A DNA stretch of 64,000 nt, from assembly GCF_003762835.1 (NCBI RefSeq), contig NZ_RJWA01000008.1, forward strand, positions 124,001-188,000, read 5' to 3'. Each line of letters opens with the position of its first letter. Within the stretch, counting starts at the first letter, position 1. Of this stretch, positions 1 through 64,000 are shown in pieces. Made by a program: the position numbers and the translations under genes. Source of the stretch: Micromonospora sp. HM5-17 (GTDB taxonomy: Bacteria; Actinomycetota; Actinomycetes; Mycobacteriales; Micromonosporaceae). Under the pieces are notes generated by a model. The model did not search any database. It worked only from the letters and a program-made list of their open reading frames with translations, and was not told the origin of the DNA.

Positions 1-2705
1 ACCTGGTGGTCCAGCCGGCCGAGATACTCCAGCGCGCCGTCCGGGCGGTGCCGAACCAGGTCGCCGGTGGCGTACATCCGCGCACCGGGCGGCCCGTACG
101 GGTCGGGGCGGAACCTCTCCGCGGTCAACTCCGGGCGCCGCAGGTAGCCCCGGGCCACCCCGACCCCGGCGATGTGCAGCTCGCCGGGGAGCCCGGGCGG
201 CACCGGCCGGCCGGTGCGGTCGAGCACGTAGAGGCGGATGTTCTGGATCGGTCGGCCGATCGGCACCCGGGCCAGACCGGCCAGCTCGTCGGCCCGGCAC
301 TGCCAGGCGCTGACGTCGATCGCCGCCTCGGTCGGGCCGTACAGGTTGTGGAGCTCGCAGTCGAGCCGCTCCAGCACCGTCCGAGCCAGCCGGACCGGCA
401 GCTCCTCGCCGCTGCAGATGATCCGGCGCAGCGAGCGGCACCGCTCGACCCCCTCCTCGGCGACGAAGACCGCGAGCATCGACGGTACGAAGTGGACCGT
501 CGTCACCCCGGCCTCCCGAATCAGGTCCCGCAGGTACGCCGCGTCCTTGTGCCCGCCCGGTCGGGCAAGCACCAGGCGTGCGCCGGCCAGCAGCGGCCAG
601 AAGAACTCCCAGACCGAGACGTCGAACCCGGCCGGCGTCTTCTGCAACACCACGTCGTCGGCACCGAGCCGGTAGGTGCGCTGCATCCAGTCGAGCCGGT
701 TGTGGATCGCCCGGTGGGTGTTCAGCACCCCCTTCGGCCGCCCCGTCGAGCCGGAGGTGTAGATGAGGTACGCGTCATCGTCGACCCCCGCCCCGTCCGG
801 CAGGTTCTCCCGGGCCTCCGCCGTGCCGTCGTCCCACTCCGCCGGCCGGTCGACCCGGATCGTCGCGACCCCGGCGTCCGGTACGACCTCGGCCGTCGTC
901 GCGTCGACCAGCACCACCCGGGGCTCGGCGTCGGCGAGCATGAAGGCCAGCCGGTCGGCCGGATACTCCGGGTCGAGCGGCAGGTAGGCACCCCCGGCCT
1001 TGAGCACCGCGAGGAGTCCGGTCACCAGCTCCGGTGACCGGGGTACGCACACCGCGGCCACGGTGCCCGGACCGACCCCGTGCCGACGGAGCCGCCGGGC
1101 CAGGACGTTGGCCCGGGCGTTGAGGTCCCGGTAGGTCAGCGTGCCGCCCTCGTAGCTCACCGCGATCGCGTCCGGGGTGCGGGCGACCTGCGCCTCGACC
1201 AGCTCCGCCAGGGTGGCCGGCGGGCCGATGTCGCGGGCGGTGTCGTTCCAGTCGACCAGCACCCGCCGGCGTTCGGCGTCGTCGAGCAGATCGAGGTCGG
1301 CGATCCGCCGGTCCGGGTCCGCGACCACCAGCCGCAGCAGCCGCTCCAGGTGCCGGGCCAGCCGCGCGACCGACTCGGCGGCGAAGAGGTCCGCGTTGTA
1401 GGTGAAGAAGCCGGTCACCTCGTCCGCCGGCTCGTAGAGGTACAGCTCGAGGTCGAACCGGGTCACCCGGTTCTCGACCGGAAACGGCAGCACGGTGAGC
1501 CCGGGCGGCGCCGTCGTCGCGTGGGTGTAGTTGAGCAGGGTGAAGGTGGCCTGGAAGATCGGGGAGCGGCTCACGTCCCGGGGTATCCGCAGGTCGTTGA
1601 CGATCCGCTCGAACGGTGTCTCCTGGTGGGCGAAGGCGTCGAGCACGGTGTCCCGGACCCGGCCGAGCAGCTCGGCGAAGGTGGGGTTGCCCGCAAGGTC
1701 GGCCCGCAGCGGCAGCACGTTGGCGAAGAGTCCGGCCACCCGTTCCAGCTCCGGCAGGGTACGGCCGGCCACGGTGGAGCCGATCGCGAACTCCTCCTGC
1801 CCGCTGTAGCGGCACAGCAGCGCCTGGTACGCGGCGAGCAGCGTCATGTAGGCGGTGACGCCGTGCCGCCGGGACAGCTCGAGGAGGCTCCGGCACAGCT
1901 CGGCGTCGAACCGGACCGGGTGACTCGCCCCCCGGAAGGTCTGCTCCGGCGGTCGGGGCGCGTCGGTCGGCAGCTCCAGCGGGGGGACCCCGGCCAGCCG
2001 GGAACGCCAGAACGCGAGATCGCGCTCCATCCGGTCGTCCTGGTAGCGCGCGCGTTGCCAGGCCGCGAAGTCGCCGTACCGGGTCGGCGGCGGGCCGAGC
2101 GGCGTGCCGGCGTACGCCGCGAACAGGTCGGTCAGGAAGACGTTGATGGACCAGCCGTCGAAGACGATGTGGTGCACCACGACCAGCAGCACGTGGTCGT
2201 GCTCGGCCAGCCGTACCAGGGTGGCCCGGACCAGTGGCCCCGTGGCCAGCGGGAACGGTGCCGCGGCGAGGTCCGCCAGCAGCCCGGCGGCGACCCGCTC
2301 CCGCTCGGCGGGCGGCAGCCGCTCGTCCAGCGGGACGACGTCCAACGGCACCTCGGCCGCCGGCTCCACCACGACCGTTGGCCGGCCCGCCTCGGTCACC
2401 GGGAACCGCATCCGCAGCGCCTCGTGCCGGGCGACCACCGCATCCAGCGCGGCGCGCAGCGCCGGGACATCCACCGGGCCGAGCAGGCGGATCGGGAACG
2501 GCACCACGTACGCGGCGGTCTCCGGGGCGAACTGGTCCATGAACCAGAGCCGCTCCTGCGCGAACGACAGCGGCGGGGCGACCCCGTCCGGGCGGCGTGG
2601 CACCACCGGCAGGTTGCCGCGGCGGCCCCGCAGCCGCTGTTCCAGTAGTGCCGCGCGCGCCCCGGCCACGCCGGGCGCCGCCGGTGGTGACATTCCCGCC
2701 GGCAT
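1..2705 (-). CDS. NRPS module, C-A (serine-type), partial at left edge
   Basis: Nonribosomal peptide synthetase cut by the left edge. The visible part is a condensation domain (about residues 45-450, core HHIVFDG near residue 177) and most of an adenylation domain: A3 [11 protein letters not shown] near 643, A5 NLYGPTEAA near 788, ending in GRLDHQV of A8. Aligned by hand to GrsA, the nine visible specificity residues read DVWHISLID. The textbook serine code begins DVWHLSLID, so serine is predicted; the tenth (Lys) lies outside the window. ATG at 2705 begins 2 nt after the stop of the upstream NRPS gene, so the genes are probably translationally coupled. The carrier domain and any thioesterase must lie to the left. 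Family and domains are certain; substrate is inferred. Confidence 0.95.
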   Translation of the reverse strand, partial: MPAGMSPPAAPGVAGARAALLEQRLRGRRGNLPVVPRRPDGVAPPLSFAQERLWFMDQFAPETAAYVVPFPIRLLGPVDVPALRAALDAVVARHEALRMRFPVTEAGRPTVVVEPAAEVPLDVVPLDERLPPAERERVAAGLLADLAAAPFPLATGPLVRATLVRLAEHDHVLLVVVHHIVFDGWSINVFLTDLFAAYAGTPLGPPPTRYGDFAAWQRARYQDDRMERDLAFWRSRLAGVPPLELPTDAPRPPEQTFRGASHPVRFDAELCRSLLELSRRHGVTAYMTLLAAYQALLCRYSGQEEFAIGSTVAGRTLPELERVAGLFANVLPLRADLAGNPTFAELLGRVRDTVLDAFAHQETPFERIVNDLRIPRDVSRSPIFQATFTLLNYTHATTAPPGLTVLPFPVENRVTRFDLELYLYEPADEVTGFFTYNADLFAAESVARLARHLERLLRLVVADPDRRIADLDLLDDAERRRVLVDWNDTARDIGPPATLAELVEAQVARTPDAIAVSYEGGTLTYRDLNARANVLARRLRRHGVGPGTVAAVCVPRSPELVTGLLAVLKAGGAYLPLDPEYPADRLAFMLADAEPRVVLVDATTAEVVPDAGVATIRVDRPAEWDDGTAEARENLPDGAGVDDDAYLIYTSGSTGRPKGVLNTHRAIHNRLDWMQRTYRLGADDVVLQKTPAGFDVSVWEFFWPLLAGARLVLARPGGHKDAAYLRDLIREAGVTTVHFVPSMLAVFVAEEGVERCRSLRRIICSGEELPVRLARTVLERLDCELHNLYGPTEAAIDVSAWQCRADELAGLARVPIGRPIQNIRLYVLDRTGRPVPPGLPGELHIAGVGVARGYLRRPELTAERFRPDPYGPPGARMYATGDLVRHRPDGALEYLGRLDHQ

Positions 2706-2707
2706 GG

Positions 2708-5700
2708 TCACGCCCTCTCCTGACTCAACAGTTTCCGCACCTCGGCATCGCTCAACCGGGAGATCTCCTCGATCAGCAGCCGTTCGACGACCGCGGCCAC
2801 CCCCGCGACGGTGGGCGTGTCGAACAGGACCCGCAGTGGCAGCTCGACCTCGGCCTCGGCGCGTAGCCGCGCGGTGACCCGGGTGGCGAGCAGGGAGTGC
2901 CCGCCCAGGTCGAAGAAGTCGTCGAAGGCGCCCACCCTGTCCCGGCCCAGGACCTCGGCCCAGATCGCGGCGACCAGTTCCTCGGCCGCGCCGCGCGGCG
3001 CGACGTACTCCCGGGGTGGGGCGATGCCGTCCGGCGTCGGCAGCGCCCGCAGGTCCGGCTTGCCGCGCTCGGTCAGCGGCAGCCGGTCCAGCGGCACGAT
3101 GGAGGTCGGCACCAGGTACGGGGGCAGCGTCCGACCGAGGTGCTGGCGCAGCGCGGTGCCGGTGAGGGCGGCGCCCGGCACCGGCACCACGTAGCCGACC
3201 AGCGTGGGCTCGGCGCCGTCGCCTCTGACCACCACCGCCGCCTGGGCCACCTCCGGGTGTGCGGCGAGGGCTGCCTCGACCTCACCCGGCTCGACCCGGT
3301 AGCCCCGGATCTTGACCTGCCGGTCCACCCGGCCGAGAAACTCCAGCTGGCCGTCCCGGCGCAGCCGGACGCGGTCCCCGGTCCGGTACATCCGGGCTCC
3401 GGGCGGCCCGTACGGGTCGGCGGAGAAGCGTGCCTCGGTCAGCTCCGGCCGGCCCAGGTAGCCCCGGGCCAGCCCGGTGCCGGCCAGGTGCAGCTCGCCC
3501 GGGACGCCCACCGGCGTCGGTCGGCCGGCCGGATCCAGCACGTAGGCCGCCGTGCCGGCGGCCGGACGGCCGATGGGTGGCCGGGCGACGGTGTCGGACT
3601 CGCCGAGCCGGGCCATGGTGGCGACGACGGTCGCCTCGGTCGGTCCGTAGGTGTTCAGCAGCTGCACCCGGTCGCCGAACCGCTCCCGCCAGGCGCGTAC
3701 GGCCGTCGGCTCGGCCTGGTCCCCGCCGATGATCATCAGTCGCAGCCGCGGGGGCCAGTCCTCGGTGCGCAGGTCGTGCACCAGCCGGTGCCAGTACGCC
3801 GTGGGCAGGTCCAGTACGGTCAGCGACCGGCCCGCCGGGGTCGGCAACCATTCGGGCAGCAACTCGGCGGGCGCCTCGGGCAGCACCACCGTGCCACCCG
3901 CGGCGAGGATCGGGAACAGTTCCTCGGCGTGGGTGTCGAAGCTGAGGGCGGCGAACTGGAGCACCCGGTCGGTGGGGCCCAGGCCGTACGCCTCGACCAT
4001 CCAGCGCACCCGGTCGGCCAGCCCACCGTGCGCGACGGCGACGCCCTTCGGCTCGCCGGTCGAGCCGGAGGTGTAGATGACGTACGCCAGATCATCCGGA
4101 CCCGGTCCCGGCGCCGCGTCGTCCCGGCCGTCCGCTTCACCCCGGATGCCGCCGCCGGTCGGGGCGGGCGTGGGCGGACCGTCGACTCCGTCCGCCGGCG
4201 GGTGCTGGTCGACGCGCAGGATCGGGACCGAGAACCGGGCCAGTCGGTCCGCGCCGGCGCCGTCGGTGAGGACCAGTGCCGTCCCGCTGTCGCGCAGCAT
4301 CAGATCGAGGCGGGCGTCCGGGTACCCGGGGTCGAGCGGGAGGTACGCCGCGCCGGCGCGGAGCGTGCCGAGCACCGCCACGACCATCTCGACCGACCGG
4401 GGCAGGCCGATCCCGACGACGGTCTCCGGGCCGACGCCCCGGCCGCGCAGCGCGGCGGCGAGTGCCCGGGTCTCGGCGTCCAGCCGGGCGTAGTCGTATA
4501 TCCGGTCGCCGTGCTGCAGTGCGACCGCGGTCGGGGTCTGGCGGGCCCGGGCGAGGAACAGGTCCACCACCGTGCCGGGATCGCCGCCCGGGGCGCGGTC
4601 GCGCGCGTCGAGTATCGAGCCCCGTTCCCCGGGGCCGAGCAACGGCAGCCGGCTGATCGGAGCCTCCGGGTCGGCGATCGCGGCCCCGACGAGCCGGACG
4701 AACCGCTCGCCCAGGTCCGCGACGGTCTCCGGGTCGAACAGGTCCCGGTCGTAGGTGATCACCAGCCGTCGCGAGTCCTCGCCCGGCCAGAAGTCGACCA
4801 TGAGGTCGTAACTCAGGTGCGGTGGGGTCCAGTCGACGTATCGGGCGCGCAGTTCGGGACCCCAGTCGAGGGCCGGCCGGTCCAGGGTCTCGGTGTGCAG
4901 GTTGAACCAGGTCTGGAAGAGCGGGTGCCGGGTCGGGTCCCGAGGCACCTTCAGCTCGGCCATCAGCCGCTCGAACGGCAGGTTGGCGTGGGCGTACGCG
5001 TCGAGCGCGGTCCGCCGGGTCCGGTCCAGCAGCTGCGCGAAGCTGGGGTCGCCGGTCAGGTCGCCCCGTAGCACGAGGGTGCCGGCGAAGTACCCGATGA
5101 GGCCCTCGTACTCCGGCCGGTCACGCCCGGCGACCGGGGTGCCGACACAGACCTCCTCCTGCCCGGCGTACCGGCACAGCAGGAGCTGGTAGGCGGCGAG
5201 CCAGACCATGAACGGCGTGCACCGGTGGGCCCGGGCCAGCCGCCGCACCCCGGCGGTCAGCTCCGCCGGGACCCGGGCGGTCCAGACCGCGCCCCGGCCC
5301 GGGCGCCGGGCCGTGCGGGGCCGGTCCGTCGGCAGGTCGAGCACCGGCGCGTCGGCGAGCTGGGCGCGCCAGTACGCGGAGGCAGCGGCGAGCTCCGACC
5401 CGTCCGCCCCGACCTGCCGCCGTACGTGGTCGCCGAACCGGGCGGGCAGCGGCGGCAGTGGCGAGGCGGCGCCGGCCCGGAACGCGGCGTAGAGCTGGGA
5501 CAGCTCGGTGAAGAAGATCGACATCGACCACCCGTCGGAGACGAGGTGGTGGGTGGCGACGCAGAGCAGGTGCTCGTGGTCGCCGGTGCGGAGCAGCCCG
5601 ACCCGCAGCAGCGGTGCCGTGCCGAGGTCGAACGGACGGTCGCCCCACTCGCCGATCAGGGCCCGGGCGTCCCGCTCCGGGTCGTCCCGGTCCCGCAGGT

Positions 5701-5974
5701 CCCACCGGTCGAGCGTGACCGGGACCGGCTCGCACACCTCCTGCACCGGCACCCCGTCGACCTCGCGGAACCGGGTGCGGAGCGGTTCGTGCCGCCGCAC
5801 GAGTTCCGCCACCGCCCGGGTCAGCACCGCGGCGTCCAGGACGCCGACGAGCCGGTGCACGGCCACGACGTGGTACACCGGGTCGTCCGCGTCGTACCGC
5901 TGGAGGAACCAGAGCCGCTGCTGGCTGGGGGAGAGCGGGTACGCGCCGCCGCCCGGCCCGGACGCGTCGATCAT
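2708..5974 (-). CDS. NRPS module C-A-PCP, substrate unassigned
   Basis: A 1088-residue single-module NRPS. The condensation domain has HHLVSDG at residues 142-148. The adenylation domain has A3 [11 protein letters not shown] near 631, A4 [10 protein letters not shown]5 [11 protein letters not shown]7 YRTGDRV, A8 [11 protein letters not shown] and a divergent A10 (ERGKPDLR instead of NGKxDR). A PCP with [11 protein letters not shown] follows near 1025. The hand-derived code is DTEDIGTVVK, which I cannot match to a substrate with confidence. Glu239 and Asp278 in the pocket would suit a cationic side chain (inference). There is no epimerase or methyltransferase. Its ATG (5974) overlaps the stop of the discrete carrier protein gene by 4 nt. 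The short tail after the PCP ([10 protein letters not shown]) resembles end linkers of single-module NRPSs. Confidence 0.95.
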
Positions 5975-6252
5975 CGCGCCACCCCACCACGCTCGGGGTC
6001 GACCGGTATGCCGAGCTCCACCAGGTGCTCGAGCAGCCCGTCGACGCTGTCCAGGAACTCCGGGTCCTGGTCGATCCGGAGCAGCACGCCGAACTCCTGC
6101 TCCACCGTGTCGATGACCCGGAGACTGTCGAGCGAGCTGACCCCGGCGAGGGTGAGGGAACCGGCCCGCTCCACCTCCTCGGCGCTCGGCTCGCCGCCGC
6201 AGGCGTACGCGACGAGTTCGGCGAGCCGGCGTCGCAGTTCCGCCCGGGTCAT
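5971..6252 (-). CDS. Discrete acyl/peptidyl carrier protein
   Basis: A 93-residue stand-alone carrier protein. The phosphopantetheine motif [10 protein letters not shown] is visible about halfway through, the Ser before Leu being the predicted attachment site, and the surrounding helices fit the ACP/PCP four-helix fold. It overlaps both neighbours by 4 nt (ATGA at each end), so it is made together with the two NRPS modules. A discrete carrier wedged between two complete C-A-PCP genes is unusual. The likely role is to hold the acyl group activated by the ligase at 9474-11060 and present it to the condensation domain of the glycine module; that is inference from context. The start is the ATG at 6252; longer in-frame extensions run into the upstream gene. 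Confidence 0.88.
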
Positions 6253-9200
6253 GACCGCCCTCCGGCACCGGCCCGGACCCGCTCGCGGCGTACCGCCGCC
6301 GCGACGCCCAGGCAGGTCGGCGTGTCGAAGACGTCGTCGACGGAGATGACGACCCCGAGCCGCTGCTCGATCCGGCCGATGATCCGGGTGATGGTCAGCG
6401 AGTGCCCGCCGAGGTCGAAGAGGTCCTCGTCCAGGCCGACGTCGTCGCGGCGGAGCACCTCGCACCAGATGTCACGGATCTCCGCCGTCACGCCGTCCGG
6501 GTCGTCGTCCAACGTGGCCGGCCCGGCGGGGTCGCCGGTCGCCGGCGCGGGTGGGGCGGCGCGACGCTCCGGCTCGTCCCGGGGCGGCGGGGGCAGCGCG
6601 GCCCGGTCCAGTTTGCCGTTCGGCGTCAGCGGCAGGCGGTCGAGCACGACCCAGGACCGCGGGACGGCCTCGGCCGGCAGCCATCCCGCGAGATGGTCCC
6701 GCAGCGCCGCCGGGTCGGGCGACTCGCCGTCCCGCGACACCACGTAGGCGACCAGCCGGGGATCGTCGTCTTCGTCACGCAACACGACCGCGGCCGCCGT
6801 GACGGCCGGATGGGCCAGCAGCCGGGCCTCGACTTCGCCGAGCTCGACGCGGTGACCACGGATCTTCACCTGGCTGTCCAGGCGACCGAGGAAGGCGATC
6901 CGGCCGTCGGGGAGCCATCGTGCGAGATCCCCCGTCCGATACATCCGGCCGCCGGGCACGAACGGGTCGGGCAGGAACCGCTCGCTGGTCAGCTCCGGCC
7001 GGTTGAGGTAGCCGGTGGCCACGCCGGCGCCGCCGAGGTACAGCTCGCCGGGAATGCCGACCGGCACCGGGTTGCCGTGGCCGTCGAGCAGGTAGGCGCG
7101 GGTGTTTCCGATCGGCCGACCGATCGTCACCTCCGCGCAGTCGGCCGGAACCTCGTCCAGGGTGGACCAGACCGTCGTCTCGGTGGGCCCGTACACGTTG
7201 ACCAGACGTCGGACCCGGCCGCGTAGCTCCCGGGCGAGCGGTAGCGGCAGCGCCTCGCCGCCGACCAGGGCCACGACCCGCTCCGTCTCCGGCGCGGCGC
7301 GGTCCGCCGCCGTTGTCCGCTCCGCCGCCGCGGGCGACGGGTCGCCGAAGCCGGCGGCCAGCAGCACCCGCCAGCCGGAGGGGGTCGCCTGGAGGTGGGT
7401 CACGTGGTGCCGGCGGACGAGGGCCCGCACCCGCGCCCCGTCGGCGCCGGCGCCGTCCGGCGCGACCACCACCCGGCCGCCGGTCAGCAGCGGCAGGAAC
7501 AGTTCAACCGCGGAGATGTCGAATCCGACCGAGGTGAGCGCGAGCCAGGTGTCGTCGGGCCCGTCCGTGACCGTCTCCCGCAGGGCGTGCAGCAGGTTGG
7601 TCAGGGCGCGGTGCGGCACGGCCACCCCCTTGGGGCGGCCGGTGGAGCCCGAGGTGAACATCACGTACGCGAGGTCGTCCGGTCGTGGGGCCGGCACCGT
7701 TGCCGGCCCGGCCGGCGGTGCGGTGCCCCCCGGGTCCCCGGTCAGGAGCGTGTCGTCGAGGAGCAGCACCGGCGGGGCACTCGCCCCGGTGTCCGGGGCG
7801 AGGGCGGCCGTGGTCACCAGCAGTCGGGGCGCGGCCTCGTCCAGGATCAGCGAGCGCCGCCGCGCGGGATACCGCGGGTCGATCGGCACGTACGCCGCGC
7901 CGGCGGTGCCGACCGCCAGCAGCGTGACGAGCAGTTCCACCGAGCGGGGCAGGCAGACCGCCACCCGGGCGCCGGCCGCGATTCCATCGTCCCGCAGCCG
8001 TTCCGCCAGCCGTCGGACCACTGCGGCCAGCTCGCGGTAGCTGAGCCGCCGCTCCGCCGGGTCGTCCGGCCCGGCGGGTGCGCCACCGGTCCGGGTCAGC
8101 CCGGGGCCGTGGACGGCGATGCGATCCGGGGTCAGCCGCGCCTGCCGGGCGAGGAGTTCGGGCAGTGTCTCGCTCGGGTACGCCCGCTCGGTCGCGTTGG
8201 GCGCGTGTAGCACCCGGTCGAGTTCGTCGGCGGGGAGCAGCGGCAGCGCGGCCAGCGGCCGGTCGGGATCGGCGAGCGCCGCGGTGAGCAGCGTCCGCAG
8301 GTGGCCGCCGATCCGGCGCGCGTCGTCCGGAGAGACCGCCGCCGTCTGGTGCTGGAGCTCCAGCGTCGGGGTGTAACCGTCGTCGACGACCTGGAGGTTC
8401 AGGGCGTTGCGGGCGTCGCCCGGGAACAGGGCCCAGTCGATGGCGACCTCGACCCCGGCGAAGACCGGAGCGGGATCGCGGCGGCGGTAGCTCACCGAGA
8501 CCGGTGCCACGGCGGTCCGGGGGCGTAGCCCACCGACCGCCGGCCCGAGCGGTACCGCCCGGAACGGGTACCGCGCCCGCAGTTCGGCCCGGACCGCCCC
8601 GACCAGGTCCCGGAACGTCGCCGGAATCGTCGCCAGCCGGACCGGTAGTTCGTTGACGAACTGGCCGATGTGGTCGGCGGTCTCCGGAGTCCGGGTCGAG
8701 AGCGCCACCGCCACCGTCGGTGTCGGGTTGCCGTACCGCCACAGGAGGGCGTGCACGGTGGCCAGCAGCAGCTCGAACCGGGTGGCACCGAGCCGGCCCG
8801 CGGCGGTGTCGAGCGCGGCCCCGATCTCCGGCGGCACCGGGACGGGCACCGCCGCCCCCGGCTCCGCCCCGGGTCCGCTCCGACCCATCCCGGGCAGGAG
8901 CACCTCCTCCGGCTCCCGCCAGTGCTCGCGCCAGAACTCCCGGGCGGCGGGGAGCAACTCGGCGACCAGCGCCCGGTGCCGCGCGGCGGCGGTCGTGTGG
9001 TCCCGTACCGGGCCGGGTGCGACCTCCGCCAGGCCGGCGCGGGCCCGCGCGTACGCCGCGGCGAGGTCGCGGAGCAGGATGTCCTTGGACATGCCGTCGA
9101 AGACCAGGTGGTGCGCCACGACCAGCAGGACCGCCCCCGGCCCGGTGTCGTCCAGCACGAACCGGGCCAGCGGACCGGTGTCGAGCGCGAACGGTCGACG

Positions 9201-9470
9201 TAACTCGGCGTGGAGGCGGTCGCCGGAGAGGTCGGCGCGGAGAACCGGGGGCGGCGCCGCCGGGACCGGCCGGGGTGCGCCGTCCTCGACGGCGAAGCCG
9301 GTGGCCAGCACCGGGTGCCGCCGGGACACGGCATGGCAGGCCGCGACCAGGGCGTCCAGGTCGACCCCGGTGGAGAACCGCAGGCAGAGCCCCAGGTGGT
9401 GGGCGACCCCCGCGATGCCGGCCCGTTCGGTCAACCACATTCCCTGCTGCGCCGGGGATGCCTCGGCCAC
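6249..9470 (-). CDS. NRPS module C-A-PCP, glycine-type
   Basis: A 1073-residue NRPS module. The condensation domain (HHLVFDG at 120-126) begins almost at the N-terminus. The adenylation domain has A3 [11 protein letters not shown] near 603, A4 [10 protein letters not shown]5 [12 protein letters not shown]7 [10 protein letters not shown]8 [11 protein letters not shown] and A10 PNGKLDR, and a PCP with [10 protein letters not shown] follows near 1022. The specificity code read by hand is DIVQLGVVWK, close to the known glycine code DILQLGLIWK, so glycine is predicted. GTG at 9470 is preceded by a strong GGAAGGAG site 6-7 nt upstream, which decides the start. As the first module in the operon, its condensation domain probably accepts an acyl group from the ligase and discrete carrier rather than a peptide (inference). 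Confidence 0.95.
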
Positions 9471-9473
9471 GCC

Positions 9474-11060
9474 TCACTCCTTCCACACCGCCGGCACCGG
9501 GGCACCGACGTCCCGCACCTCGTCGTCGTACTTCTCACCGGACTTCTCGCCGGCCGGGTCCGCGGCGCCGCGGTCCGGCGCGGGCCGCGCCCGGGTGAAC
9601 CGGTCGAGCAGCTCGCGTTTGACCACCTTGCCGGCCGGGTTGCGGGGCAGCCGGTCCAGCACGAGCACCTCGGTCGGCAGCTCGTGCCGGGCCAACCGGT
9701 CGAGCAGGAACCGGCGCAGCTGGGGGAGATCCGGACCGTTGGTGCCGGCTCGGGGTACGAGGGCGGCGGCGACGGCCCGGCCGAGCACCGGGTGGGGTAC
9801 GCCGAGCACCGCCGCCTCGGCGATGTCGGGATGCGCGTGCAGTGCCGCCTCGACCTGGATCGTGGAGACCTTGTCGGCACCGGACTTGATCACGTCCTGT
9901 TCCCGGTCGACCAGGTAGAGGTAGCCCTGCTCGTCCAGGTAGCCGAGGTCGCCCATCCGGACCCAACCGGCCCGGAAGGTCTGTCTGGTCGCCGCCGCGT
10001 CACGGTAGTAGCTGCGCGGGTACGGCGAGCGGAGCCAGACCTCGCCGGTGGCTCCGGCCGGGAGGCGGCGCCCGCTGGCGTCCCGGATGGCGATCGTGCC
10101 GTCGGCGGCGCGTCCCACCGACCCGGGACGCGCGGGGTCGACGATCATGCTGACCTGGGCCGGCGCCGCCTCGGTGGAGGTGTAGTAGTTGACGATCGTC
10201 GCCTCGGGCAGCCGGCGGGCGAGCTGCTCGGCGACCCACGGCGGCAGCGGTGCCGCGGTGGAGCCGAGGAGGTGGACGGCCGAGAGGTCGTACGCGTCCA
10301 GCGCGCCGGAGTTGAGCAGCTCGATCGCCATCGCCGGGACGACGAAGAGCGTCCCCACCCGGTACTGTTCGGCCAGCCGGGCGAAGCGACCCGGGGTGAA
10401 CTGCGGCGGCGACAACGCGGTTGGGTGGGCGTCCAGCGCGTTCCACAGCATGGTCTGGGCGGCGTTGGTGCCGATCGGGAACGCGTGCAGGAAGTGTGCG
10501 GAGTGCCGCAGCCGCCGCCGGCGGGGGTCGGTGACCGCCCCGGCGGTGAGGTTGGCGTGGCTGGCGGCGACGCCCTTCGGACGGCCGGTCGTGCCGGAGG
10601 TGTAGAGGATCTGGGCGAGGTCGTCGGGGCGTACCCGCACCGTCGGAGGTGGTGCCCCGGCGGCGCGTAGCTCCGGCACGGTCGCCGACCAGACGCCCAG
10701 GTCGGGCACGGGAGTGCGACCGGCGTGCAGCACCGCGACCGCGCCGCAGTGCCGGACGATGTACCGGGTCTCCGCGGGGGCGAGGCGGTCGGAGCTGGGC
10801 ACGGCCACCCCGCCGGCCCGCTGGACTCCGCAGTAGGCGACGGCAAAGTCGGCCCAGTCGCGGCTACCGAAGTGCAGCACCACCCGGTCGCCGGGTCGCA
10901 GGCCACCCTCGTGGAGCGCCCCGGCGACCGCGGCCGACCCGGCGTGCCACGCACGGAACGTGAGCCGGGCGACCAGCGGCGTCTCGATCGCCACCCGGTC
11001 GGGCTGCGCCGCTGCGCGCGCCGCCAGCAGCGCCGGCAGCGTACGCGTCGTGCTCGGCAC
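9474..11060 (-). CDS. Acyl-AMP/acyl-CoA ligase, first gene of the NRPS operon
   Basis: Class I adenylate-forming enzyme of about 528 residues. Visible motifs are the P-loop [16 protein letters not shown], the A5-like NYYTSTEAAP, the hinge MGDLGYLDEQGYLYLVDR with KSGADKVST, and the catalytic C-terminal lysine in NPAGKVVKREL. There is no fused carrier domain. It most likely activates a carboxylic acid, perhaps a fatty acid, for the discrete carrier at 5971-6252, giving an N-acylated peptide; substrate and transfer step are inference. It lacks the HNFPLSSPG-type region expected of a dihydroxybenzoate-AMP ligase. The reading frame is open to 11195, but a promoter at 11182-11211 places transcription start near 11175, so GTG at 11060 is chosen. 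The downstream NRPS starts 3 nt after its stop. Confidence 0.88.
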   Translation of the reverse strand: MPSTTRTLPALLAARAAAQPDRVAIETPLVARLTFRAWHAGSAAVAGALHEGGLRPGDRVVLHFGSRDWADFAVAYCGVQRAGGVAVPSSDRLAPAETRYIVRHCGAVAVLHAGRTPVPDLGVWSATVPELRAAGAPPPTVRVRPDDLAQILYTSGTTGRPKGVAASHANLTAGAVTDPRRRRLRHSAHFLHAFPIGTNAAQTMLWNALDAHPTALSPPQFTPGRFARLAEQYRVGTLFVVPAMAIELLNSGALDAYDLSAVHLLGSTAAPLPPWVAEQLARRLPEATIVNYYTSTEAAPAQVSMIVDPARPGSVGRAADGTIAIRDASGRRLPAGATGEVWLRSPYPRSYYRDAAATRQTFRAGWVRMGDLGYLDEQGYLYLVDREQDVIKSGADKVSTIQVEAALHAHPDIAEAAVLGVPHPVLGRAVAAALVPRAGTNGPDLPQLRRFLLDRLARHELPTEVLVLDRLPRNPAGKVVKRELLDRFTRARPAPDRGAADPAGEKSGEKYDDEVRDVGAPVPAVWKE

Positions 11061-11181
11061 CGGACCACCCCCCGTGTGTCCGCGCGGCCGTTCCGGCCGG
11101 CCGCGCCCGCGACCCCGCACATCCCGGATCACCACCGGTCGAGGGCCGACGGCATGGCGAAACTTCCGGAGATTGACCGGA

Positions 11182-11211
11182 AACGTAGTGAGCAAGTGTT
11201 ACCAATGTCAA
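11182..11211 (-). promoter_or_regulatory. Promoter of the ligase-NRPS operon
   Basis: On the minus strand a perfect -35 TTGACA (11211-11206) is followed after 18 nt by TACGTT (11187-11182), a 4/6 match to TATAAT. It lies in a local AT-rich island between the divergent ligase and MFS genes. Predicted transcription start is near 11175, giving a leader of about 115 nt. Confidence 0.55.
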
Positions 11212-11491
11212 TCCCAGATTTGGGTGCAACGGTCCGGCCGAGCCGTCCGCCCTGCTGTCCAGATGTCATGATCGGCGGGTCGCCGACCCGGAAAGTGCTC
11301 GATGCGGGACCGAAACTTTCAGAGTCGGGTCGCCGGCTCGGCCCGGTACCGGACGATCTGTGCCCGGTTCGGGGCGCCGGCGGGCCGGCCCGGCGGGTTG
11401 GTTCCCGATGACAGAATCGGCCGCGACGCTTCCCGCGCCCCACGTGTCGGCGACGGGGCGTGCCTGAGCGACCGTCACGCGAGAGGACGCG
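11212..11491. promoter_or_regulatory. Divergent intergenic region with two inverted repeats
   Basis: This gene-free stretch before the MFS exporter holds a perfect 13-nt palindrome with arms GGGTCG/CGACCC (11277-11289) and a spaced repeat GAAAGT ... ACTTTC (11291-11296 and 11315-11320). Either could be an operator for the exporter; no clear -10/-35 pair is seen on the plus strand. Confidence 0.3.
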
Positions 11492-12847
11492 ATGAGCACC
11501 ACGGGGGAGAGCGGGTCCGGCTGGTTCCGTAGCCCGCTGCGGCCCTTCCGGAGCGGGCAGTATCGGCTGCTCGTCGGCGAGCTGATCATGTCGTTGTTCG
11601 CCGCGGGCGTCTGGATGATCGCCATCGTCTGGCAGGTCATCGCGATGGGCGGAGGCCCGGGTACCCTCTCCGCCGTTACCGCCTCGATGGCGGCCGGCAC
11701 GGTGGTCAGCACACTGCTGGGCGGGGTTCTGGCGGACCGGATTCCGCAACGGCGGATCCTGCTCGCCGTCGCCACCGTCCGGACCGCGGTCGCCGGCGTG
11801 GTGGCGCTGCTGGCGGTCGTGGAGTGGCTGCGGCTATGGCAGCTCGTGGTGGCGGCGTTGCTGATCGGCGTCGGCAACGGCTTCAACTATCCGGCCTATT
11901 CGGCCCTGCTGCCGTCGCTGCTTCCCCCGGACGACCTGATGGCCGCCAACGGCATCGAGGGGATGCTCCGACCCACCATCATGCAGGCGGCCGGCCCGGC
12001 GGTCGCCAGCGGGCTGATCGCCGCCTCGTCACCGAGCGCCGCGCTGGTCGCGGTCACCGTGCTGGAGGTGGCCGGGGTCGCGTTCCTGTTCGCCCTGCGT
12101 CCGGTGCCGCTGCGGCACGACCACCCGGCCACATCCGCTCACCCGGTCCGCGCCGCCCTGGTCGACCTGCGGGACGCCTTCGTCTACATGGGACGCACGC
12201 CGTGGTTCCTCGCCACGCTTCTCTTCGCCTCGATCGTGATTCTCCTGGTCATGGGCCCGGTCGAGGTGCTGGTCCCCTTCGTGATCAAGGATCGGGTCGG
12301 CGGCGGCCCCGCTGACCACGCCCTGGTGATGGCGGCCTTCGGCATCGGCGGGGCCCTCGGCTCCCTCGGCATGGCGTCGCTCCGGATGCCGCGGCGCTAT
12401 CTGACGATCATGAATCTCTTCTGGGGCTTTGGCTGTCTGCCGCTGGCGCTGGTCGGCGTCTCCGACACGGTCTGGCTGATCGCCGCCGCGACCTTCGTCG
12501 TCGGGGTCTGTTTCTCCGCTCCCATGGCCATCTGGGGCACGCTGCTCCAGCGGCGGGTGCCGGCCCACATGCTGGGCCGGGTCTCCAGTCTTGACTTCTT
12601 CGTCTCCCTCGCCTTCATGCCGCTCTCCATGGCCGTCGCCGGTCCGGTCAGCAGCGCCATCGGGCTCGGCGCGACGTTCGCGGTCGCCGGCCTGCTTCCG
12701 CCCGTGCTCGCTGTGCTCGCGATCGTGCTGGCCCGGATGCCCGAGGACGAGCGGGCGCACCCGCTCGACGTACCCGGGGAGCGCCCCGAGCAGGGGCCGG
12801 ACGAGCTGGCCGGGATCGGCGTTTCCGGCGAGGTCGGACGCCCGTGA
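11492..12847 (+). CDS. MFS exporter, EntS/MFS_3-like
   Basis: A 451-residue major facilitator transporter with about twelve hydrophobic segments. The usual loop signature after TM2 appears as GGVLADRIPQRR, and the centre has a basic loop (RHDHPATSAHP). The arrangement resembles the enterobactin exporter EntS and other MFS_3 drug/siderophore exporters. It is divergent from the NRPS operon, so export of or resistance to the peptide product is the natural inference. ATG at 11492 follows GAGAGGACGCG. The protein ends in a Pro/Glu/Gly-rich cytoplasmic tail. Substrate cannot be told from sequence. Confidence 0.88.
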   Translation: MSTTGESGSGWFRSPLRPFRSGQYRLLVGELIMSLFAAGVWMIAIVWQVIAMGGGPGTLSAVTASMAAGTVVSTLLGGVLADRIPQRRILLAVATVRTAVAGVVALLAVVEWLRLWQLVVAALLIGVGNGFNYPAYSALLPSLLPPDDLMAANGIEGMLRPTIMQAAGPAVASGLIAASSPSAALVAVTVLEVAGVAFLFALRPVPLRHDHPATSAHPVRAALVDLRDAFVYMGRTPWFLATLLFASIVILLVMGPVEVLVPFVIKDRVGGGPADHALVMAAFGIGGALGSLGMASLRMPRRYLTIMNLFWGFGCLPLALVGVSDTVWLIAAATFVVGVCFSAPMAIWGTLLQRRVPAHMLGRVSSLDFFVSLAFMPLSMAVAGPVSSAIGLGATFAVAGLLPPVLAVLAIVLARMPEDERAHPLDVPGERPEQGPDELAGIGVSGEVGRP

Positions 12848-12973
12848 ACCGGCGGTTCCGCCCGTCCGGACCCGGATCGCGGCGCACCGGCCGACCCGAA
12901 CCGCCGAGGTGGAGCGCCCGACCGGAGGTGGGCCGCGGAGATGCCGGCGGGGCACCCTCCCGATCGTCTCCGC

Positions 12974-13402
12974 TCAGATCTGGTCGTGGAACGGATCGTG
13001 CCCGATGAGGTCCAGGAACGCCTCCCGGATGTCGAGCCGGATCGGCTCGCCCCGCTCGACGTGTTCCCGGACCTGCTGAAACAGCGGCATCAGCAGCCGG
13101 GTCTCCTCGGTGGAGACGACGGCCACCAGCGGGGCGAGGGCCTCCCGCTCGATCTCGATGCCGACGACGGCGGTGCCGGGGATCGTGGAGAACCGGAACG
13201 GTCCCAGTCGTTCCACGGCGACCGACGGCACCCGCTCGGTGCCGGGCGTCCGTCCGGCGGCGCGTAGCGCCGCGATGCGTTCGAGCTGGTACTGCGCCAG
13301 GGCGCGGAGCGTGGTCGGCTTCTCGGGGTTGTCGCGGATCTCCCGGAGTCGCCGCTCGATGTCGTCGAGGCCGGTCGGGTCGTCATCCACTGGGCCGGGC
13401 AT
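12974..13402 (-). CDS. Small conserved-looking protein of unknown function
   Basis: Predicted soluble protein of 142 residues that I do not recognise. The N-terminal third is charged and helical (DDIERRLREIRDNPEKP). The rest alternates short hydrophobic strands (AVVGIEIEREALAPLVAVVS) with a helical C-terminus (FLDLIGHDPFHDQI). There is no signal peptide, membrane segment or metal motif. ATG at 13402 is the first start after an Arg-rich, probably untranslated stretch. It converges with the MFS exporter and is divergent from the vWA/MoxR operon. Codon bias fits a real gene. Confidence 0.65.
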   Translation of the reverse strand: MPGPVDDDPTGLDDIERRLREIRDNPEKPTTLRALAQYQLERIAALRAAGRTPGTERVPSVAVERLGPFRFSTIPGTAVVGIEIEREALAPLVAVVSTEETRLLMPLFQQVREHVERGEPIRLDIREAFLDLIGHDPFHDQI

Positions 13403-13474
13403 CACCAGAGCGTATCGACGCCTGCGCCGGCCCCGTCGCACACCGGGTGCGAGGCCGGGCCGCCAACTCGGCCT

Positions 13475-13487
13475 ATTATCCTAGGAT
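13475..13487 (-). promoter_or_regulatory. Palindrome with a -10-like element in the 13403-13887 gap
   Basis: The 485-nt gap between the unknown gene and the SWIM gene is otherwise featureless GC-rich DNA. At 13478-13487 there is a perfect palindrome ATCCTAGGAT, overlapping a minus-strand GATAAT that could serve as a -10 for the gene starting at 13402. No gene with convincing coding character was found in the gap. Confidence 0.3.
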
Positions 13488-13887
13488 GGTGTACGGGGTG
13501 TGCTCCGGCTCTCCCGGGACAGACCGCCGCTCCCGCCGAGCAAGGTCGAACCGCGACCGTGCCGAAACCGCCCCGGGGCCGGTTCACCCCGACCAGGTGG
13601 GAAGGAGGAGGACGGGCCGAGCAGCGTTCCCCGGCAGCCGGCCACCGGGCGGGGGGACCAGGGCGTCCCTGGAACCCGGATCCGTCACCGGCACCGGGCC
13701 CCGTACTCGGGACCGTGTGGGCGCCCGCCACATCCGGCGACGGTCCTCGCCCAGGATCTGTCCACTAAGTCTGTCTACTGCGGACGGAGAGGTCCGGGAT
13801 CGGCGCTGCCGGAAGCGATGTCGTCGGTCCGCAAAATGTCGTCCGGCTGCTCTATGGTCATCCGGCACCGAACGGAAGGACAAGATC

Positions 13888-14391
13888 GTGGACGCGGTCA
13901 TGGTCGGCTGGGAGCGGCACAGCACGGCGCGAGTGCTGCCACCCGTGCAGCCGCGGAAACTGGCGAAGGTTCCCTTCGTGGAGCTGGCGGACGGACGGTT
14001 ACAGGGCGTCGTCTCGAGTGGTTCGGACGTGGAGCGGGTGTACGTCTCCTCGGTCGTCGCCGGCTCGCACGGCTACAGTTGCAGCACCAACAACAACCGG
14101 CCCTGCGGCGGGTTGCGGGGAACGCCGTGCAAGCACATCCAGGCGCTCCTCGAGGAGGCCGTGGTGCAGTACGGCGTAGCCCGGGTGGCCCGCTACCTGC
14201 GCATCGACGTCGACGACCCGGACTGCACCGACCTTGACCTGCTCCATCGGCTGCGCGGCGGTCCCGAGTCGATCCCAGCGGCGGTGGTCTTCAGCCGGTT
14301 CCTGCGCCACCTCGCCTACCTGGAGGTGCCGGAGTCCACGGAGCCGGTTCCCGAACTGCACTGGTTCCCGGCGACGAGGGTGGGACGCTGA
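13888..14391 (+). CDS. SWIM-like zinc-finger protein, YehQ-like
   Basis: A 167-residue protein, first of five overlapping genes. A Cys/His cluster sits at C65, C73, C81 and H83; the terminal CKH fits the CxH half of a SWIM zinc finger, while the first half is not the usual CxC. SWIM proteins accompany vWA and MoxR genes in the E. coli yehL-yehM-yehP-yehQ group, and this locus has the same partners. The role may be nucleic acid or protein binding (inference). GTG at 13888 has an ideal GGAAGGA 7 nt upstream; ATG at 13900 is an alternative. The reading frame is open to 13447, but that extension is Arg-rich and lacks a ribosome site. Its stop overlaps the next ATG by 1 nt (TGATG). Confidence 0.78.
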   Translation: MDAVMVGWERHSTARVLPPVQPRKLAKVPFVELADGRLQGVVSSGSDVERVYVSSVVAGSHGYSCSTNNNRPCGGLRGTPCKHIQALLEEAVVQYGVARVARYLRIDVDDPDCTDLDLLHRLRGGPESIPAAVVFSRFLRHLAYLEVPESTEPVPELHWFPATRVGR

Positions 14392-15794
14392 TGCGGGGCA
14401 CACACCTGGCCGAGCTGTTCGACGGCGCCGACCCGGGCGTCGCCGATGCGCTCGACGTGGTCTCCGGTTTCGACGAGGCGTTGGTGCCCGGCCTGGCCCG
14501 GGTCGGCGCGGAGCAGCAGAGTCAGCTCGCAGCCCTCGCCGGCGCCGTGGCGGTGACGCCGCTGCGGGAGCGGACCCGGGAGGCGGTTGAGAAGGTGGCC
14601 GCCGGTTCGTTCGGCGACGAGCACCTGGCCATGCTGGCGGGTGCCCGGACCGCGCTGCTCGGTGCCGTGCACGATGCGCTGCTGGAGCGGCTGGACACGG
14701 CACTGGGCCGGCCCCGGGCGACGTGGGCGACGGCCGAGGCACCCGCGCCGTCGGTTTCGGAGAACCTGATGGCCGGTGTCCGGTCGTGGCTGCGGGAGGT
14801 CGCGATCGCCGGCTGGCGCGGCGTTGACCACGACCTGGTCTCGGCCTCCGCCCAGACCGCGGAGGCGGTGCTGGCGGTGCCGGCGCTGCGCCGGTTGGCG
14901 GTGCTGCTCGACGGTCTGGCCGCGGAGCTGCGGGCGTCCTGTCCGGTGGCGACGATGGAGCGGTTGCCGCTCCGGCGTTGGGCCGACCTGTGGTCGCGGG
15001 CGTTGTTGCTGGCCCAGCCCGGCGGGTTGCCGGGGTCGGCCGCGACCCCGGTCTCGGGACGGCTGCTGCCGCTCGGGGTGGACGTGCACGAGCACGGCAC
15101 GGCGGTGCAGGTGCAGGTGCACGCCGTCCTCGAGTCCGCCGACGTCCCGCCCCGCCTGGTCCGGACGAGCCTCACCACCGCGAAGGTGGAGACGATCGTC
15201 GGCCCGGCGGTGTGGCGGCTGCTGCGTGGCGCGCCGGTGCTGTTCAAGGCGCTCGCCGAGCACCGCGCGCTCGAGATCACCGACGTTCCTCTGTTGCCCG
15301 GCGGGGATCTCGTGTGGCAGGACGGGAGCGCCCGCCCGGGGGAGACGGTGGAGCCGTTCGCCACCGCCCGCCTCCACCTCGGCACCGCCCTCGCCCCGGC
15401 GGTGCCGCCGCTGGAGCGCCACCCGGTACGCATCGCCGAGCCGGTCCTGCTCGAGGGATACGCCGTGGCGGTGTCCGAGGAGGGAGAGAGCCGGCTGGAC
15501 GTCGACGGGCAGGCTCTCACCGTCGACGTGGCCCGGCTGCCGGGCTGCGGCCCGCTCACCCCCGACCTGGTGGCGGCCTCGTCGGCATGTCTGGGGCTGG
15601 TCCGCTGGGACGGGGGGCGCTGGCTGCTGCAACCCCTCGCCGTCCAGGTTCGGAACAGGCGGGGCACCACCGAGGCGCACACCGCGGACTGGGCGCTCGG
15701 TCCCACCGACCCCAAGGTGGTCCGGGCCGAGGCAAGGGCCGGGGACGCCGTGGCGGTGCTGCGCGAGCGGGCGGGACGGTTGCTGCGGCGATGA
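14391..15794 (+). CDS. Unknown protein of the vWA/MoxR operon
   Basis: A 467-residue predicted cytoplasmic protein with no signal peptide or membrane segment. The N-terminal half is Ala/Leu-rich and helical (residues 1-190). The C-terminal half (about 230-460) is richer in strands, with repeated Val/Leu patches and WDGGRWLLQPL near residue 405. I see no catalytic motif and do not recognise a domain. Its position between the SWIM and vWA genes, with 1-nt and 4-nt overlaps on either side, implies that it is an integral component of the same complex. It may correspond to the large part of YehQ-type proteins, but that needs profile comparison. Confidence 0.8.
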   Translation: MRGTHLAELFDGADPGVADALDVVSGFDEALVPGLARVGAEQQSQLAALAGAVAVTPLRERTREAVEKVAAGSFGDEHLAMLAGARTALLGAVHDALLERLDTALGRPRATWATAEAPAPSVSENLMAGVRSWLREVAIAGWRGVDHDLVSASAQTAEAVLAVPALRRLAVLLDGLAAELRASCPVATMERLPLRRWADLWSRALLLAQPGGLPGSAATPVSGRLLPLGVDVHEHGTAVQVQVHAVLESADVPPRLVRTSLTTAKVETIVGPAVWRLLRGAPVLFKALAEHRALEITDVPLLPGGDLVWQDGSARPGETVEPFATARLHLGTALAPAVPPLERHPVRIAEPVLLEGYAVAVSEEGESRLDVDGQALTVDVARLPGCGPLTPDLVAASSACLGLVRWDGGRWLLQPLAVQVRNRRGTTEAHTADWALGPTDPKVVRAEARAGDAVAVLRERAGRLLRR

Positions 15795-17377
15795 GCGGAT
15801 CCCAGGTGACGGCGCCGACCGGCGCCGAGCTGACCACGACGCCCGGCGGCGAGCCGGAAACCGCCCGGTCGACGGCGGACGAGAACCGGCGACAGGTGCT
15901 CTACTGGCGGCTGCTGGCGCGGCTCTTCGATCCCGAGGAGCAGCCATCGCTCGAGGCGGCGAGCGTGGCCATCGTCGACGATATCGGGCTGCCGGCGGCG
16001 CTGCTGGACCCGACCGTGTCGGTGGACACGCTCGTGCAGCGGTTCCCGGAGCTGGCCGCCGAGTTCGAGGGCCTGATGGCGCCCCCGGACGCCGGCGGGC
16101 CGGCACCGGCGGAGCACGGGCCGACCCAGGGACCGGCCGCCGGCCCCGACTCCCAGACCGCCGGCGCGGGCGAGGAGGGCACGGCCCCGGGCGGCGGTGC
16201 CGTCGGGGTGCCGGCCGTCGACGTCGAGGCGGCGCCGCGGTCGGGTCCGCGCGACCACACCACGGCGTCCGAACAGCCCGCGGCACCCGGTCTCGACCGG
16301 GTGGCACCGGTCGGGGCGGCCGAGGTACGGCGAGCCGCGCTGGTCTCGAAGCTGCTGCTGAACGTCTTCGCGACCGGTTCGGGCGAGGTCACCGCGACCG
16401 ACCTGGCCCGGTGGCAGTCCGACGCCGGCTGGTTCGAGCGGGCGCTGGGGTGCGAGGCGGGCCAGCTGCGCGGGCGCCCCGGGGCGAGCGAACTGGGCGG
16501 CGTGCTGGCCGGCCTGGAGGGGGATCTCGTCCGCCGCATGCGGCTGCGCGAGGTTCTCGCCAATTCGGCGCTGGCCCGGCAGCTGACCCCGAGCATGTCG
16601 CTGATCGAGCAACTGCTCCGGGACAAGGCCAACCTCTCCGGGGTGGCCCTTGCCAACGCCAAGGCGCTGATCCGCCGGTTCGTCGACGAAGTCGCCGAGG
16701 TGCTGCGTACCCAGGTCGAGAAGACCAGCGTGGGAAAGATCGACCGGTCGGTGCCGCCGAAGCGGGTGTTCCGCAACCTGGACCTGGAGCGGACCATCTG
16801 GAAGAACCTGACGAACTGGAGCCCGGAGGACCAGCGGCTCTACGTCGACCGGCTCTACTACCGGCACACCGCCCGGCGGACCACCCCGGCCCGGCTCATC
16901 GTGGTGGTGGACCAGTCGGGGTCGATGGTCGACGCGATGGTGAACTGCACCATTCTGGCCTCGATCTTCGCCGGGCTGCCCAAGGTGGACGTCCACCTGG
17001 TCGCGTACGACACCCGGGCGCTGGACCTGACTCCGTGGGTGCACGACCCGTTCGAGGTGCTGCTCAGGACCCAGCTCGGCGGGGGCACCGACGGCATGGC
17101 CGCGTTGCAGCTGGTCCGCCCCAAGGTCGCCGAACCGAAGAACACCGTCCTGGTCTGGATCTCCGACTACTACGAGTCGAATCCGCAGGGCGTCTTCGAG
17201 GCACTGGCGGCGCTGCACCGGTCCGGGGTCCGGGTGATTCCGGTCGGCTCGGTGAACAGCGGCGGACAGCAGAGCGTCAATCCCTGGTTCCGGCAGCACT
17301 TCAAAGACCTCGGTACGCCGGTCATCTCCGGCCACATCCGAAAACTCGTGTTCGAACTCAAGAGCTTCCTCAGCTAG
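15791..17377 (+). CDS. vWA domain (MIDAS) protein, YehP-like
   Basis: A 528-residue protein. The N-terminal region (1-60) is helical and is followed by a low-complexity Pro/Gly/Ala linker (about 95-175). A helical middle region comes next, then a vWA domain from about residue 365. The metal-ion-dependent adhesion site is complete: DQSGSM near residue 373, the threonine loop in GGGTDG and the acidic WISDYYES. Such proteins pair with MoxR AAA+ ATPases, the vWA domain linking the ATPase to its client. The start overlaps the previous stop (ATGA at 15791-15794). A MoxR gene follows 12 nt downstream. A long shadow frame extends to 14978 but overlaps the previous gene entirely, so the ATG at 15791 is preferred. 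Confidence 0.9.
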   Translation: MSGSQVTAPTGAELTTTPGGEPETARSTADENRRQVLYWRLLARLFDPEEQPSLEAASVAIVDDIGLPAALLDPTVSVDTLVQRFPELAAEFEGLMAPPDAGGPAPAEHGPTQGPAAGPDSQTAGAGEEGTAPGGGAVGVPAVDVEAAPRSGPRDHTTASEQPAAPGLDRVAPVGAAEVRRAALVSKLLLNVFATGSGEVTATDLARWQSDAGWFERALGCEAGQLRGRPGASELGGVLAGLEGDLVRRMRLREVLANSALARQLTPSMSLIEQLLRDKANLSGVALANAKALIRRFVDEVAEVLRTQVEKTSVGKIDRSVPPKRVFRNLDLERTIWKNLTNWSPEDQRLYVDRLYYRHTARRTTPARLIVVVDQSGSMVDAMVNCTILASIFAGLPKVDVHLVAYDTRALDLTPWVHDPFEVLLRTQLGGGTDGMAALQLVRPKVAEPKNTVLVWISDYYESNPQGVFEALAALHRSGVRVIPVGSVNSGGQQSVNPWFRQHFKDLGTPVISGHIRKLVFELKSFLS

Positions 17378-17389
17378 GAGACCCCTCAC

Positions 17390-18505
17390 ATGACCGATGA
17401 CCTGTTGCGCGCCCCCGCCGAGGTGAAGTACGCCGACGAGCTCGACTGGCTGGAGTCGATCGACGACGGCCCCAAGCCGTTCTCATGGCGGCTGAGCCCG
17501 CGGATGGTACGGATCTTCGTGCTCGGCTCGGAGCCGTCGGACGGACTCGAGCGGGAGATCCCGCAGAAGTGGTTCGGCGACCGGAGCCTCGTCGAGCGCA
17601 GCATCGTGACGCTGGCGTCGGACCGGGGTCTGCTGCTGATCGGTGACCCCGGCACCGGCAAGAGCTGGCTCGCCGAACTGCTCGCGGCCGCCATCTGCCG
17701 CACCTCGACCCTGGTGGTCCAGGGCACCGCCGGCACCACCGAGGATCACATCAAGTACTCGTGGAACGTCTCGATGGTGATCGCCCGCGGACAGTCCCGG
17801 GAGTCGCTGATCCCCTCGCCGATCATGACGGCGATGGAGCGCGGCGTGATCGGTCGGTTCGAGGAGCTGACCCGGGCGACCAGCGACGTCCAGGACGCGC
17901 TGATCTCGATCCTCTCCGAGAAGTACGTCTCGATCCCCGAACTCGACGATGACAACATCGTCTTCGCCAAGCCCGGCTTCTCGATCATCGCCACCGCGAA
18001 CAGCCGGGACCGCGGGGTCAACGACCTCTCCTCGGCGCTGAAGCGGCGGTTCAACTTCGTCCGGATCCCCGTGGTGACGAACAAGCGCAGCGAGGCGGAG
18101 ATCGTCCGGTTCCGCACCAGGGAACTCCTGCGCCGGCACCAGATCACGCTGGACGTACCGCCGAACCTGCTGGACATCCTGCTGCGGAGTTTTGCCGACC
18201 TGCGCGCGGCGGCCGCCGCGGCCAGCAGCGACGACGAGAGGCTGGAGTCGGCGCTCTCGACCGCGGAGCAGATCGGCGTCCTGGAGGACGCGATCCTGCA
18301 CAGCCACTTCTTCGGCGACCGGACGCTGCGGCCCGCGACCCTGGCCAGCTCGCTGGTCGGCTCGCTGGCCCGCCGCAGCCCGGAGGACCTCGCCATCCTC
18401 AACAAGTACTGGCACGGCGTGGTGGAGCCGCGCAGCAAGTCCGAGGGCGGGGACTGGCCCGAGTTTCTCGAGGGGGGTCGGCGGGCGATCGCCACGCTGT
18501 CATGA
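17390..18505 (+). CDS. MoxR-type AAA+ ATPase, YehL-like
   Basis: A 371-residue AAA+ ATPase. Walker A is GDPGTGKS at 85-92. A Walker B-like segment GRFEELTRA (about 155-163) has Glu-Glu in place of the usual Asp-Glu and is followed by the MoxR signature region VQDALISILSEK. Sensor 1 is IIATANSRD, and arginines in LKRRF (219-220) could be the finger. MoxR ATPases act as chaperone-like remodelling machines with vWA partners, and YehL is a named MoxR subfamily. ATG at 17390 follows GGAG. The stop overlaps the next ATG by 4 nt. The Walker B variation is a point to check in alignment. Confidence 0.92.
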   Translation: MTDDLLRAPAEVKYADELDWLESIDDGPKPFSWRLSPRMVRIFVLGSEPSDGLEREIPQKWFGDRSLVERSIVTLASDRGLLLIGDPGTGKSWLAELLAAAICRTSTLVVQGTAGTTEDHIKYSWNVSMVIARGQSRESLIPSPIMTAMERGVIGRFEELTRATSDVQDALISILSEKYVSIPELDDDNIVFAKPGFSIIATANSRDRGVNDLSSALKRRFNFVRIPVVTNKRSEAEIVRFRTRELLRRHQITLDVPPNLLDILLRSFADLRAAAAAASSDDERLESALSTAEQIGVLEDAILHSHFFGDRTLRPATLASSLVGSLARRSPEDLAILNKYWHGVVEPRSKSEGGDWPEFLEGGRRAIATLS

Positions 18506-21489
18506 CGACGAGCATCGACGAGTCGGCGGGCCGGGGCGCGGAGCCGGCCCCGGCCCGCCCGGCCCCGGGACCGGACAACGAAGCGGGCCGCTCGGCTCCA
18601 CACCGTGGCGTGGCGGCCCTGGCCCAGTCGCCGTTCGCCCCGTTGCGCCACCAGCTGCAGGAGGCCGCGGCGGCCTTCGCCGACGGTCCCGACGGGCTCG
18701 CCGGCATCCTCACCGGGATGGTCGACGACGTCGACCGGGCGCTCAGCGAGGAGCTGGAGATCTTCCCCGTCTGCCACCACTCGCCGGCCTCCGCACTTGC
18801 CATGGCGCGTCGCCTGCGCGAGAAGCAGCCGCAGGTCATCTACCTCGAGCTCTGCGAGGACCTGCGGCCGCTGCTGGACGAGTTGCGCAACTGTCGGCTT
18901 CCGGTGGCGTTGCAGGCCTTCGCCTCCGACCTCGACGGGTTCCCGGCGGCGTGGGGGCCACTCAGTGTGGTCGCGCCGATCTCGGAGGCGTCCGCGGAGT
19001 ACCAGGCGATCGCGTACGCGCTCGACACGCCGGGGGTGGAACTGGTGCTGGTCGACCGCTCGGCCGACCACGTCTTCCAGTGGCAGTCCGATCCGCCGGC
19101 CCGGCGCGGCGCTCCGGCCGAGGAGGACGGTGTATCCCATGGTGAACCGGATCCGTCGGCGGCGGAGGAGGCGGCGCTGCACGGGGACGCCGTCGGCGTC
19201 GAGATCGGTGACCTCCGGCCCCGGTTCGCCGAACTCGAGGCGTACCTGCTGCACCACGGTCGGGTGCGGCACTGGTCGGAGTGGTGGGACCAGTACGTCG
19301 AGCAGCCGCTCTCGGGCGCCGACTACGAGACGTACCGGCAGGTCATGGTGATGATCGGCAGCCTGTTCCGGCGGCTGCGCCGCGGGGACGAGGCCCGGGC
19401 GGATCGGGACGAGGACCGCGAGCGCTACATGTGGACGCGGATGCGGCAGCACCTGGCCGCCTCCGGCGTCGACCGGTCCCGCTGCCTGTACGTCTGCGGC
19501 GCCTTCCACGCGGCCAGCCCGGTGCCGGAGTTCGGCACCGCGCCCGGGACACCGGATTGGGAGATTCCCGCCCGCACCGGCACCCGCTGGCTGTACGGCC
19601 TGATCCCCTCCAGCTACTCGGCGATCGAGGCGCAGTTCGGGCTCGCCCCCGGCTCGGTGTCGATCGCCCAGGCGACCTGGGCCAAGGCGGTCAGCCGCAG
19701 CGGCGTGGTGCCGTACCGGTTGGCCGGCCAGAGGTCCGGCCGTAGGCGGGCGGCGAAACCGGTGCAGACCCCGGCGCCGAAACCGGTCACCGATCGACTG
19801 TCGGAGTTCCTGTCCCGACCTCCCGTGCTCGACGACCTGGACGAGGCGGAGCTGCTCGGCTGGTGCGTCGATATCGTCCGGCTGGCCCGGCGTAACGGCT
19901 ACCAGGCGAGCACCGCCGACGCGATCGCGGTCTTCGAGACGTCGATCCTGTTGGCGGGGATGCGTAACCGGGCCCGGCCCACCCCCTACGACTTCGCCGA
20001 CGCGGCGGTGACCTGTATCGAGAAGGACGTGGTGCCGGGGCGTCGTGACGTTCGCCGGCTCTGCGAGATCCTCCTGGGCGGCGACCGGATCGGTCAGGTC
20101 GGTTACGACGCCCTGCCGCCGCTGGTCCGGGACGTTTTCGACCGGCTGGCACCGCTGGGCCTGCCGTTGGAGAAGCGTACGGTGCAGCGGGCGTTGCTGG
20201 ACCTGACCGCGCGTCCGGAGCTGGTGCCCTGCTCCGACCTGCTGTGGGTGCTACGGCGCCTGCTGCCGGAGGGGATCGTCCGGCCGATCATGGGTGAGCG
20301 GCGGTTGGGTGAGCGCTCCATCCAGGAGAGTTGGGACCTCTGGCTCGGCCGGCACCAGCGCGCGATCATCGAGCTGAGCTACGAGGGCGTCACCGTCGAG
20401 CAGGTGCTGGAAAAGCGGCTGCGCCGGGCGGTGTGGGCGCCGGACGCCACCGTCGCGGTCGCCCTGGCCGCGGTCGAGGACGCGATCCTGTATCTCGGCA
20501 ACCAGCGCTTCGTCAACGAGCTCGGGGCGCGGGCGGTGGAGTTGCTGGCCGCCGAGCGTACGGTCGACGACGCACCGGAGGTGCTGCGCCGATTCCGTCG
20601 CCTGCTGGCGTACTACCGGACCGCGGAGCCGGAGCTGCCGGCCTGGTGCGACGAGTTCGCCACCGCCGGCTACGCCCACTACTGCACGTTGTTGCCGACC
20701 GCGTTCCTCGAGGAGGAGACCGGGATCCGTCAGGTCGCCGCGATGCTCGGCTTCCTCTTCTCCATGGAGAGCCTCGCGCTCGCCCTCGGCTGTGACCGGA
20801 CCCAGCTGGAACTCGCGGTACGCCAGTCGCACCCGGAGGCGCCAGCCAAGGTCGCGCTGCTGTGGGCGGCCCGGGTGCAGCTCGGGCTGCTGTCCCAGGC
20901 CGAGCTACGTGCGCGCTGCGACGAGATGCTGGGCAACCCGCTTGTCGTGCCCGCGTTCCCGCAGTACCTGAGCGGGTTCGTCCAGGCCCTGGAGCCGGTC
21001 CCGACGCTGGCGGCGTTCGTGGTCGAGATCATGTCGAAGGCATTCGCCCGACTGCCCGATTCGGTGCTGCTGCCGTGGCTTCCCACCCTCATCACCACGC
21101 TGCGCGGGCCAGGGGCCGAGTTGGTGCCGGTGTTGGTGCGCGAGGCCGCCCGGACGTTCCCGGCCCGGCTCCCGGCGCTCGACTCCTGGGTGCCGCCGTG
21201 GGCGACGCCGACGGACGGAGACGACGCGGCCGGGAACACCGCGGCGGAGCCGAGCGGCGGCGGGGAGGCGGCGTCGGGACCGCTGGTCGACCTCCTGCTC
21301 GCCCAGCCGGCGACCACGGACGCGGTGGCCGAGCTCGTCGGCTGCGCCGCGGCGGGCTGGCGGTCAGTGGGTGGCACCGACGGCGCGACGGGGGGCGGTG
21401 ACGGTACGGCCGGGACGGGCGCACTGCGGGCCCTGCTCGGCCGGCACGGCGCGACCGCCGACGTCGTCGCCGCACTGCTCCGGCGGTAG
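18502..21489 (+). CDS. Large DUF5682-like protein, YehM-like
   Basis: A 995-residue protein, last gene of the operon. Near residue 90 it has FPVCHHSPASALAMARRL followed by VIYLELCEDLRPLL, a block typical of DUF5682-family proteins. A conserved-looking CGAFHAASP occurs near 335. The C-terminal two thirds is a long helical repeat-like region of Leu/Ala/Arg helices ending in a low-complexity tail. There is no transmembrane segment. DUF5682-type proteins are regular partners of MoxR/vWA pairs; the biochemical role is unknown. It could be the scaffold or client-binding arm of the complex (inference). ATG at 18502 overlaps the MoxR stop. Confidence 0.82.
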   Translation: MTTSIDESAGRGAEPAPARPAPGPDNEAGRSAPHRGVAALAQSPFAPLRHQLQEAAAAFADGPDGLAGILTGMVDDVDRALSEELEIFPVCHHSPASALAMARRLREKQPQVIYLELCEDLRPLLDELRNCRLPVALQAFASDLDGFPAAWGPLSVVAPISEASAEYQAIAYALDTPGVELVLVDRSADHVFQWQSDPPARRGAPAEEDGVSHGEPDPSAAEEAALHGDAVGVEIGDLRPRFAELEAYLLHHGRVRHWSEWWDQYVEQPLSGADYETYRQVMVMIGSLFRRLRRGDEARADRDEDRERYMWTRMRQHLAASGVDRSRCLYVCGAFHAASPVPEFGTAPGTPDWEIPARTGTRWLYGLIPSSYSAIEAQFGLAPGSVSIAQATWAKAVSRSGVVPYRLAGQRSGRRRAAKPVQTPAPKPVTDRLSEFLSRPPVLDDLDEAELLGWCVDIVRLARRNGYQASTADAIAVFETSILLAGMRNRARPTPYDFADAAVTCIEKDVVPGRRDVRRLCEILLGGDRIGQVGYDALPPLVRDVFDRLAPLGLPLEKRTVQRALLDLTARPELVPCSDLLWVLRRLLPEGIVRPIMGERRLGERSIQESWDLWLGRHQRAIIELSYEGVTVEQVLEKRLRRAVWAPDATVAVALAAVEDAILYLGNQRFVNELGARAVELLAAERTVDDAPEVLRRFRRLLAYYRTAEPELPAWCDEFATAGYAHYCTLLPTAFLEEETGIRQVAAMLGFLFSMESLALALGCDRTQLELAVRQSHPEAPAKVALLWAARVQLGLLSQAELRARCDEMLGNPLVVPAFPQYLSGFVQALEPVPTLAAFVVEIMSKAFARLPDSVLLPWLPTLITTLRGPGAELVPVLVREAARTFPARLPALDSWVPPWATPTDGDDAAGNTAAEPSGGGEAASGPLVDLLLAQPATTDAVAELVGCAAAGWRSVGGTDGATGGGDGTAGTGALRALLGRHGATADVVAALLRR

Positions 21490-21515
21490 CCCGTCCGCCG
21501 GCACGCCCGGCCGCT

Positions 21516-21546
21516 GGCGCCCACCGGCACCGCGCCGGTGGGCGCC
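21516..21546. terminator. Strong hairpin between convergent genes
   Basis: Perfect 13-bp stem GGCGCCCACCGGC (21516-21528) with its complement at 21534-21546 and a 5-nt loop. It lies 27 nt after the DUF5682 stop and before the convergent UvrA-like gene. There is no U-tract, as is common for actinobacterial hairpin terminators; it may serve both strands. Confidence 0.7.
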
Positions 21547-21643
21547 GGCGCCGGCGGACCGGTCGACGAACCCGCACCCGTCGTCAAGGATCTTGTGCAC
21601 CTCCCGACGCTCCGGGTCCGGGGCGCCGGGAAGGGGCAGGAGC

Positions 21644-23884
21644 TCACCGGACGGCGGCGTCGCGGAGCGCGCGGGCGGTCGCCGTGCCGGTGAGGCCCGC
21701 GACCGGACCCTGGTAGAGGATCTGTCCGCCGTGCCGGCCCGGCCCCGGTCCGAGATCGACAAGCCAGTCGGCCCGCCGGATGACGTCGAGATTGTGTTCG
21801 ATGACGACGACGGTGTGCCCGTGCGCCACGAGGTTGTCGAGCACGTTCAGCAGGGTGTCGATGTCGCGCAGATGCAGTCCGGTGGTGGGTTCGTCGAGGA
21901 CGTAGAGCGTCGGGCCGGTGGCGTCGCGCAGCTCCTTGGCGATCTTGACGCGCTGGCATTCGCCGCCGGAGAGGGTGCTCAGCGGTTGGCCGAGCCGCAG
22001 ATAGCCGAGACCGACCTCCTCGAGATGACGCAGGGCCCTCGTGATCGCGGGGTCGGCCAGCCGGCGGACCGCCTCGGCGATGGTCAGATCGTCGACGTCG
22101 GCGATGGAGAGCCCGTCGACCCGATACCGTAGGACCTCGCGGGTGAAGCGCCGCCCCTGGCAGGTATCGCACACGGTCTCCTGGCCCTCCATGAAGGCGA
22201 GGTCGGTGTAGATCACCCCGAGGCCCTTGCAGTCGGGGCAGGCACCCTCGGAGTTGGCGCTGAACAGGCCGGCCGGTACGCCGTTGTGGCGGGCGAACAG
22301 TCTCCGGATCGGGGCCGCGATGCCGGTGTAGGTGATCGGGGTCGAGCGGCGGTTGGTGCTGACCGGCCGCTGGTCGATCACCACGGCGTCGTGCTGGGCG
22401 ACGAGTTCGGCGGCGAGACTGGACTTCCCCGAGCCGGCGACGCCGGTGAAGACGGTCATGACCCCGGTCGGGATGTCCACCGTCACGTTCTTCAGGTTGT
22501 TGCGGGTGGCGGCGGCGATGGTGACGGCGCCGCGCGGTGTCCGCGGCCGCTCCTTGACCGGCCGCTGCCGGGCCAGCGCGGTGGCGGTGGGCGTGTCGGC
22601 TCGCCGGAGTTCGGCGAAGGTGCCCTGGAAGACGAGCCTGCCGCCGCCGTCGCCCGCGTCCGGCCCGATCTCGACGATCTGGTCGGCGATCGCCATGACG
22701 GCGGGATCGTGCTCGACGACGAGGACGGTGTTGCCCTTGTCGCGTAGCCGCTGCAGCAGGGTCGTCATGGCGGCGACGTCCTGCGGGTGGAGTCCGACGG
22801 TGGGCTCGTCGAAAACGTAGATCATCTCCACCAGGCTGCTGCCCAGGTGCTTGACCGTCTTGACGCGTTGTGACTCGCCACCGGACAGCGTGGTCGTGGC
22901 GCGCCCCAGGTGGAGATACCCGAGCCCGATGGTGACCAGCGCGTCCAGGCGCGCTGTCAGGGCGGCGACGACCGGCGCCACGGCCGGCTCGCTCACCCTC
23001 GGCACCAGCGCCGCGAGTTCAGCGATCTCCATTCGCGCCATCTCGCCGATGGTGTGGCCGAGCACGGTGGCGGTGCGGCTCGCCTCGTTGAGCCGGTCAC
23101 CGTGGCAGTCGGGGCACACCGTGGAGCGGGTGAACCGGGCGATGACCTCCTGCTTACGGTCGGACAGGTTGTCGGGTGTACGGAGGTAGATCCGTTCGAA
23201 CCGTTCGACGACCCCCTCGTAGTCCTTCGGCGGTCTCCTGCCGAGTCGAGCGGCGTGTTCGCCGCCGAACAGGAGTGCGTCCCGTTCGGCCTGGGTCCAG
23301 TCCCGCAGCGGTGTGTCGGGGTCGAACGTGCCGATGTCGGCGTACTGGGCGTACCAGTAGCCCCCGTTGCCGAACCCGGGCAGCAGGATGGCGCCGTCCT
23401 TCAGCGACCTGTCGAGGTCGAGGAAGCGGTCGACGGCGCTGACCACCACCTCGCCGAGCCCGGAGCACGTACGGCACATGCCGGCGGGATCGTTGAACGA
23501 GAAGTGGTTCGACTCGCCGACGTACGGCGTACTCACCCGGGAGAACAACAGCCGCAGGTACGTCCACGCGTCCGTGACCGTGCCGACCGTGGACCGGGCG
23601 TTCCCGCCGATCCGCCGCTGGTCGATCACCACCACCGGGGAGAGGCCGTCGATCTGGCTCGCCTCGGGCCGGGCCCACTTCGGCAGCCGGTTGCGGACGA
23701 ACGGTGGAAAGGTCTCGTTGAGCTGGTAGCCGGCCTCCGCGGCGATCGTGTCGAAAACCAACGACGACTTGCCCGACCCGGACACTCCCACGAAAACCAC
23801 CAGCTGCCCGCGTGGCAGGACGAGGTCGAGGGATCTCAGGTTGTTGGTCCGGGCTCCGCGGATCTCGATCTTTCGCTGGTACAT
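21644..23884 (-). CDS. Short UvrA-like ATPase (DrrC-type)
   Basis: A 746-residue member of the UvrA family, about 200 residues shorter than housekeeping UvrA. It has two ABC ATPase halves: Walker A GVSGSGKSS and GVAGSGKSS, and signatures LSGGESQRVK and LSGGECQRVK. Zinc-finger cysteines are kept (CRTCSGLG, CPDCKGLG, CDTCQGRRF). Short UvrA-like proteins such as daunorubicin-resistance DrrC bind DNA near intercalating drugs and protect producers; others have unknown roles. ATG at 23884 starts the conserved KIEIRGARTNNL; the frame is open to 24055 but that would overlap the divergent WYL gene. The 64-nt gap suggests shared control. Drug protection is inference. Confidence 0.88.
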   Translation of the reverse strand: MYQRKIEIRGARTNNLRSLDLVLPRGQLVVFVGVSGSGKSSLVFDTIAAEAGYQLNETFPPFVRNRLPKWARPEASQIDGLSPVVVIDQRRIGGNARSTVGTVTDAWTYLRLLFSRVSTPYVGESNHFSFNDPAGMCRTCSGLGEVVVSAVDRFLDLDRSLKDGAILLPGFGNGGYWYAQYADIGTFDPDTPLRDWTQAERDALLFGGEHAARLGRRPPKDYEGVVERFERIYLRTPDNLSDRKQEVIARFTRSTVCPDCHGDRLNEASRTATVLGHTIGEMARMEIAELAALVPRVSEPAVAPVVAALTARLDALVTIGLGYLHLGRATTTLSGGESQRVKTVKHLGSSLVEMIYVFDEPTVGLHPQDVAAMTTLLQRLRDKGNTVLVVEHDPAVMAIADQIVEIGPDAGDGGGRLVFQGTFAELRRADTPTATALARQRPVKERPRTPRGAVTIAAATRNNLKNVTVDIPTGVMTVFTGVAGSGKSSLAAELVAQHDAVVIDQRPVSTNRRSTPITYTGIAAPIRRLFARHNGVPAGLFSANSEGACPDCKGLGVIYTDLAFMEGQETVCDTCQGRRFTREVLRYRVDGLSIADVDDLTIAEAVRRLADPAITRALRHLEEVGLGYLRLGQPLSTLSGGECQRVKIAKELRDATGPTLYVLDEPTTGLHLRDIDTLLNVLDNLVAHGHTVVVIEHNLDVIRRADWLVDLGPGPGRHGGQILYQGPVAGLTGTATARALRDAAVR

Positions 23885-23948
23885 GCGGCCCACCGTAGGA
23901 CCAGATGTGGCCGGAAAATGACCGCGACTGACGGCGAGAATGGTGCCC

Positions 23949-25025
23949 ATGGCCGACGTCACCCAACGAGTCCTCGCCCTGCTGGCGGCGCTGCAGACGG
24001 GTCGGGCGTTCACGGGCGACGAGTTGGCGGCCCGCCTCGACGTCAGCCCACGCACCCTCCGCCGGGACGTCGACCGCCTGCGCCGCTACGGGTATCCCGT
24101 CGAGACCCAGCCAGGACCTGGTGGCTACTACCGGCTCGCGGCGGGAACCGCCATGCCGCCGCTCCTGCTGGACGACGACGAGGCCATCGCGGTCCTGCTG
24201 GGGCTGGCCACCCTTGCCTCGACCGGCAGCGCCGTCGAGGGAAGCCTGGACGACGCGGCGACCCGGGCGTACGGCAAGGTCGACCAGTACCTGCCCCGGC
24301 GGCTGCGCGGCCGCGCGGCGGCGCTACGCGCGAGCCTCGAAACCACGCAGGTCAGCGCGCCCAGCACCCGTGCCGAGACGATGAGCGCGCTCGCCAGCGC
24401 GATCCACCACAGGCGCCTCGTGACCTTCGACTACGTCAGCGCGACCGGGTCCCCGACCGCACGCCGGGTCGAGCCGTACCGCCAGATCCACCACAGCCTG
24501 CGCTGGTACCTGCTCGCCTGGGACGTCGACCGGAGCGACTGGCGGGTCTTCCGTACGGATCGCATCACCAACCTCCGCGAGCCCGGCGGGGCCTTCACCC
24601 CACGCCCCCTGCCCGCCGACACCGGCCTCGACTATCTGCGCCGAGGTCTCGACCGGCACCGGCAGCGGGTCGTCCTGACCGTCGAGGCCCCGGTCACCGC
24701 GGTGGCGGACGCGTTCCGCTACCAGGACGCCGAACTCACCGCCGTCGCCCGGGACCGTACCCGGGCCGTCGTGGCGCTCGACTCCTGGCAGTGGCTCGTG
24801 CTGAACCTCGCCTTCCTCGACGCCGATTTCACCATCCACGAACCCGTCGCCTTCCGGACGGCGTGCGGTCGCTTCGGCGCCCGGCTACACGGCGGTGCGC
24901 GACCCGCGCCCGACACCGAGTCGACCGCTGCTGCGCCGACCGGGACCGGCGCGGATCGCCCGGACCCGACCGTGACCCGCCCGCAAACCGTCGGCGGTGA
25001 ACCCGGGCGGGCCGGCTACCCGTGA
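23949..25025 (+). CDS. HTH-WYL transcriptional regulator
   Basis: A 358-residue DeoR/YafY-type regulator. The N-terminal winged HTH (residues 1-60) contains ARLDVSPRTLRRDVDRLRRYG. The WYL domain (about 140-210) has FDYVSATG and HSLRWYLLAWD, and a WCX-like C-terminal region follows. The last 40 residues are a disordered Pro/Thr tail. WYL domains sense ligands, including nucleic acid products, and several act in stress or defence. It is divergent from the UvrA-like gene across 64 nt, so it probably controls that gene and itself. ATG at 23940 is also possible; 23949 gives the conserved start. Confidence 0.88.
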   Translation: MADVTQRVLALLAALQTGRAFTGDELAARLDVSPRTLRRDVDRLRRYGYPVETQPGPGGYYRLAAGTAMPPLLLDDDEAIAVLLGLATLASTGSAVEGSLDDAATRAYGKVDQYLPRRLRGRAAALRASLETTQVSAPSTRAETMSALASAIHHRRLVTFDYVSATGSPTARRVEPYRQIHHSLRWYLLAWDVDRSDWRVFRTDRITNLREPGGAFTPRPLPADTGLDYLRRGLDRHRQRVVLTVEAPVTAVADAFRYQDAELTAVARDRTRAVVALDSWQWLVLNLAFLDADFTIHEPVAFRTACGRFGARLHGGARPAPDTESTAAAPTGTGADRPDPTVTRPQTVGGEPGRAGYP

Positions 25026-25127
25026 GCGTTGCGCCGATGCCACGCCGCCATCCGGCGCCACCGCCGCGTCCGACGAGACGCCGGAGGCGCTCCGGCACCC
25101 CCTGATCATCGCCGGCAGGCTCACGCA

Positions 25128-25171
25128 TTGACAGTCGATACCTAACCGTTAGAGCATAACGGCTAAGTATC
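25128..25171 (+). promoter_or_regulatory. Perfect -35 with a 35-bp operator-like palindrome
   Basis: TTGACA at 25128-25133 is followed by an imperfect inverted repeat: left arm GATACCTAACCGTTA (25137-25151), 5-nt spacer, right arm TAACGGCTAAGTATC (25157-25171), 13 of 15 positions paired. It is AT-rich in a GC-rich setting and overlaps the spacer and -10 position, as expected of a repressor operator. The next gene starts at 25330. The -10 is weak (TAGAGC at 16 nt). Confidence 0.65.
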
Positions 25172-25329
25172 ACGGGCCCGGCGCTGCGGCAGCTCCGACC
25201 GGCGACCATCGTCCACCTGTGGACGGTCCACGTCGGCGCCGACCGGTTCCGCGATCCCACTCCGCCGGTCCCGGCTCCGGCGGTCCACGTCGGCCGGTCG
25301 TCGCGCGCCGGTCAGGGAGGAGAGGCGCC

Positions 25330-26886
25330 ATGCCGACCCCATCCGCCGTACCGCACCACACGTCCGCGCGGCGTCCGGACGTCCCCGGCGTCGGTACCCC
25401 GACACCACGCGTCCCGCTTCCGCCACTGGCCCGGGGGCCGGTGGGGCTCGTGGCCGCCGCGGTGGGCGCGCTGCTGCTGGCCACCAGCAACGGCTACGGG
25501 TACCACCGCGACGAGCTGTACTTCCTGATGCTCCGACCGGCCTGGGGCTACCGGGACCAGCCGCCGCTCACCCCAGCGCTGGCCCGGCTCGCCGACACGC
25601 TCTTCGGCGGTTCGCTCTGGGGCCTGCGGATCCCGGCGACCCTCTGTGTGGTCGCGGCGGTGCTGCTCGCGGCCCTGCTCGCCCGGGAACTCGGCGGCGC
25701 GGCGCCGGCTCAGATCCTGGCCGCGTTCGGTCTCGGCACCGGTGCCACGACGCTGATCTTCGGACACGTGCTCCTCACCGCCACCGTCGACCTGGTCGTG
25801 TGGCTCGCCCTCCTGTTCTGCGTCACCCGGGCGTTACTGCGGGACCGGCCCCGGTGGTGGCTCGTCGCCGGGGTGGTGCTGGGCGTGGGACTCTACAACA
25901 AGCTCCTCGTCGTGCTGCTCCTGGTCGGTCTCGGCGCGGGGCTGCTTCTCGTCGGACCGCGGCGGATCCTGCTGGACCGGCGGCTCTGGGCGGGGGTCGT
26001 GGTCGCCCTGGTCGTCGGCGCGCCCAACCTTGGCTACCAACTCCTGCACGACCTGCCCCAGGTCGACATGGCGGGCGCGATCGCCGAGGACCGGGGTGCC
26101 GAGTCCCGGACCACCCTCGTGCCGTACCAGTTTGTCCTGCTCGGCCCGCCGCTGGCCGCGATCTGGATCGCCGGGCTGGTGGCGCTGCTGCGCCGTCCAC
26201 AGTGGCGTCCGGTACGGGCGATCGCGGTGGCGTACCTGGTGGTCTGCCTCCTGGTGCTGGTGGCCGGCGGCCAGCCGTACTACCCGTACGGGCTGCTCGG
26301 CGCGCTCCTCGCCGCCGGGTGCGTGGTCACCGCCGAGTGGTTCGGGCGGGGCGCCCGCCGGTTCCGGCTCGGCCTGGTGGCGGCGGCTGCCGTGCTCAAC
26401 GCCGTGGTGAGCACGGTGACCGCGCTGCCACTGCTGCCGGTCCGCACGCTCGGCGACAGCCCGATCCCGGCGATCAACATCACCGCCGCCGACTCCGTCG
26501 GCTGGCCCCGCTACGTCGACCAGGTGGTCCAGGCGTACGCCGCGCTGCCCGCCGCCGACCAGGCCCGGGCCATGGTGCTCACCGCCAACTACGGCGAGGC
26601 GGGAGCCCTCACCCGGCTCGGCGGCGACCGGCTGCCCGCGATCTACAGCGGTCACAACGAACTCGGGTTCTACGGGCCCCCGCCGGAGTCGGCGACCGTG
26701 CTGATCGGCGTCGGGGTCGGCGAGCCGGCCCGACTCGCCCCGTTCTTCGGCACCTGCCGGCTGGTCGGACGGCTCGACAACGGTGTCGGCGTCGACAACG
26801 AGGAGCAGGGCGCGCCAATCGTGCTGTGCCGGGACCGGCGACGGTCCTGGGCCGAGCTCTGGCCCGGCCTCCGGCACTTCGACTAG
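25330..26886 (+). CDS. GT39-like membrane glycosyltransferase
   Basis: A 518-residue integral membrane protein with about ten hydrophobic segments, of the ArnT/PMT (GT39) type. The first extracytoplasmic loop carries YHRDELYF and a RDQPPLTPALARL block, typical for this family, whose early-loop acidic residue is catalytic. Such enzymes move sugars from polyprenyl-phosphate donors to lipids, proteins or glycans on the outer side of the membrane. The soluble C-terminal part (from about 390) has ANYGEAGAL and YSGHNELGFYG. ATG at 25330 follows GGAGGAGAGGCGCC. It stands alone behind a likely operator at 25137-25171. The acceptor is unknown. Confidence 0.85.
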   Translation: MPTPSAVPHHTSARRPDVPGVGTPTPRVPLPPLARGPVGLVAAAVGALLLATSNGYGYHRDELYFLMLRPAWGYRDQPPLTPALARLADTLFGGSLWGLRIPATLCVVAAVLLAALLARELGGAAPAQILAAFGLGTGATTLIFGHVLLTATVDLVVWLALLFCVTRALLRDRPRWWLVAGVVLGVGLYNKLLVVLLLVGLGAGLLLVGPRRILLDRRLWAGVVVALVVGAPNLGYQLLHDLPQVDMAGAIAEDRGAESRTTLVPYQFVLLGPPLAAIWIAGLVALLRRPQWRPVRAIAVAYLVVCLLVLVAGGQPYYPYGLLGALLAAGCVVTAEWFGRGARRFRLGLVAAAAVLNAVVSTVTALPLLPVRTLGDSPIPAINITAADSVGWPRYVDQVVQAYAALPAADQARAMVLTANYGEAGALTRLGGDRLPAIYSGHNELGFYGPPPESATVLIGVGVGEPARLAPFFGTCRLVGRLDNGVGVDNEEQGAPIVLCRDRRRSWAELWPGLRHFD

Positions 26887-27136
26887 CCGGGCCCGGCCGC
26901 CTCCGTGGCACGCCGAGGAGATGGGGGTGGGATCGGAGCACCGTCCCATCCAGCGGGCCGGAGCACGCGGCCCGACCCGGCGGCCTCCGAACCGGGAGCG
27001 GTCCGGCTACCGGCGGCCGGAATCCGGGCTGATCGCCCCCGCATGCCCGAGCGATGGGCGGGAAATGGGTACCCGTACCAACCGGGCGGTAACCAGCCGG
27101 CCCGGCGGCGAGGGATTCGTCAGCGAGGTGGGTGCG

Positions 27137-27583
27137 ATGAGTGTGAGCAGGCGACCGGCGAACCGCGGCGGCGACGAGACCGGACGAGGACACGGTCCGG
27201 AGTCGGTCGAACCGTGGGGGACCACCGGCGGCACCGAGGACCGCGACCCACCCTGGGGAGCCGGGGAGGACTCCCCGCTGGACGAGGGGAGTGAGCCGAC
27301 CGGACTCCCGCCCGGCCGGCGCGCCGAGCGGCGGGCCGGTGCGCCGACCGCCGGGGAGCGGGCCGGCGGTGAGGAGGCCGGCCCCTGGGCACCCGAGTCC
27401 GGGCGGCACGGCTTCGGGACGGTCGAACCGAGCCGAGTCCCGGAGGCGGGGCCCGGCGGCCCGCCGGATCCCGCCCCGTCCCGCCGCCTCTACCCCGAGG
27501 ACACCGGTCTCGACGATCTCGGGGACAACCCGCTGGAGCGGGAGACCGGCATGCGGCCCGAGGGCGTCGCGCGGCACGAGTAG
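27137..27583 (+). CDS. Small disordered acidic protein, unknown
   Basis: An open frame of 148 residues after GAGGTGGGTGCG and ATG at 27137. The product is almost entirely Gly/Pro/Glu/Arg-rich and predicted disordered, with one more ordinary C-terminal stretch (LYPEDTGLDDLGDNPLERE). There is no domain, signal peptide or membrane segment. The good ribosome site and codon bias favour a real gene, but GC-rich spurious frames look similar, so confidence is moderate. Confidence 0.5.
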   Translation: MSVSRRPANRGGDETGRGHGPESVEPWGTTGGTEDRDPPWGAGEDSPLDEGSEPTGLPPGRRAERRAGAPTAGERAGGEEAGPWAPESGRHGFGTVEPSRVPEAGPGGPPDPAPSRRLYPEDTGLDDLGDNPLERETGMRPEGVARHE

Positions 27584-27627
27584 TCGTGGCCGGGCCGGCC
27601 GTCGGCCGAGCGCCCGACATCCCTGCG

Positions 27628-28173
27628 TCAGGTGTCTCTGCGGCGTTGGTAGTACCGGGCCACGCGAACGCGGTTACCGCAGAGGGTGGGGGAGCACCAG
27701 CGGCGGCGGGGGTGAGCCGGCAGGAAGAGCATGACGCACTGCGGGCCCTCGCAGGCGCGGATCCTGGCGGCGGCGGGATCGCTGAGCAGGGCGACGGCTG
27801 CTTCGGCGAGTTGTGCGAGCAGGCACGCGCGATCGTCGCCGTTCCTGCGGACGGTCCGGCGGAGGTCGGGCTCGAGGACCGTGTACGGCGGGGCGGCGCG
27901 GACGGCCTCGTTGATCGCGTTCAGGGCAGCGGCCGGTACGGGGGAGCCCCGCCGCGTCGCCTCCACCGCCTCCCGTACCTGCGCGCGGAGTTCCCGGACC
28001 GCATCGAGATCCCCGGCGGTCAGGGACCGGGGAGGGGTGATCCGGTCGGCCTGCAGGGCGAGCCAGTGCCGGAAGTCGGTGACCCGGTCGAGTGCGTCGA
28101 TCCAGCCCTCCGGGGTCCGGGCACGGGTGTTGAGGAAATCGAGGGCGAGCGGCTCGCCGGTCAGCGGGTGCAC
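27628..28173 (-). CDS. CGNR zinc-finger regulator (ABATE domain)
   Basis: A 181-residue putative transcriptional regulator. The N-terminal ABATE/DUF1470-type region starts with LALDFLNTR, and the C-terminal treble-clef zinc finger carries CEGPQC, RRWCSPTLCGNRVRVARYYQ, including the diagnostic CGNR. CGNR proteins are thought to bind DNA and respond to stress or small molecules. Start is GTG at 28173; there is no strong ribosome site. It is divergent from the alpha/beta hydrolase at 28259, and the 85-nt gap contains a promoter and a perfect inverted repeat, so local control of the hydrolase is likely (inference). Confidence 0.88.
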   Translation of the reverse strand: MHPLTGEPLALDFLNTRARTPEGWIDALDRVTDFRHWLALQADRITPPRSLTAGDLDAVRELRAQVREAVEATRRGSPVPAAALNAINEAVRAAPPYTVLEPDLRRTVRRNGDDRACLLAQLAEAAVALLSDPAAARIRACEGPQCVMLFLPAHPRRRWCSPTLCGNRVRVARYYQRRRDT

Positions 28174-28196
28174 GTACCTAATGCTACTTCAGGTTG

Positions 28197-28225
28197 TTGA
28201 CACGTTAGCGTCCCCCTGGTTTGAT
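28197..28225 (+). promoter_or_regulatory. Promoter of the alpha/beta hydrolase gene
   Basis: TTGACA at 28197-28202, a 17-nt spacer and TTTGAT at 28220-28225. Predicted transcription start near 28232 falls inside the inverted repeat at 28229-28253. Confidence 0.55.
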
Positions 28226-28228
28226 CTA

Positions 28229-28253
28229 ATGCATCTTCGAGCGAAAGATGCAT
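28229..28253. promoter_or_regulatory. Perfect 9-bp inverted repeat, operator candidate
   Basis: ATGCATCTT (28229-28237), 7-nt spacer, AAGATGCAT (28245-28253). It lies just downstream of the -10 and ends 5 nt before the hydrolase ATG. It could be the operator of the divergent CGNR regulator, or an RNA hairpin at the mRNA 5' end. Confidence 0.6.
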
Positions 28254-28258
28254 GTGAC

Positions 28259-29098
28259 ATGGAGCTTCCCGAGATCAGGCACGGGTTTGTCGACGTTGCT
28301 GGGGTGGAGGTCTTCTACCGGGACACGGGCCGCAAGGACGGACCGACCCTGCTGTTGCTGCACGGCTTCCCCTCGGCATCCCACCAGTACCGGCGTCTCA
28401 TGGACGCGCTGGGCGGCCGCTATCGGCTGATCGCCCCGGACTACCCCGGGTTCGGGCACACCCGGGCCCCGGACGACTTCACCTACTCCTTCGAGAGCCT
28501 GGCCGACGTCATCGAAGGCTTCGTGACGAGGATGGCTCTGGACCCGTTCGTCATGTACGTCTTCGACTTCGGCGGCCCGGTCGGGTTCCGGCTCGCCACC
28601 CGCCACCCCGAGTGGATAACGGGCCTGATCGTGCAGAACGCCAACGCCTACCGGGAGGGTCTCTCCGAGCAGGCCGTGAGGACGATCTACGCGCCCGCCG
28701 ACGCGCTTGGCGACCTGTTCACCCTCCCCGTGACGCGGAGCCAGTACGAGGGTGGGACCAGCGACCCCTCCCTGGTCGCTCCCGACGGCTGGACGCTCGA
28801 CCAGCACTTTCTCGACCGTTCCGGGCGCAGGGAGGCGCAACTCGCGCTGGCCCTGGACTATCGGTCGAACGTTGAGCGGTACCCCGACTGGCAGGCCTGG
28901 CTGCGCCGCCACCAGCCGCCGACGCTGATCGTCTGGGGGCGTGGCGACCCGTTCTTCCTCGAGTCCGGCGCTCGCGCGTACCTGCGCGACGTGCCGGAGG
29001 CCGAACTCCACGTGCTGGACACCGGCCACTTCGCGTTGGAGGAGAAGCTGCCGCAGATCGTTCCGCTCATCGACAAATTCCTGGCGCGGCTGGCGTGA
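28259..29098 (+). CDS. Alpha/beta hydrolase with Asp nucleophile (epoxide hydrolase/dehalogenase type)
   Basis: A 279-residue alpha/beta hydrolase. The nucleophile elbow is VFDFGGP with Asp103 in place of Ser, as in epoxide hydrolases and haloalkane dehalogenases. The oxyanion region is HGFPSAS (35-41), the acid is probably the Asp in GRGDPFF, and the base is His in DTGHFALEE. No signal peptide. Epoxides or haloalkyl compounds are the family substrates; the specific one is unknown. ATG at 28259 is chosen because it starts the conserved region; ATG at 28229 lies within the repeat and upstream of the predicted transcription start. It is divergent from the CGNR regulator. Confidence 0.88.
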   Translation: MELPEIRHGFVDVAGVEVFYRDTGRKDGPTLLLLHGFPSASHQYRRLMDALGGRYRLIAPDYPGFGHTRAPDDFTYSFESLADVIEGFVTRMALDPFVMYVFDFGGPVGFRLATRHPEWITGLIVQNANAYREGLSEQAVRTIYAPADALGDLFTLPVTRSQYEGGTSDPSLVAPDGWTLDQHFLDRSGRREAQLALALDYRSNVERYPDWQAWLRRHQPPTLIVWGRGDPFFLESGARAYLRDVPEAELHVLDTGHFALEEKLPQIVPLIDKFLARLA

Positions 29099-29233
29099 CG
29101 CGTGCTCCGGCTCCGACCGGCGACCGCTCCGTCGGGGAACGCGACCGGTCAGGCGGTGGGGGCCGGCAGGTCCGCCGCGGGGTGGGAGGCCTGCCGGCAC
29201 GGCCATGTTCGGGTGTGCGACCCGGCATGCCGC

Positions 29234-29287
29234 GGGACACCCCGCCGGCCGGCCACGGCGACGTGGGGCCGACCGGCGGGTGTCCCC
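29234..29287. terminator. Long hairpin between convergent genes
   Basis: GGGACAC plus CCCGCCGG from 29234 pairs with CCGGCGGGTGTCCC ending at 29287, a 14-bp stem with one bulged C and further GGCC pairing inside the loop. It sits between the convergent hydrolase and esterase genes and can act on both strands. Confidence 0.7.
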
Positions 29288-29320
29288 GGGTCCCCGTCCC
29301 GGCGGGATGCCCCGGTACGG

Positions 29321-30406
29321 TCAGGTGGCGGTGCAGCCGGGTGTCAGACCGGTGCCGTTGCCGGTGGCCTGGAAGCCGAACTCGGTCGACTGTCCGGGCG
29401 CGAGCCGGCCGTTGTAGCTCACGTTCGTGAACCGGACGGTGCCGCTGTTGCCGCTGCGTTGGGCGTTCCAGGCGTTCGTGATCGTCACACCGGCCGGCAG
29501 GGTCAGCTCGACGCTCCAGCCGGTGGTACCGGCGGAGCCGGCGGTCACCCGCACGGTGGCCACGAAGCCGCCGGTCCAGGAGTTCAGCGACACGGTGGCG
29601 GAGCAGCCCGCGGGCACCGGTGGCGTCGTGGTCGGCGGCGGATCGGTGGGTCCCCCGGTCGGTGTCGTGGTCGGCGGGGTGGCCGTCGGGGTCGGGGTGC
29701 CGTCGTCGGTGAGGCTCCCGGGAACGGCTCGGAGAGCGTCGTACCAGGTGGTGGCCATCTTGCTGTAGCCGGTCGCGTTGGGGTGGACGCCGTCGGCCAG
29801 ATCCGCGGTGGTGAGGGCGGGGTACATGTCGACCAGGTACACCTGTCGGCCGGCGGCCGCCCGGCTCTGCACGATCTGCGGTATCGCCGCGTTGAAGCTG
29901 CGTACCTGGGCGTCCGCGAACGAGAGTGGGATGAGGGTGGCCACGAAGAGCTTGGCGTTCGGTGCCGTCGTGGTGATCCGGTCGATCAGCGCGGCCAGCC
30001 GGTTCGGGGCGTTCGGCAGGTCGCGGTTCTGGGCGATGTCGTTGGTGCCGATGTGCAGCAGGATCGTCCGGGGCTGGTAGGTGGTCAGCCAGCCGACGAT
30101 GTTGGCGTCGATCTGGTCGATCCGCCAGCCGGAGTGGCCCTCGTGGTCCCGGTCGCCGAGGCTGGCGGGGCCGTTGGCCTGGGAGCCGACAAAGTCGATT
30201 GTGTACCCGCCGGCCACCACCTTCTGCCACAGATCGATCCGATAGCCACCGGGCACGTTGAAGCCATCGGTGATCGAGTCGCCGAGCGGCATGACCCGGA
30301 CTCCCGCGGCCGCCTCGACCCGACCGGTGGTGTACGTCACCACGGCCAGTGCCGCCAGCACGGTTGCGGCGATCAGTCCGGACCATCGACGTAAGCGTGG
30401 TTTCAT
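29321..30406 (-). CDS. Secreted SGNH esterase with CBM2
   Basis: A 361-residue exported hydrolase. A signal peptide spans about residues 1-33, ending near EAAAG. The SGNH/GDSL domain has the nucleophile Ser44 in GDSITDG, the GTND block at 120-123 and the Asp205/His208 pair in DGVHP. A Pro/Thr linker (about 233-267) leads to a C-terminal family 2 carbohydrate-binding module (268-359) with Trp in NSW, TGWSVEL and NAWNAQRSG. This architecture fits a secreted acetylxylan-type carbohydrate esterase anchored on cellulose or xylan; exact substrate is inferred. ATG at 30406 follows GAGGAGGGAG. A palindrome lies just upstream at 30421-30444. Confidence 0.92.
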   Translation of the reverse strand: MKPRLRRWSGLIAATVLAALAVVTYTTGRVEAAAGVRVMPLGDSITDGFNVPGGYRIDLWQKVVAGGYTIDFVGSQANGPASLGDRDHEGHSGWRIDQIDANIVGWLTTYQPRTILLHIGTNDIAQNRDLPNAPNRLAALIDRITTTAPNAKLFVATLIPLSFADAQVRSFNAAIPQIVQSRAAAGRQVYLVDMYPALTTADLADGVHPNATGYSKMATTWYDALRAVPGSLTDDGTPTPTATPPTTTPTGGPTDPPPTTTPPVPAGCSATVSLNSWTGGFVATVRVTAGSAGTTGWSVELTLPAGVTITNAWNAQRSGNSGTVRFTNVSYNGRLAPGQSTEFGFQATGNGTGLTPGCTAT

Positions 30407-30420
30407 CAGCTACTCCCTCC

Positions 30421-30444
30421 TCGATATGCATCTATGTATATCGA
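30421..30444. promoter_or_regulatory. Operator-like palindrome upstream of the esterase
   Basis: Arms TCGATATGCAT (30421-30431) and ATGTATATCGA (30434-30444) pair at 10 of 11 positions with a 2-nt centre. It is AT-rich and lies 15 nt upstream of the esterase start, overlapping its ribosome-site region; a -10-like TATACA occurs within it on the minus strand. Confidence 0.6.
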
Positions 30445-30598
30445 TTGGAGGTCGGTTGGCCGCGGATGTGCGGGACGGTTGTCGATCCGCGCGGCGAGCG
30501 CGCGTCGACCTGCGCCGAACGGGAGTGTGCTCCGCCCGCCGGCGCGACGCCCGCCACGCGGCTGCCGGCCGTGACCGTCCGCTGGCTACCATCCAGCC

Positions 30599-31168
30599 GT
30601 GGATCTCCAGGGAGTGCTCGCGCCGGATCGGCCCCTGCTCGTCGTCGCGCTCGCCGAGGAGGCGGCATACCTCGACCGAAGCCTGCCGGTGCTGGTGACC
30701 GGCATGGGGAAGGTCAACGCCGCGAGCGCGCTCGCGGCGACGCTGGCCCGGGGGCCGCTGCCCTCGGTCGTGGTCAATCTCGGGACCGCCGGAGCCCTAC
30801 GACCCGGCTTGACCGGGACCCACGAGGTGGGCCAGGTCTTCCAGCACGACCTCGACACCGACTTTCTCCGGGAGTTGACCGGGCTGACCGTCGGGGCGCC
30901 CTTGACGCTCGCCGATGATGGTCCGGTGCTCGCCACCGGCGACCTCTTCGTCGCCGAGGAGTCGGCCCGCGACCGTCTCGCCGCGCGGGCCCACCTGGTC
31001 GACATGGAGGGCTACGCGGTCGCCTCCACGGCACGGCTGTTCGGGGTGCCGGTCCGTCTGGTCAAGCAGGTCAGCGACGACGCGGGCGACGAGGCGGCGC
31101 GTACCTGGCGGGAATCGGTCGACGCCTGTGCCCGCGCCCTCGCCGACTGGGCGCGTACCCGGCTGTGA
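30599..31168 (+). CDS. Nucleosidase of the MTA/SAH (PNP) family
   Basis: A 189-residue member of the PNP/UDP phosphorylase superfamily, shorter than typical MTA/SAH nucleosidase (about 230). Motifs include VVNLGTAGAL, the catalytic-site segment DMEGYAVASTARLFG and VKQVSDDAGDEA with the general-acid Asp. It would hydrolyse the N-glycosidic bond of a purine nucleoside such as methylthioadenosine. Start GTG at 30599 has no strong ribosome site. It stands alone, convergent with the NAD(P)-binding protein. Exact substrate is uncertain. Confidence 0.8.
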   Translation: MDLQGVLAPDRPLLVVALAEEAAYLDRSLPVLVTGMGKVNAASALAATLARGPLPSVVVNLGTAGALRPGLTGTHEVGQVFQHDLDTDFLRELTGLTVGAPLTLADDGPVLATGDLFVAEESARDRLAARAHLVDMEGYAVASTARLFGVPVRLVKQVSDDAGDEAARTWRESVDACARALADWARTRL

Positions 31169-31177
31169 ACCGTCGAC

Positions 31178-31231
31178 CCGGCCCGGCGTGCCGCCGCGGT
31201 CGCGGTGGTCGTGCCGTCGCGCCGGGGCCGG
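31178..31231. terminator. Hairpin between convergent genes
   Basis: CCGGCCCGGCG (31178-31188) pairs with CGCCGGGGCCGG (31220-31231) with one bulged G; the loop is GC-rich and could fold further. It starts 10 nt after the nucleosidase stop. Confidence 0.45.
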
Positions 31232-31246
31232 TAAGCGGGGACGGCA

Positions 31247-32029
31247 CTACGGTGCGGCCCGGCTCCGGTTCCGGGACAGGTAGTCGGACCAGCTGATCCC
31301 GCCTCGCGCCCCGCTCGCGGTGGTCAGCGCCCCATCGCGGCAGGTCCGGCCGAGCCGACCTGGCACGGGGATCCGGAGCAGCGGACGTCGGATGCCGCGG
31401 GCCGTCTGCCACCGGCGGGCGACGTCCTCGAGATCCAGCACCTCCGGGCCGCCGAACTCCTCGATCGTCCGGCCGGGTGGGGCGGACAGCCGGTCTGCCA
31501 GGTGCGTGGCGACGTCGTGGACGTCGACCGGCTGCCCGGTGATCCTCGGGTCGACCACCAGGACGGGCAGCCGGGCGAGTGCCGTCAGCGCCTCGTCGAG
31601 CAGGTCGTGGAACTGGGTCACCCGCAGCACCGTCCAGGGCACCGGGCCGGCCGCCACCACCGCTTCCGCCTCGAGCTTGGCCCGGTAGTACGACAACGGC
31701 ACCCGGTCGATGCCGACGATGGAGACGTACACCAGGTGGCGCACCCCGGCGGTGGTGGCCGCCTCGACCAGCCGCCGGGTCCCGTCGACGTCCACCCGGC
31801 GGGTGTAGCTCCGCTGGTACGGCGCGGAGGCCAGGTGCACGACGGTATCGATGCCGTCGAGCGCGGCGGCGAGCCCGTCGCCCGTGGCCAGATCGGCCCG
31901 TACCCAGTCGACGGCGTGGTCCTCACGCGAGGTCCGGCTCATCGCCCGAACGGGGTGTCCGGCCCGGGCCAGCAGGGGCGTGAGTACCCGGCCGAGTCGA
32001 CCCGTCGCGCCGGTCACCAGGACTGTCAT
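31247..32029 (-). CDS. NmrA/SDR-type NAD(P)-binding protein
   Basis: A 260-residue protein with an N-terminal Rossmann motif TGATGRLGR (TGxxGxxG) at the start of MTVLVTGATG. VHLASAP and HLVYVSIVGID follow, and YYRAKLEAE has the YxxxK-like arrangement of atypical SDRs. Such proteins are NAD(P)-dependent reductases/epimerases or redox sensors. ATG at 32029 places the Rossmann motif at the N-terminus; the frame is open to 32314, but that stretch is Arg/Pro-rich. Function is not determined further. Confidence 0.85.
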   Translation of the reverse strand: MTVLVTGATGRLGRVLTPLLARAGHPVRAMSRTSREDHAVDWVRADLATGDGLAAALDGIDTVVHLASAPYQRSYTRRVDVDGTRRLVEAATTAGVRHLVYVSIVGIDRVPLSYYRAKLEAEAVVAAGPVPWTVLRVTQFHDLLDEALTALARLPVLVVDPRITGQPVDVHDVATHLADRLSAPPGRTIEEFGGPEVLDLEDVARRWQTARGIRRPLLRIPVPGRLGRTCRDGALTTASGARGGISWSDYLSRNRSRAAP

Positions 32030-32305
32030 CGGTTCGCTCGCCCCACCCGTCGCCGGCCCCTCCCGGTCCCGCGTGGCCGGGTCGGCGGGGCGGTGTCCTC
32101 GGCTTCGGTCTGCCGCGGGGCGAGGGCTGCTCGTCGGTGTCATGTCTGGTGGACGGGGCCCGGGGTGCCGGTGTGACAGGGCTCGGACCGGACCCGACCG
32201 GTGGGCGCGGCGGCGGGCCGCCCGCGTCCGGCGGCACCACCCGGGGCACGCGGGGGACGCATCCCCGCCACGGCCTGGGGCCGTGGTGATCTTCCCGACA
32301 GGCCG

Positions 32306-32321
32306 ACACGACATCTTGGGT
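32306..32321 (+). promoter_or_regulatory. NrdR box 1
   Basis: The 16-nt site starts ACAC and ends GGGT, matching the NrdR consensus (ACAC-AT core-GTGT) at 11 of 16 positions. Its centre is 31 bp from that of box 2, three helical turns, the spacing known for paired NrdR sites. Confidence 0.6.
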
Positions 32322-32336
32322 GTGACTTTTCGTGCG

Positions 32337-32352
32337 GCCCCATATATGGTGT
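32337..32352 (+). promoter_or_regulatory. NrdR box 2 overlapping a -10-like ATATAT
   Basis: The site has core CATATATGGTGT and matches the NrdR consensus at about 12 of 16 positions. It overlaps a likely -10, so NrdR bound here would block transcription of the RNR operon when dATP is high. Confidence 0.65.
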
Positions 32353-32562
32353 CTCACGCAGCTGGTTCGGCCGCCATCCGGGCGGTCGAGGCAAGAGGGA
32401 ACCCGGTGCGAGTCCGGGACTGCCCCGCAGCGGTGAGTGGGAACGACCGCCGTCATCAGCACTGGGCCGACGTCCGGCACGAGCCGGACGAGCCTGGGAA
32501 GCGACGACCAGTAGGCCAACACGGCTCCGACCGTGCCGCCCACGAGTCCGAAGACCTGCCAG
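32353..32562 (+). ncRNA. Cobalamin (AdoCbl) riboswitch
   Basis: A leader of about 210 nt with the hallmarks of the B12 riboswitch: the conserved core GAGGCAAGAGGGAACCCGG near 32388, the GCGAGTCCGGGACTGCCCCG region near 32408-32430 and a terminal B12 box AGTCCGAAGACCTGCC at 32545-32560. It precedes class I RNR genes, as described for Streptomyces nrdABS, where adenosylcobalamin shuts off the oxygen-dependent class I enzyme because the B12-dependent class II enzyme can take over. Confidence 0.9.
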
Positions 32563-32564
32563 CG

Positions 32565-32588
32565 CGCCGCGTACGCCCGTACGCGGCG
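32565..32588 (+). terminator. Hairpin after the B12 box, likely expression platform
   Basis: Perfect 10-bp stem CGCCGCGTAC (32565-32574) / GTACGCGGCG (32579-32588) with a 4-nt loop, starting 5 nt after the B12 box. It lacks a U-tract. It could be the regulated terminator of the riboswitch. Confidence 0.5.
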
Positions 32589-32703
32589 GTCCGAGGCCGC
32601 GCGGGACGGCCGACGCCACTGACGAACGACGTGCCACCCTGCCCGTCAGCGTCCTCGCGTGCCCTTCGGACCACACCGAAGCGAGTTCGCGAGGAGAAGG
32701 ACT

Positions 32704-35142
32704 GTGACGGTCATCCAGCCGACCGGGCCGGGCGTGGCGGACACCGGGCCGCCCGGGAGCCGGCGCCCCCACCTGCGGGTCCGCACGCGCAACGGCACCA
32801 CCCAACCCGTCGACGTCGACACGATCGTCCGGACGATCGAACGGTGGGCCGACGACCTGACCGACGTCGACCCGATGCGGGTGGCGACCCGGACCATCAG
32901 CGGCCTCTACGACGGCGTCAGCACCGCCGAGCTGGAACGGCTGTCGATCCAGATCGCCGCCGAGCTGATCGGTGAGGAGCCGCAGTACTCGCGGCTCGCC
33001 GCCCGACTGCTGGCCGGTTACATCGACAAGGAGGTACGCGGCCAGGGGATCGCCTCGTTCAGCCAGGCGATCCGGCTCGGCCACGAGCACGGGCTGATCG
33101 GCGACGAGACGGCGGAGTTCGTTCGGGTCAACGCCCGCACGCTCGATGACGCCGTCGACCCGGACGCGGACCGGCGGTTCGAGTACGTCGGGATGCGCAC
33201 GGTCTACGACCGGTACCTGCTGCGCCATCCGACCACCCGACTGGTGGTGGAGACCCCGCAGTACTGGCTGCTGCGGGTCGCCTGTGGCCTGTCCCGCACC
33301 CCGGCCGAGGCGATCTCGTTCTACCGGCTGATGTCCTCGCTGGCGTACCTGCCCAGCTCGCCGACGCTGTTCAACTCGGGCACCCGGCACACCCAGATGT
33401 CCTCGTGTTACCTGGTCGACTCGCCCCGCGACGAGCTCGGCTCGATCTACGACCGGTATGCCCAGGTCGCGCACCTGTCGAAGTTCGCCGGCGGGATCGG
33501 CATCGCCTGGTCCCGGGTCCGCTCCCGAGGGGCGCTGATCCGGGGCACCAACGGGCGGTCGAACGGGATCGTGCCGTTCCTGCGTACCCTCGACGCGTCG
33601 GTGGCCGCGGTCAACCAGGGCGGCCGGCGCAAGGGCGCGGCCTGCGTCTACCTCGAGCCGTGGCACCCGGACATCGAGGACTTCCTCCAACTGCGGGACA
33701 ACACCGGCGAGGACGCCCGCCGGACCCACAACCTGAACCTCGCCAACTGGATCCCGGACGAGTTCATGCGTCGGGTCGAGGCCGACGAGATGTGGTCGCT
33801 GATCGACCCCGACGAGGTGCCGGAGCTGCCCGACCTGTGGGGGGAGGAGTTCGACGCGGCGTACCGGGCGGCCGAGGAACAGGGCCGGTACGTCCGCCAG
33901 GTCCCGGCCCGGGAGCTGTACGGCCGGATGATGCGGACCCTCGCGCAGACCGGCAACGGCTGGATGACCTTCAAGGACACCTCGAACCGGCTCTGCAACC
34001 AGACGGCCCGGCCGGGCAACGTGGTGCACCTGTCGAACCTCTGTACGGAAATCATCGAGGTCTCCAGCGACACCGAGACCGCGGTCTGCAACCTTGGCTC
34101 CATCAACCTCGCGGCCCACCTCGCCGGCGACGACCTGGACTGGGACCGTCTCCGCGAGACGGTCCGGACCGCGGTGACCTTCCTCGACCGGGTGATCGAC
34201 ATCAACTACTACCCCACCCCCCAGGCGGCGGCGAGCAACCCGCGCTGGCGGCCGGTGGGGTTGGGGATGATGGGGCTGCAGGACGTCTTCTTCGCGCTGC
34301 GGATGCCGTTCGACTCGGCGCCGGCCCGGGAGCTGTCGACCCGGATCGCGGAGGAGATCTACCTGACCGCGCTGGAGACCTCCGCCGAGCTCGCCGAGCG
34401 GTTCGGCGCCCATCCGGCGTACCCCGAGACCCGGGCCGCGGCCGGGCAGCTCCAGCCCGACCTGTGGGGCGTGACCGGCACCCAGACCGCCCGGTGGGCG
34501 GCGGTGCGCAAGCGGATCGCCGCGCACGGGCTGCGCAACTCCCTGCTGGTCGCGATCGCCCCGACCGCGACGATCGCCACGATCGCCGGGTGCTACGAGT
34601 GCATCGAACCGCAGGTCTCGAACCTGTTCAAGCGGGAGACGCTGAGCGGTGAGTTCCTCCAGATCAACACCGCGCTGGTCCGGGAGCTGAAGGCTCGCGG
34701 GCTCTGGACCGAGGAGATCCGCAGCGCGATCAAGCGGGCCGACGGCTCGGTGCAGGGAATCGAGGAACTGCCGGCGGAGCTGCGGCACCTCTTCCGGACC
34801 GCCTGGGAACTGCCGCAGCGGGCGTTGATCGACCTCGCCGCGGCCCGGGCGCCGTACGTGGACCAGTCCCAGTCGCTCAACCTGTTCATGGCCACGCCTG
34901 AGATCGGCAAGCTCAGCTCGATGTACCTCTACGCCTGGAAGTCCGGGCTGAAGACGACCTACTACCTGCGTTCGCGACCGGCGACCCGGATCCAGCAGGC
35001 GACGGTCGCCCCGGTCCGTCCGGAGACGCCGCGCGGCGCGTCGCCGGCAGCCCGGCCGCTCGTCACCGTCGCCGGAACGACCGTTGACGAGGCCCTGGCC
35101 TGCTCCCTGGAGTACCCCGAGGCGTGTGAGGCCTGCCAGTGA
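32704..35142 (+). CDS. nrdA: Class I ribonucleoside-diphosphate reductase, large subunit
   Basis: An 812-residue alpha subunit that reduces ribonucleoside diphosphates to deoxy forms. An N-terminal ATP-cone (about residues 20-105) gives dATP feedback. Catalytic features are the Cys in MSSCYLVDSP, the NLCTEI Cys/Glu pair, the second cluster Cys in TAVCNLGSINL, the glycyl-pocket PTATIATIAGCYE, and a C-terminal CEAC pair (Cys808, Cys811) that shuttles reducing equivalents. GTG at 32704 follows GAGGAGAAGG. The small-subunit gene begins 51 nt downstream. Transcription is under the NrdR boxes and cobalamin riboswitch upstream. Confidence 0.95.
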   Translation: MTVIQPTGPGVADTGPPGSRRPHLRVRTRNGTTQPVDVDTIVRTIERWADDLTDVDPMRVATRTISGLYDGVSTAELERLSIQIAAELIGEEPQYSRLAARLLAGYIDKEVRGQGIASFSQAIRLGHEHGLIGDETAEFVRVNARTLDDAVDPDADRRFEYVGMRTVYDRYLLRHPTTRLVVETPQYWLLRVACGLSRTPAEAISFYRLMSSLAYLPSSPTLFNSGTRHTQMSSCYLVDSPRDELGSIYDRYAQVAHLSKFAGGIGIAWSRVRSRGALIRGTNGRSNGIVPFLRTLDASVAAVNQGGRRKGAACVYLEPWHPDIEDFLQLRDNTGEDARRTHNLNLANWIPDEFMRRVEADEMWSLIDPDEVPELPDLWGEEFDAAYRAAEEQGRYVRQVPARELYGRMMRTLAQTGNGWMTFKDTSNRLCNQTARPGNVVHLSNLCTEIIEVSSDTETAVCNLGSINLAAHLAGDDLDWDRLRETVRTAVTFLDRVIDINYYPTPQAAASNPRWRPVGLGMMGLQDVFFALRMPFDSAPARELSTRIAEEIYLTALETSAELAERFGAHPAYPETRAAAGQLQPDLWGVTGTQTARWAAVRKRIAAHGLRNSLLVAIAPTATIATIAGCYECIEPQVSNLFKRETLSGEFLQINTALVRELKARGLWTEEIRSAIKRADGSVQGIEELPAELRHLFRTAWELPQRALIDLAAARAPYVDQSQSLNLFMATPEIGKLSSMYLYAWKSGLKTTYYLRSRPATRIQQATVAPVRPETPRGASPAARPLVTVAGTTVDEALACSLEYPEACEACQ

Positions 35143-35193
35143 GCCCGACCGCCGCCCCGTACCCGACCAACGTCACGACGGAGAGCTACCACC

Positions 35194-36189
35194 ATGCTGC
35201 TTGATCCGGGTCTGGACCTGACCCTGCGCCCGATGCGCTACCCCCACTTCTTCGACCGCTTCCGTGACGCCATCAAGAACACCTGGACGGTCGAGGAGGT
35301 GGACCTGTACGCCGATCTGCCGGACCTGGAACGGCTCTCCCCGGCGGAGCGCCACCTGGTCAGCCGGCTGGTGGCGTTCTTCGCCACCGGCGACACGATC
35401 GTGGCGAACAACCTCGTGCTGAACCTCTACCAGCACATCAACTCGCCGGAGGCGCGGCTCTACCTGTCCCGCCAGCTCTTCGAGGAGGCGGTGCACGTCC
35501 AGTTCTACCTCAACCTCCTCGACACGTACGTGCCGGACGAGCAGGAGCGGTACGCCGCCTTCGCGGCGATCGAGAACATCCCGTCGATCCGCCGTAAGGC
35601 CGAGTTCTGCTTCCGGTGGATCGACTCGATCTTCGGGCTGCGGAGGCTGGAGACCCGGGCGGACCGGCGGGCGTTCCTGCTCAACCTCATCTGCTTCGCC
35701 GCCTGCATCGAGGGGCTGTTCTTCTACGGCGCCTTCGCGTACGTCTACTTCCTGCGGTCGCGCGGCCTCCTGCACGGACTCGCCTCCGGCACCAACTGGG
35801 TCTTCCGCGACGAGTCCATGCACATGGCGTTCGCCTTCGACGTGGTCGACACCGTCCGTCGAGAGGAGCCGGACCTCTTCGACGACGAGCTTCGCGCCCA
35901 GGTGAGCCAGATGCTCGCCGAGGCGGTCGAGTGCGAGGTGCAGTTCGCCGAGGACCTGCTCGGCCAGGGGGTGCCTGGACTCTCCCTGGCCGACATGCGG
36001 GAGTATCTCCAGCACGTGGCGGACCGGCGGCTGGCACAGCTCGACATCCCGCCGCGCTACGGATCACGCAACCCGTTCGCCTTCATGGAGCTGCAGGACG
36101 TCCAGGAACTCTCGAACTTCTTCGAGCGGCGGGTCTCGGCGTACCAGGTCGGCGTGACCGGCACGGTCCGGTTCGACGACGACTTCTGA
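35194..36189 (+). CDS. nrdB: Class I ribonucleoside-diphosphate reductase, small subunit
   Basis: A 331-residue ferritin-like radical-generating subunit. The di-iron ligands fit Asp67, Glu98, His101, Glu173, Glu207 and His210, and the radical tyrosine is Tyr105, four residues after the first His as in E. coli NrdB. It partners with NrdA encoded 51 nt upstream in the same operon. No NrdS-like regulator gene follows, unlike the three-gene nrdABS operon of Streptomyces coelicolor. ATG at 35194 begins MLLDPGLDLTLRPMRYP. Confidence 0.95.
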   Translation: MLLDPGLDLTLRPMRYPHFFDRFRDAIKNTWTVEEVDLYADLPDLERLSPAERHLVSRLVAFFATGDTIVANNLVLNLYQHINSPEARLYLSRQLFEEAVHVQFYLNLLDTYVPDEQERYAAFAAIENIPSIRRKAEFCFRWIDSIFGLRRLETRADRRAFLLNLICFAACIEGLFFYGAFAYVYFLRSRGLLHGLASGTNWVFRDESMHMAFAFDVVDTVRREEPDLFDDELRAQVSQMLAEAVECEVQFAEDLLGQGVPGLSLADMREYLQHVADRRLAQLDIPPRYGSRNPFAFMELQDVQELSNFFERRVSAYQVGVTGTVRFDDDF

Positions 36190-36335
36190 GCCGGCCGGGC
36201 GACCGCCCGCGGCGGGAGCCGGGGCGGCTCGGGCAGACTCTGTCCCGAGGTGGACGGTGCCGCCCCGGCGGTCCCGGCCGACGACCGGCCGAGCCGGTCC
36301 GGACGCGGGAAAAACCCGGCCGATCAGGAGGGAAC

Positions 36336-37739
36336 ATGCTGCTACCGGCACTCCACGGGAGGCTGCCGGACCGCGCGGACGCGGTCCGGATCGGCGACGA
36401 GACCGCCTCCTGGGGCCAGCTGCGGGACGCCGCCGAGGCGGTGGCGGCCCGGATCGCCGGGGCGCCGGCGGTCGCCGTACACGCCACCGCCGCGCTCTCG
36501 ACGGCGACCGCGGTGGTCGGCGGCCTGCTGGCCGGGGTGCCGGTGGTGCCGGTGCCGGCCGACGCGGGGCCGGTCGAACTGCGCCACATCCTGACCGACT
36601 CCGGAGCGGCGTTGCTGCTCGCCGAGACCGCGCTCCCGCACCCGCACCCGGTCCCGGTGCCGGTCGAGCCGATCGGGCCGGCCCGGCCCCCGTCCGGCCC
36701 CGGGCTCCCCGAACCCGCCGGTACGGCGCCGGCGCTGATCCTCTACACCAGCGGCACCACCGGAGCACCGAAGGGAGTGGTGCTCACCCGGGACGCCGTC
36801 GCGCACGGCCTGGACGCCCTCGCCGAGGCGTGGGCCTGGACCCCCGACGACATCCTGGCCCACGGGCTGCCGCTGTATCACGTGCACGGGCTCGTGCTCG
36901 GCGTCCTGGGCGCGCTCCGGGTCGGATGCCGGCTGGTGCACACCGGTCGGCCACACCCCGACCGGTACGCCGCCGCCGGCGGGACGCTGCTGTTCGGCGT
37001 GCCGACGGTCTGGTCCCGGATCGCGGCCGATCCGGTCGCCGCCCGCGCGCTGGGCCCGGCCCGGCTGCTGGTCTCCGGGAGCGCGCCGCTACCGGTCCCG
37101 GTCTTCGCGCGGCTCGCCGAGCTGACCGGGCACCGGCCGGTCGAGCGGTACGGCATGACCGAGACCCTGATCACGGTCAGTACCCGGGTCGACGGGGATC
37201 GCCGGCCCGGATACGTCGGGCTGCCGCTGCGCGGCATCGCCACCCGGCTCGTCGACGAGACGGGTGCGCCGGTACCCGCCGACGGCGAGAGCGTCGGCGA
37301 GCTGCAGGTCCGGGGGCCCACGCTGTTCGCCGGCTACCTCGGCCGGCCCGAGGCGACCGCGGCCGCGTACACGCCGGACGGCTGGTTCCGGACCGGGGAC
37401 ATGGCGACGATCGACCCGGACGGGCAGCACCGGATCGTCGGCCGGGCCAGCATCGATCTGATCAAGAGCGGGGGCTACCGGATCGGCGCCGGGGAGGTGG
37501 AGAACATGCTGCTCACCCATCCCGGGGTCCGCGAGGCGGCGGTGGTGGGCGTACCCCATCCCGACCTCGGCCAGGAGATCGTGGCGTACGTCGTCGCCGA
37601 CGGGGTCACCCCGCAGGAACTGATCGACTTCGTTGCCACCGGGCTCTCCCGACACAAGCGGCCCCGCCGGGTTCACCTGGTCGACGCGCTGCCGCGCAAC
37701 GCCATGGGGAAGGTGCAGAAGCGCCAGCTGCTTCCGTGA
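36336..37739 (+). CDS. matB: Malonyl-CoA synthetase (MatB-like)
   Basis: A 467-residue acyl-CoA synthetase. It has YTSGTTGAPKGVVLT, LPLYHVHGLVLG, LLVSGSAPLPV, ERYGMTET, GWFRTGDMA and the C-terminal NAMGKVQKR lysine. The spacing, short N-terminus and HVHGLVLG...GTLLFGVPT block closely follow Streptomyces MatB enzymes, which make malonyl- or methylmalonyl-CoA from the free acids. The start ATG at 36336 follows an excellent AGGAGGGA. It is 147 nt beyond nrdB. A role in providing extender units is plausible, but no PKS is visible here. A broader short-chain acyl-CoA synthetase is the alternative. Confidence 0.8.
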   Translation: MLLPALHGRLPDRADAVRIGDETASWGQLRDAAEAVAARIAGAPAVAVHATAALSTATAVVGGLLAGVPVVPVPADAGPVELRHILTDSGAALLLAETALPHPHPVPVPVEPIGPARPPSGPGLPEPAGTAPALILYTSGTTGAPKGVVLTRDAVAHGLDALAEAWAWTPDDILAHGLPLYHVHGLVLGVLGALRVGCRLVHTGRPHPDRYAAAGGTLLFGVPTVWSRIAADPVAARALGPARLLVSGSAPLPVPVFARLAELTGHRPVERYGMTETLITVSTRVDGDRRPGYVGLPLRGIATRLVDETGAPVPADGESVGELQVRGPTLFAGYLGRPEATAAAYTPDGWFRTGDMATIDPDGQHRIVGRASIDLIKSGGYRIGAGEVENMLLTHPGVREAAVVGVPHPDLGQEIVAYVVADGVTPQELIDFVATGLSRHKRPRRVHLVDALPRNAMGKVQKRQLLP

Positions 37740-38034
37740 CCGGAGGCGCTGCGAGCCACGAACCGAGGGCCGGGCCGAGGGGCTGGACGGTCCCGGAGCG
37801 GTGGCGACGGTGGCCCGGGGCGGTGGCGGGCGGTCGGGCCCCGCCGCCCCGCGACCCCCGACGCCGCGGTCCGACACGAACCGGTGATCCACTCGTCGGC
37901 GCAGCGGGCGGCGCGGGTAGCGTGGTCGGCGGCACACCGCAGACCCGTGCGCTCCGGCCCACCGTGCCGGGGTGCCATGGTGGCGGCGGAGCCGGCGGAA
38001 GCCAGACAGCGTCACAGCGGACCGGAGGAAGCGC

Positions 38035-39357
38035 GTGCAGACCCGCACTGATCTCGTCGAGGACCTCATGGGGCGCTTCCCACACATCCCCCGCGAGGCG
38101 ATCATCAAGGAGGACCTGCTTCGTGGAGGGATGGCCTTCGACGACTCGGCCCTGACCGACAACGAGGACGGCGAGGTCAAGCCGAAGTCATACTTCATCT
38201 TCTCCTTCGACCACCGGACGTTGCCCGAACTGGGTACGGCGGCGCTGCGCCGGCCACCGGAGGAGATCGTCCTCACCGGCGGCCCGTACGGGTTGCGCCG
38301 CACCGTGGTCTCGGTCCGGGTCAATCCGGACTCGCCGTACCGGGTGCAGGACAGCGGCGACGGCGTGCTCCGGCTGCACCTGGACGGTCGGCCGATCGCC
38401 GACGTCGGACTGCCGCCGATGCCGGAGTACTACCGGCACACGCTGGCCAACGGCAAGTCCGTGATGGAGGTCGCCCCCACCATCCAGTGGGGTTACCTGA
38501 TCTACCTCACCGTCTTCCGGGTCTGCCAGTACTTCGGCGCCAAGGAGGAGTGCCAGTACTGCGACATCAACCACAACTGGCGCCAGCACAAGGCGGCCGG
38601 GCGACCGTACACCGGGGTGAAGCCGGTGGACGAGGTGCTCGAGGCGATGGAGATCATCGACCGGTACGACAGTGTCGGGGCCTCGAAGGCGTACACCCTC
38701 ACCGGGGGGAGTATCACCTCCAAGGTCGACGGGCTCGCCGAGGCCGACTTCTACGGCCGGTACGCCAAGGCCATCGAGGAGCGGTTCCCCGGCCGGTGGA
38801 TCGGCAAGGTCGTCGCCCAGGCGCTGCCCAGGGCCGACGTGCAACGGTTCCGCGACTACGGTATCCAGATCTACCACCCCAACTACGAGGTCTGGGACAA
38901 GCGACTCTTCGCGCTCTACTGCCCGGGCAAGGAGCGGTACGTCGGTCGGGAGGAGTGGCACCGACGGATCCTCGACTCCGCCGAGGTCTTCGGTCCCCGC
39001 AACGTCATCCCGAACTTCGTCGCCGGCATCGAGATGGCCGAGCCCTTCGGGTTCACCACCGTCGACGAGGCGATCGAGTCCACGGCCGAGGGACTCCAGT
39101 TCTTCATGTCCCGGGGGATCACGCCACGGTTCACCACCTGGTGCCCGGAGCCGACCACCCCGCTCGGCCGGACCAACCCACAGGGTGCGCCGCTGGAGTA
39201 CCACATCCGACTGCTGGAGGTCTACCGGGCGACGATGGAGGCGAACGGGCTCACCAGCCCGCCCGGCTACGGGCCGCCCGGGGCCGGCAGGGCGGTCTTC
39301 TCGGTCAGCTCGTTCATGGACACCCTCCCGGCGGAGGAGACCGCGGACGCGTCGTGA
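38035..39357 (+). CDS. Radical SAM protein with a CX8CX2C cluster motif
   Basis: A 440-residue protein. Cysteines 164, 173 and 176 (CQYFGAKEECQYC) probably bind the [4Fe-4S] cluster, but the spacing is CX8CX2C rather than CX3CX2C. A strand-and-Gly motif typical of SAM binding follows (YTLTGGSITS), and IQIYHPNYEVWD and GITPRFTTWCPEP are further barrel strands. The N-terminal 150 residues form a separate domain with FSFDHRTLPELG. GTG at 38035 follows CGGAGGAAGCGC. It is 295 nt after the MatB-like gene. I do not recognise a characterised family, so the reaction is unknown. Confidence 0.8.
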   Translation: MQTRTDLVEDLMGRFPHIPREAIIKEDLLRGGMAFDDSALTDNEDGEVKPKSYFIFSFDHRTLPELGTAALRRPPEEIVLTGGPYGLRRTVVSVRVNPDSPYRVQDSGDGVLRLHLDGRPIADVGLPPMPEYYRHTLANGKSVMEVAPTIQWGYLIYLTVFRVCQYFGAKEECQYCDINHNWRQHKAAGRPYTGVKPVDEVLEAMEIIDRYDSVGASKAYTLTGGSITSKVDGLAEADFYGRYAKAIEERFPGRWIGKVVAQALPRADVQRFRDYGIQIYHPNYEVWDKRLFALYCPGKERYVGREEWHRRILDSAEVFGPRNVIPNFVAGIEMAEPFGFTTVDEAIESTAEGLQFFMSRGITPRFTTWCPEPTTPLGRTNPQGAPLEYHIRLLEVYRATMEANGLTSPPGYGPPGAGRAVFSVSSFMDTLPAEETADAS

Positions 39358-39470
39358 CCGCGCCCGGTTCGCCCGGTGATGCCCGTCGGGTCCCGCCGGC
39401 AGGCCTCGCCCCGGCCCGCGGCCACCGATCCGTGTCTCCGGCCGGGGGCGGGGCGGTCGGGCGGGGACGG

Positions 39471-41786
39471 TCATTCCGGCAGGTGAACCGGGACGCTGGT
39501 GACCACTACCCTGGGCAGGTGCCGCAGCGCGCGGCGTAGCCGAAGCTCGGTGCGGGTGTGCAGGAACTGGTGCCAGAGGTGCCGCACCACGATCTCGGGG
39601 ACCACCACGGTGAGCGTCACGTCCGGGCGCGCCGCGTGCAGGGCCGCGACGTACTGGGCCAGGGGCGCGATCACCGCCCGGTACGGCGAGATGATCGTCT
39701 CCAGCCGGACGTGGTCGCCCCAGGTCTCCCACTGCCGGCGGAACCGGTCCGCCTCCTCCTGCTCGGGGCTGAGGTGGACGGCGAGAACCGGCTGGCCGAG
39801 CGAGGCCGCGTACGCCAACGACCGGAGTGCGGCCAGGTTCAACCGGGCCACCGGTACGACGACCAGGTGCCGTACGTCCTGCGGGGTGAATTCGACCTGG
39901 TCGTCCCTTTCGGCGGCGCCGGCGGGCCCGGCCGGCACGGTCCCACCGGCGCCGCCGTCGTCTCGGCCCCTCCCACCGGCTCCGCCGTCGGTGCTGGTTC
40001 CGCCGGCCCTGGCCGGCGTGATCCGGCCCGGGTGTGTCCCGTCGGCTCCGGCGGGCGCCGTGGCGGGGAGGGTCAGCGCCCGGCGCATGGCGTCGTAGTG
40101 CCTCCGGATGTGCAGGCTGAGCAGGACCAGCAGCGGTACCGCGACGACCACCACCCAGGCACCGCCGGTGAACTTCGTGACGGCCGCGGTGACCAGGACG
40201 ACCGTGCAGAGCGCCGCGCCGATGCCGTTCACCGCGGCCCGCCGGCGCCAGCCACGGGAACGGTGGTGCCGCCAGTGCATCACCATGCCGCTCTGCGAGA
40301 GGGTGAAGGCCAGGAAGACCCCGACCGCGTAGAGCGGGATCAGCGACTGGGTGTGGCCGCCGAAGGCGACGAAGATCAGCGCCGCGGTGGCGGCGAGCGC
40401 GATGAGCCCGTTGCTCAGCGCGAGCCGGTCGCCCAGGTGCAGGAAGCGTCGGGGGGCGTAACCGTCCCGGGCCATGAAGAACAACAGCCGTGGCAGGTCG
40501 TTGAAGGCCGTGTTCGCGGCCAGCAGCAGGATCAACGCGGTCGCCGCCTGGACGACCGCGTACCCCGGCCCGCCCGGGAACGTGTGCCGGGCGAGTTGGG
40601 AGAGCAGGGTCTCGTCGGCCCGGGGCACCAGACCGTTGAGGTGGATCAGGATGGTCAGCCCGGTGAAGAGCACCACCAGGAGGCTGATCATCCAGGTCAG
40701 GGTCGTACGCGCCTGGCGCCACTCGACCGGTTGGAAGACCGGAACCGCGTTCGAGACCGCCTCGATCCCGGTCATCGACGTCGCACCGGAGGCGAAGGCT
40801 CGGAGCACGACAAGGACGCCGAGCCCCTCCACGGCACCGATCGGTGGCGGGGGGACCGGCGCGAACCCCCGGCCCGCCGCCCGGGCCAGGCCGACGGTGA
40901 AGAGTAGCAGCATGGCGGCGATGAAGAGGTACGTCGGCGCGGCGAAGAGCTTGCCGGCCGTCCGTACGCCGCGGAGGTTGCCGACGAGGAGGCCGGCGAT
41001 CACCAGGAGCCCCAGCGGCACGGTGAACGGGGCCAGCCCGGGCAGCGCCGAGGTGATGGCGCCGATTCCGGCCGCCACCGAGACCGAGACGGTCAGTACG
41101 TAGTCGAGGATCAGGCCGGCCGCGGCGGTGAGCCCGAACCGGGGCCCGAGACTGTCGCTGGCGACCAGGTACGAGCCGGCGCCGTGCGGGTAGGCGTAGA
41201 CGGTCTGTCGGTACGACGTGCCGACCGCGATCATCAGGAGGACCAGCGCGGCGGCGATCGGCAGGGAGAGTCCCAGCGCGCCGCTACCGGCCAGTACCAG
41301 TACCGCGACCATCGCCTCCGGCCCGTAGGCCACCGAGGAGAGCAGATCGGAGGAGAGCACCGGAAGGGCGATCAGTTTCCGCATCCGTTCCTGCAGTACC
41401 GCGGCGCTGGACAGCGGCGGCCCGAGCAGCAGGCGGCGGAGCCGGGCGGCGGCGCGACCGAGCCGGGTCACGGGGAGCTGCCCCACCCCGGTCGCGGTCA
41501 GCTCGCCCGGTCGGTCGGTGTGGTACACCGCGACCTGGGCCAGGCGGCCGAACCGGCTCGGTGCCGGCGGAGGACCGTACTGGGGGAGGTTGGGATCCAG
41601 CGGCAGCTCGGCGTCCCGGAGCGAGCCGTCCCGCCGCCCCGCTGCCCACCAGCGCCCGACCTCGCGCAACGCCCTCAGTTCGGCCTCGTTGAGGGGCGGG
41701 AACTCGACGGAGGGGCTGAAGACCGTGCTCGGGCTCTCCGAAGGCGCCGCTTCGCCGCGTCCCCCCTGTTCCGGTCGTCCACCCAT
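39471..41786 (-). CDS. APC-superfamily permease with cytoplasmic C-terminal domain
   Basis: A 771-residue integral membrane protein. The N-terminal 120 residues are soluble. About twelve hydrophobic segments follow, starting with SSDLLSSVAYGPEAM, the conserved first-helix region of APC permeases. A disordered linker rich in Gly/Ala/Thr comes next, then a C-terminal Rossmann-like domain (HLVVVPVARLNLAALRSLAYAASLG...) resembling a universal-stress-type regulator. Amino-acid or cation transport is typical; the substrate is unknown. ATG at 41786 has GGAGGAAGGA upstream; the frame is open to 42068. Confidence 0.85.
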   Translation of the reverse strand: MGGRPEQGGRGEAAPSESPSTVFSPSVEFPPLNEAELRALREVGRWWAAGRRDGSLRDAELPLDPNLPQYGPPPAPSRFGRLAQVAVYHTDRPGELTATGVGQLPVTRLGRAAARLRRLLLGPPLSSAAVLQERMRKLIALPVLSSDLLSSVAYGPEAMVAVLVLAGSGALGLSLPIAAALVLLMIAVGTSYRQTVYAYPHGAGSYLVASDSLGPRFGLTAAAGLILDYVLTVSVSVAAGIGAITSALPGLAPFTVPLGLLVIAGLLVGNLRGVRTAGKLFAAPTYLFIAAMLLLFTVGLARAAGRGFAPVPPPPIGAVEGLGVLVVLRAFASGATSMTGIEAVSNAVPVFQPVEWRQARTTLTWMISLLVVLFTGLTILIHLNGLVPRADETLLSQLARHTFPGGPGYAVVQAATALILLLAANTAFNDLPRLLFFMARDGYAPRRFLHLGDRLALSNGLIALAATAALIFVAFGGHTQSLIPLYAVGVFLAFTLSQSGMVMHWRHHRSRGWRRRAAVNGIGAALCTVVLVTAAVTKFTGGAWVVVVAVPLLVLLSLHIRRHYDAMRRALTLPATAPAGADGTHPGRITPARAGGTSTDGGAGGRGRDDGGAGGTVPAGPAGAAERDDQVEFTPQDVRHLVVVPVARLNLAALRSLAYAASLGQPVLAVHLSPEQEEADRFRRQWETWGDHVRLETIISPYRAVIAPLAQYVAALHAARPDVTLTVVVPEIVVRHLWHQFLHTRTELRLRRALRHLPRVVVTSVPVHLPE

Positions 41787-42390
41787 GCTTCGCCTCGTCC
41801 TTCCTCCTCTCTCGCCTCGCACTCTCACCGATGGAGCGGGAAGGCGGGACGGAATTGGCGATTTCCGGCGGAAAAGGCGCCGAGGCGGTGCTCGTCCGGA
41901 TTGTGCCGGCGCCCGGCGCCGGCCCGGACCGGCGTCGCGGCCCACACCTCGCCCGGCGGCCTGCCATCCGGCCGCCTGCGTGCCGCCGCCAAGCTGGTCG
42001 TCGGGCGCGCCGCGTCCAGGTCCGCGCGGTGTGGGCGACCGTCCGGCCGGGACCGGCGCCGTGAGCATTCCGACGACGTCATGGCCGTTGACGCCGCTCC
42101 TGACCTCGAGGCCGGCCAGAGTCGGCGCGCCACCAGCGTGGTGATGCGCCGTTTCTGGCCCGGCGTCTCGGGATGTCGGTGGAGGTCGCGGCGTACCTGA
42201 TCAGGTCGCGGTCCAGCCGGGACGCACGCGGGGTCCACTGTGTCCACTTCCACCGTGCCCACGTCCACCGGGTCCGCGTCGCCCGGCCGAAAACGCCGGA
42301 CCGGATCGGCCGAGCCACGGCGGTCGGCGCCGTCCCGGGTGGGCGGGGACCGGGCCGTTGCCGGGTTGCCGCGCTCAGTAGCATCGAGCC
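41787..42390. other. Gene-free divergent region
   Basis: This 604-nt interval lies between the divergent permease and LCP genes. I see several GC-rich open frames but none with a ribosome site and coding bias, no clear promoter, and no strong hairpin. It presumably holds both promoters. Confidence 0.4.
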
Positions 42391-43464
42391 ATGCCAGGCC
42401 GAACAGAAGTCGAGGAATCTGGTTCCGTCACCCAGACCGCGCCCGACTCCGTGGCGGAGCCGACTGCCACCCCGAAACCCCGACGTCGACGGGCCCGTTG
42501 GATCGTGCTCATCACGGTGCTGGTGCTGGTGTTACTCGGCGGTGGTAGCGCGCTGGCGGCGGCGCTCTACCTACGGTCCGTGGAGGCGGGCATCGAGCGC
42601 GTCGACGCGTTCGAGCAGGTGCCGGAGGAGTCACGGCCGGTCAAGGTGGCACACGACGCCAAGAACATCCTGATCCTCGGCAGCGACACCCGGGACCCGG
42701 AGAACACCTCGGGGTCGCGCACCGACACCATCATCCTGGCCCACCTGCCAAAAGACCGGGCGAGCGCCCAGCTCATCTCGATCCCCCGGGACACCTGGGT
42801 CCACGTGCCGAAGAGCAAGGACGGCCAGCGGGGCGGGCGGGACGCCAAGATCAATGCGGCGTACGCCTGGGGTGGGGTCCCGATGATGGTGCAGACCGTG
42901 GAGAGGTTCACGGGTGTCCGGATCGACCACGTGGCGATTGTCGACTTCGCTGGCTTCAAGGAAATCATCGACGCGCTCGGTGGCGTGGAGATAACGGTGG
43001 AGCGGAGTTTCACCTCGACCCACTCGCTGCTGCCCGGCGGCCGCCGGGAGTTCAAGAAGGGCAGGCAGGTGATGGACGGCGCCCAGGCTCTCGACTATGT
43101 CCGGGAGCGGTACGCCTTCCCCGACAGCGACTTCGCGCGGATCCGGCACCAGCAGCAGGTGATCCGGGCCATCCTGGACAAGGCGGCCTCCGGTGGCACC
43201 CTGACCAACCCCGCCAAGCTGAACGCGTTCATCCGGGCGTCCGCGGACGCCGTCTCGGTCGACAAGACGCTCTCCCTGCTCGACCTCGGCATGGAGCTGC
43301 GCCATCTCCGCAGCAGCGACCTTACCTTCCTCACCAGCCCCAGCAAGGGAACCGGCCGCATCGGCTCGGAGAGCGTGGTCCTGGCGGACACCGAGAAGGC
43401 CAAGGAGTTCTACGACGCCGTGCGCCGCGACGCGGTACCCGAAATCCTGCGCGCCGCGAAGTAG
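42391..43464 (+). CDS. LCP (LytR-CpsA-Psr) family cell-wall ligase
   Basis: A 357-residue type II membrane protein: cytoplasmic N-terminus (1-36), one transmembrane helix (about 37-59) and an extracytoplasmic LCP domain. Core motifs include LILGSDTRD, SRTDTIILAHL, ISIPRDTWV with the catalytic Arg, and the RYAFPDSDFARIRHQQQVI block. LCP enzymes attach polyprenyl-linked glycopolymers to peptidoglycan. It opens the surface-polysaccharide region, whose products it may anchor (inference). The ATG at 42391 has only a weak ribosome site. Confidence 0.9.
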   Translation: MPGRTEVEESGSVTQTAPDSVAEPTATPKPRRRRARWIVLITVLVLVLLGGGSALAAALYLRSVEAGIERVDAFEQVPEESRPVKVAHDAKNILILGSDTRDPENTSGSRTDTIILAHLPKDRASAQLISIPRDTWVHVPKSKDGQRGGRDAKINAAYAWGGVPMMVQTVERFTGVRIDHVAIVDFAGFKEIIDALGGVEITVERSFTSTHSLLPGGRREFKKGRQVMDGAQALDYVRERYAFPDSDFARIRHQQQVIRAILDKAASGGTLTNPAKLNAFIRASADAVSVDKTLSLLDLGMELRHLRSSDLTFLTSPSKGTGRIGSESVVLADTEKAKEFYDAVRRDAVPEILRAAK

Positions 43465-43717
43465 CCGTTTGGGAGAAGCGGCCCGGTCCCGACGATCGGC
43501 GCCCGGGCCGCAGGATCCGCGACGGCCCCACGTGGTGGCGGCCGGGCGCTAGCCTCGACTCGTACGCCCGCGTCGACGGCACCCACGAACGGCGCCCACG
43601 CTGCTCTGATGCGGGCGTCACGTCGGCCGGCACGGACGGGACAGCCTTCTGCCCTGCCCTTATCCTGCTGGCAGCCGACCGCGCTGTCGTGTCGAGGCCA
43701 TCGGGGAGGTCTGTGAG

Positions 43718-45277
43718 ATGTCGAGCGGGACGACGGCGCGCCAGGACATGGCAGGCGGTCCGGCGGTCGAGCCGGCCGGGCTACTGGCGCGTGACGTCAG
43801 GGTCGAACCCGGCGGGATCGACGAGGTGACCGCGCCGCCAACGATCCCACGGCCCCGGTCGGTCGACAGCCCCGACACGACGCGTCCGGTCCAGCCCGGG
43901 CTCGAGACCACGGCGGTGCTGCCGTACGCCGGCTCCGCCATCTCGACCCGCACCCGTCGGCTCCGTGCCTGGATGGTGACGGCTCCGGTGGACCTCGCCG
44001 CGTTGCTGGCACCGCTCGCCTTCACCGACCGCTACTGGCGGGGCACCCTGTTCACCGCCGCGCTCACCATCGCCATCTTCGCCACCGGTGGATTGTACCG
44101 GGGACGTCGACACATGAGCATTCTGGACGAGCTGCCGAACCTCTGCGGGCGGCTGCTCTCCTCGGCGGCCATCGTGGCGATCATCGCGGCGCTGCGGCAC
44201 AACTCCGTCGAGTACATGACCGGCTTCATGCGGGGCGTCGCGCTCTCCGCCGGACTGGTGATCGTCGGTCGTGCCGTCACCCGGACCCTGGTCGTCCAGG
44301 CGAGGCAGCGTCGCTGGGTGGAGCACAACGCCATCATCATCGGCGGGGGTCCGGTCGCGGTCGAGCTGGCCCGGCTCCTGCGTCGCCACCCTCGGTACGG
44401 TCTTCGCTTCGTGGGGTGCGTCGACGCGGCTCCCCGATCGGGCTCGGGCGCGATCCCGCTGATCGGCACCCTGCAGGAGCTGGAGGACCGGATCGTCACC
44501 ACCGAGACCGACGTCCTGATCATCGCTGATCCCGCCTGCGCCGAGTACGAGCTGATGGAGCTGCTGCTCCGTCCGGCCAGCTCCCGGTGCGATCTGTGGG
44601 CGGTGCAACGGCTGTGGGGCTCACACTCGCCGGGCGGACTGCCGGACCACATCGGGGCGATCCCGGTCGTGCAGATTCGCCACACCACGCTCTCCGGTCC
44701 ACGGTGGATGGTCAAGCGCTGTTTCGACGTCGTCCTGGCCGCGGTGGCGCTGGTCCTGCTCAGTCCGGTGCTGCTGCTCTGCGCGCTGTTGACCTTCCTC
44801 GACGGCGGGCGGGGGATCCTGTTCCGACAGGAGAGGATCGGACAGTACGGCAAACGGTTCCACGTCATCAAGTTCCGCACGCTGCGTCCCCGCGACCGGC
44901 ACGAGGCGGAGACGACGTGGTCCGTCGCCAACGACGGGCGGATCGGACCGATCGGGCGTTTCCTTCGTCGTACCTCTCTCGACGAGCTTCCGCAGCTCTG
45001 GAACATCCTGCGCGGCGACATGACGTTCGTCGGGCCACGTCCCGAACGCCCGTACTTCGTGGAGAAGTTCACCGCGGAGCATCCCGACTACGCCATGCGG
45101 CACCGGGTGCCGGTTGGCCTCACCGGCCTGGCCCAGGTGAGCGGCCTGCGGGGCGACACCCCGATCTCCGACCGCGCCCGGTACGACAACTACTACATCG
45201 AGAACTGGTCGCTGTGGTTGGACGTCAAGGTGCTGTTGCGCACCGTCGGCGAGGTCGTCCGGGCCAGCGGCAGCTGA
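43718..45277 (+). CDS. Polyprenyl-phosphate sugar-1-phosphate transferase (WcaJ/WbaP type)
   Basis: A 519-residue membrane enzyme with four N-terminal hydrophobic helices, a Rossmann-like cytoplasmic domain (IIIGGGPVAVELARLL) and the catalytic PglC-type C-terminal domain with KRCFDVVLAAVALV, FRQERIGQYGKRFHVIKFRTL, DELPQLWNILRGDMTFVGPRPE. It starts repeat-unit assembly by transferring a sugar-1-phosphate, often glucose or galactose, to undecaprenyl phosphate. ATG at 43718 follows GGGGAGGT. Convergent with DUF1501, only 25 nt apart. Confidence 0.92.
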   Translation: MSSGTTARQDMAGGPAVEPAGLLARDVRVEPGGIDEVTAPPTIPRPRSVDSPDTTRPVQPGLETTAVLPYAGSAISTRTRRLRAWMVTAPVDLAALLAPLAFTDRYWRGTLFTAALTIAIFATGGLYRGRRHMSILDELPNLCGRLLSSAAIVAIIAALRHNSVEYMTGFMRGVALSAGLVIVGRAVTRTLVVQARQRRWVEHNAIIIGGGPVAVELARLLRRHPRYGLRFVGCVDAAPRSGSGAIPLIGTLQELEDRIVTTETDVLIIADPACAEYELMELLLRPASSRCDLWAVQRLWGSHSPGGLPDHIGAIPVVQIRHTTLSGPRWMVKRCFDVVLAAVALVLLSPVLLLCALLTFLDGGRGILFRQERIGQYGKRFHVIKFRTLRPRDRHEAETTWSVANDGRIGPIGRFLRRTSLDELPQLWNILRGDMTFVGPRPERPYFVEKFTAEHPDYAMRHRVPVGLTGLAQVSGLRGDTPISDRARYDNYYIENWSLWLDVKVLLRTVGEVVRASGS

Positions 45278-45302
45278 CCGTCGGTGCCACGACGCCGGCG
45301 GC

Positions 45303-46553
45303 TCAGACGGCGGGCAGCAGCGGGAGCGGATCCGTCCGGAATCCGTCGAGGTACTGGCCCGGGTCCACGTCCAGCACGGAATGCAGCATGGTGCCGATCA
45401 CGGTCCGCAGGTCGAGGTTCGCCTTGAGATCACCGTCGTCCAGATCGGTGAGGCTCGGTTGCTCACCGTAGAAGCCGCCGGCGACCCTCGGCCCCAGGAC
45501 GAAGACCGGAGCGGCTGTCCCGTGGTCCGTACCGTCCGAGGCGTTCGCCCGGACCCGGCGCCCGAACTCGCTGTAGACCAGCACCGTCACCTGCCGGCCG
45601 GCCTCCGTCCGGGACATGCGGTTGACGAAGCCGGAGAGCGCGTCGTCGAGCCGCTTCAACAGGCTCTCGTGCCCCGCGCGCTCGTCGGCGTGGGTGTCGA
45701 AGCCGTCCAGGCTGACCGAGTACACCCGTGTCGGCACTCCCGCCTCGACGCAGCGCGCCACCAGCGCCAGCTGCGTACTGAGCGAACTGGTGCGTCCGGT
45801 GCCCGTGGTCAGCAGTTCGAGCTCCGGACCCGCGGCCGGATCCCGGGGCGTCTTCTCGGCCTCGCGGATCAGGTGCTCCACGTGCAGCAGGTCGGTGTAG
45901 GCACTCGCCGCCCGGGCGCGCGGCGTCGGCTCCCCGTCCTCAGGCTGACCCAGGGCCGCCAACATCTCCGGCGTGATGCCGTTCGGCAGGGAGAGTCCGC
46001 TGGGGCTGACACACGATCCGGCGCGGGTCTCCCCGGCGAGCATCGGCGGGAGAACGGGCTCGAAGCTGACGGCCGCCTCGGGAGGCGCCGACGTCCCGTC
46101 CAGCCATCGGCCCACCCAGCCCGTCTGTACCGGGTTCACCGGCGACGCGGTCTGCCAGATGTCCATCGACCGGAAGTGGCTGCGGTCGGGCCGGGGATAG
46201 CCGACGCCGAGGACGATGGCGAGCCGCTTGTCGTCCCACAGCTTCTTCAGCCCGGTCAGCATCGGATTGAGCCCGAGCGTGTCGTCCAGGTGGAGAACCT
46301 CCTCCGGCGCGTAGGCCAGCTCCGGCCGAGCCGAGTGGTAGGCCGGATCCGCGAACGGCACGACCGTGTTGAGCCCGTCGTTCCCGCCGTAGAGGGTCAC
46401 CAGGACGAGCTTTCGGGCCGAGGCGTCGGACGTACCGCCCGAGGCGGTCTTGAGGAGCTCCGCCAGACCGAGCGCGCCCGCGCCGGCCGCCAGCGCGCCT
46501 GCCCCGACAACTCCGGAGGCGAGGAGGAAGCGACGTCGTGTCAGGATGTCCAT
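45303..46553 (-). CDS. DUF1501 protein with Tat signal
   Basis: A 416-residue exported protein. The Tat signal TRRRFLLASG near the N-terminus and a hydrophobic Ala/Gly stretch predict export in folded form. The DUF1501 domain belongs to the sulfatase/alkaline phosphatase-like fold: LVTLYGGNDGLNTVVP near the start and VYSEFGRRVRANASDGTDHGTA near residue 330. DUF1501 and DUF1800 genes usually occur as pairs; their substrate is unknown. Here the DUF1800 stop lies 1 nt before its ATG (TGAGATG), so the two are made together. Confidence 0.9.
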   Translation of the reverse strand: MDILTRRRFLLASGVVGAGALAAGAGALGLAELLKTASGGTSDASARKLVLVTLYGGNDGLNTVVPFADPAYHSARPELAYAPEEVLHLDDTLGLNPMLTGLKKLWDDKRLAIVLGVGYPRPDRSHFRSMDIWQTASPVNPVQTGWVGRWLDGTSAPPEAAVSFEPVLPPMLAGETRAGSCVSPSGLSLPNGITPEMLAALGQPEDGEPTPRARAASAYTDLLHVEHLIREAEKTPRDPAAGPELELLTTGTGRTSSLSTQLALVARCVEAGVPTRVYSVSLDGFDTHADERAGHESLLKRLDDALSGFVNRMSRTEAGRQVTVLVYSEFGRRVRANASDGTDHGTAAPVFVLGPRVAGGFYGEQPSLTDLDDGDLKANLDLRTVIGTMLHSVLDVDPGQYLDGFRTDPLPLLPAV

Positions 46554-46554
46554 C

Positions 46555-47826
46555 TCAGGTCACCAGGTATTCGGGGCTGACGAGGCCGAGGGTCAGCAGC
46601 CGGCGAGGGTCGGCGGACGCGTCGCGCAGCACGGCGTACGTCCGGTTGGACCAGCCGTCGAGGCAGAGCAGGTATGCCAGGCTTTCCGGCGTCAACCGGT
46701 CGATCACCGCCCGCTCCGCCAGCTTGCCGGCCAGGCGGAGCCGGGTCTGCGCCGCCGCGGAGGTGAGCCAGGACGTACCCGCCCGCCACCCGCCGACATT
46801 CGGCGGTGCGAAGGGCAGTTGGCCCAGATCCTCGAGGATCTTGAGCAACTCGCTTCGCGTGTCGTCGGGCAGGGTTGCCGGCCGCAGACCCAACTGGCGC
46901 ATGGCGCCGACAAACCACTCGATGGGCTGTTTCACCAGCTCGCCGTCGGTGGCCAGGAAGGCGTCGTCCTCGAACATGACCCTGAGCATCGCGGTCGGCA
47001 CCGGGAACGCCTCGACCATCTTCGCCAGCAGGGCCTTCGGGATCGGCCGGGTGGACGAGGCGTAGCGGAACCAGAGCCGAGTGGCGATGAACCGGGGGCA
47101 CGCCTCCTGCTGCAACAGCAACTCGATCAGACTGCTGGCGTCGAAGTACCGGGTCGTGCCGAGGATGGTCTTCCGGCCACTGTCGTGGGCGGAAGGGTCG
47201 AAGATCGAACGCTCCTCGGCCAGACTGTACCGCCAGCCGGTCAGCGCGCGTCCGGCCTCCTTGACGTCCTGCTCGGTGTACTGACCGATGCCGAGGACGA
47301 ACAGTTCGAACAGCTCCCTGGCGAGGTTCTCGTTGGGCGCCTGTGCGGTGTTGCGGTGACCGTCGAGGTACAGCACGAGCGCGGGATCGATGACCATCCG
47401 ACGGGCCAGGGCGGCAAAGTCGGGCGCCTCCCGGAAGGTCCGGTGCTGCACCATCATCAGCTGCGGGCTGCGAACCTTCTTGATGGACGTCGCCCAGTGA
47501 CCGTGCCAGAAGAAGACGAGCTTCTCGACCGCCTGGTGGCTGGCGACCGTCATCCGGTCCACCCACCATCGCGTTATCTCGTCGGTCTCCTTCTCCCGGC
47601 GGCGCTCGAAGGCAATCTTCTGCTCCGGAGTCGGGTCTCGCTGGCCCGCGTACGGGTCGAGCGGTAGGTCGGGAAGAGGCGCGCTCGTCGCCCCGACATC
47701 CGGCCCGACCGGAGCGAGCAGTGCCGACAGCGTCGCCGCGTAACCGGCACGGCGGGCCGCTGCCAGCTCCGTGGCCGTGGGTCCGAAGCCGGCCCGACGC
47801 AGCAGGAGCGCGACAGGGTCGGTCAT
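46555..47826 (-). CDS. DUF1800 protein
   Basis: A 423-residue protein of the DUF1800 family. Recognisable parts are LLRRAGFGPTATELAAA at the start, KLVFFWHGHWATSIKK, NENLARELFELFVLGIGQYTEQDVKEAGRALTGW and GGWRAGTSWL. No signal peptide is seen. DUF1800 proteins are the constant partners of DUF1501 exported proteins, and their role is not established. It is the first gene of the two-gene unit. The position between a sugar transferase and a flippase suggests a link to surface polymer synthesis (inference). Confidence 0.9.
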   Translation of the reverse strand: MTDPVALLLRRAGFGPTATELAAARRAGYAATLSALLAPVGPDVGATSAPLPDLPLDPYAGQRDPTPEQKIAFERRREKETDEITRWWVDRMTVASHQAVEKLVFFWHGHWATSIKKVRSPQLMMVQHRTFREAPDFAALARRMVIDPALVLYLDGHRNTAQAPNENLARELFELFVLGIGQYTEQDVKEAGRALTGWRYSLAEERSIFDPSAHDSGRKTILGTTRYFDASSLIELLLQQEACPRFIATRLWFRYASSTRPIPKALLAKMVEAFPVPTAMLRVMFEDDAFLATDGELVKQPIEWFVGAMRQLGLRPATLPDDTRSELLKILEDLGQLPFAPPNVGGWRAGTSWLTSAAAQTRLRLAGKLAERAVIDRLTPESLAYLLCLDGWSNRTYAVLRDASADPRRLLTLGLVSPEYLVT

Positions 47827-47868
47827 AAACCCACGATAGAGGACCTGACCGAATCGGGGGCAGTCGGG

Positions 47869-49116
47869 TTATGGCCGTCCCAGCCCGGACGGTCCACGTC
47901 GACCCCGGGCGATGAGCAGGACCGCTGTCGAGTAGGCCACCATACCGAGCGCCGAACCGGCGAGATATCCGGATGCCCCCCACCAGATCGTCAGCAGCGG
48001 TGCGACGACGACGGTCAGGCCGAGCATCACGTACCGGGCGCGGAGCAAGAGCCCAAAATCACCGCGGAGGAAACTGCTCAGCGAGCAGCCGTAGGAGAAG
48101 CCGAGCGCCAGCTTCTCCAGACCCGCCATCAGCAGGGCGCCGCCGGCCGGGATGAAGGAGAGCGCGGGGACGGTTCGGCGGCCGACAAGCACGGCCGCGC
48201 TGAGCAGCGCGGCGCCGGCCGCCATCAGCGCCACGGCGACGACTCCGTCCCAGAGGTCCTGTACGACGGTGGTCTCGACGCCGGCACGTCGCCGGAAGAT
48301 CAGCACCCGTCGAAGCGTGATCGAGAGGAACGCCAGGGGGGCGAGTACCTGTTGCAGCAGCCGGATGACACCGAGGGTGGCCGCGCTCGCGACGAAGGTC
48401 GTCATCTGAAGCGCGAGGACCGGAGTGACCCCGACGACGAAGGCGTCGAGGGAGGCGGCACCCATGACGGCCCGCCGGGACCGGATCCACCCCACCAGAC
48501 CGCGAACCATCGGACGTCGAGCCGGTTGGATCGCAGCGAGCAGGCAGAAGACGACGTTCAGGACCGCCCATGAACCGCAGATCCCGAGCGGCGATCCCAG
48601 AACGGCGAAGAGCAGTGCCGCCGAGGCCTGCGCCGTGAGCCAGGCGGCGGACTCGACGAGCGCGGACCGCGCCCGTCCGGCGGCGACGGCCGCCGTCCGG
48701 CCGATGTCGAGCGCGATGGCGAACGGAACACCCGTGGCATAGCACGGCGCCACCCAGGCGGGGCCGCCGGAGACGGTGACCGTGGAGAGTACGGCCGCCA
48801 CGCCGCCGACCAGGCCACCGACGAGGGCGGCGGCGACGGCGCGGCGACACGTCGGCCCGTCCACCGGCTCACCGGTGTTCGCGGAGCGCAGCAGGGTCGC
48901 CTCGGCGAGGGTCCGTTGCAGGACGCCACAGGTCAGTTGGAAGACCAACATGGCCGGGGTCACCACACCGACCACGGCGAGCCCGCCGGCGTACCCCAGG
49001 GTGAGGCTGAGCACCAGGCTGGTCGCCATGAGCGAGAGTTGGCCGAGCGCCAGGGCGAGCCCGGGCCACATGGTGGGGGCCCTTCCGGCGTTCGCCGCAA
49101 CGACCGCGCCGGTCAC
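47869..49116 (-). CDS. Wzx/MATE-like polysaccharide flippase
   Basis: A 415-residue integral membrane protein with about twelve hydrophobic helices and short loops. The size and helix pattern, and the neighbouring polymerase and glycosyltransferases, indicate a Wzx-type flippase that moves polyprenyl-linked repeat units across the membrane. Sequence motifs are weak, as usual in this family, so the assignment leans on context. GTG at 49116 overlaps the stop of the upstream glycosyltransferase by 4 nt (GTGA). Confidence 0.72.
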   Translation of the reverse strand: MTGAVVAANAGRAPTMWPGLALALGQLSLMATSLVLSLTLGYAGGLAVVGVVTPAMLVFQLTCGVLQRTLAEATLLRSANTGEPVDGPTCRRAVAAALVGGLVGGVAAVLSTVTVSGGPAWVAPCYATGVPFAIALDIGRTAAVAAGRARSALVESAAWLTAQASAALLFAVLGSPLGICGSWAVLNVVFCLLAAIQPARRPMVRGLVGWIRSRRAVMGAASLDAFVVGVTPVLALQMTTFVASAATLGVIRLLQQVLAPLAFLSITLRRVLIFRRRAGVETTVVQDLWDGVVAVALMAAGAALLSAAVLVGRRTVPALSFIPAGGALLMAGLEKLALGFSYGCSLSSFLRGDFGLLLRARYVMLGLTVVVAPLLTIWWGASGYLAGSALGMVAYSTAVLLIARGRRGPSGLGRP

Positions 49117-50366
49117 GTCGACTGCTCCCGCCGTCCGTCACGTCGTTCGGCCAGGACGCGGGCGACCGCCTCGGACACCCCGTCGGCCACCGTGATCGCC
49201 GGCGGCACACCACCGACGGTCGCGACAGCGGGGCTGCCTTCTTCCGGGCGGGCGGACTGCCGGTGCGGATCGCCGGCGAGCAGCTCGGCGAGCGCCCGGC
49301 CGGCCGCGTCCGGCTTGTCGAAGTCGGCGAACCCGAACCGGCCGCCGGAGACCGCGGCGGCCTCCGGCAGCCCACCGAGCGGCGAGACCAGCATGGGCAG
49401 GCCCCGGCTGCCCACCTCCACCGCCACCCGGCCGAACGGCTCCATCCAGAGCGACGGAATCAGGACGACGTCGACGCGGGCGCAGAAGGTCTCGACGTCC
49501 AGTACACCGGCGAGGTGTACCGGCACGTGCTCGGCGGCGGCCAACGCGGACAGCCTCCGCAGATAGTCGGGCCGTCCGGCCCCCGCGATCAGGAGGGTGA
49601 CGTCGTCCCCGGTCTGCCGCCGGTACGCGGCGGCGGTCCGGATCGCCGCCTCGACGCCCTTGACCGGGTCGACCCGGCCGAGGTAGCCGAGTACCAGACC
49701 GCCGTCGCGGTGTCCCCGCCTCGGCGCCGGGGGCTCGGGCGCGGTAGCCGAGCCGAGGAGCGGATACGCCACCAGGCTTCGTTCCCGGGTGACCAGGCCG
49801 GCCTCGACCAACTCGTCCCGGACGAACGCGGAGACGCAGACGCTCACCGCCGCCGGAGGGGTCGCCCGGCGCATGATTGTCGCCTTGACCCGACACGTCC
49901 GACAGACCGTGACGCAGTTGGTTCCGCCCCGTCGTCGCGATCGTCGCCAGCACGTGTCGCTCAGGTCGTGGAAGGACCGGACGAACGGAAGACCCGCCGC
50001 CCGTGCCCAGCGCACCATCCAGGGACCGGTTCGCGAGACATTGGTCGCCACCACCGCGTCGGGGTCGAACGAGCGTACAGCCCGGATCTGGGCGGACGCG
50101 ACCACGGGTAGGCTCCAGGCGCTCACCAGCTCCAGGCCCCGACGCAGGACGGAGTCGCCGTGCACCCGGCGGGCGAAGGGCCGGCGGACCGCGTGCACCG
50201 TGAGGGGCCCGTCCCGGTACGTCCGGTCGGCGACGCCGGGGACGAAGACCGCGACCTCCGCCGACGCGGCGAGCCTCAGCGCTGCACTCCGCGCCGACCG
50301 TTCCGCACCTCCGACGGTGTCGGGCCACCACCAGTCGGCGAGGATGGCAATCCTCGGTCGGCTCAT
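49113..50366 (-). CDS. GT4 glycosyltransferase
   Basis: A 417-residue GT-B fold enzyme. The N-terminal domain begins with IAILADWWWPDTVGGAER, the acceptor-side glycine loop of GT4 enzymes. The donor domain has LGYLGRVDPVKGVE and the conserved EPFGRVAVEVGSRGLPML with the GT4 E-x7-E pattern. A Cys-rich loop (CWRRSRRRGGTNCVTVCRTC) near residue 165 could bind zinc, as in some actinobacterial GT4 proteins. It overlaps the Wzy stop by 4 nt. Sugar donor unknown. Confidence 0.88.
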   Translation of the reverse strand: MSRPRIAILADWWWPDTVGGAERSARSAALRLAASAEVAVFVPGVADRTYRDGPLTVHAVRRPFARRVHGDSVLRRGLELVSAWSLPVVASAQIRAVRSFDPDAVVATNVSRTGPWMVRWARAAGLPFVRSFHDLSDTCWRRSRRRGGTNCVTVCRTCRVKATIMRRATPPAAVSVCVSAFVRDELVEAGLVTRERSLVAYPLLGSATAPEPPAPRRGHRDGGLVLGYLGRVDPVKGVEAAIRTAAAYRRQTGDDVTLLIAGAGRPDYLRRLSALAAAEHVPVHLAGVLDVETFCARVDVVLIPSLWMEPFGRVAVEVGSRGLPMLVSPLGGLPEAAAVSGGRFGFADFDKPDAAGRALAELLAGDPHRQSARPEEGSPAVATVGGVPPAITVADGVSEAVARVLAERRDGRREQST

Positions 50367-51865
50367 TCCGCTGCCCGCCCCGTGGCCGGTGTCGTCGTTG
50401 ACGGGGCCGCCGACGGATCCGGCGGGGCATCGACCGACGTACGGGCGCGACGTCCCACCCGACCGTTCCACAGACCGACACTGAGCAGCAGGACGACGAA
50501 CGCGGCACCGGCGAACGGGATCTGCGCGCCGAGCGGCCCGCGCAGCAGCCCGATCTGACAGGCGGCGAAGATGGTCGCCAGCCCGGTCGCCAGATTCGCG
50601 TCCGCCCGGCTCACCCAGGTGTCGAGCCGTCGGGCCAGCCGTCCGTAGTAGAAGAACAACACGATCACGCCGACGAGGCCGAACTCGAGAAAGACCTCCG
50701 CCCAGAACGGCAGCGCCAGGTTCTGGAACTCGTAGCCACGGCTCGCAGCCACGACGTTACCGGCCGGAATCGCCTTGCCTTCCCACAGCGATCGGGGCAC
50801 CCAGAAGAACAGGGCCGAGATCAGGTGGTGTCCCCAGCTGTGTCCGTGGGCGTGCACGTGGTGGACGGCGTTCACCGTCTGCTGGAACCCGTCGAAGTCC
50901 CAGGTGTAGTACGCGTCCAGGCCGAGCCGGAGGTGTGCCCGGGCACGGTCGTTACGGAAGAGGTTGGCGAGCGGGTAGACCAGCGCCAGGCCGAGCAGCA
51001 TCCCGACCGAGAACAGCGTCCGCCACCACTGACGGTCGACGGCCAGCAGGGCAAGCGCGGCGACCAGCATCACGCTGAACGACGAGAACCGATTGGCGGT
51101 CAGGGGGTTGTTGTAGATGACGTTGAGCCCGACCGCGACGCCGGTGGCGATGAGCAGGACCAGCCGGGCCCGGGGGTGGTCGGCGACCCGGCCGCGCCAG
51201 CAGAGGAGACAGAGCAGCAGCGCGACGACGCTCATCGCGGCGGGAAGCGTGCTGAGCAGCCCGAGCAGCGCGAGGTCCTGGCCACCCCGCAGGCCCGCCT
51301 GCTCGATCGCCCGTTGCAGGTCGTCCCGGCTGGTGAACCGGATCGCGAGCCCGCCCGTCCTCGGCAGGCAGACCAGGGCCATGACCGCGGCGACCACGGT
51401 CATCAGGACCGCCTTGTCGACGGTGACCTGGAACCGGGGGGTCGACCGGACGAGGCGGGGCCGGGCCGGGCGGGACGCGACGCGGGCGCGATATCCGGCC
51501 CAGAAGGCGCACACGGCGAAGAGCAGGATCACCTGAGCCGTGACGTAGTGCTGGTAGAGGGGAAGGTCCGGCCAGGGCAGCCGACGGTCCCGGATCTGCA
51601 GCAGCGGCGCGAAGCCGACCCACACCGCGACGAACGCCCAGAACGTCACCGCGACCGGGGAGAACGTGTCGGTGACGGTGGCCTGGTACAGGGCGACCAG
51701 GCAGATCGCCAGGACGACGAGGCCGAGCAGACCGGCGATCGTCGGCCGGGGCAGCACGGTGGTGACGCCGACGACCGCGATGGTCAGCGCGCCGAGCAGA
51801 CCCGCCACCCGGTCTCGGCGAGGCCATCCCGACCAGGCGATCGCGACACCCCTAAGCGGTGGCAT
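50363..51865 (-). CDS. Wzy-like O-antigen/oligosaccharide polymerase
   Basis: A 500-residue membrane protein with about eleven to twelve helices and a large extracytoplasmic loop (roughly residues 300-390) containing FRNDRARAHLRLGLDAYYTWDFDGFQQ and HVHAHGHSWGHHL. This arrangement is that of Wzy-type repeat-unit polymerases (oligosaccharide repeat unit polymerase family). The C-terminus is a disordered cytoplasmic tail. Its ATG (51865) lies 14 nt inside the upstream glycosyltransferase gene. With the adjacent flippase and GT4 enzymes it would complete a Wzx/Wzy pathway. Confidence 0.85.
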   Translation of the reverse strand: MPPLRGVAIAWSGWPRRDRVAGLLGALTIAVVGVTTVLPRPTIAGLLGLVVLAICLVALYQATVTDTFSPVAVTFWAFVAVWVGFAPLLQIRDRRLPWPDLPLYQHYVTAQVILLFAVCAFWAGYRARVASRPARPRLVRSTPRFQVTVDKAVLMTVVAAVMALVCLPRTGGLAIRFTSRDDLQRAIEQAGLRGGQDLALLGLLSTLPAAMSVVALLLCLLCWRGRVADHPRARLVLLIATGVAVGLNVIYNNPLTANRFSSFSVMLVAALALLAVDRQWWRTLFSVGMLLGLALVYPLANLFRNDRARAHLRLGLDAYYTWDFDGFQQTVNAVHHVHAHGHSWGHHLISALFFWVPRSLWEGKAIPAGNVVAASRGYEFQNLALPFWAEVFLEFGLVGVIVLFFYYGRLARRLDTWVSRADANLATGLATIFAACQIGLLRGPLGAQIPFAGAAFVVLLLSVGLWNGRVGRRARTSVDAPPDPSAAPSTTTPATGRAAE

Positions 51866-52979
51866 CGGCGATCCACGCGGTCACGTTCGCGACGAAGACG
51901 TCGGGGGAGAAGGCGGAAGCGCGGGCGACGATGCGGTCGCGGGAAAGCTCGTCGAGATTCCGGAGCCGGTCGGCGTACCGGTGTGGATCCGCGGAGTCCA
52001 CGAGGAACCCCGTCTCACCGTCCACGACGGTCTCCAACAGCCCGCCGCCACGTATCCCGACCACCGGCGTGCCGCAGGCCATCGCCTCGACCGGGACGAT
52101 GCCGAAGTCCTCGTACGCCGGGTAGAGCAGGGCCGCCGCACCCCAGTACAACTCCCGGAGCCGCTCCCTCGAGGGTCGGACCTCGAAGGTCACCGGGACG
52201 CGTGCCCGTCCCGCCGCGTTCCGCAACGCGGTCTCACCCGGTCCGGCGCCCGCGATGACCAGTGGCATGCGCGCGGCGTCGGCAATCTCGATCATCAGGT
52301 CGAACCGTTTGTACGGAATCCAGCGCCCGACCCCCAGGAGATAGCGCCGATCCTGTTGTCGCTGTGCCGCCGGCGCCCCCGCGAAGTACTCGACCTCGAC
52401 CGGGGGGTTGATGACCCGGGCATCCCGACGCCAGAAACGTTGGATGCGCGAGCGCACCTCCACCGAGTTGGCGGCGTAGCTGTGCACGTGCCGACTGAGC
52501 GCCACGTCCATCCGTCGCAGGATGGAGCGGGGCACGGTGAGCAGCCGCGACGATCCCCGGTCGTCGTACGTGGGACTCCACAGGTACCGCGCCGGTGAGT
52601 GGACGTAGCTGAGGTACCGTGTCTGCTCGTCGTGCCGCATCTTCACCGTGTGCGCGAACGCGTGGCTCGACGAGATGACGACGTCGAACCGCTCCCGGGT
52701 CAGGGTGCGCCAGGTGAGCGGCATGACGGGCAGCGCCAACGCCTTGCTCCGGCGCAGCGGGGTCCGCCCCAACCATGACTCCCGGAACTCCGTTCCTCGT
52801 TCGGCGTCCCGGTCGCGCCAGAGCACGAAGCCCTTCGCCCCGGGCAGGACCTCTCGCAGCGCGAGGAAGACGTTCTCGGAGCCCCCGGTGGCGGCGAACC
52901 ATTCGTGTACGAGGGCGACCGACCGGTCCGACAGCAGCGGAACGACGGGATGCCGGGTCCCGGTAGATACCTCGGTGAT
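51852..52979 (-). CDS. GT4 glycosyltransferase with no canonical start codon
   Basis: GT4 enzyme of about 375 residues. The donor domain has LGVGRWIPYKRFDLMIEIA, the E-x7-E region YPAYEDFGIVPVEAMACGTPVVG and SPDVF near the end. The first in-frame GTG (52826) would cut off the essential N-terminal strand and glycine loop, which are clearly encoded further up (VALVHEWFAATGGSENVF). In that upstream frame there is no ATG, GTG or TTG. A good AGGAGAGG (52994-52987) lies 7 nt before an ATC codon at 52979, which is taken as the possible start. A sequence error or CTG start are alternatives. First gene of the four-gene polysaccharide unit. Confidence 0.82.
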   Translation of the reverse strand: MTEVSTGTRHPVVPLLSDRSVALVHEWFAATGGSENVFLALREVLPGAKGFVLWRDRDAERGTEFRESWLGRTPLRRSKALALPVMPLTWRTLTRERFDVVISSSHAFAHTVKMRHDEQTRYLSYVHSPARYLWSPTYDDRGSSRLLTVPRSILRRMDVALSRHVHSYAANSVEVRSRIQRFWRRDARVINPPVEVEYFAGAPAAQRQQDRRYLLGVGRWIPYKRFDLMIEIADAARMPLVIAGAGPGETALRNAAGRARVPVTFEVRPSRERLRELYWGAAALLYPAYEDFGIVPVEAMACGTPVVGIRGGGLLETVVDGETGFLVDSADPHRYADRLRNLDELSRDRIVARASAFSPDVFVANVTAWIADATA

Positions 52980-53181
52980 GTCCGTTCCTCTCCTCGACGT
53001 TCCGCAGCGGCAGGGGACTGGCCGCCGATGTGGGATCGGTGGGGTTCCGCCGTCGTACGCCGTGCCCGCCCGGTGACGCAGCGCCGAGCAGCGGCGATCC
53101 TAATACAGGGTGGCGAGTCCGTGACGTCCGCCCGCAGGCTCGCCGGTACGTACCGTCACCCCTGACGTCTCGCCCGTGGCG

Positions 53182-54555
53182 TCACCCCGACGGCGGTCCG
53201 GTTTCGGTGGTTGCCGCCGTGTCACCGTCGGCGACCGCGTGGTCGCCGACGGTCCCTTCACCACCGGGCCCCGAGCCCGCAGCGACAGCGCGGAGTTGTG
53301 CCGCGCGGAGAAGGCGCCACGCCCGCCGCCGGCACTCGCCGATGGCGGCGATGACGAGGACACCGGCCACCGCCGAGAGGAGATAGCGGGACCAGGTGCC
53401 CGCGTTCTCGACCGCGTCGCCGTCGACGGCCAGCCGCTCCCGCGCCCGATCCCGGTACGTGCGCGCCCAGCTGTGCGCCGGGGCGTCGCGGAGCAGGGCG
53501 TCGAGCTTTCCCACCGCCGCGGAGAACCGACCCGCGAAGTAGTCCCGCAGCGCGTCCCGGTACGCGAGATCCACCTCACTCACCGTGTTCGGCACCCCTG
53601 CCGCCGCCAGGAAGTCGGCGACCCGCGCCGCGGTGACGCCAGCCACGGCCGGACCTCCGGCCGTGGCTGGCGTGACGTCCAGGAGGGCGAGAAGCCGGCC
53701 CCACGCGTCCACCACCGCACCACCCCGGTCCTCGGTCCTGAGGTCGCCGGCGAGCCGGAGACGCGCAGGGTCACGTCCCGTGACGGTGGCCGAGCCGGCC
53801 CGGACGGCATACTCCGCCGAGGTGGCGTCGCCTCCGCGTGGCCGGTAGCTCAACACCACCGGCTCGGCGTCACGACTTGGCGTCGGGTCGGCGGCGAGCT
53901 CGACCGCGGGCAGGCTCGACCGCTGGAGCTTGACCAGCGCCAGGGCGTCCTCCCCGGCGGATTGGGTCGACACGACGGTCGCGGGCGCGGCGGGCGCGGT
54001 GGTGCGGCCTTGGTCTGCCACGCCGAGCTGTCCGTACACCGTGGTCGACGGTGGTTCGCCCGCCTTGGAACCCGAGAACACCGCCGTCGGCCTCGTCGCC
54101 GCAACGAACTCGTCCACCTGGTCGGGGTCGATCCGTCGCTGCCCGGCCAGCGTGTGGAGCGCGTCGGCGAGCAGGTCCGACGGGTCGGGACGGACACAGT
54201 CGTCGGTGGTCAGTACGTAGCCGTCCGGGTTGACCACGACCCCACTGCAGGCGCGGTGCACCACCAGCGCCTCCCGGTGCCTCGTGCCGTCCTGTCGGTA
54301 CGTCAGGTAGCCGCGGTACGTCGTCTCCAGGTAGACCATGGTGCGGCCGGCTACCGCGGTGGCTCGTTCGTGTGGGGTGAGCGCCGGCGCCGCCACGGCC
54401 GCAGCGTCCGTCACCACCGCCGCGACGGCGACGACGCTCGCCGCGCACAGCGTGGACCAGAGCCGCGGCCGGGAGCGCCCGGCACTCGCTCCGGGGCGCC
54501 GCGTACGGTCGCACCTGTTCGTGGTCCTCGCACCATGATGGGCGGTTCTGTTCAC
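53182..54555 (-). CDS. Membrane-bound trypsin-like pseudoprotease
   Basis: A 457-residue protein with a hydrophobic N-terminal segment, an extracytoplasmic trypsin-like region and a second transmembrane helix near residue 385 (YLLSAVAGVLVIAAIG). The protease core is recognisable but inactive-looking. The histidine site reads GYVLTTDDCV where TAAHCV is expected, and the serine site reads EDRGGAVVD where GNSGGPVV is expected; the middle Asp (EDALALVKL) remains. Thus two of three catalytic residues are missing. It might bind peptides or act as a scaffold (inference). GTG at 54555 is chosen; the open frame reaches a TTG at 54600. Confidence 0.75.
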   Translation of the reverse strand: MNRTAHHGARTTNRCDRTRRPGASAGRSRPRLWSTLCAASVVAVAAVVTDAAAVAAPALTPHERATAVAGRTMVYLETTYRGYLTYRQDGTRHREALVVHRACSGVVVNPDGYVLTTDDCVRPDPSDLLADALHTLAGQRRIDPDQVDEFVAATRPTAVFSGSKAGEPPSTTVYGQLGVADQGRTTAPAAPATVVSTQSAGEDALALVKLQRSSLPAVELAADPTPSRDAEPVVLSYRPRGGDATSAEYAVRAGSATVTGRDPARLRLAGDLRTEDRGGAVVDAWGRLLALLDVTPATAGGPAVAGVTAARVADFLAAAGVPNTVSEVDLAYRDALRDYFAGRFSAAVGKLDALLRDAPAHSWARTYRDRARERLAVDGDAVENAGTWSRYLLSAVAGVLVIAAIGECRRRAWRLLRAAQLRAVAAGSGPGGEGTVGDHAVADGDTAATTETGPPSG

Positions 54556-54618
54556 TGGCGACCGAATCCGTTTCCCGGTTGTTCGTTGGTGCGGCTCCAA
54601 ACGGGGAGCGCCGACCGT

Positions 54619-56097
54619 CTAGAAGATCAGGACGTCGCGGAGGTAGTTCGCGACCCGCCGTATCTGGCCCGCGCCCTCGATCGGTGCGGTCATCCGCAGG
54701 ACCAGTTCGTGGTCGACCTTGGTGTCCGAGCGGAAGAAGCCGATGAGGACGAGGCCGTAGCGCCGCTCGCCGCTGCCCTGAAGTTGGAAGGACTCGGCGT
54801 AGAGCGCGGTCTGACCGGCGCGGACCCACTGCAGACCCCAGGCCTCCTCGGCGCGGCGCATCGCGAACCGGGTCTCGCCGTCACACGGCTGACAGGGTCG
54901 GATGATGATCTCGCCACCGATCTCAGGCCCCTGACCCGGCGGTATGCCGCAGTTGAGCTTCGTGTAGCCCGGTGCCTGCTCGACCGGTGTGCACTGCCAG
55001 GCCTGCGGGACCTTGATCGGGAAGCCGAAACCCTCGACGTTGAAGGTCCGGATCCCGTACGTCTCGTCGAACTCCGGCCACTCCGTGGGCCAGGTGCTCT
55101 CCTTGGGCGGCTCCTTGCCCGGCGCGAGCGGTGAGGAGGTCGGCAACGGAACGGCGGGCGCGCTGGTGGCGGCCTGGGTGGTCGCGGGCGGCCTGGGCGG
55201 GTCGTCGTCGCCGCCCGCGGCGACGACGGCGAACACCGTGCCGCCCGCACCGAGGACGAGGACAGCCAGTGCCGCGACCCCGATCCAGAGCTTGCTGCGG
55301 CTGGGTCGTGGCTCTGAGGGCACGATGTGCCGCACCGGAGACTGGAACGGGTCGTACGACGTGGTGGCGCCCGCTGGGGACGAGGCCTCCGGGTACGTCC
55401 CCGGCATCTCGGGTAACGGCAGTGGCGGTCCCGAGGTCTGGTCCGGTGGCACCGATACCTGGTGCGGTGGCGCCGAGGTCTGGTCCGGCGGCACGGAGAC
55501 CTGGTGGGGCGGCACCGATACCTGGTGCGGTGGCGCCGAGGTCTGGTCTGGTGGCGCGGAGACGGGGTCCGGCGTGGGTGACTGCTGCGGAACCGCTGGC
55601 TGGTGGGGGGCGGTCTGCCACGGACCGGTCGTCGGGGTTACCGGCGCCAACCGGGCCGTGGGGTCGACGGGACCGCCGCCTTCTGGCGGAGTCGGTGCCG
55701 CGGCGGGAGCGTTCGTCCCGGGCGTCGGGGCCGGCGTCGCCGCCACACCCGGGCTCTTTGCCGTGACCGGCTCGTCGTCGGTCGCGGCCGACGACAGCGG
55801 GCGGCACTCCATTCCCAGCGCACGAAACAGGTGCTCCGGGCCGGAACTGTCGGCACCGGCGTAGGCGACCCAGGGCGTCGATGAATGGAAATCGGCGTAC
55901 GCAAACTGATTTCCGCTGCTCGCCAGCGCGTGTGCGGTGCCCGCGAACGCATCCCGCCAGCGCTGGTCCGTCGCCACGGCGGCGTCGAGAACGGCCGCGG
56001 TGAATGAGTTGCCCTGCCCGTCGATGGCCGACCAGACGCTACCGACCTGACAGACGCTGAGGGCCTCGATGAACCGGTACGGACCCACTGGCTGCAT
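54619..56097 (-). CDS. Membrane protein with kinase-like N-lobe and extracytoplasmic domain
   Basis: A 492-residue single-pass protein. Residues 1-60 look like the start of a Ser/Thr kinase N-lobe (GPYRFIEALSVCQVGSVWSA), but the catalytic lysine, HRD and DFG parts are absent. A Pro-rich linker holds six heptapeptide repeats (PPDQTSA, PPHQVSV). One transmembrane helix follows (about 272-294), then an extracytoplasmic domain of about 180 residues with Cys pairs including RPCQPCDG. It lies 63 nt upstream of the pseudoprotease gene on the same strand. ATG at 56097 is preferred over GTG at 56103. The function is unknown; the kinase resemblance is by eye. Confidence 0.7.
   Translation of the reverse strand: MQPVGPYRFIEALSVCQVGSVWSAIDGQGNSFTAAVLDAAVATDQRWRDAFAGTAHALASSGNQFAYADFHSSTPWVAYAGADSSGPEHLFRALGMECRPLSSAATDDEPVTAKSPGVAATPAPTPGTNAPAAAPTPPEGGGPVDPTARLAPVTPTTGPWQTAPHQPAVPQQSPTPDPVSAPPDQTSAPPHQVSVPPHQVSVPPDQTSAPPHQVSVPPDQTSGPPLPLPEMPGTYPEASSPAGATTSYDPFQSPVRHIVPSEPRPSRSKLWIGVAALAVLVLGAGGTVFAVVAAGGDDDPPRPPATTQAATSAPAVPLPTSSPLAPGKEPPKESTWPTEWPEFDETYGIRTFNVEGFGFPIKVPQAWQCTPVEQAPGYTKLNCGIPPGQGPEIGGEIIIRPCQPCDGETRFAMRRAEEAWGLQWVRAGQTALYAESFQLQGSGERRYGLVLIGFFRSDTKVDHELVLRMTAPIEGAGQIRRVANYLRDVLIF
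55429..55554. repeat. Six tandem 21-nt repeats encoding heptapeptides
   Basis: Within the membrane protein gene, six in-frame 21-nt units encode PPDQTSA/PPHQVSV/PPHQVSV/PPDQTSA/PPHQVSV/PPDQTSG. The units are nearly identical at DNA level, so copy number may vary between strains. Confidence 0.85.
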
Positions 56098-56392
56098 CCC
56101 CACCCACTTCCGCCGTTTTCGTCTGCGGATCCTAGTGCGCCGGGTCTACCGTGCCGGAGAGCCCTCCATGGCTTCGATTTCTCCGCACTCCCGGCGTCTA
56201 CGATCGTTAGGCGATGGTATCCGCGTGCTGACCGTGGGTGCGGGGGCCGGTAGCCGTGCTGCGTGACGCGACTAATCGGCCACCGGCACGGCCGTTACGT
56301 GACGTGGATCGCGGGCCGCGTCCGGTGTGAGCGCTGTCACCCGGCCGTCCGGACGGCGCCGGGGCGACCGGGAAGGGCGGACGGATCGCGGG

Positions 56393-56803
56393 TCAGCGGC
56401 CGATGGCGGTGAGCAACTCCTGACAGGCGCGCTCGCAGACGCGGCAGGCCTCGGCGCAGATCCGGCAGTGCTCGTGCATGCTCGCGTGGAGTTCGCACTC
56501 GTCGGCGCAGGATCGGCAGGCCATGATGCACGCCTCCAGGACGGCGCGGCTGAGGTTGGCGTCGTAGCCGGTGTGCCGGGAGAGGACGCGCGCGGTCGTG
56601 GTGCAGACGTCGGCGCAGTCCAGGTCGGTGCGGACGCACTTCACCAGCATGCCGACGTTCGGCTCGCTCAGGCAGGAGTCCGCGCAGGCGGTACACGCCT
56701 GCGCGCAGGCCGAGATCGTGTCGATCGTCCGGGACAGCAGGTCCCGGTCAAGGTTGATCTCTGCCGGGTAGGTGGCCAGCATGGGCCGGGTGGTGGCGGT
56801 CAT
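56393..56803 (-). CDS. Four-helix-bundle copper-binding protein (Csp-like)
   Basis: A 136-residue protein with 16 cysteines arranged along helices (ACAQACTACADSC, CRSCADEC, CRICAEACRVCERAC) plus His residues near HASMHEHC. This is the DUF326/copper storage protein pattern, in which Cys thiolates pointing into a four-helix bundle bind many Cu(I) ions. There is no Tat signal, so a cytosolic Csp3-like form is likely. ATG at 56803 follows GGAGGAGGACG. It stands alone with no nearby copper regulator or ATPase gene. Confidence 0.88.
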   Translation of the reverse strand: MTATTRPMLATYPAEINLDRDLLSRTIDTISACAQACTACADSCLSEPNVGMLVKCVRTDLDCADVCTTTARVLSRHTGYDANLSRAVLEACIMACRSCADECELHASMHEHCRICAEACRVCERACQELLTAIGR

Positions 56804-57975
<1,172 letters not shown>

Positions 57976-57997
57976 CTCCCGAGGCTCCCGACCCGGG

Positions 57998-58225
57998 TCA
58001 CGGCTCCGGCGCGATGAGGCGGCCGTCGGCCGCGTCACGGACGGTGATCGCCTCCACCGGGCACGACTCGGCCGCGTCGCGCACCGGGTCCGCTGGTTCG
58101 ACGGTCGGGGACACCGGGGTGCCCTGCCCGTCGACCAGCCGGAAGTGCTGCGCCGCGGTGCCGGCGCAGATGCCCGAGCCGATGCAGCGTTCCGGGTCGA
58201 CGCTGACCCGCCAGGCGGCGCTCAC
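57998..58225 (-). CDS. [3Fe-4S] ferredoxin partner of the P450
   Basis: A 75-residue ferredoxin. Cysteines 14, 20 and 55 (CIGSGIC and ESCPVEAI) fit the three-cysteine [3Fe-4S] type that donates electrons to actinobacterial P450s. GTG at 58225 overlaps the P450 stop by 4 nt (GTGA), so the two are translationally coupled. This gene is too short and too embedded in longer shadow frames to be obvious by length alone. Confidence 0.9.
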   Translation of the reverse strand: MSAAWRVSVDPERCIGSGICAGTAAQHFRLVDGQGTPVSPTVEPADPVRDAAESCPVEAITVRDAADGRLIAPEP

Positions 58226-59427
58226 CAGGCCACCGGCAGTGCGACCAGGCCGCGGACGATCAGCCCGCTCTTCCAGACCAGCTCGGGCTCCGGCACCGCC
58301 AACCGCAGCCCGGGCAGGCGGGTGACCAGGGTACGGAGCGCCACCTGGAGCTCCATCCGGGCCAGCTGTGCCCCGACACAGTGGTGGACCCCGTGACCGA
58401 AGCCGATGTGCGGATTCGGATCCCGTGCGAGATCGAGTCGGTCCGGGTCGGTGAAGACCTCGGCGTCGCGGTTCGCCGAGGTGAGGGAGGCAAGCACCGG
58501 CTCTCCGGCCCGGACGAGCACCCCGCCGAGCTCGATGTCCTGCAGCGCGTACCGAGGGAAGGCCGAGGCCACTCCGAGGGGTACGTAGCGGAGCAGCTCC
58601 TCCACCGCGGACGGCACCAGGGAGAGGTCCGCCCGTAGCCGGGCCAACTCCGTCGGATGCTGGAGCAGCACGTAGACGAAGTTCGGGATCTGGGTCACCG
58701 TCGTCTCGTGCCCGGCCGCGAGCAGGCCCGCGGCGAACCGCACCACCGCCGCCTCGTCGAGGTGGTCCTGGTGCTCCTCCCACGCCTGCACCATGGCGCT
58801 GAGCAGGTCGTCGGTCGGCTCGTGGCGGCGCCGCGCGAGCAGCTCGCCGATGTAGCCCTGCAGGCGCTGCAGGTAGTCGTCGATCTGCTCCGGAGTCAGC
58901 GAGGTCGTCGAGACGATCGCCTCGGACCAGGTGTGGAAGTGGTGGCGGTCGGCGAACGGCACGCCGAGCAGCTCGCAGATGACCTGGATCGGCAGCGGAG
59001 TGGCGAACCGCTCCACCAGGTCCGCCGGCGGACCGGCCTCGATCATCCCGTCGACCAGCTCGTCGGCGATCTGTTGGGTCCGGGCCCGGAGCAGCTCGAC
59101 CCGGCGGGCGGTGAAGGCCTTCGCCGCGAGCCGGCGCAGCCGGGTGTGTTCGGGCGGATCCATGGAGAGGAGGCCCTCGCCGATCGGCCGGGGGCTGATC
59201 CGCGGCTCGTCGCGGCCGACGGCGGCGGCCCGACTGAACCGCGGGTCCCCCAGCACCACCTTGACGTCGTGGTACCGGGTGGCCAGCCAGGCCTCCTCGC
59301 CGTACGGCAGTCGTACCCGCAGCAGCGGTTGGGTCCGGCGCAGCTCCGCGTACGTCGAATCGACGGTGAGTCGGTCCGGAGCGGCGAACGGGTACGGTCG
59401 GGCGCTGACCTGCTGGCTCTCCGTCAT
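58222..59427 (-). CDS. Cytochrome P450
   Basis: A 401-residue soluble bacterial P450. It has the I-helix AGHETT oxygen-activation motif, the K-helix EELLRY and the heme loop GFGHGVHHCVGAQLA with Cys350 as thiolate ligand. It would monooxygenate a small molecule with electrons from the coupled ferredoxin. ATG at 59427 follows GAGGAGGATCACG. No biosynthetic genes adjoin, so the substrate is unknown; the CYP105/107-like look is only an impression. Confidence 0.93.
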   Translation of the reverse strand: MTESQQVSARPYPFAAPDRLTVDSTYAELRRTQPLLRVRLPYGEEAWLATRYHDVKVVLGDPRFSRAAAVGRDEPRISPRPIGEGLLSMDPPEHTRLRRLAAKAFTARRVELLRARTQQIADELVDGMIEAGPPADLVERFATPLPIQVICELLGVPFADRHHFHTWSEAIVSTTSLTPEQIDDYLQRLQGYIGELLARRRHEPTDDLLSAMVQAWEEHQDHLDEAAVVRFAAGLLAAGHETTVTQIPNFVYVLLQHPTELARLRADLSLVPSAVEELLRYVPLGVASAFPRYALQDIELGGVLVRAGEPVLASLTSANRDAEVFTDPDRLDLARDPNPHIGFGHGVHHCVGAQLARMELQVALRTLVTRLPGLRLAVPEPELVWKSGLIVRGLVALPVAW

Positions 59428-59688
59428 CGTGATCCTCCTCGGTGGCGAGCCGGTCGGGCGGCGCACGGCCGGCGATGCCCGGTGCCGACACCGCTATGTT
59501 TGGCGGTGCGTGATGCACTGATGGCGGATGGTATCGAAAGATAATGATCGATGCTATGGGTTGCGACAGACGGCATCCGTCTCCCGGGCATCGCCGGCAC
59601 GGCCGGCCGGTGATCCGCCGGATCCGGATGGTGCCGAGGGGCCGTCACCGCCCGCGTCGCGCCGGCGCACCGTCGGTCGCAACGGCCA

Positions 59689-60585
59689 TCATTTGGTCGC
59701 CCCGCTGGTGAAGCCGTTGTAGATGAAGCGCTGCAGCAGCAGGAAGACGATGAGCGTGGGCACGATGACCAGGATGACGCCGGCCGCGATCACCTCCCAC
59801 TGCGCGCCGTACGGGCCCTTGAAGCGGAACAGCGACGTCGAGATGACCCCGAGTTCCCTGTCGGGCATGTAGAGGAACGGGATGTAGAACTCGTTGTAGA
59901 TGGCGATGCCCTTGACGATGACGACCGTGGCGATCGCCGGCTTCAGCAGGGGCAGGATGACCCGGGCGTAGATGGTGAGATGGCTCGCGCCCTCGATCGC
60001 GGCAGCCTCGTCGAGTTCTCGGGGAATCCCCCGGAGAAACTGCTGAAAGATGTAGATCGAGATGATGTCGGTGCCGACGAACAGGGCGATCGCCGACCAC
60101 CGCGTGTTGAAGAGCCCGAGCTGGTCCACCACCTGGAAGGTCGCTACCTGGGTCGTCACCCCCGGCACGAGGGTGGCGAGCAGGAACAGCGCGATGATCG
60201 TCCGACGGAGCCGGAACTCGAAGCGGTCGAGGGCGTACGCCGCCATCGAGCCGATGATGACGGTGCCGGCGAGCGAGACCGCGAGGATGATCGAGGTGTT
60301 GACGAACGCCCGCAGCATCCCACCCTGGGTGAACGCGGTGACGTAGTTGTCGAGGTTCCACCATCTGCTGGGGGCGTCGAACGGCCCTCCGTTGACGAAC
60401 TCCTCGTTGGTCTTCACGGACGCGACGAAGAGGACCAGCAGCGGCAGCAGCACGACCACCGTGGCGCCGACCAGCGAGAGGTACTTCAGTGTGAGCGCGA
60501 CCCACCCGGCGACGGTGTCGGGGCGGTGCCGCCGGCCGCCCGAGGATCGGACGGCCCGGCGAGCTCGGGCGGCGGTGGAGTTCAC
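59689..60585 (-). CDS. Sugar ABC transporter permease (MalG-like)
   Basis: A 298-residue permease with six membrane helices. The EAA loop EAAAIEGASHLTIYARVILPLLKP contacts the ATPase. It belongs to the CUT1 carbohydrate family and pairs with the permease at 60582-61550. GTG at 60585 overlaps the upstream stop by 4 nt. No ATPase gene lies in this operon; CUT1 systems in actinobacteria often share one MsiK-type ATPase encoded elsewhere. Confidence 0.9.
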   Translation of the reverse strand: MNSTAARARRAVRSSGGRRHRPDTVAGWVALTLKYLSLVGATVVVLLPLLVLFVASVKTNEEFVNGGPFDAPSRWWNLDNYVTAFTQGGMLRAFVNTSIILAVSLAGTVIIGSMAAYALDRFEFRLRRTIIALFLLATLVPGVTTQVATFQVVDQLGLFNTRWSAIALFVGTDIISIYIFQQFLRGIPRELDEAAAIEGASHLTIYARVILPLLKPAIATVVIVKGIAIYNEFYIPFLYMPDRELGVISTSLFRFKGPYGAQWEVIAAGVILVIVPTLIVFLLLQRFIYNGFTSGATK

Positions 60586-61550
60586 GACAGGTTCACCTTC
60601 TCGTCGGGGACGACCCGGCGCTGGATCCAGGTGACCAGCAGGACGATCACGAGCAGCACCACGGCCATCGCGGAGGCCAGGCCGACCTTGTGGTACCGGA
60701 ACGCCATGTTGACCGTCTGGATGACGAACGTCTCGCTACCGTTGGCGCCGCCGGTCATCACCCACGGGATCTCGAAGACGGAGAGCGACCCGGAGATCGC
60801 CAGGATGAACGACAGCCCGATGATCGGCCGGATGCCGGGCAGGATGAGGAACCGGAACTGGTGCCACCGGTTGGCGCCGTCGAGTTCGGCGGCCTCGTAC
60901 AACTGCGCGGGTATCGACTGGATAGCGCCGAGGAACAGGACGAAGTTGAGCCCCAGGTAGCGCCAGACCGACGTGCCGGCCAGCGAGTAGTTGATGACGT
61001 CCGGGTCGCCGAGCCACTGCTGGGAGAGTCCGCCGAGCCCGACGACCCGCAGCGCCGAGTCGAGCGTGCCGCCGGGCTGGAAGAAGTAGAGGAAGACCAT
61101 CCCGATGGCGACACCGTTGATCAGGTACGGGAAGAAGATGATGCCCTTGAAGAGGTTCCGGAACCTGACGTGGAAGCTCAGCACGGTGGCGAAGTAGAGC
61201 GCCAGCCCGATCTGGACCACCGAGGCGCCGATGTAGTAGAGGCTGACCCGGAGCACACCGAAGAGTTCGGGTCGGGTGAAGATCTCGACGTAGTTGTCGA
61301 TCCCGACGAACTCCTTGTTCGGGCTGATCCCGTTCCAGGACGTCACGCTGTACCAGAACATGTTGGCGACCGGGATGTAGGTGAAGACCGCCAACAGCGT
61401 CACCGGCACGAGCAGGAACAGGTACGGCGTGAGGGTGCGTTTCCGGTGGTGCGCCATACGGCGACGGAAGCCGGTGGGTCCGAGGCGCCGTCGGGTGGGC
61501 GCCCCGGCCCGTACGGGGAACCGGCTCGCGAGCTTCGTCGGCGTTGCCAT
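60582..61550 (-). CDS. Sugar ABC transporter permease (MalF-like)
   Basis: A 322-residue permease with about six helices after a basic N-terminus of 30 residues. The EAA-type loop is YEAAELDGANRWHQFRFLILPGIRP. It forms the heterodimeric channel with the MalG-like protein. ATG at 61550 has a weak GGAAGG site; ATG at 61457 (MAHHRKRTL) is an alternative start. The substrate-binding gene ends 42 nt upstream. Confidence 0.9.
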   Translation of the reverse strand: MATPTKLASRFPVRAGAPTRRRLGPTGFRRRMAHHRKRTLTPYLFLLVPVTLLAVFTYIPVANMFWYSVTSWNGISPNKEFVGIDNYVEIFTRPELFGVLRVSLYYIGASVVQIGLALYFATVLSFHVRFRNLFKGIIFFPYLINGVAIGMVFLYFFQPGGTLDSALRVVGLGGLSQQWLGDPDVINYSLAGTSVWRYLGLNFVLFLGAIQSIPAQLYEAAELDGANRWHQFRFLILPGIRPIIGLSFILAISGSLSVFEIPWVMTGGANGSETFVIQTVNMAFRYHKVGLASAMAVVLLVIVLLVTWIQRRVVPDEKVNLS

Positions 61551-61592
61551 GTTGGTGCGGGAGCCTTCCGAGAGGGGCGGGGGAGGACGCCG

Positions 61593-62873
61593 TTACTGGA
61601 GCCTGGCCTTCGTCTCCGCCCACTTCCGGTTCAGGTCGGCAAAGATCTGCTCCTTGGTCTCGTTCCGCGCCCCTCGGGCCGCGTCCACGATCCGCTGTCG
61701 GTACGCGCCGTCCCACAGGGCGATCTCGGCCTCGTTCCCGATCTTGTCGGCGAGGCCCTCCTCACCCTTCGGGGCCGGGTTCAGCTCGATGAACGTTGTG
61801 CCGGCGGCGGTCAGGTCGGCGAGGGTCGCCGGCATGGGCTGGTTGACGACCGGCGAGATGCCGCCCTGGTCCGCGGCGTAGTTGGACTCGTTGGCGAACC
61901 ACTCGATCCAGGCCCGGGCGGTCGCCTTGTTCTTCGAGTTGATATTGATGGCGTTCTTGTAGTCGCCGCTGATGACGCTGTGGAACGTGCCGTTCACCTG
62001 GAGTGGGAAGGGCAGGTACCCGATGTCGGCCTTGTTGGGCGCCGCCTCCTGCATCTGCACGATGGCCCAGGAGCCGAGCATCATCGTGGCGATCTTCCCC
62101 GTGCCGAGCATGGCCTTGGACTGTTCCCAGTTGGTGGTGGTGGGGTCCGGCTCGGTGAGGCCCTGTGCCACGGCGTCGAAGAGCAGTGAGTCGATGATGT
62201 AGTGCTCCTTGCCCGGGGCCCAGGGCGCGTCGTCGCGGCCCAGCTTGATCGCCGCGTCGGGATCGCCGCTCACCACGCCCCGCAGGCCCTCCCACTGGCC
62301 GAGGGGCCACTTGTCCTTGTAGTTCGTGTAGAGCGGGATCGCGTCGGTCCGGTCCCGGATGGCGGTCAGGGCGGCCAGGAACTCGGCCGGGGTCTTCGGT
62401 GGCGTGGTGATCCCCGCCTGCTGCCAGACCCTCTTGTTGTAGACGAAGCCCTGCGCGTTGCCGGTGATGGCGAGGCCGTAGACCGTTCCCTCGAAGGACT
62501 GCTCGCTCCGGACGAACCGGTACCGGTCCTTCAACTCCTCGACGGTGCCGAGCGGCTCGAAGAAGGTGGGCAGCATGTCCGCCGTGACGGAGTTCGGGAT
62601 GAGAAGGACGTCGCCGTACTCCTTGGTGTTCATCCGGATCCGGATTTCACCCTCGTAGTCGGTTATCGCCTCGAACTTGACGGTCGTGCCCGGATACTTC
62701 GCCTCGAACCGCCTCTTGTAGTCCTGGAACACGGTGTTGACGATGTCGGTCCGCTGGGTCAGCACCGTGATCTCGCCGGTGATGGCCCCGTCGCTGCTGC
62801 CGTCGTCCCCGCCGCAGCCCGCGAGGGCCAGGGAGAGCACGAGTGCCATGCCGGCGATTCCGTACTTCCTCAT
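61593..62873 (-). CDS. Sugar ABC transporter substrate-binding lipoprotein
   Basis: A 426-residue extracytoplasmic binding protein. The lipobox LALAGC places the lipidated Cys at residue 20. The rest has the family 1 solute-binding pattern, with ITVLTQRTDIV at the start and FNxKNKAT-like and GGISPVVNQPMP segments in the C-terminal lobe. First gene of the operon, it delivers an unknown oligosaccharide to the two permeases. ATG at 62873 is chosen to give a proper signal peptide; the frame is open to 62909. Two LacI-type operators lie upstream. Confidence 0.92.
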   Translation of the reverse strand: MRKYGIAGMALVLSLALAGCGGDDGSSDGAITGEITVLTQRTDIVNTVFQDYKRRFEAKYPGTTVKFEAITDYEGEIRIRMNTKEYGDVLLIPNSVTADMLPTFFEPLGTVEELKDRYRFVRSEQSFEGTVYGLAITGNAQGFVYNKRVWQQAGITTPPKTPAEFLAALTAIRDRTDAIPLYTNYKDKWPLGQWEGLRGVVSGDPDAAIKLGRDDAPWAPGKEHYIIDSLLFDAVAQGLTEPDPTTTNWEQSKAMLGTGKIATMMLGSWAIVQMQEAAPNKADIGYLPFPLQVNGTFHSVISGDYKNAININSKNKATARAWIEWFANESNYAADQGGISPVVNQPMPATLADLTAAGTTFIELNPAPKGEEGLADKIGNEAEIALWDGAYRQRIVDAARGARNETKEQIFADLNRKWAETKARLQ

Positions 62874-62971
62874 ATGCGCGTTCCACCCTTCGGTGTCCAC
62901 ATTAGACAAAGCGCGATGCGTAGCGCGCGCCTCGGGGAGGGCAGGGGATAGGCGGGCACGACTTGCAGGGG

Positions 62972-63000
62972 AAAGTACACGCGGGTTACAGCCGTGTCAA
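62972..63000 (-). promoter_or_regulatory. Promoter of the sugar ABC operon
   Basis: On the minus strand TTGACA (63000-62995), a 17-nt spacer and TACTTT (62977-62972). Predicted start near 62965 leaves a leader of about 90 nt before the lipoprotein ATG. Confidence 0.55.
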
Positions 63001-63025
63001 TGACGTGACAACGTCGTACGGGAAC

Positions 63026-63053
63026 TGAACCGTTAAGTGCATGAACCGGTTCA
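63026..63053. promoter_or_regulatory. LacI-type operator plus adjacent half-site
   Basis: A perfect 12-bp palindrome TGAACCGGTTCA at 63042-63053, with a partial copy TGAACCGTTAAG at 63026-63037. CG-centred palindromes of this kind are LacI-family operators, and they precede sugar ABC genes. Confidence 0.7.
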
Positions 63054-63133
63054 GGTATAACCGCAGGCAGACTGCGGTTTTCGTCCCGTCGCAGGCGCCA
63101 CCCTCGGCGTCACGAGGTGGGATCCGGGGACCG

Positions 63134-63145
63134 TGAACCGGTTCA
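63134..63145. promoter_or_regulatory. Second LacI-type operator
   Basis: An exact second copy of TGAACCGGTTCA, centred 92 bp from the first. Two distant identical sites suggest DNA looping by a tetrameric LacI-type repressor. Confidence 0.7.
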
Positions 63146-63714
63146 GGCATCAGCTGTGCGGCGGCGTGCTCGCCAGACGGGAGAAGGAGGCCGACCGAGA
63201 CGGTGAGGAAGCGACGGTCGACACTATGTCTTGCGCGTCTTGCGCGCGTCGGTCGGGTAGTCGGCGAGGACACGTGTGCCGGTCAATCGGCATTTCGCGG
63301 TACCGGCGACCCGCGCTGCGCGCGCCTCGGCACGCGGGGGAATCGCGTGGCCGCCGGGCCGGCCGGGACGACCCGTCCGTACGCCGGGCCGCGCCGACAG
63401 GTTCGTCGCGGGGTGCGACGTGCTGGTGGCGGGGCGGCGAGGATGGCCGGCGACGGCGACCCGGCTGCGGTCTCACGACGGTCCAATCAGGACATCCGAC
63501 CCGGACCCGTCCGCCTCACGCGGCGGAGGACCGGGTCCACCACGCTGGGCGGCGCGGACCGGATCGCGGTGCCCGGTCCGCCCGTCCGGAACCGATCCGG
63601 GTGGGTCGCCCATGCTGTGCCGCCACTCAGCGGCGTGGGCGACCGCATCCCGGGCGTGTCATGCTGCACACCTGGGCCGGAAGATTCACCCCATCTCCTC
63701 AGGAGTCACCATCC
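63146..63714. other. Gene-free stretch
   Basis: 569 nt with no convincing gene. Open frames here are Arg-rich on both strands and lack ribosome sites. The promoter of the gene at 63715 should lie at its right end; I cannot identify it. Confidence 0.4.
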
Positions 63715-64000
63715 GTGTCAGCCAGTGACGCCGTTTCCGCAACTCCGGTACGCCGCGTGTGGCGACCGCTGCTCGTCAGTCTCACGATCGCCGGCATCGT
63801 CGCGGTCCTGTTCGGCGTGCCGTGGTGGACCCTGTTCGCGGCGGGCGCGGCCTGGCCGACCCCGGTCGTCGTCGCCGGCACGGTCCTCTTCGGCACCGCC
63901 CTCGTCGCGTTCCCGGTACTGATGGTCCTCGGGCACGGCGGTCGCCGGCTCGACTGGGCGGCCCGGATCGGCGACACCCTCCTCGGGGTGGTCTGGGTTC
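63715..64000 (+). CDS. Membrane protein, partial at right edge
   Basis: The first 95 residues of a protein that continues past the window. After a short N-terminus (VSASDAVSATPVRRVWR) there are two hydrophobic segments (about 19-45 and 52-72), then HGGRRLDWAARIGDTLLGVVWV. GTG at 63715 follows AGGAGTC with 8 nt spacing. The DTLLGVVWV block recalls membrane-anchored metallophosphoesterases of actinobacteria, but the catalytic part is out of view, so this is only a suggestion. Confidence 0.6.
   Translation, partial: MSASDAVSATPVRRVWRPLLVSLTIAGIVAVLFGVPWWTLFAAGAAWPTPVVVAGTVLFGTALVAFPVLMVLGHGGRRLDWAARIGDTLLGVVWV

Follow-up and report, generated by a model that had tools for sequence, protein, structure and literature searches.

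A conserved five-gene operon of Micromonospora sp. HM5-17 that looks like a rearranged cousin of the Escherichia coli yehLMPQ cluster

Five closely joined genes lie within a stretch of 64,000 nucleotides of the genome of Micromonospora sp. HM5-17 (the window), and they raise the question of what kind of machine they encode and what process it serves. An earlier, sequence-only reading of the window had described them as five joined genes with short overlaps, and this layout is real: the genes were confirmed at 13888-21489 on the + strand, three of their junctions overlapping by 1, 4 and 4 nt and the fourth leaving a gap of 12 nt:

13888..14391, + strand: gene 1, SWIM-like protein (P0001), ORF of 167 aa with a GTG start
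14391..15794, + strand: gene 2 (P0002), ORF of 467 aa, overlapping gene 1 by 1 nt
15791..17377, + strand: gene 3, CoxE-type vWA protein, YehP-like (P0003), ORF of 528 aa, overlapping gene 2 by 4 nt
17390..18505, + strand: gene 4, YehL-type MoxR AAA+ ATPase (P0004), ORF of 371 aa, after a 12-nt gap behind the vWA gene
18502..21489, + strand: gene 5, DUF5682 (YehM-like) protein (P0005), ORF of 995 aa, overlapping the MoxR gene by 4 nt; an alternative GTG start at 18610 is favoured by the codon-usage caller

The five genes are one inherited unit. This had been claimed from the window alone, with a failure of the genes to co-occur named as what would speak against it, and the neighbourhood comparison found them together: each of the 15 strongly matching relatives has all five with their order unchanged, and among the loci of the best 80 of 539 relatives the order SWIM-gene 2-vWA-MoxR-DUF5682 was kept in 78 of 80, the remaining two ending at contig ends. 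MoxR, DUF5682 and vWA genes stood together in 79 of these 80 window-type loci, and the other one was interrupted by a contig end. ORF picking missed one gene each in L028 (gene 1) and L030 (gene 5), both of which were detected by tblastn; alignment A5 used 77 of 79 rows plus the window, the rows of L135 and L141 being omitted. At the genome level, 86 of 150 genomes match, 10 of them weakly, and the window type is therefore counted in 76 of 150 (G203 and G218 among them match in two pieces).

Within the same sample (the best 80 of 539 relatives), a start codon permitting a -1 overlap of genes 1 and 2 was found in 68 of 78 relatives, one permitting a -4 overlap of genes 2 and 3 in 78 of 79, and one permitting a -4 overlap of genes 4 and 5 in 71 of 79, and the vWA-MoxR gap measured 0-60 nt in 77 of 79. 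Because the same overlap-permitting starts recur in relatives, the gene overlaps exceed chance. No neighbouring gene family recurred in more than 8 of the 80 loci (best 80 of 539 relatives), so that there is no fixed client enzyme nearby. The tree of the DUF5682 protein, built from 79 of these 80 loci with the window itself excluded, mostly follows the bacterial orders, with 4 changes vs 25.6 in shuffles; L097 is absent from alignment A4 and the tree because it was missing from the DUF5682 gene cluster.

The ATPase and its vWA partner are the best understood components, and their motifs are placed as follows:

17642..17665, + strand: Walker A GDPGTGKS of MoxR, residues 85-92 (80 of 81 rows, one row gapped)
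17855..17875, + strand: Walker B region RFEELTR of MoxR, with E-E instead of D-E (80 of 81 rows, one row gapped)
16910..16924, + strand: MIDAS DxSxS of the vWA protein (D374, S376, S378), with Thr433 at 17087-17089 and Asp459 at 17165-17167

The gene 4 product is an AAA+ ATPase (Pfam AAA_5, 4.1e-37) with 41% identity to E. coli YehL over 365 columns. By this likeness it is a YehL-subfamily MoxR, as had been proposed earlier, YehL being the only MoxR subfamily used in the comparison. The Walker A, sensor-1 and KRRF residues are conserved in the alignment (best 80 of 539 relatives), and judged by these residues the ATPase motifs are intact. The gene 3 product belongs to the CoxE type of vWA proteins (VWA_CoxE PF05762, 6.9e-31) and has 32% identity to YehP. 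All five MIDAS residues are present in the window, which bears out the complete MIDAS previously read from its letters; among 80 alignment rows (best 80 of 539 relatives) the D, S, S and D positions hold in all 80, and position 433 is Thr in 47 and Asn in 33.

For the 995-aa product of gene 5, hmmscan of the full-length protein gave no Pfam family at E up to 0.1, and an NCBIfam scan was uninformative. Its N-terminal fragments matched DUF5682 (PF18934) at 1.5e-22 / 80.3 bits and 1.4e-18 / 67.1 bits, another fragment scan gave 67.8 bits, and a genome profile search gave 105.2 bits at the place of the gene, against a cut-off of 26 bits. The protein is, on these profile scores, a DUF5682 member, and the earlier label of DUF5682-like was well chosen; it is also a remote YehM (A1 vs YehM, E 8.3e-7). 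Sequence comparison with solved structures found no match. The full-length model (pLDDT 69.7) had no PDB match below 0.001 in the fold search, and mostly helical-repeat proteins were among the 50 matches listed.

The two genes at the head of the operon resemble known families much less, and three features are marked in them:

14080..14136, + strand: SWIM-like Cys/His cluster C65-x7-C73-x7-C81-x-H83 of gene 1 (alignment A3)
15045..15347, + strand: OB-like domain 1 of gene 2, residues 219-319 (model secondary structure and Foldseek; limits are our reading)
15435..15680, + strand: OB-like domain 2 of gene 2, residues 349-430 (model secondary structure; limits are our reading)

All 79 rows of the gene 1 alignment (best 80 of 539 relatives) keep C65, C73, C81 and H83. 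A canonical SWIM motif is spaced CxCx(n)CxH, from which C-x7-C-x7-C-x-H departs, and hmmscan found no match of the 167-aa protein to Pfam SWIM (PF04434), so we call it SWIM-like rather than a SWIM zinc finger. Profile comparisons of gene 1 with the N-part of YehQ were not significant.

Gene 2, which had been left without a role, indeed has no family in profile scans of Pfam or NCBIfam, but a fold can now be predicted for it: its AlphaFold model (pLDDT 92.8) is helical in the N-terminal half and also contains two OB-like barrels. Domain 1 is modelled with strands at 219-234, 238-249 and 252-264, helices at 271-289 and strands at 292-301 and 314-319, and in our reading of the model the predicted strands of gene 2 fit the OB order beta-beta-beta-alpha-beta-beta twice. 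The best PDB match in Foldseek was the viral ssDNA-binding protein LEF-3 (E 2.5e-4, low TM-score), which was again the top match in a viral library (E 3.3e-4). Because the TM-scores of the OB matches were low (0.20-0.27) and the matches to RPA (0.13) and SSB (0.49) were not significant, the OB-like fold is assigned tentatively from the model and is no proof of nucleic-acid binding. Two identities proposed for gene 2, DUF5691 and a split C-half of YehQ, were rejected at the sequence level, where BLAST, hhalign and HMM rank controls were negative: with the gene 2 profile the best YehQ ranked 52nd of 970 non-self proteins, and the classical SWIM protein of locus L062 ranked 1st, although its E of 0.2 was nearly equalled by a background protein (0.21).

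Taken together, the operon looks like a distant, rearranged cousin of E. coli yehLMPQ, to judge from the shared protein families. Both clusters join a YehL-type MoxR, a CoxE-type vWA, a DUF5682 and a SWIM gene, the E. coli counterparts being yehM (DUF5682), yehP (vWA) and yehQ (SWIM). The sequence-only reading had yehM, yehP and yehQ correctly as neighbours of yehL, but left unstated their homology to the operon genes, which was found here. The gene order is MoxR-DUF5682-vWA-SWIM in E. coli vs SWIM-gene 2-vWA-MoxR-DUF5682 in the window; the SWIM protein has 614 aa in E. coli vs 167 aa in the window; a DUF4132 gene, yehI, lies upstream in E. coli, whereas the window operon has none; and no kinship of gene 2 with YehQ is detected at the sequence level. 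A split YehQ is present in Iodobacter (L152).

Beyond E. coli, MoxR and vWA genes stood beside DUF5682 in 16 of 16 loci examined (14 found by genome search, plus L034 and E. coli L001), and this core recurs with swapped accessory genes in actinobacteria, Rhizobium, Deinococcus and Hymenobacter. Clusters of the order SWIM-DUF5691-MoxR-DUF5682-vWA occur in Deinococcus (L150), in the actinobacterial locus L063 and in L062 and L055, with an opposite-strand gene in between in L062 and divergent SWIM and DUF5691 genes in L055. Like the window operon they have five components, a SWIM gene followed by an unknown protein of about 500 aa, and MoxR adjoining DUF5682; in the window, however, gene 2 takes the place of DUF5691 and the vWA gene is third, not last. 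In 3 of the 16 loci (L053, the second DUF5682 locus of this genome, L056 and L059) DUF5682 and vWA share one open frame, and in L153 a single annotated CDS of 1257 aa covers both by aligned sequence. In these four loci MoxR adjoins DUF5682 and vWA as in the window, from which they differ by the DUF5682-vWA fusion. Such fusions mark a sister subtype and are seen in some actinobacteria. A very long ORF lies upstream in L053, L056 and L153, and those of L053 and L153 have no Pfam match.

We therefore read the operon, with a probability of about 0.5, as one stable MoxR-vWA machine of the YehL branch, with a DUF5682 partner or client and a SWIM/OB recognition module. The conserved set has the look of a machine that remodels proteins with ATP, and a MoxR-vWA chaperone that works on its DUF5682 partner is the likeliest form of it. 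The MoxR ring would consume ATP, the vWA protein would serve as its adaptor, and DUF5682 would be the dedicated partner or client that is remodelled or switched by the two. The SWIM-like and OB-barrel proteins may form the recognition module, probably binding nucleic acid or a nucleoprotein client. We infer a complex of all five proteins, which would most likely serve constitutive maturation, repair or maintenance under stress and less likely phage defence. MoxR-vWA pairs elsewhere are described as working on dedicated complexes (PMC3893208, PMC7159879), and no biochemistry on these proteins was found in the literature searched.

It is possible, though we hold it as the less probable course, that DUF5682 is not the client and could instead be the enzyme that uses MoxR-vWA: its head would be an active peptidase or esterase of the TIKI/TraB/Ere type, which MoxR-vWA would restrain or load and the SWIM/OB module would direct. 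The region in question is:

18745..19701, + strand: alpha/beta head of the DUF5682 protein, residues 82-400 (alignments A7 and A8, and the model)

In these alignments, of 18 rows (the window, 3 close members, 64-78% identical in full length, and 14 remote ones at 17-23%), H92, H93, E116, S164, E166, D185, E267, R306, E307, G333 and H336 are invariant in 18 of 18, and H92, H93, E116 and the H336 of GxxH lie at or after successive strands in the model. The His/Glu motifs resemble those of the TIKI/TraB superfamily, a likeness that is no more than suggestive. The superfamily is marked by a 2His/2Glu site on a parallel beta-sheet core. TIKI enzymes are described with a 2His/2Glu site (PMC6254334), but by our reading the first Glu has no clear counterpart in the DUF5682 head. 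At an E limit of 1, Pfam TraB (PF01963) matched 4 of the 18 members, with 0.0085 as the best value, and ChaN (PF04187) matched one of 18 (0.13). When 10 of the 18 were scanned singly, three TraB matches and one ChaN match all spanned the R...GAxH stretch, on which the hhalign comparison with the TraB alignment also landed (E 0.0046, probability 7.6%). These matches, however, are local and far under the cut-offs, and unrelated background reaches similar scores, CBM46 matching one member at 0.0045. Relatives offered no TraB or ChaN comparators (0 of 21 and 0 of 41 genomes), so E. coli YbaP and plasmid homologues took their place. With the profile of the DUF5682 head, two TraB proteins (near copies) ranked 3rd and 4th of 998 non-self proteins (E 0.22 and 0.28), but background proteins took ranks 2 and 5, and 5 of 7 TraB rows ranked 236th or lower. 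In the reverse search with a TraB profile, window-type DUF5682 proteins were absent from the top 14, and no TIKI fold was among the 50 matches listed for the full-length model.

A broader and rather doubtful proposal joins this enzyme to a further class of MoxR-vWA machine, to be set beside RavA-ViaA and the four classes of a 2020 survey of conflict systems. A YehL-vWA pair would drive a TIKI-like DUF5682 hydrolase head, which a SWIM finger together with a tandem-OB subunit would direct at nucleoprotein. The class would range from E. coli K-12 to hyphal actinobacteria, and its accessory parts would be interchangeable: YehQ; DUF5691 with SWIM; DUF4132 or very long proteins; or gene 2 with the small SWIM-like protein. 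RavA-ViaA is likewise an operon pair of MoxR and vWA, but of another MoxR subfamily and with no DUF5682 or SWIM partner in its description (PMC3893208). The main text of the survey (PMC7159879) does not mention YehL, SWIM, DUF5682 or TraB.

A role in NTP-dependent conflict or phage defence, akin to the VMAP-type ternary systems, had been suggested from the window alone and appears improbable. Such VMAP, iSTAND, FtsH or beta-propeller systems share the MoxR-vWA core with the operon but differ in the third component and in the variability of the effector. MoxR-vWA cores in proposed conflict systems are described as common in multicellular actinobacteria (PMC7159879), and a link of vWA-MoxR-VMAP genes with certain type III CRISPR loci is described too (PMC10910872). 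On plasmid records, a type I restriction set lies near the Iodobacter locus L152, a PDDEXK nuclease near the Hymenobacter locus L151 and an N-6 DNA methylase near the window-type Streptomyces locus L147, and a YehM relative (27% identity to E. coli YehM) occurs in 1 of 50,697 phage records. P0005, however, matched no phage record. Pfam gave no VMAP, iSTAND, FtsH or beta-propeller component among the five proteins, with bpMoxR far under its cut-off, and displaced effectors, a mark of such systems, were not seen, the same five families being kept in nearly all loci of the sample. The order-following tree and the lack of recurrent neighbours argue in the same direction. PADLOC gave no strong match in the core genes, as a known anti-phage system would: the best were mad8 for MoxR (8.5e-5) and TerY for vWA (6.4e-4), both weak, and the other three core proteins had no match at E up to 0.1. 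In the survey for defence islands that the sequence-only reading had proposed, 109 of 636 eligible neighbours from 16 of the 80 loci (110-900 aa, lying up to 4 kb upstream or up to 6 kb downstream) gave matches at 1e-10 that were scattered over 22 models with 1-2 members each, a count made without a background set. A phage-defence role is thus not supported by the sequence tests run; of that first reading the component identities, the single unit and the kinship with YehL are supported, its complete ATP-driven machine is an inference, and its defence role finds no support.

By analogy with chelatases and the CoxDE- or CbbQO-type pairs, the operon might encode a maturase whose large subunit carries a metal or cofactor inserted by MoxR-vWA, but this reading is very improbable. 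In its favour, the vWA domain belongs to the CoxE family, and MoxR proteins are described as activating enzymes such as methanol dehydrogenase (PMC3893208); against it, no neighbouring family recurs in more than 8 of the 80 loci.

YehL is one of two MoxR ATPases in E. coli K-12 (PMC3893208). Its machinery is little described: DUF5682 is not named in the literature searched, which for yehM, yehP and yehQ yielded just a genome announcement naming at least two of them. The comparison of the operons marks partner proteins for it, and H92, H93, E116 and H336 of the DUF5682 head, K91 of Walker A and D374 of the MIDAS are the residues that we single out as worth mutating.

The five open reading frames of the operon (13888-21489, plus strand) were confirmed: three of their junctions are overlaps (1, 4 and 4 nt) and the other is a 12-nt gap. 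A codon-usage caller trained on relatives found the same five genes, the last one with an alternative start at 18610. The DUF5682 protein was matched in 17 of 41 relatives' genomes, namely the window's own genome, 15 with strong matches and one with a weak match. All 15 strongly matching relatives had the identical five genes in identical order, whereas the weakly matching genome (G017, locus L034) had the classical MoxR-DUF5682-vWA order instead. We then scanned one genome per species (84,980 species), which yielded 539 stretches encoding relatives, and used the best 80. All five genes, with order and strand kept, were present in 78 of these best 80 of 539 loci, and the two exceptions (L085 and L135) both begin at a contig end. 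In the same best 80 of 539, an overlap of -1 was possible between genes 1 and 2 in 68/78 loci, and one of -4 between genes 2 and 3 in 78/79 and between genes 4 and 5 in 71/79; a gap of 0-60 nt between genes 3 and 4 was possible in 77/79. Because the five genes were constant and the commonest neighbour family outside them occurred in just 8 of the 80 loci, the unit is conserved and its surroundings are not. The sequence-only reading, which had taken the five genes as one operon, was right on this point.

It had also named the parts of the operon correctly. Over 365 aligned columns, the MoxR protein shared 41% identity with YehL of E. coli, and its Walker A and KRRF residues were invariant (80/81 aligned rows, one gapped). 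The usual form of Walker B is D-E; here it was F-E-E in 80/81 aligned rows (one gapped; window 17855-17875), as in YehL itself (FEE, L001). The vWA protein (Pfam VWA_CoxE) showed 32% identity to YehP, with the MIDAS Thr replaced by Asn in 33/80 rows, and the four SWIM-like ligands of gene 1 were invariant in 79/79 rows. An N-terminal fragment of the 995-residue protein exceeded the Pfam cut-off for DUF5682, which a scan of the full-length protein had missed, a warning about filters; the profile match to YehM had an E-value of 8.3e-7 and a probability of 91.6 over 439 columns. In E. coli K-12, yehL (MoxR), yehM (DUF5682), yehP (vWA) and yehQ (SWIM) are consecutive, downstream of the DUF4132 gene yehI. 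The yeh genes had been mentioned earlier, but the homology of the yehM, yehP and yehQ neighbours to the operon genes had been overlooked. PMC3893208 divides the MoxR proteins into seven subfamilies, YehL among them. Our literature search found no paper naming DUF5682, although absence there does not mean absence from print, four papers that treat MoxR together with YehL, and just a genome announcement with at least two of yehM, yehP and yehQ together; no functional study of DUF5691, DUF4132 or YehI was evident among the matches listed.

MoxR and vWA accompanied DUF5682 in 16/16 loci elsewhere, and the accessory genes varied as follows.

DUF4132 and SWIM: E. coli, Iodobacter, Sinorhizobium
SWIM and DUF5691: Deinococcus, Methylosinus (record without annotated vWA), actinobacteria
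DUF5691, no annotated SWIM: Rhizobium, Hymenobacter
Very long upstream protein: group with L053, L056 and L153 (L059 counted for the fusion only)

Single loci among these had features of their own.

L053 (window genome, C34:374500-392500), 6741-12308 and 12097-17685, minus strand: second DUF5682 locus, with a 1862-aa ORF that matched nothing in Pfam, followed by MoxR and by a single open frame for DUF5682 and vWA
L149 (Rhizobium sp. Kim5 plasmid), 5518-6495: hypothetical protein without Pfam match, occupying the place of SWIM in a cluster of DUF5691-MoxR-DUF5682-vWA; best-ranked of 998 non-self proteins against the DUF5682-head profile, at E 0.0022
L152 (Iodobacter fluviatilis plasmid), 12537-14593: YehQ split into two overlapping genes beside a type I restriction set; second half 3.5e-55 against the YehQ profile

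DUF5682 and vWA shared one open frame in 3/16 loci (L053 on contig 34 of the window genome, L056 and L059), and in L153 an annotated 1257-aa protein spans both. This fusion is the best evidence in our analysis that vWA and DUF5682 may be in contact. The best mechanism, to which we give a probability of about 0.5, is a MoxR-vWA chaperone that would act on DUF5682 together with a recognition module. As to the client and process of this machine, we infer rather than observe.

A different identity, that of a TIKI-like hydrolase, was considered for the DUF5682 head. We compared 18 members, made up of the window's own protein, three close relatives (64-78%) and 14 distant relatives (17-23%), and common to all were H92, H93, P95, E116, P134, S164, E166, D185, W262, E267, R290, R306, E307, M310, G333 and H336. 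In the model of gene 5 (mean pLDDT 69.7, mostly higher in the head blocks bearing strands), H92 and H93 follow strand 86-90, E116 lies within strand 112-118, and strand 328-333 ends at G333, shortly before H336. TraB (PF01963) weakly matched 4/18 heads (best 0.0085) and ChaN 1/18; among the 10/18 heads scanned singly, the TraB and ChaN matches covered the R...GAxH region, which hhalign picked too, with probabilities of 5.1 and 7.6; however, CBM46 likewise matched one of the 18 heads, at 0.0045. Two almost identical TraB proteins came 3rd and 4th of 998 in an HMM control, but amid background proteins scoring alike, and the remaining five ranked 236th or lower; with the reverse TraB profile, window-type DUF5682 was not among the top 14. 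The full gene 5 model had no PDB match below 0.001. Because the TraB and ChaN matches were weak and local and a structural match was lacking, we keep the TIKI-like hydrolase as a rival and not as a result.

Gene 2 had no Pfam or NCBIfam family and no PDB relative by sequence, and in HMM rank controls neither YehQ nor DUF5691 was linked to it by sequence. Its AlphaFold model was confident (pLDDT 92.8, pTM 0.90, 78 sequences). Residues 3-207 are predicted to be mostly helix, and residues 219-319 and 349-430 each read, in our view of the model's secondary structure, as strand-strand-strand-helix-strand-strand, which is the order of an OB barrel. The sole PDB matches below 0.001 in Foldseek were three chains of baculovirus LEF-3 (best 2.5e-4); a further LEF-3 entry, bound to ssDNA, matched at 0.017, and LEF-3 was again top in the viral library (3.3e-4). 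RPA (0.13) and SSB (0.49), lower in the list, were not significant. We call gene 2 OB-like because the TM-scores were low.

A role in defence, which had been suggested from the sequence, was not supported by the tests made. PADLOC matches of the core proteins were weak and those of neighbours scattered. At 1e-10, the neighbours matched 22 models with 1-2 members each, in a scan of 109/636 eligible neighbours from 16/80 loci (best 80 of 539). These counts stand without a background set, and therefore enrichment is neither shown nor excluded. Single loci lay close to restriction- or nuclease-like genes. PMC7159879 describes four ternary systems of the MoxR-vWA kind, and YehL, SWIM and DUF5682 are absent from its accessible text; PMC10910872 links vWA-MoxR-VMAP to CRISPR loci.

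In the window genome's own family, the DUF5682 protein was matched in 86/150 genomes, 76 of them strongly. Across the phylum the window type was rare, being found in 2/149 genomes by DUF5682 alignment and in 5/296 by the gene-2 profile (own genome counted in both). The best 80 of 539 loci belong to Micromonosporales, Streptosporangiales and two Streptomyces. A tree of 79 DUF5682 proteins from these required 4 order changes, with a minimum of 2 and 25.6 in shuffles, and Micromonosporales occupied more than one place in it. Judged from these protein sequences, descent within orders dominates for DUF5682, with some exceptions. The window type was carried by 5/72,556 plasmid records, some chromosome-sized and one a Streptomyces megaplasmid, and by none of 50,697 phage records, one of which had a YehM relative.

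Around the operon, the window contains the following genes, of which all except the UvrA-like one were named by sequence reading.

2708-11060, minus strand: NRPS-like set with long condensation-like and AMP-ligase-like ORFs, upstream of the next gene
11492-12847: MFS-like transporter
21644-23884, minus strand: UvrA-like ABC ATPase of 746 aa (ABC_tran 3.2e-21, UvrA_DNA-bind 0.0018), directly downstream of the operon and convergent with it
23940-25025: WYL-type regulator-like ORF beside the UvrA-like gene
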